Shown one piece after another: positions 1 to 41,001 of a stretch of DNA of 41,001 bases (its first letter is position 1; every line of letters begins with the position of its first letter). The notes below the pieces were generated by a model. It was not told the DNA's origin. It did not search any database and saw nothing but the letters and a program-made list of their open reading frames with translations. Origin of the DNA: Deltaproteobacteria bacterium (GTDB lineage Bacteria > Myxococcota > B64-G9); NCBI GenBank assembly GCA_030622135.1, contig JAUXGL010000014.1, positions 1-41,001 of the forward strand, in the 5' to 3' direction. Both the position numbers and the translations under genes were made by a program.

Positions 1-230
1 AAAAGCACATGTGGCCGCTTACCATCGTGCCACCTCGATATGCCGAGTCATGGATAGTATGCTTCTCGGACATATACAACTCTTGGCGTGATTACCTGGT
101 GCCGCTGACATTAACTCTGATAGGCAGGCGAAAGAAATGGATTCGCCTCGCGAGTTCTCGTTTCCCAGCCTACGCTGTTTTACAAAATGACTACATAAAA
201 AGGCAAGACACATGTATTCCGTTCCCCGTA

Positions 231-1535
231 ATGACTAGAGAGAACCGATCTTTATCCATACTACTTATAGATGCAAGGACGCGCGTATTGCCGTTTACAA
301 CTTTTCGGAATCTTACCCTACCACGGGTAGCTGGGGCAACCCCTGAAAAGCACCGCGTGAAGATTGTAGACGGCAAGGTTGAGAAAATTACAATTCCCAC
401 CCATGGCGTAGATTTGGTGGGAGTTACCTTCTCGTGCAACAACGCCCCGTTTGCATATGAGATTGCAAGAAAGGCGAGGGAGCTTGGGATATTGACGGTA
501 GCCGGGGGTACTCATGCCACGGCGGTTCCCGATGAGGCCCTTGGCCACTTTGATAGTGTTCTTGTCGGTGAGGCAGAAGGAGGAGCGTGGGAGCGTTTAC
601 TGGAAGACGCGTCAAAAGGCTCGCTCGAAGATCGATACAGCAATGCCGAGCCGCCTGACATCAGCGATCTGGCGCCTCCACGTCTCGATTTGTTGCGCTC
701 CAGACTATACCTGCCAGCCTATCCGGTCGAGGCGACACGCGGGTGCCCGAATCGTTGCTCCTTCTGCTTCAGCAGGTATATTCATCGAACATACAGGAAG
801 CGCCCTGTCAGCCAAGTCGTCAAAGATGTATCCAGGGCCGACAGGAACAACATTTTCTTCATGGACGACAACATCACCGCCGATGTAAATTATGCAAAGG
901 AGCTTTTTACGGCTCTGATTCCATTGAAAAAACGTTTGTATTTTCAGATGCAGTTGCGCGCGGCCGAGAATGAGGAACTTGTGCGATTTGCAGCAGAAGC
1001 GGGGGGCCGGGGGATCTTTACAGGTTTGGAAAGCATATGTGCCGAAAGTCTTGATTCGGTTGAAAAATCCTTCAATAAAGTAGAGAAGTACAAGGAGCAA
1101 ATTGCAACTCTCGACCGACACGGCATTCTTGTCGTGGGTGGTTTGATATTCGGCCTTGATGCTGACGATAAAAACGTCTTCAAACAAACGATGGAGTTCC
1201 TGAGAGACAGCAAAATATGCAGTGTCGCAGTAAATCTTGCAATTCCATATCCGGGCACGGAGTACCACGCACAAAAGAGATCCGAGGGATGTCTATTGGA
1301 ATGCGATTATAAATCCTACACCGGTTACAATCTTATTATTTGTCCGAAAGGCATGGCGACTGATGATCTGGAACATGGGTACGATAATTTCATCAAGCAG
1401 TTCTATTCAGCAAGGAACATTATTGGGCGATTTAGACAACAGCATAGGTCGCTGAGGCAATTGCCAATGTATATAGCGGTCAATCTTGCATTTAGATTTC
1501 CAAGGAGGGCGAAATCGCGTTCATTGTGGAATTGA
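231..1535 (+). CDS. B12-binding domain radical SAM protein
   Basis: ORF 9..1535. Cx3CxxC motif 'RGCPNRCSFC', N-terminal 'ILLIDARTR..PFTTFRNLTLPRVAG' and 'GGTHATAVPDEAL' typical of cobalamin-binding rSAM proteins. Start moved to ATG at 231 because the first ~74 codons do not look like the family. Confidence 0.85.
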   Translation: MTRENRSLSILLIDARTRVLPFTTFRNLTLPRVAGATPEKHRVKIVDGKVEKITIPTHGVDLVGVTFSCNNAPFAYEIARKARELGILTVAGGTHATAVPDEALGHFDSVLVGEAEGGAWERLLEDASKGSLEDRYSNAEPPDISDLAPPRLDLLRSRLYLPAYPVEATRGCPNRCSFCFSRYIHRTYRKRPVSQVVKDVSRADRNNIFFMDDNITADVNYAKELFTALIPLKKRLYFQMQLRAAENEELVRFAAEAGGRGIFTGLESICAESLDSVEKSFNKVEKYKEQIATLDRHGILVVGGLIFGLDADDKNVFKQTMEFLRDSKICSVAVNLAIPYPGTEYHAQKRSEGCLLECDYKSYTGYNLIICPKGMATDDLEHGYDNFIKQFYSARNIIGRFRQQHRSLRQLPMYIAVNLAFRFPRRAKSRSLWN

Positions 1536-1580
1536 ATTGCAGGGTAGACAAGAACCGGTAGACAACCAGGCTGCCGTGTA

Positions 1581-2363
1581 TTGGAAGGTTCGGGAATGAG
1601 TATCTCCGGCTGGCTACGCAAGCGAAAAGAAAAGCGGCGCGAGAAGACCATCTTGCGCTACAAGAAGCATATCAAGAGTAAGTTCGGCCAAGGGGAGGAC
1701 CGACAAAGGGCGGTACACTTTTTCGAAGAGCTCGGGGGTAAGCAGGGGCACCTGGGACTTCTGGAACGGTTTATGGTCAACGTCGATCAGAGCATCAGGG
1801 ACGAGGAAGAGAAGGAAAATGTTTTCAGAATCCTCGTCGGGTTCGGGGCTGAAGTGGTGCCGGCAATAGAGGACTATCTGAATCGCAAGGACGCTGCCAT
1901 CGTTCCGGTCACCTGGCCGCTCAAAGTGCTCGATGCGGTGACCGAGCCTAAAGAAGCGGTGGGGGTAGTTGTACGAGCTCTGGAGCAAATGGGTACAACC
2001 TACGCCAGGGAGCCGGAACGTAAGGTCTTGCTGGTTTCTCAGTTGGCCGAGTACGATGATCCGCGGGTGGTCCCCGCCCTGATACCTTGTCTTCGAGACC
2101 ACCGTGACGAGGTTCAGCTAGAGGTGCTTTCAGCGCTGGCTAAAAACGCTGACGAGGCGGCAAGGGAATCGGTACTGGAGTTGTTGGTGGATGAGGAGAC
2201 GCCGCTGAGGCTGCGCGTTTCCATTACAGACATTTTGCAAAAGCTTGGATGGCCCGTGAAGGGTTACCGTAGGCGGGTGGAGGAAGCACTCCCGGATGGG
2301 ATGCATGTGGATCGTTCGGGCCGGATCAAGGGCCGATGGATCCAAGCGTCATCGGAGGAATAA
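1581..2363 (+). CDS. HEAT-repeat domain protein
   Basis: Helical repeats such as 'YDDPRVVPALIPCLRDHRDEVQLEVLSALAKNADEAARESVLELLVDEETPLRLRVSITDIL'. Confidence 0.7.
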   Translation: MEGSGMSISGWLRKRKEKRREKTILRYKKHIKSKFGQGEDRQRAVHFFEELGGKQGHLGLLERFMVNVDQSIRDEEEKENVFRILVGFGAEVVPAIEDYLNRKDAAIVPVTWPLKVLDAVTEPKEAVGVVVRALEQMGTTYAREPERKVLLVSQLAEYDDPRVVPALIPCLRDHRDEVQLEVLSALAKNADEAARESVLELLVDEETPLRLRVSITDILQKLGWPVKGYRRRVEEALPDGMHVDRSGRIKGRWIQASSEE

Positions 2364-2487
2364 TGATGAATAGGTGCCGTTCGTGAGTAGACGCAAAGGA
2401 AAAGTGATGATTCGAAAGTTTCCAGATGAAGCCTTTGACTATGAAGAATCGTGTGCGCCTGAATGCAGGTAAGTCGAGAGCATTGTT

Positions 2488-2838
2488 ATGATCAGATGCC
2501 TTAGAATCATCCCGGTCTTCGTCCTTGCCGTGGCTGCCTTTTCATCCACGGTTTGCGGCACGTCCCGACAGGTCAGGCATGACTACACCTGGGTACCTTT
2601 CGATGCTGTGATTGGTCGCCCAAGTGACGATCAGAAGGAGATATTGTCCACATTCGGAATTCCCCATGCTGTCTGGCAGAAGCCGTTCGGCATATTCGAG
2701 TGGGTTTATTGTACACGCGGTTCTCCAACTCGTGTTTTTGATTTTGACGAACAAGGCAGGCTCTTTGGAGAAGGTAGCGGCGGAAGCAAGGACCTTTGTC
2801 GCGAAGCCGGCACAGACGATCATAAGCCCCCAGGATAA
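2488..2838 (+). CDS. Small secreted protein / putative lipoprotein
   Basis: N-terminal hydrophobic signal 'IIPVFVLAVAAFSSTVCG', 116 aa. Confidence 0.5.
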   Translation: MIRCLRIIPVFVLAVAAFSSTVCGTSRQVRHDYTWVPFDAVIGRPSDDQKEILSTFGIPHAVWQKPFGIFEWVYCTRGSPTRVFDFDEQGRLFGEGSGGSKDLCREAGTDDHKPPG

Positions 2839-2931
2839 AGCCCTTTGATTTCGAGGCCAACCTAATGGATTTGAGGTAGTTGATGATTTGCGATTGGAAA
2901 TTCGAAGAGTTATCAGGGGAGCCGGCCGAAG

Positions 2932-3645
2932 ATGGTCTGTAGACCTCCGAATCCAGATTTATATCTCGAACCTACGGAGTTCATTGACTCGAACCATGTG
3001 TGGATTCTCGACTGCGTTTCTCGTCTCGGTGCCTCTTATCTGGACGTGAAAGATCGCGCAATACTCCTGTTTCGCTTCGTACGCGATCAAATTCAGTATA
3101 ACTTCCGGGCGAGGTCGACACCCAAGGAGTACATTGCTTCCAGCATCCTGGCCAAGCGGAAGGGATTCTGCGTACAAAAAGCCATTCTTTCGTGCGCACT
3201 CGGCAGGGCGGCTGGTGTACCAACAGCACTGGTCTTCTCTGACCTGCGTGACCACACCCTTTCACCGGAAATTGTTCAGGCACTTGGAACGTACGTCATG
3301 TATTACCACGGGTTGAATGCCTTTTTCCTCGATGGGGGCTGGGTAATGGCCGACGCGAGCCTATCTCCTGACATAGTTGTACGCAAAGGCTATCGGCCCG
3401 TGGATTTCGATGGAACGACTGATGCCTTGCTCTCCTCGACGACGCTCGCGGGTGAGCCACATGCTGAATACGTGAGATTTCACGGGATCTTTCTGGACCT
3501 ACCCTTCGAAGAAATGCTTCAGGCTTTCATGGATGCTTATAGGAACGTGGATCCGCAAGCCCTGGAGCGGCTTGGTTACCAGTGGTGCAGTCAAGAGAGT
3601 ACGCGGTTTCTGGAAGTAGTAAAGAAAGGAAGGATGCCATCCTAA
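2932..3645 (+). CDS. Transglutaminase-like domain protein
   Basis: Cys-His-Asp arrangement: 'KRKGFCVQKAILSCALGRAAGVPTALVF', 'YYHGLNAFFLDGGWVMADASL'. First gene of a tight operon; its stop overlaps the next start (TAATG at 3643-3647). Confidence 0.8.
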   Translation: MVCRPPNPDLYLEPTEFIDSNHVWILDCVSRLGASYLDVKDRAILLFRFVRDQIQYNFRARSTPKEYIASSILAKRKGFCVQKAILSCALGRAAGVPTALVFSDLRDHTLSPEIVQALGTYVMYYHGLNAFFLDGGWVMADASLSPDIVVRKGYRPVDFDGTTDALLSSTTLAGEPHAEYVRFHGIFLDLPFEEMLQAFMDAYRNVDPQALERLGYQWCSQESTRFLEVVKKGRMPS

Positions 3646-4898
3646 TGAACGGCCTGGTTGACTGGCTCCGGGGCGATCTATCTACCGCCGGGCGTATCTG
3701 GAGTGCCTTGGCACCGGCATTGATACTGGTTGCATACTTCGTGGTGGGATTGCTTATTTACGGCGTTCGTTGTGCCCTCCGAGGGCCTTACCGGGATCAA
3801 GAGATGGAAGCCCGCGGTTCCAGCGTGCTGGTCGGCATGTGGATCCGCCTCTACTTCGCATGGGTCAGCCGGCCGCTTTGGATTGCCCTGTGCCGCAGCG
3901 GTATCCCGGCTTCGTCGGTAACCACCCTTTCTTTCCTGCTTGCTGTTGCATCCGGTGTGTCGCTCGGGGCCGGACGGTTCGCGCTGGGAGGCTGGCTGTA
4001 CATCTTTTCCGGGATCCTGGACCACATGGACGGGCGTTTGGCGCGGGCGACAGGCACTCAGAGTTCCGGCGGCGCGGCGCTCGATTCAGTGCTCGATCGC
4101 TGCAGCGACGGTGCCGTGCTGATAGGGTTCGCCTGGTTCTACAGGGACAGTTGGGTGCTTCTCGCGGTCTTGACCGCGATGTTGGGCACTTACCTGGTGT
4201 CGTACATTCGCGCGCGGGGGGAAGGCCTCGGGGTAAAGATGACGGTGGGTCTCATGCAGCGTCCCGAACGTATCCTTTACATGGGCTTCGCCGCGGCCAT
4301 GAGCCCGGTCCTGGAGGCTGTCCTTGTACCCGGGGATCCACATCCTATACACCACCTGGCGGTCGTCGGCCTGGTCTTGCTTGCTGTCTCGACTAACCTG
4401 ACGGCTCTTCGTCGCTTCTTGCACCTGCTGACCGCCCTCGGGCGCAATCCCTTGGGAGGATGGTTCCATGCGGGTCGAGGCGGCCTGCTTCGGAGCCAGG
4501 TGGCGGCGGGAATGGCCACGGCCGCCGACTTTCTACTGGTCGTGGCTCTGGTTACGGGCGCCGGTATTTTCCCCTGGTTCTCGACAATGATCGGTTGCGT
4601 TCTGGGAGCGGTGGTCAACTTCTCGGTCAGCCGCGTGTGGGCCTTCAAGAACGTCGACTCGTTAGTGCCCCAGGCATCACGATACGTCTTCGTCAGTCTG
4701 ACCAGCGCCTTGCTCAACGGAGGCGGCGTGGGCGTGCTGCTCCTTCTGCCGGCACTGGATTACCGTATTGCCTGGGTGCTGGTCCGAGCGGTGGTCGCCC
4801 TGGCATGGAACTACCCGCTCCATCGGGACTACGTCTTTTCCGCAAAACCGTCGAGCTTGAACGATCGAGGTGCCCGTGTCTCCGGTTCGTCCGAGTGA
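3645..4898 (+). CDS. CDP-alcohol phosphatidyltransferase with C-terminal GtrA-like domain
   Basis: CDP-OH-P signature DGxxARx8GxxxDxxxD = 'DGRLARATGTQSSGGAALDSVLD'. C-terminus 'AADFLLVVALVTGAGIFPWFSTMIGCVLGAVVNFSVSRVWAFKN' matches the GtrA pattern. Confidence 0.85.
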   Translation: MNGLVDWLRGDLSTAGRIWSALAPALILVAYFVVGLLIYGVRCALRGPYRDQEMEARGSSVLVGMWIRLYFAWVSRPLWIALCRSGIPASSVTTLSFLLAVASGVSLGAGRFALGGWLYIFSGILDHMDGRLARATGTQSSGGAALDSVLDRCSDGAVLIGFAWFYRDSWVLLAVLTAMLGTYLVSYIRARGEGLGVKMTVGLMQRPERILYMGFAAAMSPVLEAVLVPGDPHPIHHLAVVGLVLLAVSTNLTALRRFLHLLTALGRNPLGGWFHAGRGGLLRSQVAAGMATAADFLLVVALVTGAGIFPWFSTMIGCVLGAVVNFSVSRVWAFKNVDSLVPQASRYVFVSLTSALLNGGGVGVLLLLPALDYRIAWVLVRAVVALAWNYPLHRDYVFSAKPSSLNDRGARVSGSSE

Positions 4899-7821
4899 AC
4901 ACGAAGGCCGGATTGCACAATGGGTCGAGGTCAGGCTGGGTGGCCTGGCACTGACTGCCCACCGTCGCCCGGCACTTGCTATTTCGGTCATAGCAATCGT
5001 TCTGATCCTGGCGGCCTTTTCGGCGCGTAGGCTCGATTTCGACGCCGATCTAGTCGAGTTGTTGCCCAAGTCGTTCAGGAGCGTCAAGGATATCGATCTA
5101 CTGAAGGAGCGTTTCGGGGGTATAGGCTACGTTGTGGTCGTCGGGATGGATGCAGAACCGGACGCATTGCGCCGCTTCGCCGAAGACGTCGTGCCGCGGC
5201 TCGATGAGCTACCCGCGGTTCGTTACGTGGACTATCGGCGACCGTTGGAGTTCTTCGCGGATAGGGCGCTGTACTTCTTCGACCTCGCCGATCTGAAAAC
5301 CGTGAAAAAGAGACTCGGAGACAGGGAGCAGTGGGAGCGTCGCAAGCACAACCCTATGTATATAGACATGGAAGATTCACAACCGCCCCAACTCGACTTT
5401 TCAGACTTGGAGGAAAAGTATTCGGGTCGATCCGAGCGCAAATGGATGGAAGCTCAGCTCGGCGAAACCTACTATCTGGACGAAGAGCGAAAGATAATCG
5501 CGTTGCTGGTGAAACCCGCAAGCATGGCTTCCGACCTGGATTTCTCACGCGAGGTCGTGGGCCAGGTTCAGGGCTTCGTGGATCGCCTGAACCTTTCGAA
5601 GTACGGCCCGGACATGCGGGTCGAGCTGACTGGACGATACAAGAAGAGAATCGACATGCAGTCCATGATTTCCAAGGATCTGGCACTTGCCTCCGCCGTA
5701 GCCCTGGTTCTCATGCTCTTGTACATCGGGATTCACTTCCGCAGGGCGACAGCGGTAGCACTGATTACGATACCCCTGGTGGTGGGCCTGACCTGGACTT
5801 TTGGCTTTGCCGGGTGTGTCTTCGAGTCACTGAACATCCTCACCGGATTCATCGGCGCGATCTTGCTGGGACTGGGTGTCGACCACGGGATTCATCTCCT
5901 GGGCAGGTACGAGGCCGAGAGGAAGGAAGATCGCACCCATGAAGAAGCCATTCGACGCGCTTTCGGCAACACGGGTCGGGCGGTCACGATTGCGGCGTTG
6001 ACCACCACGGTCGCCTTCGCAGGGCTGGGTCTCTCGGAATTCCGGGCGTTTAGAGAGTTTGGGATCATAGCCGCCGTCGGGATGATCTCCGTGGTGGCTG
6101 CTTACTCGATCTGCCTCCCGGCTTTCCTTGGAGTGGCCGACCGCCTCGGCTGGCGACCGAGTACAGGAAATCTAAGGAAGTCGTCAAAATATGCCGGTTT
6201 ACTCCCCAGGTGGGCCCCGGCCATCTTCTGGCTGTTTCTCCTGGGGATCTTCGGTTCGGCGGTTTACATTCCCAGTGCCGGCTTCGACTACAACTTCTCT
6301 TCTCTGGAGGCCACCGACCTTTCTTCGTTCCGCCTGGACCTGGAAGTGAACAGGCTCCTGGGCTACTCGCAGACCCCCGTCGTTCTTCTCGCGGCGGATG
6401 AAGACGAGGAGCGTGCGGTGGCATCCGCGATCCGCAAGCGGAGAGATGCAGCCGGAGAGGAGTCCACTGTAGATTTCATCGCGGCCGGAGCAGACCTGAT
6501 ACCGCTGGCTCAGGATGAAAAGCACCTGGTTATCAAAGATATAGGACGCATCATCCGCAAAATCAAACCCAAGTGGCTGGATCCCGAAGATCGTGGTCGG
6601 CTAAGGGATCTCAAGCGGATGACCTCAATAGAGCCCTTCGATCAAAAGGACCTCCCGGTGGAGGTGCGCAGAATGTTTGCGGGTCCCGACGCTTCGATCC
6701 AAGAAGGTTTCGTGCTGGTCTTCCCGGGCATAAGCCTGAGCGACGGGTTGCTGGTGCGGGAGTTCGCCCGGGAGGTGAGGGAAATCCCGCTTCCCGACGG
6801 GAGGACCGTGTCGGCCGCCGGCGAGGCCATGATTCTGGCTGACATCCTTGAAATGGTTTTCAGGGAGGCGCCTCCAGTGCTGGCCATGACCCTGGTTTTG
6901 GTCTTTGTCGCCCTGTGGCTCATGTTGGGCAGGCTGCGGAACGCATTTCTCTGCCTCGTTCCGGCAGCCTGCACACTTACACTCTTGGTGGGTCTTCTTC
7001 CGCTGTCGGAGTTGCGCCTGAACTACCTTAACATCATCATGATTCCGGTCCTTTTCGGAATCAGCGTGGATGGAGCGGTCCACCTGGTCACTCGTTTGTC
7101 CGGCGACCATGGGCTGACCGACGTTGTCAATGAGACCGGAAGGTCGATAGCCGGCGCTATCCTGACCACCGGCATGGGATTCGGTTCCTTGCTTCTTGCC
7201 GACCATCAGGGGCTTAATTCTCTCGGCAAGCTTGCCATGCTAGGCCTCAGCGCGAACCTGGTTGCCTGCCTGGTGGGTTTGCCGGCCCTCCTGGCCCTGC
7301 TTGCGACCAGGCGCAAAAGAGCCGGGAAAGGCGCGGGATCCGGCGGTCGCGGCGGTCGTATCGTTGAGGATCTGGCCACCGTCGGGATGGCTGGCGAGTC
7401 GCCGGTGGCACCGGGCACGCTGGGTGCCCTGGCGGCTATTCCCGTCGGTTGGTTCCTTTCAGGCGTGCCCGGGCCCGGCCAACTGGCGATACTTGTGGCC
7501 ATAACCCTTGTCTCCGTGGCTGTGGTGAATCGATTCATTTCCGGCCGGAGTGACACCGACCCTCCTGAAGTCGTGCTGGACGAGTTCATCGGTTGCCTGA
7601 TTGCACTTGCGTTCGTGCCATGGGAGGCGGCGTGGGTCATCGCCGCTTTCGTACTGTTCCGCCTCTTGGACATATGGAAGCCGTGGCCGATACGAGTTGT
7701 TGATCGTCGCATCCATGGCGGAATCGGCGTGATCGGGGACGATGTCATCGCCGGACTTTTGGCCGGCGTCATCCTGCTGGCACTGCACTCCCTGGGATGC
7801 GCCCATGGTTTTTGGACTTGA
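4870..7821 (+). CDS. MMPL/RND-family transporter with C-terminal phosphatidylglycerophosphatase A (PgpA) domain
   Basis: Two MMPL repeats ('GLGVDHGIHLLGRYEAER', 'GISVDGAVHLVTRLSGDHG'). The C-terminus carries PgpA hallmarks 'SPVAPGTLGALAAIP', 'VVLDEFIG', 'FRLLDIWKPWPIRVVDRRIHGGIGVIGDDVIAGLLA'. GTG start. Confidence 0.88.
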   Translation: MPVSPVRPSEHEGRIAQWVEVRLGGLALTAHRRPALAISVIAIVLILAAFSARRLDFDADLVELLPKSFRSVKDIDLLKERFGGIGYVVVVGMDAEPDALRRFAEDVVPRLDELPAVRYVDYRRPLEFFADRALYFFDLADLKTVKKRLGDREQWERRKHNPMYIDMEDSQPPQLDFSDLEEKYSGRSERKWMEAQLGETYYLDEERKIIALLVKPASMASDLDFSREVVGQVQGFVDRLNLSKYGPDMRVELTGRYKKRIDMQSMISKDLALASAVALVLMLLYIGIHFRRATAVALITIPLVVGLTWTFGFAGCVFESLNILTGFIGAILLGLGVDHGIHLLGRYEAERKEDRTHEEAIRRAFGNTGRAVTIAALTTTVAFAGLGLSEFRAFREFGIIAAVGMISVVAAYSICLPAFLGVADRLGWRPSTGNLRKSSKYAGLLPRWAPAIFWLFLLGIFGSAVYIPSAGFDYNFSSLEATDLSSFRLDLEVNRLLGYSQTPVVLLAADEDEERAVASAIRKRRDAAGEESTVDFIAAGADLIPLAQDEKHLVIKDIGRIIRKIKPKWLDPEDRGRLRDLKRMTSIEPFDQKDLPVEVRRMFAGPDASIQEGFVLVFPGISLSDGLLVREFAREVREIPLPDGRTVSAAGEAMILADILEMVFREAPPVLAMTLVLVFVALWLMLGRLRNAFLCLVPAACTLTLLVGLLPLSELRLNYLNIIMIPVLFGISVDGAVHLVTRLSGDHGLTDVVNETGRSIAGAILTTGMGFGSLLLADHQGLNSLGKLAMLGLSANLVACLVGLPALLALLATRRKRAGKGAGSGGRGGRIVEDLATVGMAGESPVAPGTLGALAAIPVGWFLSGVPGPGQLAILVAITLVSVAVVNRFISGRSDTDPPEVVLDEFIGCLIALAFVPWEAAWVIAAFVLFRLLDIWKPWPIRVVDRRIHGGIGVIGDDVIAGLLAGVILLALHSLGCAHGFWT

Positions 7822-7833
7822 TCGGGAGAGAAC

Positions 7834-8472
7834 ATGAAACCGACGAAAACAAACCTGTTGATGACCACGCTGTTGATCCTTTCTCTTCTCAGTGCCGCCG
7901 CAGCCGCGAAGGACGGTCCACTGAAACGCAACCAGGGTCTGATCGCCGCGTTCAGGAGCGTGAAGTCCGCGCCCGAGGGCAAGGAGTTGACGCCGGCGGA
8001 CAAGAAATCCAACGCCAAAGTTTACAGGAGGCTTGACGGTTTCTTCGACTGGGAGCGCCTGTTGGCCAGGACCATGGCGCCTAACCGTGAGAAGTTCTCA
8101 ACCGAGCAGTTGGAACGTTCCCAGGCTGTGTTCAAGCAACTCATCCGTATCATCGCCTATCCGGACTCTGGAGAGTTCTTTCGTGAGGCGAAGTACTCGC
8201 TCAAGAAACCGGTCATAAAAGGCAATCACGCCGACGTGGAGATGAACGGAGAGCTGGTCGAGGAAGATTTCGAAATCGTTGTCACATTCCACTGGATGGA
8301 TACGGGATCCCACTGGCGGATCGTCGACGTGAGCTTCGACGGCGCGTCTCTGGTCAAGGATTATCAGAACCAGTTTGGCCGGATCATCGACAAGGAGGGA
8401 ACCCAGGGTCTGCTCAAGCGCATGGAGGACCACCTGCGAGAGAAGGAGGGCAAGAAAGGCAGGTTGCCATGA
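7834..8472 (+). CDS. MlaC/Ttg2D-like periplasmic lipid-binding protein
   Basis: Signal peptide; 'FFDWERLLARTMAPNREKFSTEQLERSQAVFKQLI...' and 'GSHWRIVDVSFDGASLVKDYQNQFGRII' are typical of the MlaC family. Confidence 0.8.
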   Translation: MKPTKTNLLMTTLLILSLLSAAAAAKDGPLKRNQGLIAAFRSVKSAPEGKELTPADKKSNAKVYRRLDGFFDWERLLARTMAPNREKFSTEQLERSQAVFKQLIRIIAYPDSGEFFREAKYSLKKPVIKGNHADVEMNGELVEEDFEIVVTFHWMDTGSHWRIVDVSFDGASLVKDYQNQFGRIIDKEGTQGLLKRMEDHLREKEGKKGRLP

Positions 8473-9836
8473 AGTTTGGGAGAACCCTCGCCTTCGTGCT
8501 CATCTTTGGTTTGGCACAAGGTTTTGCGATAGCGGAAACAGTGCCGCCGAACACGCCGCTCACGGTCGATCGGTGCGTGGAGATCGCACTGGGAAGCAAC
8601 CCGCGGATCGAGGAGGCCGAGGCCAAGGTTCGCGAGTACCGGGCCCGGCTGGCCGAGGTGGAGTCGATATTCTATCCCAAGCTTACGGGCATGGCCTATG
8701 TGGCGCCCATGTTCACGGTGCGCGGCAGCGCCTTCGATAAGGAAATCGAATACAAATGGAAAGACATCGGCAACTGGGGGCCCTATACCCATTTCGAGGC
8801 GGTTTTGGCTCAGCCTTTGTATACCTTCGGTCGTGTAGCTGCCGGCGAGCTCGCGGCGAGTGAACGCGTAGAGGTCGAACGGGCTCGTCTCAGAGAGGCA
8901 CGCAACCTGGTGGCTCTGGAGGTTCGCAAGCTCTATCACACCAGGTTATTCGCACTGAGCATGCTTCCTTCTCTCGACAACGCGGCCGAGATCGTGGCCG
9001 GCGCCCGCAAGGAGGCCGGGGAGCTTTACGACCGCGCCTCGGGTAAGGTCACCCAGGCGGATCTGATGAAGCTGCGCTATGCCGCCACGGAAGTGGATCG
9101 TTACCGTATCCTGGCCAGAGGAGGTGCCGAGCTGGCCCTCTCCGCGCTGAAACACACCATGGGGTTACCGGAGAAGGAGGAGATCCGTCTGGCCGACGAA
9201 CGCCTTCCTCGGCTTCCTCCCCAGGAAGTGGCTGATATGCATTCTCTGCTCAAGGAGGCCGCGCTCAATCGTTCCGAATGGATGCAGGTAAAGCATGGAA
9301 TAGGAGCCGCCGAGGCCTGGGCCGACGCCGAGCGTAAAGCTCTCTGGCCGGTGGTTTTCCTGGGGGGCATGCTGCGAGCGGGGTGGGCGCCAACCCGCGA
9401 CAACGCCGCCAATCCCTACCACTATGACCCGTACAACGAGGTCGTAGGTGGACTGGCCCTGGGATTCATTTTCGATTTGGACCCCGCGCGTACCGTGGCG
9501 AAGACCCGCCAAGCCGAGGCAACCAGGGATCAGATTGAGGCGCTGAGAAAATTCGCCTCCACCGGGATACCGCTCCAGGTTCTCAAGGCACGCACTGAAG
9601 TTCAGCGGTACCGTCGTCTGGCGGGTCTTTCGACTGATTCCGTCAAATCGACCCGAAAATGGATGACCTTTGCCGCGGCCGCCTATGGTACCGGGACAGG
9701 GGAAGCCAGGGACCTGGTGGAGGGAATGGTCGCCTATCTCCAGTCAAAGCGCGCTTACTACGAGGACCTGCTCGGTTACCACATAGCCCATGCAGAACTG
9801 AATTACGCGGTGGGAAAGGAGAACGTATCGAAATGA
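8469..9836 (+). CDS. TolC-family outer-membrane efflux protein
   Basis: Signal peptide; 'TPLTVDRCVEIALGSNPRIEEAEAKVREYRARLAEVESIFYPKL' followed by coiled-coil repeats. ATGA overlap with the upstream gene. Confidence 0.85.
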   Translation: MKFGRTLAFVLIFGLAQGFAIAETVPPNTPLTVDRCVEIALGSNPRIEEAEAKVREYRARLAEVESIFYPKLTGMAYVAPMFTVRGSAFDKEIEYKWKDIGNWGPYTHFEAVLAQPLYTFGRVAAGELAASERVEVERARLREARNLVALEVRKLYHTRLFALSMLPSLDNAAEIVAGARKEAGELYDRASGKVTQADLMKLRYAATEVDRYRILARGGAELALSALKHTMGLPEKEEIRLADERLPRLPPQEVADMHSLLKEAALNRSEWMQVKHGIGAAEAWADAERKALWPVVFLGGMLRAGWAPTRDNAANPYHYDPYNEVVGGLALGFIFDLDPARTVAKTRQAEATRDQIEALRKFASTGIPLQVLKARTEVQRYRRLAGLSTDSVKSTRKWMTFAAAAYGTGTGEARDLVEGMVAYLQSKRAYYEDLLGYHIAHAELNYAVGKENVSK

Positions 9837-9861
9837 CAGCACAAAATGAAAGGCTCTTACG

Positions 9862-11118
9862 ATGAAGACTGGCGATGCCCTGAAAGCATCTACTCGCTTT
9901 CCGGTGAATGCGATCACCCATATTCATACCGAGTACTCGAACGGCTCAGCCTCAAAACTGGATCCCATGGTAAGAAGAGCCGTCTGTGAGGCTCTTGGAC
10001 CGGAGACGATTTTCAAGTGGGGTGAATGTTTCACAACCGTGGAGAAGTTGCTGGCCTTGCTCAAGAGTCCTCATCGGCGACGGAATCCATCGATCGGCAT
10101 CATTACGATAACCGACCATATGAATCACCGACGTCATTTCTTCTCAGATGAAGTCTTGCGCGTTGCAGCCAGGGAACCCAGGATTGCTGCTTGCGCTGAG
10201 GTCTTCTGTATCGACCAGGATGGGGACGGCTTATATCGAGTAGCTCCCGAAGTATTGGTCTACGGTGATGGGAACCCAGTCGAGAGTGAATACGGAGAGT
10301 ACTTCGGTTTATCGCAGACACTATTGGAAAAACTATTCAGAACTTGCCGGGCAAAAGGATCGGATAGAGTCCAGACCTCCCGGGTTCTCGACTTCTGTGA
10401 AGAAAACGGCATTGCGTGCTGCTTGGCCCATCCTTTCGACGGGCACGAACTTTCTCTCGAAGCCACGTTTGATCTAATCTCTCGGGCCCGCTTGGTAGAG
10501 ACGATAAACGGAGGATTTTCCGCCATCAGTGCTAGGATTCTGGAAGACTTCATCGCATTTCAAAATCGGGTGGTCACCGGCTGTCGTCTTTCAAAGGAAG
10601 ATGCGTTGCGCTATCCCGTTGCCCAAAGACTCGCTAGTCGAATCATGTCGGAGGGCCGCTCTGTGTTGCATCCATGGGGGGGATCGGACGCCCACGAACA
10701 TAACTTCGCGCGTGTTGTAGTGAATTACCTATCGGACAAACCGAATCCTTCCGCAGGAGATCTCTTTCGGACCATGATCGAGACTCCTGTAGAAACTCTC
10801 CTGTCAGAAGGAACCTTTGCAGTCGTTGGAGAACCTGGCACGGTCGTTTCGGGGCTCACTGATATCATGCGTATTGTTGCTCGAAACATGTGGAGAAACA
10901 AGCGAAGTATATTCAATACTCCTTTGAGATCCTGGAGAATAGCTTCAACCGCTGTCAGAGTGGTTCAAGAAGAACTCCGTCACCGACATCAAAGACAGTC
11001 GACACTACTCCATCAGGTGGAGCACGACTTCGGTTTCAACAAGCTTCTGCCTCCCGTGGTGTTATCAAATGAGGTCCATGAGCCCGCTCAAAAATCAATG
11101 AAATTGGTTCTTTCATAG
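9862..11118 (+). CDS. PHP-domain metal-dependent phosphoesterase-like protein
   Basis: 'THIHTEYSNGS', 'ITITDHMNHRRHF', 'CAEVFCID', 'CLAHPFDGHE', 'GGSDAHEHNF' match PHP metal-binding motifs. Confidence 0.75.
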   Translation: MKTGDALKASTRFPVNAITHIHTEYSNGSASKLDPMVRRAVCEALGPETIFKWGECFTTVEKLLALLKSPHRRRNPSIGIITITDHMNHRRHFFSDEVLRVAAREPRIAACAEVFCIDQDGDGLYRVAPEVLVYGDGNPVESEYGEYFGLSQTLLEKLFRTCRAKGSDRVQTSRVLDFCEENGIACCLAHPFDGHELSLEATFDLISRARLVETINGGFSAISARILEDFIAFQNRVVTGCRLSKEDALRYPVAQRLASRIMSEGRSVLHPWGGSDAHEHNFARVVVNYLSDKPNPSAGDLFRTMIETPVETLLSEGTFAVVGEPGTVVSGLTDIMRIVARNMWRNKRSIFNTPLRSWRIASTAVRVVQEELRHRHQRQSTLLHQVEHDFGFNKLLPPVVLSNEVHEPAQKSMKLVLS

Positions 11119-11331
11119 GCTGCGTAATACCAGCGAACATGGGTATTTCAGGGCGGGTCTTTTCTTCTGTCCGCCTTTGCTGGAACCGACCAGGGGGAAC
11201 GCGACGACGCCATGGGCCGGTTATAGCCGCAATCATTGCGACAGCTTATAACCTGCTGGGAAATTTGGATTATTTCCCGTCATTGCTACCTTTGCGTGGA
11301 GGTGATAGAAATATGGGTAGGGAGGTTTGAT

Positions 11332-11790
11332 GTGAGTGGGAGCACTGGTAGTTGGAAGAGGATGATTCTTGTGGTGATTTCTTTGGGATTGTTGGTGGGA
11401 TGCGGTTCGAATGGTAATGAAGACGATCGCAGGTATCCGGAGATCTGCGACGCCATCATCGATTGCGAGGCGATGACCAAGGACCATTGCATGAGCGTCT
11501 ACGGACCGTTCGTGTTTTTGGACGAATGTATTCAGGCGGTAAAGCAGGCCTCTTGTGAAGAGCACCAGCAGGCTCCGCCGCCGTATTTAGATACCTGCTT
11601 TCCACCTTGCATGGGCATCGACTCAACCTGCCAGGGTGACGAGATCACGGTTTGCTCTCAGGGGCGGACCAAGGTTTCTTTGTGCATCGAGGTGTGCAAG
11701 ATATCCGGGAAGGACTATACCGGAGTTTGCGCCAACCAGTACGGCGAAGAGATGTCACCCACCGGGCTGGACATGTGCTGGTGCGAGTAG
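11332..11790 (+). CDS. Cys-rich putative lipoprotein
   Basis: Lipobox 'SLGLLVGC'. GTG start at 11332 preceded by GGGAGG. Many Cys residues (13+) in a short mature region. Confidence 0.65.
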   Translation: MSGSTGSWKRMILVVISLGLLVGCGSNGNEDDRRYPEICDAIIDCEAMTKDHCMSVYGPFVFLDECIQAVKQASCEEHQQAPPPYLDTCFPPCMGIDSTCQGDEITVCSQGRTKVSLCIEVCKISGKDYTGVCANQYGEEMSPTGLDMCWCE

Positions 11791-11903
11791 TTCGCTTTGG
11801 TCGGAAACTTTCCGCTTGATAATTGTCTGCACGGATTGACAGTATATCGCCTGAAAAAGTAGTATTATAAGACTCGTGAAATAACAGCCAGCGGAGGAAT
11901 TTT

Positions 11904-12584
11904 ATGAAAAAATTGATGATTGTTTTGGCGGTACCGATGACGATCGTCGCCGCCCTGACCGTAGCGGAAGTGTCGGGCGGATGTGGGCTTCTGGACGCGG
12001 CCGACGAGATCTGGATCGGCCCGATCACCCAAACGTTCGAATTCGACCTCGACGCCAACGACATCCGCACCCAACTCGAGACCCAGTTGGGAGTTTCCCT
12101 GGCCGGACTGACGGAGTTTCCCGCCCAGGTGGGCGACTTCCAGCGCACCCTGGAGATAGAGACACCGCCCGAAAAGGTGGATCTCTCCGGCGAGGAGGAT
12201 CTGAAGAAGTACGTCGAGGCCGGCAAGATCAAGAGCGTGAAGATCGAGTCGATCAAGTACAACGCCACCCAGAACACCCTCAACTACGATATCCCCGGCA
12301 TGGAGATTTACATGGACGACTATGCGGCGAACGAGATCACCGCATCGTCCAAGCTAATCGCCACGCTGCCGACCATCGCAGCCGGGACCACCGAGCCGAA
12401 AGAGGTCGATTGGGCTTCCAACGGAAAGAGCATCATGAACGACTTCCTGATGAGCTTCAAGTTCGCCATCATGGGCAAGACCAGCGTGGAGATCGACACC
12501 ACCAAGAACCGCGCCATTCCAGCCGGCCGGATGATAGGCACGGTGGAAGTGAAAGTGAAGTTCTCCGTCGATCCCATACCCTAA
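11904..12584 (+). CDS. Hypothetical exported protein
   Basis: RBS GGAGG before ATG; signal peptide 'MKKLMIVLAVPMTIVAALTVAEVSGGCG'. Confidence 0.65.
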   Translation: MKKLMIVLAVPMTIVAALTVAEVSGGCGLLDAADEIWIGPITQTFEFDLDANDIRTQLETQLGVSLAGLTEFPAQVGDFQRTLEIETPPEKVDLSGEEDLKKYVEAGKIKSVKIESIKYNATQNTLNYDIPGMEIYMDDYAANEITASSKLIATLPTIAAGTTEPKEVDWASNGKSIMNDFLMSFKFAIMGKTSVEIDTTKNRAIPAGRMIGTVEVKVKFSVDPIP

Positions 12585-12588
12585 TAGG

Positions 12589-13260
12589 ATGTCCGCCAAA
12601 GCCATCATCGCCGCATTAGCCGTGGTCATCGTCGGGGTGGGTGGAGTGATCCTCATGCTCACCTTGGGCCGGGGGCACACCGTCTACGTGCCCGACGACG
12701 CGGTCCGGCACCGGGAAAAGGGAGAGTTCTTGGTCAACAAGCGGCGGCACACAACCAACCGGCAGAAGAAAGCCGAGCTGCTTACCCAGGCCATAGACGA
12801 GTTCAAGCTGGCGTTGAAATCCAAGCCCGATTTCGAGGTGGCCCACAACATGCTGGGGCACTGCTACATCGAGCGGGGCCAATGGGAGGACGCCCTCCTG
12901 AACCTAAATCAGGCCCTGAAGATCCGCTCGGACTACCCCGCCGCCCGGTTCAACCGCGCGCGGGTCTACCAGCGGCTCTCCGTCGGAAAGCGGGATCACC
13001 GGTACATCGACATGGCCATCGCCGACTACCGGGTGGCTCTCAAGTCGGAACTGGCCGCCAACTTCGTCGGCGACCTGCACAAGGCCCTGGCCGACGCCTA
13101 CCGCCAGAAGGGCGATTACCGGCAAGCCATCGAAGAGCTGAAGGCCTACATCAAGAAGGCCCCGCACGCTCATGACGCAGTGCTGGTCAGAAGGAAGATC
13201 CGTGGGTTGCAGCTGATGCGGAAAGGCACCGCCCCCCCCCTGAGCGCACCACTTCATTGA
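12589..13260 (+). CDS. TPR-repeat protein with N-terminal membrane anchor
   Basis: 'AIIAALAVVIVGVGGVILML' TM; TPR units 'AHNMLGHCYIERGQWEDALLNLNQALKI', 'ALADAYRQKGDYRQAIEELKAYI'. Confidence 0.75.
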   Translation: MSAKAIIAALAVVIVGVGGVILMLTLGRGHTVYVPDDAVRHREKGEFLVNKRRHTTNRQKKAELLTQAIDEFKLALKSKPDFEVAHNMLGHCYIERGQWEDALLNLNQALKIRSDYPAARFNRARVYQRLSVGKRDHRYIDMAIADYRVALKSELAANFVGDLHKALADAYRQKGDYRQAIEELKAYIKKAPHAHDAVLVRRKIRGLQLMRKGTAPPLSAPLH

Positions 13261-13349
13261 CTTACGGGTAGCCCGCCGAGTTGGACACCGCCAGCGTGTG
13301 CGAGGTTCGGTGTGGATTTTGGTCTCCACATGCGCTATACGAGCAGGAC

Positions 13350-15140
13350 ATGAGTGCCGCAACCATCACCTTCGCATGCACCCTTCTGCTGGGCCAGCTC
13401 TTCCCCGTGGATCCTGCGATTCATTCCGACGACTTCATTTCCATCAGCTGCCCCAACCGCCGCTCTTGCCTGATCCTGGACAATGCCGGGAACATCTGGT
13501 TCGCGCCGGGGGGAGACACCAAGCTGGTCTGGAGGTCCAACCAAGAGCAGATCGGACTCAAAAAGATCCGCTTTACCGGACTGATCGACGGCTGGGGACT
13601 GGATCGCAACGGGGGCCTGTGGCGAACCCGAAATGGGGGAAGATCCTTCATCCCGATCCCCTCTCCGGGTGGGTCGCCCGCGGTCGACATCCGGGGACAC
13701 GGGGATTTCTGGCTGGGCACCCGAGACGGATCGCTGTTTCGGCTGCACCGGAAGAAAGCAGCCGTCGCCGTCGCAAAAATCCGCGGCGCAACCGGCCTCA
13801 AGTTCTTCGATTTCAACCAGAAGGATCTCATCGCCGCGATCGCGACGGACGGCTCCCTGCTGGTATCGGTTGACCGGGGCCTGAAGTGGACCCGCACCCG
13901 GCCCTTGGCGGGAGACGTAACCGGGCTGGCGGTGGACAGCCAGGGCCACATCGTGGTTTCGGGTTGCCGGGGAACCGTGGCCCTCTCTTTGAACTCGGGC
14001 CAGACCTTCAAATCCCTGAAGCTTCCCGAAACTCCCGGGTCCTGGGGCAGCACCTGTTTGACCTCGGGGGGTTTTCTCGCCGACGGTAGATTTATGCTGT
14101 TCGGCATTCCCGAAAACGTTTTGGTCGGCCACCCGGGCTCGGGCCTGCTTACGAATTTTCCAATCCCCCCGAAACGTAACTGGCGCGATGCCGCTCTCCT
14201 GCGACGGTCCGAGGCCTTGCTGGTGGGAGACGGAGGAGCCCGGGCTCGCCTAAAGGCGCCCTGGGGCCGGGAGCTTGCCTACACGCCGGTGGGAAAGAGC
14301 CGATCCACCGTTACCGATACTCAGGTGCTCAAGCGCAGGCACTTCTGGGTGGCCTACATGAGCGGTGAGATCCAATACTCCGCGGGCGGCGGAGACAAAT
14401 GGGAGCAACTTTCACAACCCGCGAAGGAACCGTTACGAATCTCTTTCGTGGACGAAAAGCGCGGATTTGCCCTGGCGGGACACCACGGCATCTTGAGCAC
14501 TTCGAACGGCGGGCGCAGTTGGAAAAGCCTCGGGAAATGGCCGGACACATTCCTCAACGACATCTTCTTCGTCGACGGACAGAACGGATGGGCGGTGGGG
14601 AAAATCGGCTGCGTGATCCGCACTACGGATGGAGGAAAGACCTGGACCCTGAACCGGCTTCCCACCGATCGCGACCTCAATCAGGTCCAGTTTGTGGACC
14701 AGAACCGGGGCTGGGTGGTCGGCGACAAGCAAGCGGTGTTCCACACGCAAGACGGCGGGCGCAGCTGGTCGAGAATGCTTTCCGGACGCGGGTCGCTCTA
14801 CGCCCTGCACTTCGAATCCTCCGGGGAGGGCTGGGTATGCGGCGATGCCGGCATCGTGCTGCACACGACGGACGGGGGGAAATCCTGGACGCCCCAGCCC
14901 GCGCCCACCCACAACACCCTGCGGGCCATGAGTTTCCTGGGGGCCAACCGTGGGCTGGTAGGCGGAGAGGCGGGGCAGGTTTTTCTCACCAAGGACGGAG
15001 GCAAGAGCTGGAAACCGTTGAAGCTCAACACCCGGACCCGGGTGGTCACCATCTCGTGCGACCGGCGTACGGCCGGTTGCCTGGTGGGCGGCGACCGGGG
15101 CCTCTTGCTCCACGGAACCCCCTTCCGGTTCCACCGTTGA
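13350..15140 (+). CDS. Ycf48/BNR-repeat (beta-propeller) exported protein
   Basis: Multiple 'TTDGGKSWTPQ', 'TQDGGRSWSRM', 'TKDGGKSWKPL' and 'GWVVGDKQAV' repeats. Start at 13350 gives a signal peptide. Confidence 0.75.
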   Translation: MSAATITFACTLLLGQLFPVDPAIHSDDFISISCPNRRSCLILDNAGNIWFAPGGDTKLVWRSNQEQIGLKKIRFTGLIDGWGLDRNGGLWRTRNGGRSFIPIPSPGGSPAVDIRGHGDFWLGTRDGSLFRLHRKKAAVAVAKIRGATGLKFFDFNQKDLIAAIATDGSLLVSVDRGLKWTRTRPLAGDVTGLAVDSQGHIVVSGCRGTVALSLNSGQTFKSLKLPETPGSWGSTCLTSGGFLADGRFMLFGIPENVLVGHPGSGLLTNFPIPPKRNWRDAALLRRSEALLVGDGGARARLKAPWGRELAYTPVGKSRSTVTDTQVLKRRHFWVAYMSGEIQYSAGGGDKWEQLSQPAKEPLRISFVDEKRGFALAGHHGILSTSNGGRSWKSLGKWPDTFLNDIFFVDGQNGWAVGKIGCVIRTTDGGKTWTLNRLPTDRDLNQVQFVDQNRGWVVGDKQAVFHTQDGGRSWSRMLSGRGSLYALHFESSGEGWVCGDAGIVLHTTDGGKSWTPQPAPTHNTLRAMSFLGANRGLVGGEAGQVFLTKDGGKSWKPLKLNTRTRVVTISCDRRTAGCLVGGDRGLLLHGTPFRFHR

Positions 15141-15184
15141 CCGTCGCTATTGTCAATCATGATGCCGGGCTGGGCATATCCAGC

Positions 15185-16624
15185 ATGAATACCTTTTACA
15201 TTCACACCTTCGGATGCCAGATGAACGTTCACGACTCCGAGCGCATGGCGCAGCTGCTGGTGGGACAGGGCCTGCGGCCGGTCGGGTCTCCCCAGGAAGC
15301 CGACCTGGTGATCGTCAACACCTGCTCGGTCCGGGCCAAACCCGAGCACAAGGCGCTGAGCGAGGTAGGAAGACACCAGCAGCGGAAGAAAACCGAAGGG
15401 TGCCGAATCATCCTGGCCGGATGCCTGGCCCAGCAAGAAGGCCATCGGCTGCTTTCAAAGGCTCCCTACCTGGATGCGATCATCGGACCGGATGCGGTCT
15501 GGCGGCTACCGGAAATCCTTGCGAGCATCCAGGACGGCCACGGTCCGGTGATTGCGGTTGACCAGCACGACCGGGACAATCCCTGCTTCGTCCCCTTGAA
15601 GATCGGGAGCATTGCTCGCCGTAGCCAAGAACCCGACTTCGCCAAGGCTACGTCGGGTCGCTTCGCCGTTCCTTCACTTGATAAGCCGCAAGGTATCCCG
15701 GCGAAGGCGAGCGCCTTGGTAACCATCATGAAGGGGTGCGACAACTTTTGCTCCTACTGCGTGGTTCCCCACGTTCGCGGCAGGGAAGTCAGCCGGCCGG
15801 CGGAAGACATACTCCGGGAAGTGAAAGCGCTTGCGGATGCCGGGAGCCGAGAAGTCGTCCTGCTGGGCCAAAACGTAAACTCCTACAACGATCCGGAATC
15901 GGGCACCGGATTTCCCGGACTACTCGAGGCCCTCGACCGACAGGGAGCGGTGGATCGGATCCGTTTCATCACCAGCCACCCGAAGGACCTGAGCCCCAGT
16001 TTGATCCGGGCGGTGGCGGGACTCGATCGGGTGTGCGAGCACGTCCATCTGGGCCTGCAATCCGGATCCGACCGCATTCTCGGCTTGATGAACCGGGGTT
16101 ACACCGGTGCCCAATTTTTAAAAATGGCCGCGGCGTTTCGCCGGGCAGTGCCCGAAGTCAGCATCACCACGGACATCATCGTGGGTTTTCCCTCGGAGGA
16201 TGACGAGGATTTCAAAGACACCCTCGCGGTGGTCCGGGCCGCGGCTTTCGACCAGGCCTTCTCGTTCATTTACTCAAAGAGGCCCGGTACCGCGGCGGGT
16301 AAACTTCCGGACAACATTTCACGCCAGGTGAAATTGGAACGTCTCTCGGCTCTTCAATCCCTGCTCGTCGAGTTGGCGGCAGACAGCCTGTCCCGCCTGA
16401 CCGGTAGAATCCACCCGGTATTGGTGGAAGGCCGGAGCCTCCGAAACCCGGACGCCTATCGCGGCCGCACCCGCTGCAACCGGGTGGTTAATTTCGCAGC
16501 AGCACAATTCCTCCGCCCCGGAGAAACCGTGAATGTTCATGTAGTTGAAGTACGCGGGCATACCCTCTGGGGAGAGACCAAGGTTGACCCCAATCTACCA
16601 TGTAGAGTCGGAGACGATGGTTGA
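15185..16624 (+). CDS. miaB: tRNA-2-methylthio-N6-dimethylallyladenosine synthase (MiaB)
   Basis: 'YIHTFGCQMNVHDSERMAQLL', 'NTCSVRAKPEHKALSEVGR', rSAM 'KGCDNFCSYCVVPHVRGREVSRP', C-terminal TRAM 'VEGRSLRN..RGRTRCNRVVNF'. Confidence 0.92.
   Translation: MNTFYIHTFGCQMNVHDSERMAQLLVGQGLRPVGSPQEADLVIVNTCSVRAKPEHKALSEVGRHQQRKKTEGCRIILAGCLAQQEGHRLLSKAPYLDAIIGPDAVWRLPEILASIQDGHGPVIAVDQHDRDNPCFVPLKIGSIARRSQEPDFAKATSGRFAVPSLDKPQGIPAKASALVTIMKGCDNFCSYCVVPHVRGREVSRPAEDILREVKALADAGSREVVLLGQNVNSYNDPESGTGFPGLLEALDRQGAVDRIRFITSHPKDLSPSLIRAVAGLDRVCEHVHLGLQSGSDRILGLMNRGYTGAQFLKMAAAFRRAVPEVSITTDIIVGFPSEDDEDFKDTLAVVRAAAFDQAFSFIYSKRPGTAAGKLPDNISRQVKLERLSALQSLLVELAADSLSRLTGRIHPVLVEGRSLRNPDAYRGRTRCNRVVNFAAAQFLRPGETVNVHVVEVRGHTLWGETKVDPNLPCRVGDDG
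15620..15658. repeat. Palindromic, interleaved inverted-repeat element inside miaB
   Basis: CGTAGCC (15620-15626) / GGCTACG (15646-15652) and ACCCGAC (15631-15637) / GTCGGGT (15652-15658) are interleaved. They encode '..RRSQEPDFAKATSGR..', absent from canonical MiaB. Confidence 0.55.
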
Positions 16625-16665
16625 CATCCGCCCATGAGCATAGAAGGATGAGGTTGGAGGTTATA

Positions 16666-17187
16666 ATGGGTGAGAAGGTCAAGATGACGGTCGCAGGCAT
16701 CACCATGGACTCCACCAACAACATGCCCATCATCATCCTCAAGAGCGAGAATGACGAGGTGGCCATCCCCATCTGGATCGGATTGGTCGAAGCCAGCGCC
16801 ATAGCCACCGAGTTGGAGGGCATCCAGTTGGGAAGACCCATGACGCACGACCTGCTGAGAAACATCCTGGAGGGACTGGGCGGCAAGCTGCAACGGATCG
16901 TAGTAAACAACCTGAAGGACAACACCTTCTACGCCTCCCTGTTCGTCGAGTTAAACGGGTCCGAGATAGAAATCGACTCGCGGCCCTCGGACGCAATCGC
17001 CCTGGCTTTGCGTTGCAGCGCGGAGATATACGTGTCCAAGAAGGTGATCGACACATCGCAACACTTCGACATAAGCGCACTGAAGCAAGTTCTACAGCCC
17101 AACCAGAGCGGAGAGGGAAACAAAGACAAGTGGACCGAACTCCTGGAAAACCTCAAGCCGGAGGACTTCGGAAAATACAAGATGTAA
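16666..17187 (+). CDS. Bifunctional nuclease (BFN, DUF151) family protein
   Basis: 'IPIWIGLVEASAIATELEGIQLGRPMTHDLLRNILEGLGGKLQRIVVNNLKDNTFYASL', 'IDSRPSDAIALALR'. Confidence 0.88.
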   Translation: MGEKVKMTVAGITMDSTNNMPIIILKSENDEVAIPIWIGLVEASAIATELEGIQLGRPMTHDLLRNILEGLGGKLQRIVVNNLKDNTFYASLFVELNGSEIEIDSRPSDAIALALRCSAEIYVSKKVIDTSQHFDISALKQVLQPNQSGEGNKDKWTELLENLKPEDFGKYKM

Positions 17188-17210
17188 AACGATCCGACAT
17201 GTCCCTATGT

Positions 17211-17239
17211 GGCCCGCCGGAACCCCGGCGGGCCTTTTT
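17211..17239 (+). terminator. Rho-independent terminator downstream of the BFN gene
   Basis: Perfect 10-bp stem GGCCCGCCGG-AACC-CCGGCGGGCC followed by TTTTTA. Confidence 0.9.
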
Positions 17240-17411
17240 ACTTACTCCCCAAAGATGTGCGGTGCCACCCAAACCGAAAAGACCCAGCGCAGGCGAGGGG
17301 AGGCCGTGCCCGGTGATGGCCATGTTTTTGTTGACGATGACGTGAAGTTGACGGATGCTCGGGTGTCCGTGGGATACGGTGTAACTTACTGACTGCTCAA
17401 AGGAACCAGAG

Positions 17412-17843
17412 ATGTCCGGTCCCGGTCTAATGGTCCAACCTCTGCGGACTTTCCTGCGCTACTGGCTCCCCCTGTTGATATACATCGGCCTGATATTTAT
17501 TTTTTCCTCCCTTTCCAAAAGACCACATTCGATCCTGGAGTTCATCCCCGACAAGCTGCTGCATTTCATCGAGTACGCCCTGCTGGCCGCTCTTACCGCA
17601 CGGGCCGTCTACTCCCTGCCTAAACCCGGCGCGTGGTGGGTGGTGTTGCTGATCACTTTTATCGCCGTGGCAACCCTGGGCATCCTGGACGAACTCTACC
17701 AGAGCACCATCCCCCGCCGCAGCCCGGAACTCCTCGACTGGGTGGCGGACGCCAGCGGGGGGCTGCTGGGAGGTGTCTCCTACCTGCTGCTGAAGCGCTG
17801 GTTGGTTCGCAGAGCGGAAACCTTTAGCCTAGAGCGATGCTAG
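17412..17843 (+). CDS. VanZ-family membrane protein
   Basis: 'WLPLLIYIGLIFIFSSLSKRP', 'PDKLLHFIEYALLAALTARA', 'LDELYQSTIPRRSPELLDWVADASGGLLG'. Confidence 0.85.
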   Translation: MSGPGLMVQPLRTFLRYWLPLLIYIGLIFIFSSLSKRPHSILEFIPDKLLHFIEYALLAALTARAVYSLPKPGAWWVVLLITFIAVATLGILDELYQSTIPRRSPELLDWVADASGGLLGGVSYLLLKRWLVRRAETFSLERC

Positions 17844-18964
17844 TTGTTGGGCTGGTCCAGGAGTTTGTCGAGTCGGGAGAGGACCTCCCGCGTTTGTTCC
17901 TCCGTGCCCAGGCCGAAACGCAGGATTCCGGGGAGATACTTGGAACGGTCGCGGATATGAACACCGACGTCAGCCAGCTTTTTGGCCATCTCCGGGGCAT
18001 TCTCGAACTGCACCAGGATGAAGTTGGCGTACGTCGGTTTGCAGGGAATTCCCCGCCGGTCGCAGAATTCCTTCGTGAGGGCTGCGCTTCTTTTTACCTG
18101 CCGAATGTAACGACGGTAGTAGGGCATGTCCTCCAGAGCCGCTATCGCAGCGATCTGGGCCATGATGTTCACGCTCTTTGGGTTGAACACCCGCCTAAGA
18201 TTATTGACGATTGACTCGGGGGCCATCAGATAGCCGATTCGCAGGCCGGCCAGCCCGAAGCACTTGGAAAACGACCTGGTGACAACCAAGTTGTCCAATT
18301 CGTCAACCAACCTGGCGCAACTGACCTGGGCAAACTCGTAGTAAGCTTCATCGGATATGATCAACACACTGGGATGACGTTTGGCCAACTCGTACACTTC
18401 GGCGGGAGAGTAAATGTTGCCGGTTGGGTTGTTCGGATTCACCAGATACACGATCTTGGTGTTTTCGTCCACGGCCCTGGAGATATCCTTCAATGAGTGA
18501 ATCAAGGGAGTCTGGCCGGAGACCTTCTTGATCCCGGCTCCGGTCCTCTGGGCGAACTGCAGGAAGTGGTTGTAAGTGGGAACCGGAGAAACCACGTTGT
18601 CGGTACTATCCAGGTAGCTCTGGCAAATCAGGTCCAGGGCATCATCGGAACCGTTCGTAACCAGCAATTGGGACGCCCGGCGATCGGTATACTCGGACAG
18701 GTGTTCAAACAGCGTGGCCGAGTACATCTCGGGATACCACTCAAGCCGCGAGCCGTTGTTCAAGTACTCAAGCAACGCCTTCTGCACCCGCGGCGAGGGC
18801 GGGATGGTGGTTTCGTTCCAGTCCAGTTTGAAATGGGTGATCCCCGGATTGCTCTTGATGATATCGAGCGACGAAACCGGATCATAGGGCTTCAGATCCT
18901 TGACTCGATCCGATATCCTCGGGTTGCTGTCGAGCAGAGGATGATCGCTGGTCTTCACTTCCAT
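17840..18964 (-). CDS. HisC-like PLP-dependent aminotransferase (class I/II; histidinol-phosphate aminotransferase / threonine-phosphate decarboxylase type)
   Basis: 'NPNNPTGNIYSPAEV', 'ISDEAYYEF', PLP-Lys 'SFSKCFGLAGLRIGYLMAP'. RBS GGAGGAG before ATG. Confidence 0.85.
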   Translation of the reverse strand: MEVKTSDHPLLDSNPRISDRVKDLKPYDPVSSLDIIKSNPGITHFKLDWNETTIPPSPRVQKALLEYLNNGSRLEWYPEMYSATLFEHLSEYTDRRASQLLVTNGSDDALDLICQSYLDSTDNVVSPVPTYNHFLQFAQRTGAGIKKVSGQTPLIHSLKDISRAVDENTKIVYLVNPNNPTGNIYSPAEVYELAKRHPSVLIISDEAYYEFAQVSCARLVDELDNLVVTRSFSKCFGLAGLRIGYLMAPESIVNNLRRVFNPKSVNIMAQIAAIAALEDMPYYRRYIRQVKRSAALTKEFCDRRGIPCKPTYANFILVQFENAPEMAKKLADVGVHIRDRSKYLPGILRFGLGTEEQTREVLSRLDKLLDQPNN

Positions 18965-19031
18965 GATGCTCCTCCAATATCGATTTTAGCCAACTACTCC
19001 AAATACACCCACCAGGTCAGGAGCTTTTGAT

Positions 19032-19046
19032 GCAAATTACGTACCA
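19032..19046 (-). promoter_or_regulatory. Sigma-54 promoter (-24/-12) upstream of the aminotransferase
   Basis: Reverse strand TGGTACG-TAAT-TTGC, exact GG-N10-GC spacing; predicted 5'UTR about 56 nt. Confidence 0.65.
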
Positions 19047-19132
19047 ATCCGATAATATTCTATAAAACCGGGTCGATCCTTTCGGAAAACGGATGTATTT
19101 GTTATTCCGTTATTAATTCTTATCCCGGGAGC

Positions 19133-19165
19133 GAAAAAATCATGGTTTTTTCAAAAACCTCCATG
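19133..19165 (-). terminator. Possible intrinsic terminator downstream of the second MMPL gene
   Basis: Reverse strand CATGGAGGTTTTTGAAAAAACCATGATTTTTTC: bulged hairpin plus T-run. Confidence 0.4.
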
Positions 19166-19224
19166 AAGACGGCCCCATGACGGTTCTATGGTGTAGTATT
19201 TCGTATACAGTGTGAATACAGGTC

Positions 19225-21786
19225 TCACGAAGAAGCGCCGTTTTTCCTGCTTAGCTGAGCCTTTACCCTGGTGTCGTGTTGCTCGACCATCTGCACTAAA
19301 ACGGGCAGTAGGAATACCGCCGCCGCGAGACTGGCCACCTCGCCGATGTTGGCGAGAATGCCGAAGGACACTAGCGCCTGGTTGTCGGCAATCAGCAAGG
19401 AGGAATACCCGATCAACGTCGTCAGCGAGCAGAGAATCACCGCACCCCCGGTACTGCCGATGACCCGCTGGATGGATCCCGGGCCTTCAATTCGGTATCG
19501 ATTGAGGACGTTGACCGCGTAGTCGATACCGATGCCGAAAGTAATGGGCAGAGCGATGAAGTTGAGGAAGTTTAGTTTCATACCGATCATGGCCACCGGA
19601 CCCACTGTCCAGACCACGCCGAAGAACAGCGACACGAGTATCAGCAAGACGTACTTCAAGCCCTGGTATGCGATCAGGACCAGAAGCATCACCCCGAGCA
19701 GCGAAGCCACCACGGCCCGCGGGCCGTCCCGCTCGATGGCCCGGATCATGTCCGCGAAGATCGTGGCCACGCCCGCGGATGTGACCGTCTCCCCATCCGG
19801 CAAGGAAACCTTCCGACTGGCATCGGACACTTCCATCAGAAATTGCCCGTCCCACACTGAGCGACCGTGGCGAGGATAAAGGGCGATAGGCAGACCCATC
19901 CTTCCGTCCAACTCGGTGAACATGCGCGCGATGGCGACAGGCAGATCTCCCATGCCGACCGGTTTCAAGTCATCCGGAGGCCGGTATTTTTCCACCTCCT
20001 CCCGGTCCTCGTCTGACAACCAGCTTAAGGTGCTCTTGGTCAAAAGCTTCCTTATTTTCTTGAGAATCCCGATCTTCTTCTTCTGATCCTTGGGAAGATA
20101 GGAGTAGATGGATTTGACCTCCTGGAACAGGCCGCGATAGGAGCCGGTGGTGTTTTTTCTTTCGAGCTCGGTCATGATCAATGGAACTTGATCCTCGCGG
20201 TCCGCCAAGATGAACAACGGATTCAACCGGCGAGTAAATATCTTGTCCACCCGGTTGCCGAGCTGATAGGTCGCCACGCCCTCCCGCTGATTCCTCAGGT
20301 TCCTGAAGTCGTATTCGAAAGGATCCTTGATGTACGAGATGGCAACCAGGATGCAAACGCCGGCGAACAGCCATCCCACCACGTGCAACAGGATACCCCA
20401 ACGCCAGACGAAGCGAGCGTAAGGCCGGGCAAAGAGCCCCGTGGGAATGCCTTCGCCTTTCTTCTTGAAACGAAGCGGCAATATCTTTTCAAGCAGCACC
20501 ATGAATGCCGGCTGGATGGTGAACGCGGAGAACCAGCAAAGGATCATTCCCAGGCCGCCCATGTATCCGAAGCCGTTGAAGCCCCTGAACTTGGTGATGA
20601 TCAGCGATCCGTAGGCAATGCTGGCGGCCAAGGCCGCGGTGGAGGTGGCCTTCATTGTATACTTCAGGGCGGCGCACAGGGCCGCGCGCATGTCTTTACC
20701 CGAACGACGCTCCTCGATGTAGCGCGCGAGCTGGATCAGCCCGAAGTTGATGCCGTTCCCCACGATGATCGCGGCCAGGAAGGCCGTGGAGGTGTTCAGG
20801 TGCCCCACAATGTAAATGGAGATCCCGAAGGTCCAGGTGGTGCCCATCAGGAGCGGGATTCCGATAATAGGCAGGCTCCGGAAAATCCTGAAGAACAAAA
20901 GCACCACTAGGCCCACGAAGAACAGGCACACGCAGGTCACCAAAATGAGGTCAGAGACGATGGCCTCCTGCTCCACGATGGCGGTCACTATGCCGCCGGT
21001 GAATCCAACCTGGATGGACGGGTGATAACGCTCGCGGCATTTCTCATCGATGATCTTTTCGAGGTCGGCCTTGTCGGGCAACTCACCGCCAAAGCACACT
21101 TCCGCGGTCGCCGTCTTGACGGCCTTATGCATCCGTTTTCCAAATTCCACGCCGGTGGAGGCCACGGGGGGATAGAGCAGGATGGCAAAGAGGTGCCCGT
21201 CCTCGCAGGTGAAATACCCGTCGATGTAACGCTGAAAGGATGAGGTCTTCTTCTCGTACTTGCCACGAATGTCGGAGATATCGAACTCGACCGGTGCAAG
21301 CTCCTCCCCGTCGAAGTCCATGCTCAGCACCGGGTTGTTCTTGATGCGCTCGTAGCGAATCTTGTCGCTCAGGCGCCGGTATAACTCATCGAGGTCTTCT
21401 GTGTCGGCATACAAGTGTTTGTGCTTTTCGTAAAATTCCTTTTCCTGGTTTATGTCGTATTTGAAGTAATGGATATATTCCTCCGGCATCTCATTGAAGC
21501 GACTCACCAGATCGTCGATCAGCTTGCGGTTGGCCTCGACGTCCTTACCGGTCACCGCGACAAACATGCTGGACAACCCCCCCTTGCGTTTCTTGGCCTT
21601 CTCCAGATCCTTGATGGAAGGCTCGTCCTGGGGCAGCAACTCGGCGAAATCGGTCTTGATGGTAAACCGCGAAGCAGACAAACCGGCCAGCGCGGTCACC
21701 AGCACCGCCACCACCAGGATTGGCTGGTGGTGGCGGATCAAGAAGTCGGTGTAACGCCCGACCAGCCTATTGAAGGGAGAGCTCAT
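19225..21786 (-). CDS. MMPL/RND-family transporter (second paralogue)
   Basis: 'FTIKTDFAELLPQDEPSIKDLEKAKKRKGGLSSMFVAVTG', 'NGINFGLIQLARYIEERRSG', 'GIGIDYAVNVLNRYRIEG'. Start ATG at 21786 overlaps the kelch gene stop. Confidence 0.88.
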   Translation of the reverse strand: MSSPFNRLVGRYTDFLIRHHQPILVVAVLVTALAGLSASRFTIKTDFAELLPQDEPSIKDLEKAKKRKGGLSSMFVAVTGKDVEANRKLIDDLVSRFNEMPEEYIHYFKYDINQEKEFYEKHKHLYADTEDLDELYRRLSDKIRYERIKNNPVLSMDFDGEELAPVEFDISDIRGKYEKKTSSFQRYIDGYFTCEDGHLFAILLYPPVASTGVEFGKRMHKAVKTATAEVCFGGELPDKADLEKIIDEKCRERYHPSIQVGFTGGIVTAIVEQEAIVSDLILVTCVCLFFVGLVVLLFFRIFRSLPIIGIPLLMGTTWTFGISIYIVGHLNTSTAFLAAIIVGNGINFGLIQLARYIEERRSGKDMRAALCAALKYTMKATSTAALAASIAYGSLIITKFRGFNGFGYMGGLGMILCWFSAFTIQPAFMVLLEKILPLRFKKKGEGIPTGLFARPYARFVWRWGILLHVVGWLFAGVCILVAISYIKDPFEYDFRNLRNQREGVATYQLGNRVDKIFTRRLNPLFILADREDQVPLIMTELERKNTTGSYRGLFQEVKSIYSYLPKDQKKKIGILKKIRKLLTKSTLSWLSDEDREEVEKYRPPDDLKPVGMGDLPVAIARMFTELDGRMGLPIALYPRHGRSVWDGQFLMEVSDASRKVSLPDGETVTSAGVATIFADMIRAIERDGPRAVVASLLGVMLLVLIAYQGLKYVLLILVSLFFGVVWTVGPVAMIGMKLNFLNFIALPITFGIGIDYAVNVLNRYRIEGPGSIQRVIGSTGGAVILCSLTTLIGYSSLLIADNQALVSFGILANIGEVASLAAAVFLLPVLVQMVEQHDTRVKAQLSRKNGASS

Positions 21787-22871
21787 TCCACACTCGATTC
21801 TTCGCACGGAGAAAGCGACCAGGTCTCCGCGCTTAGCTGCCGACGGTGAGCCCCGCCGAAACAAATCCAGCTACCGGGCCGGCCCGGCTCCGCAGCGCAG
21901 GCCAACCGGTGCGCAGTCGCCGGACCGCCCGCGACTTCGAAGTCTCGCCACTCCTCGTCACCGGCGGTGATTGTCCAGAAGCTCCACTCGCGGTCTTCGT
22001 CTTCCTCGTCGGGTCCCCGACCCACCAATAGCATCTTGCCGGTGGGATCCCTGGCTGCCAGGGTAAAGTCGTGATCGGGAGAATTCCTGGATTCCACCGG
22101 CGACCACACATCCAGCTCGATCTGGAGCGACCAAAGCCCGGTCCTGGTCGGATCAGGCATTCCCACCCGTCCAAATACATGCAGAGCCGATGGCCCAAAA
22201 GCGAGCAGTGAAGTGGGGCCGCCCATATCCAGCAAGACCGGTGACCCAGCCATGAGCGGACCACCGTCCGTGGCTGCGCGCCGAAAGGAAAGCTCCCTGA
22301 AGTCGAGGGACCAGATGTCTTGCCGGTAGTAGTGCGGCGGTCCGCCGAATCCTCCGAAGATCACCATGGCGTCCTGGGTCGCCAGCGCCGCGTGCCAGGC
22401 GCGTCCCGCCGGTCCCGCGCTGAAGAACTCGCGGCTCCATCCGTCGTCTGCGGAGTACAACCACAAGTCGGAATGGAACTTCACCTCTCCGGAACTGTCG
22501 AAACTGAATCCCCCAAAAACAATCAGTCGCTTGGAGGCGGGGTCGAACACCAGGCTGTGACCGCTCCTAGCCGACGGCGCTGTGTCGTTTTTTATCTCCT
22601 TCCATGCCGGTTGATCAGGACTGAACGCCCAAAGATCGTTGAAAAACCGATCTCCGCCGCGGCCACCCCAAAGGTAGATTTGCCGTCCGGACGGGTCGAC
22701 GGCCATGGCGTGGTCCAGACGCGCCGCGGGGGCCTCACCGGTTTCAATCCGGTGCCAGCACATCCGGTCATGGTGCTTTGGATGCCTCCCGGTCGCATCC
22801 GACTGACAGGAACAAGCCGGCGCAAGAACTCCAGCCAGAACCATGAGCAGTGATATGCAGTTTAAACGCAT
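21783..22871 (-). CDS. Kelch-repeat lipoprotein
   Basis: Lipobox 'GVLAPACSC'; kelch motifs 'GRQIYLWGGRGGDRFFNDLWAFSP', 'KRLIVFGGFSF', 'DAMVIFGGFGG'. Confidence 0.75.
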   Translation of the reverse strand: MRLNCISLLMVLAGVLAPACSCQSDATGRHPKHHDRMCWHRIETGEAPAARLDHAMAVDPSGRQIYLWGGRGGDRFFNDLWAFSPDQPAWKEIKNDTAPSARSGHSLVFDPASKRLIVFGGFSFDSSGEVKFHSDLWLYSADDGWSREFFSAGPAGRAWHAALATQDAMVIFGGFGGPPHYYRQDIWSLDFRELSFRRAATDGGPLMAGSPVLLDMGGPTSLLAFGPSALHVFGRVGMPDPTRTGLWSLQIELDVWSPVESRNSPDHDFTLAARDPTGKMLLVGRGPDEEDEDREWSFWTITAGDEEWRDFEVAGGPATAHRLACAAEPGRPGSWICFGGAHRRQLSAETWSLSPCEESSVE

Positions 22872-22884
22872 TGGATCGGCGGCT

Positions 22885-23970
22885 TTATGGATTTACGTAG
22901 ACGAACCGATACGTGCCTTCATCGTCTACGGTCCGATCGCCCGCTTCTGTCTTGATCCGTATCTTGTAGCTACACGCAATGTAATAGTCTTTAGGCTGGG
23001 TGAACCGGCGAACAATCGTTCTCCTGATCACATCCAGGTCGGCTGTGGGATCCCGGATCTCCTTTATTTTCTTCATCAGGAGTACCCCGGTGACCTGTGT
23101 CTTTCCATCGACTGCCACGATTTTCACCCGCCGGGGTATCCGGTACCCTTCGTCAGATTTGGTGTCCTGAATAAAGCCGTCGAACTTGAAATTGGTACGA
23201 GCCGTGGCTGCGATTCTGCCTTTCGAGTCCATAACCAACACCCAGCCGTTGGTCGCGCTGTAATATGCGGGTACAGATTCTACCTCCGCCATGATGATGG
23301 ATATATCTTTGTTGATGGTCTTGAAACGGAACCAGCGGCGGATCTGCTTGTGAGGATACATGTTCGAGTAGGAATGGGTCGCAAAACCCACGCCTTTGAT
23401 CTGCCGGGTCTTGCCTTCGGCCACCACCGTCCCGGTCACCTTGGACCGCGGGCTGGTGAACACCATGCTGTACACGCCGTCGCCGCCGAAACGCAGCTTT
23501 CCGCCGCCGGGTTTCAGCGGAGGAACCTCGTTTTCGAAGTGAAGATCCATGCTGATTTTCTTGCATCGTATCTTGACATTCAGGCCCCGCAGGTCTCCCT
23601 GCACCTGACCCTTGCCGAACTTGAGGAAAAAACCGCTCTTGGAATAGGACCACTCGTCGTCGTCATACTTGGCACTGCACTTGATCGTCTTTCCCGTCGC
23701 ATCCTTGAACCTGGCCCGGAATCCGCCCTTGTGGTCGCCGATGCCCAGGTTGGAAATGTAGAAATCCACACCGATAGTCCACTGGCCGTCCTCCGTCCAG
23801 ACACCGTGGCTCCACTCCTCGGTGTAGCTCTCACAGTCCATCAGGTGGGGCTGGAAATCCGCCATGCTCACCGGCTTCTCGGAACCGAAGCGGGACATCG
23901 TTCCGGCTGCAGCCGGTCCGGAAATAAACAATGCCGCAACCAGAAATACCATCTTACCACTTGTCATCAT
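22885..23970 (-). CDS. Exported Svf1-like / CrtC-AttH-type lipocalin-fold protein (tentative)
   Basis: Signal peptide; 'EEWSHGVWTEDGQWTIGVDFYISNLGIGDHKGGFRARFKDATGK' and 'GVGFATHSYSNMYPHKQIRRWFRFKTI' resemble Svf1/AttH two-lipocalin proteins. Judged by eye only. Confidence 0.5.
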   Translation of the reverse strand: MMTSGKMVFLVAALFISGPAAAGTMSRFGSEKPVSMADFQPHLMDCESYTEEWSHGVWTEDGQWTIGVDFYISNLGIGDHKGGFRARFKDATGKTIKCSAKYDDDEWSYSKSGFFLKFGKGQVQGDLRGLNVKIRCKKISMDLHFENEVPPLKPGGGKLRFGGDGVYSMVFTSPRSKVTGTVVAEGKTRQIKGVGFATHSYSNMYPHKQIRRWFRFKTINKDISIIMAEVESVPAYYSATNGWVLVMDSKGRIAATARTNFKFDGFIQDTKSDEGYRIPRRVKIVAVDGKTQVTGVLLMKKIKEIRDPTADLDVIRRTIVRRFTQPKDYYIACSYKIRIKTEAGDRTVDDEGTYRFVYVNP

Positions 23971-24012
23971 CTTTGTCTCCCATCGGTTGGACGCACCCAG
24001 CGCAGGGGGTCT

Positions 24013-24681
24013 TCATCCAGAACTTCTCCCCAGAAACCGTTCGGCCAGCTCCTGGATGTTATCTACAGTGTCTATCTTTTCAAACCGTTCGAGAAACTGA
24101 TCGCGAGAAAACGTACCGGTCTTTCCGACAAACCCAACATCGCAACTCATGGCCCGCTCAGCATCTTTTAGAGAGTCGCCACAGAAAAGCATGTCCCCGG
24201 GCCCAATCCCGAAGTGCCCCTGCACCTTCGAGAAGTGTGGCCGGCCTTTCTCCATGCCGTTTTCGTCGAACCCCAGGGCCAGGTCCAACGGCAGGGGGTA
24301 CTTGTCCAGATAAGCGTCTACGTTGTGCTGGAAGTTGTTCGAAGAAACCACCAGGCCGATCCCGTTTACGGCCAGCATTTCCAGACCCGAAACCGTCGTC
24401 TGCGGCGGGGCGGAATCGAAGAAACCCTGGAGTTTCTTGGACTCGAACTCCTCGGCACAATCCGGGTTTTTCGACCCGCCCGGACGGATGATCTCCAGTT
24501 GTTGGAAGAACGGTATACCCGAGGTCCGCAGGTATCGCCGGTGACCTTCGACCCGGGGGATGCCGTAGTGCTTTTCGAGCACCTCTGCGGCAATGTCCGC
24601 AAAACCGCCCATGGTATCGACCAGGGTGCCGTCGAAATCAAAGACGCAGACTCTGGGCAATTTGGGTGCATTGATTGTCAC
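24013..24681 (-). CDS. HAD-family phosphatase
   Basis: 'VCVFDFDGTLVDTMGGF', 'VVSSNNFQHNVDAYL', 'GDMLFCGDSLKDAERA'. Confidence 0.88.
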   Translation of the reverse strand: MTINAPKLPRVCVFDFDGTLVDTMGGFADIAAEVLEKHYGIPRVEGHRRYLRTSGIPFFQQLEIIRPGGSKNPDCAEEFESKKLQGFFDSAPPQTTVSGLEMLAVNGIGLVVSSNNFQHNVDAYLDKYPLPLDLALGFDENGMEKGRPHFSKVQGHFGIGPGDMLFCGDSLKDAERAMSCDVGFVGKTGTFSRDQFLERFEKIDTVDNIQELAERFLGRSSG

Positions 24682-25421
24682 TACACAGGCTCCAATACCG
24701 AGAACTTTCCGGTGTCGGACCGTATTTTATCTTCCGCACCGACAAGTTCCTCGGGCGTGTCGATCTCGAGCCACCCGACACCACTTATATCACCAACCGC
24801 GGGCGGACAACCGTTGTTGGCCAGGTCGCCCAGCACCATCTCCACTATGGCGCGGTCCCCGTATTTCTCAGCGACTCGATCGAACGCCTGGAAGTAGGCC
24901 CGCAACAACCCGGCCGGGCAGAAAGTCATCCCCACATAGCCCCGGTCGTAAGGTGTAAGCTGTTTGGAAATTTGCCCCAAGCGACCCTCGTGGCTTAAAG
25001 ACACCTTCATGTCGTCGGCGCCCAGCTTGCGATCTTGGTCACAAAACGCCACCAGGTCGGTACACTGACCGCGAACTTTCCCGGCGATGTCCCGGTGGTA
25101 GATATGGTCGGTATTCAGCAGCAAAAAATCAGTGTGAATCTCTTTTCTTGCGACTCCAAGCGAGTAGAGGTTGCCGATTAGATAGTCGGGATTCTCCACC
25201 CAGTTTTCTTCCGAGAACCCTAAAGACGACAAGAAATCCAGCATCTTATCGCAAAACGCACCCACAACCACCGTAATCTCGTCACACCCCACCAGACGTG
25301 CGAACGCGAGCGTATAGGCCAAAAGCGGCTTTCCCGCGACCGGAACCAACGCCTTGGGGATCGATTCGGTCATGGATTTCAGCCGGCTGCCGGTTCCCGC
25401 CGCTAGAATGATCGCTTGCAT
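24681..25421 (-). CDS. Nucleotidyltransferase (sugar-phosphate / phosphocholine cytidylyltransferase type)
   Basis: Intact 'AIILAAGTGSRLKSMTESIPKALVPVAGKPLLAYTL', 'LLLNTDHIYH', 'EIDTPEEL'. Confidence 0.88.
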   Translation of the reverse strand: MQAIILAAGTGSRLKSMTESIPKALVPVAGKPLLAYTLAFARLVGCDEITVVVGAFCDKMLDFLSSLGFSEENWVENPDYLIGNLYSLGVARKEIHTDFLLLNTDHIYHRDIAGKVRGQCTDLVAFCDQDRKLGADDMKVSLSHEGRLGQISKQLTPYDRGYVGMTFCPAGLLRAYFQAFDRVAEKYGDRAIVEMVLGDLANNGCPPAVGDISGVGWLEIDTPEELVGAEDKIRSDTGKFSVLEPV

Positions 25422-25462
25422 ACGATTTTTCTCCTCGGCCAGTAGGACCTCCGGAAACTACA

Positions 25463-25477
25463 GCAATAAACATGCCA
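25463..25477 (-). promoter_or_regulatory. Sigma-54 promoter upstream of the nucleotidyltransferase-HAD-Svf1-kelch-MMPL operon
   Basis: Reverse strand TGGCATG-TTTA-TTGC followed by T, GG-N10-GC spacing; 5'UTR about 30 nt including GGAG RBS. Confidence 0.7.
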
Positions 25478-25553
25478 CCTCAACCCAAATCCCCAAAGCG
25501 CTCCATTTCCAAAATCCATTGGCGCTCCCGGTCGACTGTGCTATTCAGAAGCG

Positions 25554-26726
25554 ATGCTCAGGGTACCCGGCGAAAAGAACGGCAAAATCAAGATATTCTA
25601 CTTCATTCCCAATCTACAGCAGGGTGGAACCGAACGGCAGATCCTGGAGCTGATCCGCAACCTGCCCGAGCGCTTCGAACCGATCTTGTGCCTGTATCAC
25701 GACAATATCTTTTTTCGCGAGGAGCTACCGCCCGACCAACCGCGATATATCCTGGGCCAGAAAAAGATGAATCTCCAGGGGCTCTTGAAACTCGCCGATA
25801 TCCTGAGGGATGAAAAACCCGATATCGTGCACTCATTTCGCGACAAGTCGAACTTCTGGGCCCGGGTGGCCGCCCTCTGGGCGGGCATGCCCATCATCAT
25901 TTCTTCATGCCGCAACCGGATGATTCAGCCGCGGTACCTGCTGGTGGAGAAACTGCTTTCCGACCGCTGCCAGGCGGTGCTCACCAACTCGGAAGGAGTC
26001 CGCCGAGAACTGACCCACCTGGCCCGCGTGAACCCGGAGCGCATCCAGGTCATCCACAACATCCTGGATATAGAGTTCTTCCGCCCCCCCAGCGAGAAAG
26101 AACGCAGCGAAGCCAGGGAGCGCTGGCAGCTTACGGGGGATCGGCCGGTTCTGCTGCTCCCCGGCCGGATTGGTCTCCAGAAGAACCAACTCGCAATCCT
26201 GCTGGCCCTGAACCGGTTGCTCGACAAAAACCGGATCCCCGAAGACACCCTGCTGCTGCTGCCCGGACGAAAGCGGGATCTAGGAACGGCGAGTATGGTG
26301 AACATACTCGCGAAAAAGGCAAGGCTGCGGGAACAGGTCAGGTTCCTGGGCGCGCAACGGGAGATGCGTTCCCTTTACTGGGCCGCGGACATGCTAGTCA
26401 TGCCGTCGCTGTGGGAGGGCCTGTCCAACGCGGCCCTGGAGGCCTGCGCCTGTGGCCTTCCGGCGATCTTGTCACATGCGGCCAATGTGGATCGTGTAGT
26501 CGAGCCCGGTAGCACCGGGATCGAGGTCCCGACCTGGTCATGGACGGGCCTGGCCCGAGCGCTGGAAAAGATGCTGGCCCGTAGCTCCGCGGAACTGCGC
26601 GCGATGGGCTTGCGCGGACGAGAGCACGTGGCGGCGCGCTTTGCACCCACTCCAAACCATATTGTCGACCGCACTGTCCAGGTATATGACCAATTGTTAG
26701 AGGCCAACCGCTTAGGGGACCAATGA
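25554..26726 (+). CDS. GT4-family glycosyltransferase
   Basis: 'FYFIPNLQQGGTERQILELIRNL', 'VLLLPGRIGLQKNQLAIL', 'MPSLWEGLSNAALEACACGLPAILS'. Confidence 0.9.
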   Translation: MLRVPGEKNGKIKIFYFIPNLQQGGTERQILELIRNLPERFEPILCLYHDNIFFREELPPDQPRYILGQKKMNLQGLLKLADILRDEKPDIVHSFRDKSNFWARVAALWAGMPIIISSCRNRMIQPRYLLVEKLLSDRCQAVLTNSEGVRRELTHLARVNPERIQVIHNILDIEFFRPPSEKERSEARERWQLTGDRPVLLLPGRIGLQKNQLAILLALNRLLDKNRIPEDTLLLLPGRKRDLGTASMVNILAKKARLREQVRFLGAQREMRSLYWAADMLVMPSLWEGLSNAALEACACGLPAILSHAANVDRVVEPGSTGIEVPTWSWTGLARALEKMLARSSAELRAMGLRGREHVAARFAPTPNHIVDRTVQVYDQLLEANRLGDQ

Positions 26727-27754
26727 AACTCAAGATCGGCATCTTGACGTCTTTCGACAACACCTACAAAAAGTACATCGGCGCCTGCCGGGACCTGAAC
26801 GTCGACTATGAAGTTGTCGATATTCTCGCCCCGGATTGGGCTCAGAATGTAAAAAAAAGCGATTGCCGTGGGTTTCTCGCCCGGCCTCCGTCCGATTTCC
26901 AAGAACGCAAGGCCTTTTTCGACGAGCGTCTGTATTGCATCAACAAAGTATTGAATTACCCGATCTATCCATCATGGGAAGAACTGTACATCTACGAAAA
27001 CAAGCGGATGGTGGCACATTGGCTGGAGATACATGGTTTCCCGCATCCGAAAACACACATCTTCGTTCGCAAGCAAGACGCTCTGAAACACCTGAAGCAG
27101 TGCGCCTATCCGGTTGTATTCAAGGCCAGTACCGGTTCAGCCGCCAAACTGGTCAACATCGTAAAAAACTACAGTCAAGCCCGGAAGATCATCGGTAAGA
27201 TTTTCGGTCTTCTCCATCCCGTGATGGCATCGGGCTACAACGGATACAGCTTCCGCGGAATACCCATACCACTCCCCGGGGCCAACCAACGTCACTACGC
27301 CATAGTTCAGGAGTTTTATAAGATCAAGTGGGAGTGGCGGGTGATCAAAATCGGTGACTCTTTCTTTGGGCGCAAGAAACTCCTGCGCGGCAATTTCGCC
27401 AGCGGTTCGCACCGGGTTGGGTGGGAGAGACCTCCGGATGAAGTGCTGTTTTTGGTAAACGAAATCTGCGAAAAGGGAAATTTCCTTTCAATGGGTGTCG
27501 ATGTTTTCGAAACTCACGATGCTCGCTTCCTGGTCAACGAACTGCAGTCGATTACCGGAATCCGCAGCGGCGTCAAGATGTTGGCAGACGACAAACCCGG
27601 ACGTCTCCGGCTGATTGACGATAAATTTGTTTTTGAAGAAGGCGAGTTCAACCAGCATGACGGCTATCTGGCCCGCGCCAGGCATTTTCTGGATATCCTA
27701 GGTTCTTCTTGTGCGGATCTGGACAATCCACTGGATGGCGCCCAGGAAAAATAG
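26723..27754 (+). CDS. ATP-grasp domain protein
   Basis: 'YENKRMVAHWLEIHGFPHPKTHIFVRKQDALKHLKQCAYPVVFKASTGSAAKLVNIVKN', 'VQEFYKIKWEWRVIKIGDSFFG', 'MGVDVFETHDARFLVNELQSITG'. ATGA overlap with GT4. Confidence 0.8.
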   Translation: MKLKIGILTSFDNTYKKYIGACRDLNVDYEVVDILAPDWAQNVKKSDCRGFLARPPSDFQERKAFFDERLYCINKVLNYPIYPSWEELYIYENKRMVAHWLEIHGFPHPKTHIFVRKQDALKHLKQCAYPVVFKASTGSAAKLVNIVKNYSQARKIIGKIFGLLHPVMASGYNGYSFRGIPIPLPGANQRHYAIVQEFYKIKWEWRVIKIGDSFFGRKKLLRGNFASGSHRVGWERPPDEVLFLVNEICEKGNFLSMGVDVFETHDARFLVNELQSITGIRSGVKMLADDKPGRLRLIDDKFVFEEGEFNQHDGYLARARHFLDILGSSCADLDNPLDGAQEK

Positions 27755-29086
27755 CGCCACGCCGGTGGCCACCGCAATCCAGAAACCAATCACCAGCAGA
27801 TCCGCGGCAGCCAGAATCAACAGAAAAAAGATGTAGAAATCGCGGCGGGGCAACTCCTTCAACCAGGCCGAGAATGGGCGTTTGGGGGGGTAGGCGGTAT
27901 GATTGGGCGCTGAGGAGGTCTCTTCGCCCTCGAAGAACCAGCGGAACTTCTCGAAGTTCCCGGTGCCGCCGCGCCGGCGAACCAGTTGATAGAAGACCGC
28001 CGAATCGCAGAGCGCGATGGCCAGAAAGTAGAAGCCGGCCGCCCAGGCCAGTATTGCGTGCCCTCCGGACATGAAGATGCCGAAGCCGATGCCGGCAATG
28101 AAAGCAGCGTTGTTGAATTCGTCGAGAACGTTGTCGAACCACTCCCCGAAGCGGCTGAACTGGAAGCGCAGCCTGGCAACCTCTCCGTCACAACCGTCCA
28201 GAACCGAAGACACATGAAACAAGAAAGCACCCAAAAGCACCCACCTGTAACCCGGCCAGAGGAACATTATGACAATGGCAACCCAGCCAATGACTCCGGC
28301 GATGAAGGTGATGTGGTTGGGAGTCAGCGGCAGGCGCAGGAACAAATGCCGAGTCAGAAAGAGGCTAACCGGCCGGTTGAGCCATCGGGAGACGATTCCA
28401 TCGTTGTTGCGACGCAGTGCGCGGAGCTGAAGCTTTTCAGCGAGCTTCAGATCCTCTCTCGTTCTCATCCGAAGAGTGGAGCTGTTTTCCATGGGGCGCA
28501 GCCGAACCCCACTCGTTTTTCCGGCCGCATCCAGCGCCTCGGCCAAGGTCATGCCCGGGGGAACCTCCCGGGCCAGCTTTCCCGAAAGCAGAGCCAGTCC
28601 GGCGAACCGGCTGCCATCCGCACCCATGGGCCGATGGAACGAGTCCGCGACATCCCAGCGCTCCGCCGGGCCCACAGCCACCAGGGCATCCCGATGACCC
28701 AATCCATCCTGCAGAAGTCCCTGGAGCAGGTTTCTTGAGAATGAAACGTCGGCAAAAAATGTCACCACACGTTGGTCTTCTTTTGAAACCGCAGCGAGCA
28801 AAGCATCCGTTTCCGAAATGTTCGCGTCCACCCGAACAATGTCGAAACCATCCGAGTGCGTCCAGGAGCTCCGGGCTTCCGCCTCAATAGCGTTGGAACC
28901 GGATGCAGTGACCAGGCAACATCTTGCCGCGCCTCCATGCAGTGCCGTCTTCACCTGGCGGCCAATCAGGGTCAGGCCGGCCACACTAGCCAGAGGCGCG
29001 GACCGGTCACCCACCAGGTGATCGTGACCACAGGCGATCAGCACAGCCGTCCACTCGTTGGTAAGATCGGATGGTTGAATCTGCAT
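27698..29086 (-). CDS. IPCT/DIPPS-like fusion: nucleotidyltransferase-fold domain plus CDP-alcohol phosphatidyltransferase
   Basis: C-terminal 'DGCDGEVARLRFQFSRFGEWFDNVLDEFNN' (DGxxARx8GxxxDxxxD). Linker 'TREDLKLAEKLQLRALRRNNDGIVSRWLNRPVSLFLTRHL' is as in bifunctional inositol-1-P cytidylyltransferase/DIPP synthases. Start at 29086 (GGAGAGG RBS); the ORF 5' extension to 29563 is not family-like. Confidence 0.8.
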   Translation of the reverse strand: MQIQPSDLTNEWTAVLIACGHDHLVGDRSAPLASVAGLTLIGRQVKTALHGGAARCCLVTASGSNAIEAEARSSWTHSDGFDIVRVDANISETDALLAAVSKEDQRVVTFFADVSFSRNLLQGLLQDGLGHRDALVAVGPAERWDVADSFHRPMGADGSRFAGLALLSGKLAREVPPGMTLAEALDAAGKTSGVRLRPMENSSTLRMRTREDLKLAEKLQLRALRRNNDGIVSRWLNRPVSLFLTRHLFLRLPLTPNHITFIAGVIGWVAIVIMFLWPGYRWVLLGAFLFHVSSVLDGCDGEVARLRFQFSRFGEWFDNVLDEFNNAAFIAGIGFGIFMSGGHAILAWAAGFYFLAIALCDSAVFYQLVRRRGGTGNFEKFRWFFEGEETSSAPNHTAYPPKRPFSAWLKELPRRDFYIFFLLILAAADLLVIGFWIAVATGVALFFLGAIQWIVQIRTRRT

Positions 29087-29186
29087 GACTACCTCTCCGG
29101 CTAAGCAGTTTCCATGCCAATGCGCCCTGGCTGCCGGAGACCTTGTAGCCAATTGGGAGTTATTGTCAAACGGGAACAGATCCGGG

Positions 29187-29202
29187 TGGCACGAACATTG
29201 CT
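29187..29202 (+). promoter_or_regulatory. Sigma-54 promoter upstream of LPG-TM protein 1
   Basis: TGGCACG-AACA-TTGCT, full consensus match, GG-N10-GC. Confidence 0.8.
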
Positions 29203-29285
29203 TTTCATTGGCAAGTTTATTACGTTGGCAACCGGACAACGCGAACAAATCATCCACAACGGCTTCACGGACAATGCAGCCCAAC

Positions 29286-30299
29286 ATGGAAAACCGGAAA
29301 AACACCGAGAACTCAAGCGAATCCGGAAGAAAACTCTGGAAAAAAGTCTGGCGCATCTTGTTCGTCAGCGCATCCCTGGCGCTGCTTTTGTGGCTGTTAG
29401 ACCGGGTCGGCTGGGGCAAGATAGCCGAGTATGCAACCCGGCTGGGCTTCTCCGGCATGGTTGTCGTTCTGGGGTTGGGGGTTTTCCACAGTATCCTGGG
29501 AGGGTTGGCTCTCAAGAAGTCGCTGCTGGAGGATGTCTCGCTGCTGTACGTGCATGTGGCCAATCAAGCCGGGGCCATCGTCAACCGCGTCATTCCGTGG
29601 GAAGCGGGGGAAGTAGTAAAAGTAACGCTGCTTAACCAACGGATATCCTCAAAAACCTCAATATCAGGCATCATTATCTGGAACTACTTGTTGAAACTTA
29701 CCAAGCCAATCGCAACTCTGTGCTCGGCGACAATAGCCTGGATATTCGGATCATCCCAGATGTCCGATTTGGCACTATGGATGATCCTGGCCTCCATACT
29801 TGCTTTTACACCCTATTTGATATTCAAGGTGCTCGTTCACATCGGTCTGGCGAATATTGCCGCGCGGGTTCTGCGGCTGGTCAGAATAGTCCGGCGCGAT
29901 CCGGACAGAGTAGTAGCCAAGGCCCGGGAAATCGACAATGTCGTAAGAACATTTTCAAAGACGAATACATCAGCCTATTTTCAGATAATCTTGCTGCAGT
30001 TCGCCAGTTACATCCTGTCCTGGATAATAGTGTATGCCGTTCTGGTATTCATCGGCTATGACTACGACTTTGCCACTACCGGTATGATCTGGACGGGATT
30101 CGCACTCATGGCCTACCTGGTAGGGCTCCTGCCTTCCCGGATCGGGACCACCGAAGCATCCGGCTGGTTCCTGTTCAAGCTCCTGGGACTGGATCCCGCG
30201 GCCGGGCTCATGGTCCAGTGCATATTGACCATGAGAACAATCATCGTGAGCGGAGCCACATCACAGCTGATCCACTTTTTCCCTTCGCAGAAAAAATAA
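29286..30299 (+). CDS. Lysylphosphatidylglycerol synthase TM-region (UPF0104/AglD-like flippase) protein 1
   Basis: Polytopic membrane protein; 'ANQAGAIVNRVIPWEAGEVVKVTLLNQR', 'GLLPSRIGTTEASGWFLFKLLG'. Start trimmed from ORF start 29085. Confidence 0.75.
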   Translation: MENRKNTENSSESGRKLWKKVWRILFVSASLALLLWLLDRVGWGKIAEYATRLGFSGMVVVLGLGVFHSILGGLALKKSLLEDVSLLYVHVANQAGAIVNRVIPWEAGEVVKVTLLNQRISSKTSISGIIIWNYLLKLTKPIATLCSATIAWIFGSSQMSDLALWMILASILAFTPYLIFKVLVHIGLANIAARVLRLVRIVRRDPDRVVAKAREIDNVVRTFSKTNTSAYFQIILLQFASYILSWIIVYAVLVFIGYDYDFATTGMIWTGFALMAYLVGLLPSRIGTTEASGWFLFKLLGLDPAAGLMVQCILTMRTIIVSGATSQLIHFFPSQKK

Positions 30300-30331
30300 G
30301 TCTCTCACCCGACTCCACCCACCGCTGCGGT

Positions 30332-30347
30332 TGGCACAAATGTTGCT
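30332..30347 (+). promoter_or_regulatory. Sigma-54 promoter upstream of the methyltransferase
   Basis: TGGCACA-AATG-TTGCT, GG-N10-GC; 5'UTR about 27 nt with AAAGGGGAAA RBS. Confidence 0.8.
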
Positions 30348-30384
30348 TAGTTGAATTGTAACTTTTTGCCAAAGGGGAAAGACG

Positions 30385-31236
30385 ATGCAAGATGTTTCTG
30401 CACCGGAGTGTCAAAGGAAGACGTACGGCCGGAGCTTCTATACCCGGCTCAGACGAATACGCTGGCTTTTTCGTTACGACTGCCGGTATCGATTGTTCTT
30501 GATGGAAGAGTTGTTCAACAAACGCCGGGTGCCTTTCGAGCGAATGAAGGTGTACGAGCTCGGCTTCGGAACCGGGTACCTACTGTTCCGCTTCGACAAC
30601 ACCAGCACGCTGCACGGTTGCGAGCTGGCCGAGGAGGCGGTCGCGGCCATCAAGGCCGATCCGCGGCTGAAACGACACGAGAAGACTAGCTTCGTCTGCA
30701 GCAATCCCGACGGCAGTCCCCGGTTCCCGTCCTCTGACTACGATCTGGTAATCGCCTCGCATGTTATCGAGCATGTGCCTGACGATGCCCGGACGCTCAA
30801 GCTCCTGGCGGCGCACACCCGCGACAACGCCCTGGGGCTTTTCTTCCTGCCCCTGGAACCCCCCGGCCATCTTCCGGTGACTCACGCCCGGACCTACACC
30901 GCGGCTGGGTTCACCGACCTGCTCCGCGCGACCGGTTGGGAGCCCTTGGAGGTTTGTGAAAACTTCCGCTACTCGTCGCACTGGGTCCAGGTGTTCAACC
31001 TGCCGGCCCGGCGTAGGGTTCCGGTCATCGGAGCAATGGTGGAAGCGCTCAAGAACATAAGTCTCAGCCTGCCCCCCACCAGCTTCGTGCGGCTCGTAGA
31101 AAAACCTCTTGCCTTCCTCCACGTAAAACCGCGCCAGCTAATGGTTCTGGCCCGCAGGCGCAAACCCCAGGATGTCGCCTACCTCAGCGATAAAAAAAAG
31201 GCGGAAGAAACCTTCACCCGGGTAGAGCACATATAA
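30385..31236 (+). CDS. Class I SAM-dependent methyltransferase
   Basis: 'VYELGFGTGYLLFRF', 'LHGCELAEEAVAAIKAD', 'YDLVIASHVIEHVPDDARTLKLLA'. Confidence 0.85.
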   Translation: MQDVSAPECQRKTYGRSFYTRLRRIRWLFRYDCRYRLFLMEELFNKRRVPFERMKVYELGFGTGYLLFRFDNTSTLHGCELAEEAVAAIKADPRLKRHEKTSFVCSNPDGSPRFPSSDYDLVIASHVIEHVPDDARTLKLLAAHTRDNALGLFFLPLEPPGHLPVTHARTYTAAGFTDLLRATGWEPLEVCENFRYSSHWVQVFNLPARRRVPVIGAMVEALKNISLSLPPTSFVRLVEKPLAFLHVKPRQLMVLARRRKPQDVAYLSDKKKAEETFTRVEHI

Positions 31237-31315
31237 AAACGTTCAAATTCAACAACAGTGTGAAAATACCGCACACACTTTTACGTTGTGACGGGCCCCG
31301 GACACCGGTTTCTCC

Positions 31316-31331
31316 TGGCACGAATGTTGCT
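31316..31331 (+). promoter_or_regulatory. Sigma-54 promoter upstream of LPG-TM protein 2
   Basis: TGGCACG-AATG-TTGCT, full consensus match, GG-N10-GC. Confidence 0.75.
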
Positions 31332-31345
31332 GCTTTCTCGAAACA

Positions 31346-32428
31346 ATGTTGTCGCGAAGAGCCAGCGATCTGCCGCTCGTTATTCCAAAACGGGTCCACG
31401 GGCCTTCCCGGGTTCCGCCGGGGAGACTGTTTCAAGTAGCCCTCCTGCTGCTGGGAGCAGGTCTGCTCGTGGTCCTGCTGGTCCATTTGGACATCGCCGA
31501 CTTGGGAATGAAGCTGGTTCAAGTAGGCTGGCTTTTTCCCGCGGCAGTGGCGGTACATCTGATCGGGATCGTGTTCATGGCCCGGGGATGGTATGAGGTC
31601 ATTGATCCTCAGTCTTCGCGGGCCGGCTTTGGCGAGGTGCTGTGCGCATACTGGACCGGGCACGTGATCAACTCGCTAACGCCGGTGAGGTCGCTGGGCG
31701 ACGTCCTGGCCGGGACCATATTGAAGGACCGGGGCAGGCTTTCCGGAGAGGAACTGGTTGCTTCGCTCGTTCTTCTGAATCTCATCGCTTCGCTGTCTTC
31801 TCTGGTGTTCGTGCTGATAGGTCCGTTGGTATGTGCGCTGGCAGGATTCCACTCCCGGGTTTCCCTCTCACTGCTTCTTGGTTTTCTGGGGATCCTCATC
31901 CCGGTGGTGCTGTTCTACATCCTTTTACGAATGGGACTGGCCGATCGGATGATTCGGCTGCTCGCCCGGCTACCCTTTGTGCGCTTCAAGGATCCCGAAA
32001 CCTGGATTACCAAAGCGCGGGCTGTGGACTGTCGGATACGGGAGTTCCTCACCGATCGCCCGGTTCTTTTTCTGCGTTCGCTATTTAGCTGGTTGCTGGT
32101 GAGACTGCTTCAGATGTTGGAGATATGGATACTGCTCTACGCTCTGCTCCCCTGTGCGGGGATGCCAGAGCTGGTGCTTTTGGCAATGCTTTCTCAAGCG
32201 GGAGCCTTGCTGATAGGAGGCTTCCTGTCGTTCGTGCCTGGTCAGATAGGCGTGGCCGAGGGGGGGAGTGCGGTCCTCTTCGGGATGATTGGTTACCCGC
32301 CGGTCGTAGGGCTGTCGATGGAACTGGTCCGGCGGGTGTGCAAGTTGGTAGGGATCGGCGTCGGGCTGGTGCTGGGCGCCAACCAGTTTCTCAGAAGTCG
32401 TAGTACTCCGAGCCCAGGTGGGTTATGA
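31346..32428 (+). CDS. Lysylphosphatidylglycerol synthase TM-region (UPF0104) protein 2
   Basis: Polytopic; 'ARGWYEVIDPQSSRAGFGEVLCAYWTGHVINSLTPVRSLGDVLAGTIL', 'FLSFVPGQIGVAEGGSAVLFGMIG'. Translation start uncertain. Confidence 0.78.
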   Translation: MLSRRASDLPLVIPKRVHGPSRVPPGRLFQVALLLLGAGLLVVLLVHLDIADLGMKLVQVGWLFPAAVAVHLIGIVFMARGWYEVIDPQSSRAGFGEVLCAYWTGHVINSLTPVRSLGDVLAGTILKDRGRLSGEELVASLVLLNLIASLSSLVFVLIGPLVCALAGFHSRVSLSLLLGFLGILIPVVLFYILLRMGLADRMIRLLARLPFVRFKDPETWITKARAVDCRIREFLTDRPVLFLRSLFSWLLVRLLQMLEIWILLYALLPCAGMPELVLLAMLSQAGALLIGGFLSFVPGQIGVAEGGSAVLFGMIGYPPVVGLSMELVRRVCKLVGIGVGLVLGANQFLRSRSTPSPGGL

Positions 32429-33716
32429 GGTCTTCGCCCTTCAGGTGGCGCAGGGTGTTCTTGAGCTTCATCTGCTGGATGAAGAGATCGTGCTCGGGAT
32501 AGAGGCCCGGGCCGTGGATGGGGCTCTTGTAGTAAAAGCTCAGCCACTCCTGGATGCCCTTGAGGTTGGCCCTTTTTGCCAGGTCCGAGAAAAGGGCCAG
32601 GTCCAAGACAATGGGGGCGGCCAGGATGCTGTCGCGGCAGAGGAAGTCTATCTTTATCTGCATGGGGTAACCCAGCCAGCCGAAGATGTCCAGGTTGTCC
32701 CAGCCCTCCTTCTGGTCGCCACGCGGGGGGTAATAGTTGATGCGGACCTTGTGGTAGAAGTCTTTGTAGAGTTCCGGATACTTGTCGGGCTGGAGGATGT
32801 ATTCGAGGGCGCCCAGCTTCGAGGTCTCCTTGGTCTTGAAGGACTCGGGATCGTCTAAGACCTCGCCGTCGCGGTTGCCCAAGATGTTGGTCGAGAACCA
32901 ACCCTTCAGGCCAATCATGCGGGCCTTGAGACCGGGGGCGATGATGGTTTTCATCAGGGTCTGGCCGGTCTTGAAATCTTTGCCGGAGATCGGCGCGCCG
33001 GTCTGGTCGCAGAGCTCCAGCATTGCGGGGACGTCGATGGTCAGGTTGGGCGCGCCGTTGGCGAAGGGAACGCCTTTTTTCACGGCCGCGTAGGCGTAGA
33101 CCATGCTGGGGGGAATATCGGGGTCGTTCTCCTTGAGGCCCTTTTCAAACGCGGCCAGGTCCTGGTGAACGGGTTTCGACTCCAGGAAGGCCTCGGTGCT
33201 GGCGCACCAGACCATGACCAACCGGTCTACTTTCTCCCGTTCCTGGAAGGCGTCGATGTCACGCATGAGCGCCTCGGCCTTCTCCATCAGAGTGCCGGTC
33301 TCCTTGACGTTGCTGGTGTCGCCCCGCAGCTTCTTCACGTAACGGGGATCGAACACGGCCGGCATGGGCTGGATACGCTCCAGGAAGGGTCGCACCTCAT
33401 CGAGGAGATCGCGTTGCAGCACCTCGCAGTTGAGCGCGGCCTGAAAGCAGTTGTCGTGGAAAACATCCCAGCCGCCAAAGCGAAGGCCGTTCAGATCGGC
33501 CAGATCGATGAACTCCTTTATGGCGGGTGAGCGGTCCTCGGTTCTTTTTCCCAGGCGTATCGTGCCCATCTGGGTCAGCGAGCCGATCGGCTTGGCCATG
33601 CCCCGGCGGATCGCCTCAACACCCGCGATAAACGTGGTGCTCACCGCCCCGAGGCCGGGCATCAATATGCCCAGTTTTCCCGAAGCGCTGGCAATGTCCC
33701 TTTTTCCGTCTGTCAT
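32391..33716 (-). CDS. ino1: myo-Inositol-1-phosphate synthase
   Basis: 'KLGILMPGLGAVSTTFIAGVEAIRRGMAKPIGSLTQMG', 'GAPISGKDFKTGQTLMKTIIAPGLKARMIGLKGWFSTNILGNRDGEVLDDPESFKTKETSK'. Start at 33716 with AGGAG RBS. Confidence 0.92.
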   Translation of the reverse strand: MTDGKRDIASASGKLGILMPGLGAVSTTFIAGVEAIRRGMAKPIGSLTQMGTIRLGKRTEDRSPAIKEFIDLADLNGLRFGGWDVFHDNCFQAALNCEVLQRDLLDEVRPFLERIQPMPAVFDPRYVKKLRGDTSNVKETGTLMEKAEALMRDIDAFQEREKVDRLVMVWCASTEAFLESKPVHQDLAAFEKGLKENDPDIPPSMVYAYAAVKKGVPFANGAPNLTIDVPAMLELCDQTGAPISGKDFKTGQTLMKTIIAPGLKARMIGLKGWFSTNILGNRDGEVLDDPESFKTKETSKLGALEYILQPDKYPELYKDFYHKVRINYYPPRGDQKEGWDNLDIFGWLGYPMQIKIDFLCRDSILAAPIVLDLALFSDLAKRANLKGIQEWLSFYYKSPIHGPGLYPEHDLFIQQMKLKNTLRHLKGEDLITHLGSEYYDF

Positions 33717-33786
33717 GAGGTACTCCTTTTCAGGTTGTGCCGGAATGGATATTCCTTCCATGTGACACGGTTGTCAACAAAGTAAA

Positions 33787-33801
33787 GCAAAACCCGTGCC
33801 A
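33787..33801 (-). promoter_or_regulatory. Sigma-54 promoter upstream of myo-inositol-1-phosphate synthase
   Basis: Reverse strand TGGCACG-GGTT-TTGC followed by T, full consensus match, GG-N10-GC; 5'UTR about 59 nt. Confidence 0.82.
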
Positions 33802-33852
33802 GGAATTTTCCGCTTGCCCAGATATGCAAAGTTTTGCTATACAGGTAAGAAT

Positions 33853-34317
33853 ATGTCCAAACAAACGGTCATGAAATCCTGCTCGCTTTTCAGGGGTTTT
33901 TCCGAGTCGGGCATGGCCATGATGGAGAAGATCGCCCGGGAACGGAAAATCCCTGCAAACACACCGATCTTCGTCGAAGACATGGTCGCGGAATCCATGT
34001 TCATCGTGGTGCTCGGGGTGGTGCGTTTGAGCATACGGCCCGCCGACGGACAGGATCAGATCCTGGAGAAGCTGGCCCCGGGCGAGGCTTTCGGGGAGCT
34101 TAGCCTGCTCATCGGGGGCCACCGCATGGTCACGGCCACGGCGGAAACCGACTGCGATGTGCTGGAAATTTCCCGGAGAGACTTCGCCAAGCTTCAAAAG
34201 CAGAGGCCGCAGGTCTGCTTGAAGCTCATGATTTCCATCGTCAACCAGTTCGGCCAGAAGGTTTTCGCCTGTAAGGATCACCTCAAACCATTGATCTTGA
34301 CCCAAATCGGAAAGTGA
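33853..34317 (+). CDS. Cyclic nucleotide-binding (CRP-like sensor) domain protein without DNA-binding domain
   Basis: 'ADGQDQILEKLAPGEAFGELSLLIGGHRMVTATAETDCDVLEISRRDF'; no C-terminal HTH in 154 aa. Confidence 0.82.
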   Translation: MSKQTVMKSCSLFRGFSESGMAMMEKIARERKIPANTPIFVEDMVAESMFIVVLGVVRLSIRPADGQDQILEKLAPGEAFGELSLLIGGHRMVTATAETDCDVLEISRRDFAKLQKQRPQVCLKLMISIVNQFGQKVFACKDHLKPLILTQIGK

Positions 34318-34335
34318 ACATCCGGAGGATTTATC

Positions 34336-34887
34336 ATGACCAAGAGACTTGTTACCGTGGCGATGTTGGCTGCTATCGTGCTGGCGGCGGGCACCGCCTT
34401 GGCCCAGGAGGTCACCACTCATCACGGCTTCCTCTTCTTCGCGGGAGAGAAGTACACCATGGACGAGAAGACTTACGGTATATACGAGGACGGCAATAAG
34501 TTCGAAGACGTCATCGAGGAAAACGCCGACGCCTTGAGCAGCTTCAATAGCTACAAGGGATGGCACACGGTTGCCAACATCTCGGCTGGCACCTCTTTCG
34601 GCGTCATCGCCCTCGGCCTTTTATACCAAAGTATCTACAGCGAGATTTCCAAGGATCTGGATCTGGGAGAGAACGGCGGGCTCCTCATCGCCGTCGGTGG
34701 CGGCGGACTTTTCGTTCTCAGCATGGTGTTCGAGTTCATCTCCTGGGGCTCCATTTCCTCGGCGGCCGAGACTTACAACCAGGAACTCATGAACGAAGGC
34801 TCCGCCCTGAAACTTCGCGGCGTTCCCGTGCCCACCGTAGCCGTAGGCCCCGACAGCGCCAGCCTGGCGCTGACCTGGCGCTTCTAA
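34336..34887 (+). CDS. Hypothetical exported membrane protein
   Basis: Signal peptide 'MLAAIVLAAGTALAQE' and two hydrophobic helices; RBS GGAGG. Confidence 0.6.
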   Translation: MTKRLVTVAMLAAIVLAAGTALAQEVTTHHGFLFFAGEKYTMDEKTYGIYEDGNKFEDVIEENADALSSFNSYKGWHTVANISAGTSFGVIALGLLYQSIYSEISKDLDLGENGGLLIAVGGGGLFVLSMVFEFISWGSISSAAETYNQELMNEGSALKLRGVPVPTVAVGPDSASLALTWRF

Positions 34888-34993
34888 CCGGCCTAACCCA
34901 AGATAAAGATTCCCCTATATTGAAATCCAGGCCGCTTGACGAGACCGGCCCGGGCATGCAAAATGATCGCATACCGGTAGATGGGGAATTCGG

Positions 34994-35860
34994 ATGCCAC
35001 TTCTGGTCAACATCGACGGGACACTATGCCGGCCCGAGGAGGCTGTCGTTTCGGTCCTGGACCGCGGATTCCTCTACGGCGACTCGGTCTACGAAGTAAT
35101 CCGCACCTACAAAGGGAAGCCCTTTACGCTAAAGGAGCACCTGGATCGCTTCGAGCGCTCGGCGGCCCGGCTGGACATCCGGCTGCCCGACCGGGATTGG
35201 CTCGAAAAGCAAATCCACTCCACCATCGAAGCGGCGGGAAACGACGAGTCCTACTGCCGGATCATCGTCACTCGGGGCGGCGGACCCATCACGCTGGATC
35301 CAACCAAGTCCACGGGATCACTTACGGTAATCCTGGTTAAAGAGTACGAGCACTTCCCCGACTGGATGTACGCGGCGGGCATCAAGGTGCACATACCCAT
35401 GATCCGCCGCAATCCGCCCGCGGCACTCGACCCGGCCATCAAGAGCGGCAACTACCTCAACTCTATCTTGGCCCTTCTAGAAGCCCGGCGCGCCGGCTTC
35501 GACGATGCCCTGATGCTCGACGTCCTCGGCCGAGTGACCGAAGCCACTTCGGCGAACGTGTTCATGTACCACCAGAAAAAGCTCTACACCCCGGCGCTAC
35601 GGATCGGCATCCTCGAGGGAGTGACCCGGCGGCTGGTGATTGACCTGGCCTCCCGGCACGGCTTCGAGGTGGAGGAATGCGACATCTTTCCCGAGCAGTT
35701 CTGGACCGCCCGCGAGGTCATGCTCACCAGCACGCTAAAGGAAGTCATGCCGGTGGTGCAAATCGGAGACGCCCGGGTGAATACGGGCAAGCCCGGCCCG
35801 ATGGCCAAGAAACTGCGTGAGATCATTCAGGCCTATGCCCATCAGCAGGTGAACGCATGA
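34994..35860 (+). CDS. Class IV aminotransferase (branched-chain aminotransferase / D-amino-acid transaminase / ADC lyase type)
   Basis: 'VLDRGFLYGDSVYEVIRTYKGKPFTLKEHLDRFERSA', 'IKSGNYLNSILALLEARRAGFDDALMLD', 'VTEATSANVFMY'. Confidence 0.88.
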   Translation: MPLLVNIDGTLCRPEEAVVSVLDRGFLYGDSVYEVIRTYKGKPFTLKEHLDRFERSAARLDIRLPDRDWLEKQIHSTIEAAGNDESYCRIIVTRGGGPITLDPTKSTGSLTVILVKEYEHFPDWMYAAGIKVHIPMIRRNPPAALDPAIKSGNYLNSILALLEARRAGFDDALMLDVLGRVTEATSANVFMYHQKKLYTPALRIGILEGVTRRLVIDLASRHGFEVEECDIFPEQFWTAREVMLTSTLKEVMPVVQIGDARVNTGKPGPMAKKLREIIQAYAHQQVNA

Positions 35861-37035
35861 ACCGCCGCGAATTTCTGGTAGGCACATCCGGCGCGGTCCT
35901 GGGATTGTTGCTGCCGTCCGGTTGCCACAAGCAGGCCCGCCCCTGCCGGCAATCCACCGGGAAGGAAAAATTCTTTCCGTACCTGGAGGTCTCCGGCGAG
36001 CCCTACCAGGTGGGTCACGCCATCGGCAAGCACTTCGCCTGGCAGATCCAGGCAGGCATCCAGAGAAGGCGAAAGTGGTTCGACGACCTGAAAAGCTTCA
36101 TGGACGAAGATCGCACCCACCGCTACGAGCCCTTCCTGCAGGCCGGCAAGCGGCACTTCCCCGAAGTGGTCGAAGAGCTTCGGGGGGCGGCTGCGGGTGC
36201 CGGTATTCCCTTCGACCACATGATGACCTTGATCCTCAAGTCCGAGCTGACCGCCATGAAGAACCAGCCGAAGCCGGAGACGCCGGGCTGCTCCACGTTG
36301 GCGCTGGCCTATAAAGACCGTCTCCTGCTGGCCCACAACGAGGACGGCCACGTGGCCTACGACGGCCTGATGTTTATGGTCAAGGTGTCGGTGCCGGGCC
36401 AGCCGTCGTTCTTGCGCCTGACCTATCCGGGCGTATTCTCGGGCAGCGCCCCGAGCATGAACGCCGCGGGCATGGTGGTTACCACCAACTTCATCGACGG
36501 CCGGGCGGTGCGCCCCGGCGGAATCCCCCGATATTTCATCTCCCGGGCGGTCCGCAACGCCCGCAGCCTCGACGAGGCGGTCAAGATCGTAACCCACCCC
36601 GAGCGGGCCTTCTCCTTCCACTTCAACATCGGCTCGGTCAAGGAAAAGAAGATCCTCTCGGTGGAAACCTCAGTCGATCACCATCAGGTGTACGAAGTGA
36701 AAGACCTGTACGTGCATACCAACCACCTGCTCCTCGATGAAATGAAGGCCACTCCCCAGAACGAGAAGTACGTCAACTCCTCGTCCATGATCCGCTACCG
36801 CATCCTGACCGCCGAGGCCGAGCGCCTGTCCAATCACCTCGACGACGTCGACGGCGACACGCTGATCCGGCTGCTCTCAATCCACCAGGGCGCGCCCTAT
36901 TCTCCCTGTCGACACCCCGAAGGAAAGGTCCAGGGAACAACCTTGGCCGGCTCACTTTTCGATATTCAAAAGGGCACCTGGCGGCTGTCCTACGGCAATC
37001 CCTGCAAGGGCATCATGCAAACCAAATCCCTCTGA
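35857..37035 (+). CDS. C45-family autoproteolytic acyltransferase/hydrolase, exported
   Basis: Twin-Arg/lipobox start 'MNRREFLVGTSGAVLGLLLPSGC'; 'GCSTLALAYKDRLLLAHNEDG', 'MVVTTNFIDGR'. ATGA overlap with upstream gene. Confidence 0.8.
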   Translation: MNRREFLVGTSGAVLGLLLPSGCHKQARPCRQSTGKEKFFPYLEVSGEPYQVGHAIGKHFAWQIQAGIQRRRKWFDDLKSFMDEDRTHRYEPFLQAGKRHFPEVVEELRGAAAGAGIPFDHMMTLILKSELTAMKNQPKPETPGCSTLALAYKDRLLLAHNEDGHVAYDGLMFMVKVSVPGQPSFLRLTYPGVFSGSAPSMNAAGMVVTTNFIDGRAVRPGGIPRYFISRAVRNARSLDEAVKIVTHPERAFSFHFNIGSVKEKKILSVETSVDHHQVYEVKDLYVHTNHLLLDEMKATPQNEKYVNSSSMIRYRILTAEAERLSNHLDDVDGDTLIRLLSIHQGAPYSPCRHPEGKVQGTTLAGSLFDIQKGTWRLSYGNPCKGIMQTKSL

Positions 37036-37130
37036 TCTGCTGGTTCCTTTGCGCTAACCAGGCTCTTGAGGGCACTGATGACGTATCGGGGCGAAATCGG
37101 CGCTTGACGCCCAACCCCCTATTGCGCTAG

Positions 37131-40185
<3,055 letters not shown>

Positions 40186-40348
40186 AGCCAGAGCCATTCC
40201 CTTGAATAATCCCTGAGAAGATACGTCTTTAGACAAGAAAACCGATTCAATCGACAGGGCCGGCCATCTTGACTTTACTTCTAACTACATGGTAGGAAAA
40301 TAAGACTTTTTTCAATGTATTCGATCGTTTTTTTATTAGGAGGAACCG

Positions 40349-41001
40349 ATGAAGAAAAACACGGGCTGGCGCTGGATGGCGATGCTATTCGTTCTTGTCC
40401 TTGCCCCGGGTGCCTTCGCGCAGAAGGCCGGCGAGGTGGTCGACGGGGACTTAAAGGTAGAACATGGACAGGTAAACTGGACGGATAAAACCATCACTGC
40501 CACCGGCAGCGGCGCGCCCGATTTGAAAGCTCCCAACGTGGCGGTAGCCCGGTTGGGAGCAGAGCGCGTGGCCAAGCTGGACGCCCTGCGCAACATCCTA
40601 GAGACCCTCAAGGGTGTGCGTATAAACAGCGAAATTACCGTCGAGAACGAGATGGTGACGAACTCCAAGATGCGCACGAAGGTCCAGGGCGTCGTCCGGC
40701 GCTTCAAGGTACTGAAAACCAAGTACTACTCCGACGGCGGGGTGGACCTGATCGTCCAGATGTCCCTGGACGGCCAGTTGGCCAGCACCCTGGTGGAGTC
40801 CGGCACCAAGGCCGCGGATCTTCCCCGGAAAGGCAACGCCAAGTACTCCGGACTGATCATCAACACCAAGGGCCTCAAGACCATACCGGCGCTGGCTCCC
40901 AAGATCTTGGACGAATCCGAAAACGTCATCTACAGCTCGGAGTTTTTGGAGAAAGGCAACCTGGAGGAGCGCGGGGTAACCGCCTACTTCAAGGCAATCG
41001 A
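40349..41001 (+). CDS. Exported LPP20-like/flagellar-assembly-T-like protein, truncated at window edge
   Basis: Manually translated from ATG at 40349: signal peptide 'MKKNTGWRWMAMLFVLVLAPGAFAQKAG', then 'AVARLGAERVAKLDALRNILETLKGVRINSEITVENEM'. No stop before 41001; not in the supplied ORF track. Confidence 0.7.
   Translation, partial: MKKNTGWRWMAMLFVLVLAPGAFAQKAGEVVDGDLKVEHGQVNWTDKTITATGSGAPDLKAPNVAVARLGAERVAKLDALRNILETLKGVRINSEITVENEMVTNSKMRTKVQGVVRRFKVLKTKYYSDGGVDLIVQMSLDGQLASTLVESGTKAADLPRKGNAKYSGLIINTKGLKTIPALAPKILDESENVIYSSEFLEKGNLEERGVTAYFKAI

Follow-up and report, generated by a model that had tools for sequence, protein, structure and literature searches.

A candidate phosphatidylinositol synthesis and envelope-transport operon with a lipid phosphatase fused to its RND transporter

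Introduction

The route by which phospholipids get to the outer membrane has long been an open question, and we know of no dedicated inositol-lipid carrier in Gram-negative bacteria. The closest described set of enzymes is that of Bacteroides thetaiotaomicron, in which BT_1523 is a phosphatidylinositol-phosphate synthase (PIPS), BT_1524 a GtrA-family protein, BT_1525 a PgpA-like phosphatase acting on phosphatidylinositol phosphate (PIP) and BT_1526 a myo-inositol-1-phosphate synthase (MIPS); in the part of that report on which we draw, these roles were assigned from knockouts, together with a structure for MIPS, the PgpA homologue acts on PIP in vivo, and deletion of BT_1524 left the TLC pattern unchanged (PMC9246714). 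In Mycobacterium tuberculosis PgsA1, the residues R94, Y133, R137, and P153 bind inositol phosphate (PMC6506517), and phosphatidylinositol (PI) is present in myxobacteria (PMC9131029). On the side of transport, the HAE3-type RND pump of the AmeABCD system of Castellaniella is encoded with its own periplasmic and outer-membrane partners (PMC6394551), and Ttg2D, a member of the MlaC family, carries glycerophospholipids generally (PMC8035174).

Here, we describe a window of 41,001 bp, the entire contig of a draft genome (G000; 4.79 Mb, 92.8% complete), and argue that four of its genes, B to E, probably constitute an operon for PI synthesis and envelope transport in which a lipid phosphatase is fused to the exporter.

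Results

The initial annotation had described six tightly spaced or overlapping genes on the + strand, two of them unusual fusions, and all six open reading frames (A to F) are indeed present, densely packed at 2932–11118. A (2932–3645) and B (3645–4898) share one nucleotide of stop and start codon (TAATG), placing the start of B at 3645 and not at 3582; B shares 29 nt with C (4870–7821) provided that C starts at the GTG at 4870; 12 nt separate C from D (7834–8472), D and E (8469–9836) overlap by 4 nt, and 25 nt lie between E and F (9862–11118). No sigma-70-like promoter was detected in 2300–11400, and terminator-like sites in this region were not commoner than in shuffled sequence. Both fusions are single chains: B, of 417 residues, joins a CDP-alcohol phosphatidyltransferase domain (PF01066; 1e-13) to a GtrA domain (PF04138; 4e-13), and C is one frame of 983 residues with an HpnN/HAE3-type RND (MMPL) transporter in its N-terminal part (4870–7371; PF03176, 1e-41) and a PgpA-family lipid-phosphate phosphatase in its C-terminal part (7372–7821; PF04608, 8e-36). 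The family labels given earlier to A to E agree with Pfam, while that of F as a PHP protein is weak, the match being sub-threshold (E 0.24).

The closest PDB entry to B is the M. tuberculosis PIPS (2e-19), and its N-terminal half is nearest to phosphatidylinositol-phosphate synthases in both NCBIfam and PDB. The CDP-alcohol motif DX2DGX2AR...GX3DX3D reads DHMDGRLAR...GAALDSVLD in B, which also keeps all four inositol-phosphate-binding residues of PgsA1 (R94, Y133, R137, and P153). Among the 42–43 homologues of B with residues at the positions concerned, D93, R94, and Y133 are constant, position 137 is R or K, and P153 is variable; the second CDP-alcohol enzyme of the window (27698–29563) lacks R94, Y133, and P153. 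Because B scores under the equivalog cut-offs of NCBIfam (PIPSynth, 104.9 vs 170 bits; BT1523, 107.5 vs 350; archaeal, 128.3 vs 180), we term it PIPS-like and do not file it as an equivalog; the enzyme identities are nevertheless well supported, and B is predicted to be a phosphatidylinositol-phosphate synthase-like enzyme. Where the initial annotation had proposed a lipid head-group synthase, the gene is B and the head group can now be named as inositol from the PIPS motif, the residues, and the linkage. The PIPS-GtrA fusion was found again in other families at 45–59% identity, and B-type matches occur in 100 of the 179 genomes of the phylum, some of them spanning the enzyme half alone.

MIPS (32391–33761, − strand; PF07994, 1e-97; PF01658, 4e-31) lies 22 kb from B and, in this reading, is the well-supported candidate for supplying its substrate. 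All 18 relatives with a strong B match carry MIPS, as against 17 of the 39 relatives without one, and in the f8 genomes MIPS is only ~1 kb from B. At that distance of 22 kb, the window holds the complete Bacteroides-type set of MIPS, PIPS, PgpA-like phosphatase, and GtrA, which in G010 is contiguous and includes a PAP2_3 gene. B resembles BT_1523 and BT_1524 joined into a single polypeptide, and the PgpA domain of C would be the counterpart of BT_1525, a correspondence by which both unusual fusions would make sense. PAP2_3 is a family that we take to be associated with AUR1-type inositol-phosphorylceramide synthase; an inositol-ceramide product is unlikely in G000, where PAP2_3 above cut-off is absent, though relatives carry the gene. 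In relatives, PAP2_3 genes lie between MIPS and PIPS, and dual-specificity (DSP) or HAD phosphatases occur in the clusters of genomes with or without PgpA (PAP2_3 and DSP/HAD loci: L163 1275–2201 and 4429–5010; L041 12517–13461; L179 3938–4612). Separately, the window contains a second inositol-lipid-like island on the − strand (17840–33761) with an aminotransferase, a second MMPL protein, a lipocalin-like protein, a HAD protein, an NTP transferase, a CDP-alcohol enzyme, and MIPS, accompanied on the + strand by two LPG_synthase_TM genes. Within the same family, this island and its MMPL gene are conserved together, and it resembles the alternative NTP-transferase/CDP-alcohol/HAD cluster that is proposed for Bacteroides/Prevotella in the part of the report on which we draw (PMC9246714).

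To place the operon among genomes of the one phylum, we used profile scans of 20-kb regions and located genes in relatives by tblastn and HMM because simple ORF picking took some antisense ORFs in the high-GC relatives. MIPS, B, C, D, and E are contiguous in three genomes of family f29 (G174, G175, and G176); in G174, B is followed by a lipocalin-like gene. G010 (f3) has the order MIPS, PAP2_3, B fused to a lipocalin, and C fused to PgpA; two f8 genomes (G035 and G162) have MIPS, PAP2_3, B, C, and a DSP phosphatase, and the other f8 genomes have MIPS, PAP2_3, B, lipocalin, and DSP, with C genes, mostly as a divergent pair, 2–10 kb off except in G047. In f12 and f28, PIPS and GtrA are individual genes adjoined by TolC and MlaC genes, and an MMPL gene lies ~2.6–2.8 kb away; in G029 and G009 C-D-E occurs without B nearby, and neither D nor E was detected around B or C in groups such as f8 and f23. 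A strong MMPL match was present within 10 kb of 27/39 B loci (8 families) and in 0/20 control regions, and D and E were each near B in 9/39 loci (4 families); among the 20 controls, each an arbitrarily chosen 20-kb region of a genome in the phylum and most of them from a few families, TolC was found in 1/20 and a grouping of the MIPS-B-C-D-E type in 0/20. Because the profiles were built from the B loci themselves, the genomes compared are not independent of one another, and the controls represent mostly a few families, we give more weight to the number of families than to p-values; counts for the second CDP-alcohol enzyme of the window were left out, as its profile also matched B. Co-conservation had been suggested as a check on the proposed system, and synthase, phosphatase, RND transporter, MlaC, and TolC do recur together in several families. 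A CrtC/Svf1-like lipocalin, with weak Pfam matches only, adjoins PIPS in five families (window 22885–23970; L041 10305–12515; L269 8193–10514); in G010 and G057 it is part of one chain with PIPS-GtrA.

The PgpA domain of C exceeds the Pfam gathering threshold (123 vs 28 bits) and is catalytically complete, with the invariant DE, FR..D.xKPxP, and DD residues present, the DE and DD pairs at about residues 903–905 and 956–958 of C. The linker ahead of it is rich in Lys and Arg, which suggests that the active site would face the cytoplasm. G005 and G010 carry the same fusion; G030, whose contig here is fragmentary, probably does as well. The fused copies formed one clade (96/87) and the copies adjoining the second MMPL clade formed another (97/86). 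A contig search in which the fused domain dominated the query gave mostly gammaproteobacterial PgpA, and of its results just the PgpA sequences were of use. A second PgpA-RND association occurs in f6 and f11, where a separate PgpA gene lies directly 3' of an MMPL gene of the other clade (L280 8310–11181; L281 8708–11579; L181 7848–10759).

The fused PgpA fits a phosphatase for the phospholipid phosphate made next door; we infer its BT_1525-type assignment, that is, PIP and not phosphatidylglycerol phosphate (PGP) as substrate, from linkage and the Bacteroides precedent. Alternatively, B would make PI while PgpA is an ordinary PGP phosphatase and C-D-E a general module for bulk phospholipid such as PG and cardiolipin. 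This agrees with the fused domain being the only PgpA found in G000 and having all canonical PgpA residues, with the four CDP-alcohol enzymes that G000 has outside the window, and with the position of PgpA in f12 and f23, close to a further CDP-alcohol enzyme that may be PgsA. Yet every PgpA of f1 and f3 is fused to C, and the eight relatives there without PgpA, which must make PG otherwise, are also without B (p=0.018; the count leaves aside G003, the contig of which ends inside C). Moreover, the f8 genomes have B and MIPS and no PgpA, and their clusters contain the DSP phosphatase, a distant relative of PTPMT1, directly after C in G035 and G162; that DSP takes this place where PgpA is absent suggests that lipid phosphatases are interchangeable at this position. 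Co-occurrence of PgpA and B was rejected as proof of a PIP phosphatase because it fails across the phylum, f8 lacking PgpA, and for this reason we relied on position and within-family distribution instead. Given also the action of the Bacteroides homologue on PIP, as far as the consulted part of the source goes (PMC9246714), we regard an ordinary PGP phosphatase in a bulk phospholipid module as unlikely.

D, which begins with a signal-like segment, is a MlaC-like periplasmic lipid carrier by Pfam (PF05494; 73.6 bits vs 26; 2e-20), matches HpnM (3e-9), and has its PDB matches in the MlaC family, while scoring under the MlaC equivalog cut-off (19.4 vs 195 bits); a second MlaC gene is located elsewhere in G000. 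E is a TolC-like outer-membrane protein (OEP, 6e-24) with two PF02321 stretches (85 bits vs 22) and falls below the cut-off of the type I secretion subfamily TIGR01844 (52 vs 225). An 87% identical copy of E lies after D in G005. In G003, a short piece resembling the C-terminus of E lies beyond F (L193 4148–4249; 79% over 34 residues), as if E had been partially duplicated. The direction of Mla transport is debated, and the membership of D in the MlaC family, together with MlaC-MMPL pairs elsewhere in these genomes, would also be compatible with C-D-E working inward or as a Mla-like maintenance shuttle that removes or recycles outer-membrane lipid, its co-location with PI synthesis then serving lipid balance. 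However, no MlaFEDB-type ABC transporter is encoded among the nine ORFs of 9–11118, the characterized RND pumps of the family of C work outward (HpnN; PMC6394551), and a biosynthetic phosphatase fused to C fits outward traffic better; we consider the inward shuttle distinctly improbable and retain export of an inositol lipid as the preferred reading.

Orthologues of C at 40–74% identity are present in ~20 of 57 relatives. Its best matches are HpnN, also the closest PDB entry (5e-28), and BstA, as expected if C were a hopanoid or sterol transporter standing beside lipid genes by chance; its scores are, however, far under the respective cut-offs (TIGR03480, 272.6 vs 751.85 bits; BstA, 157 vs 1400), a hopene/oxidosqualene cyclase (PF13249) was not found in G000 or in six relatives (G003, G009, G010, G017, G023, and G029), and the recurrent linkage of C is with PIPS and MIPS. 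Hopanoid or sterol export was rejected as the main reading on the cyclase and the cut-offs and has, in our judgment, very little chance of being correct. The nine ORFs of 9–11118 include no membrane-fusion adaptor, so that C, D, and E differ from a tripartite RND system. Upstream, a B12-binding radical SAM protein (9–1535) is nearest to HpnJ and HpnR and below every NCBIfam cut-off.

Equally hard to credit is that all six genes form one machine including the transglutaminase-like A (PF01841; Transglut_core, 6e-14) and F, in which PHP-like motifs are seen by eye: the spacing is tight in G000 and F follows E also in G003, but A adjoins B in no other genome compared, its relatives being located elsewhere and a lipoprotein gene like that at 2488–2838 of the window preceding B in G003, and F occurs in 6/9 genomes of the same family and 0 of the other relatives, stands after E solely in G000 and G003, and is absent there in G005. 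On this synteny, A and F were rejected as members of the system.

Discussion

The arrangement of B to E suggests the following pathway. MIPS would convert glucose-6-phosphate to inositol-1-phosphate, which B would couple to CDP-diacylglycerol to give PIP. The C-terminal PgpA domain of C would then strip the phosphate on the cytoplasmic side to give PI; C itself would transfer PI, or a closely derived lipid, to the periplasmic face, D would shuttle it through the periplasm, and E would bring it to the outer membrane or through it. The GtrA domain may have a part in flipping the lipid or an activated sugar. Several observations weigh against this reading: B scores under the equivalog cut-offs, MIPS is 22 kb distant from B in the window, the f8 genomes combine B and MIPS with no PgpA, D and E go undetected around B or C in f8 and f23 among others, no adaptor gene stands in the run to link C with TolC, and the fused PgpA may be the sole PGP phosphatase of the genome. 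The support is strong for the two predicted synthetic steps, which draw on homology, residues, and linkage; the proposed action of PgpA on PIP is based on its position and its homology with the PIP phosphatase of Bacteroides; and for the last three steps, an inositol lipid as the cargo of C-D-E and the direction of its movement are inferred from linkage and fusion.

A bolder version, which we offer tentatively and with more doubt than confidence, is that the PgpA-RND fusion makes dephosphorylation the gate of export: PIP would become PI at the entrance of the transporter and pass via C, D, and E to the outer membrane in a dedicated, committed machine for inositol phospholipids that works with no membrane-fusion adaptor and in which PgpA, DSP, or HAD phosphatases are exchangeable in the gate position across the phylum. 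Of the single lipid synthesis-export machine put forward in the initial annotation, the linkage of synthesis, phosphatase, and transporter stands for B to E in several families and the membership of A and F does not. That annotation also did not recognize a described system here; the enzymes do have known counterparts in BT_1523–1526 as far as we draw on that report (PMC9246714), and the full combination with RND, MlaC, and TolC we did not find described. In the literature searched, outside which most subscription journals lie, we found neither PI synthesis linked to an RND-MlaC-TolC path nor a PgpA-RND fusion.

If the proposed operon is correct, a recurrent combination of PI synthesis with RND, MlaC, and TolC, in which the pump carries a fused phosphatase, would allow the question of phospholipid transport to be tested by following a single traceable lipid. 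The operon further suggests PgpA-, DSP-, or HAD-type candidates for the PIP-phosphatase step outside Bacteroides and bears on why myxobacteria have eukaryote-like lipids.

Compared with known systems, D shares the Pfam MlaC domain, that of a family of glycerophospholipid carriers, with the Mla system and Ttg2D (PMC8035174), but its partners are an RND pump and TolC, the ABC transporter being absent from the operon. In AmeABCD, too, an HAE3 RND pump is encoded together with partners in the periplasm and outer membrane; these are, however, DUF1302, DUF1329, and a photosystem-assembly-like protein and not TolC and MlaC, the cargo is monoterpenes, and there is no biosynthetic fusion (PMC6394551). 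HpnN, which serves lipid traffic towards the outer membrane, belongs to the transporter family nearest to C by sequence; C differs in its scores far below the cut-offs, the missing hopene cyclase, the fused phosphatase, and the MlaC and TolC partners. The mycobacterial PIPS PgsA1 and B are alike in catalytic motif and inositol-phosphate-binding residues, but PgsA1 is not fused to GtrA and B lies under the actinobacterial equivalog cut-off (PMC6506517). Finally, genes of the MIPS, PIPS, GtrA, and PgpA-like PIP-phosphatase types are neighbors both here and in BT_1522–BT_1526, and relatives of G000 add a PAP2_3 gene that would correspond to BT_1522; transport genes are not described for the Bacteroides cluster in the part of the report considered (PMC9246714), whereas the system here has PIPS and GtrA in a single protein, PgpA as part of an RND transporter chain, and MlaC and TolC as additional components.
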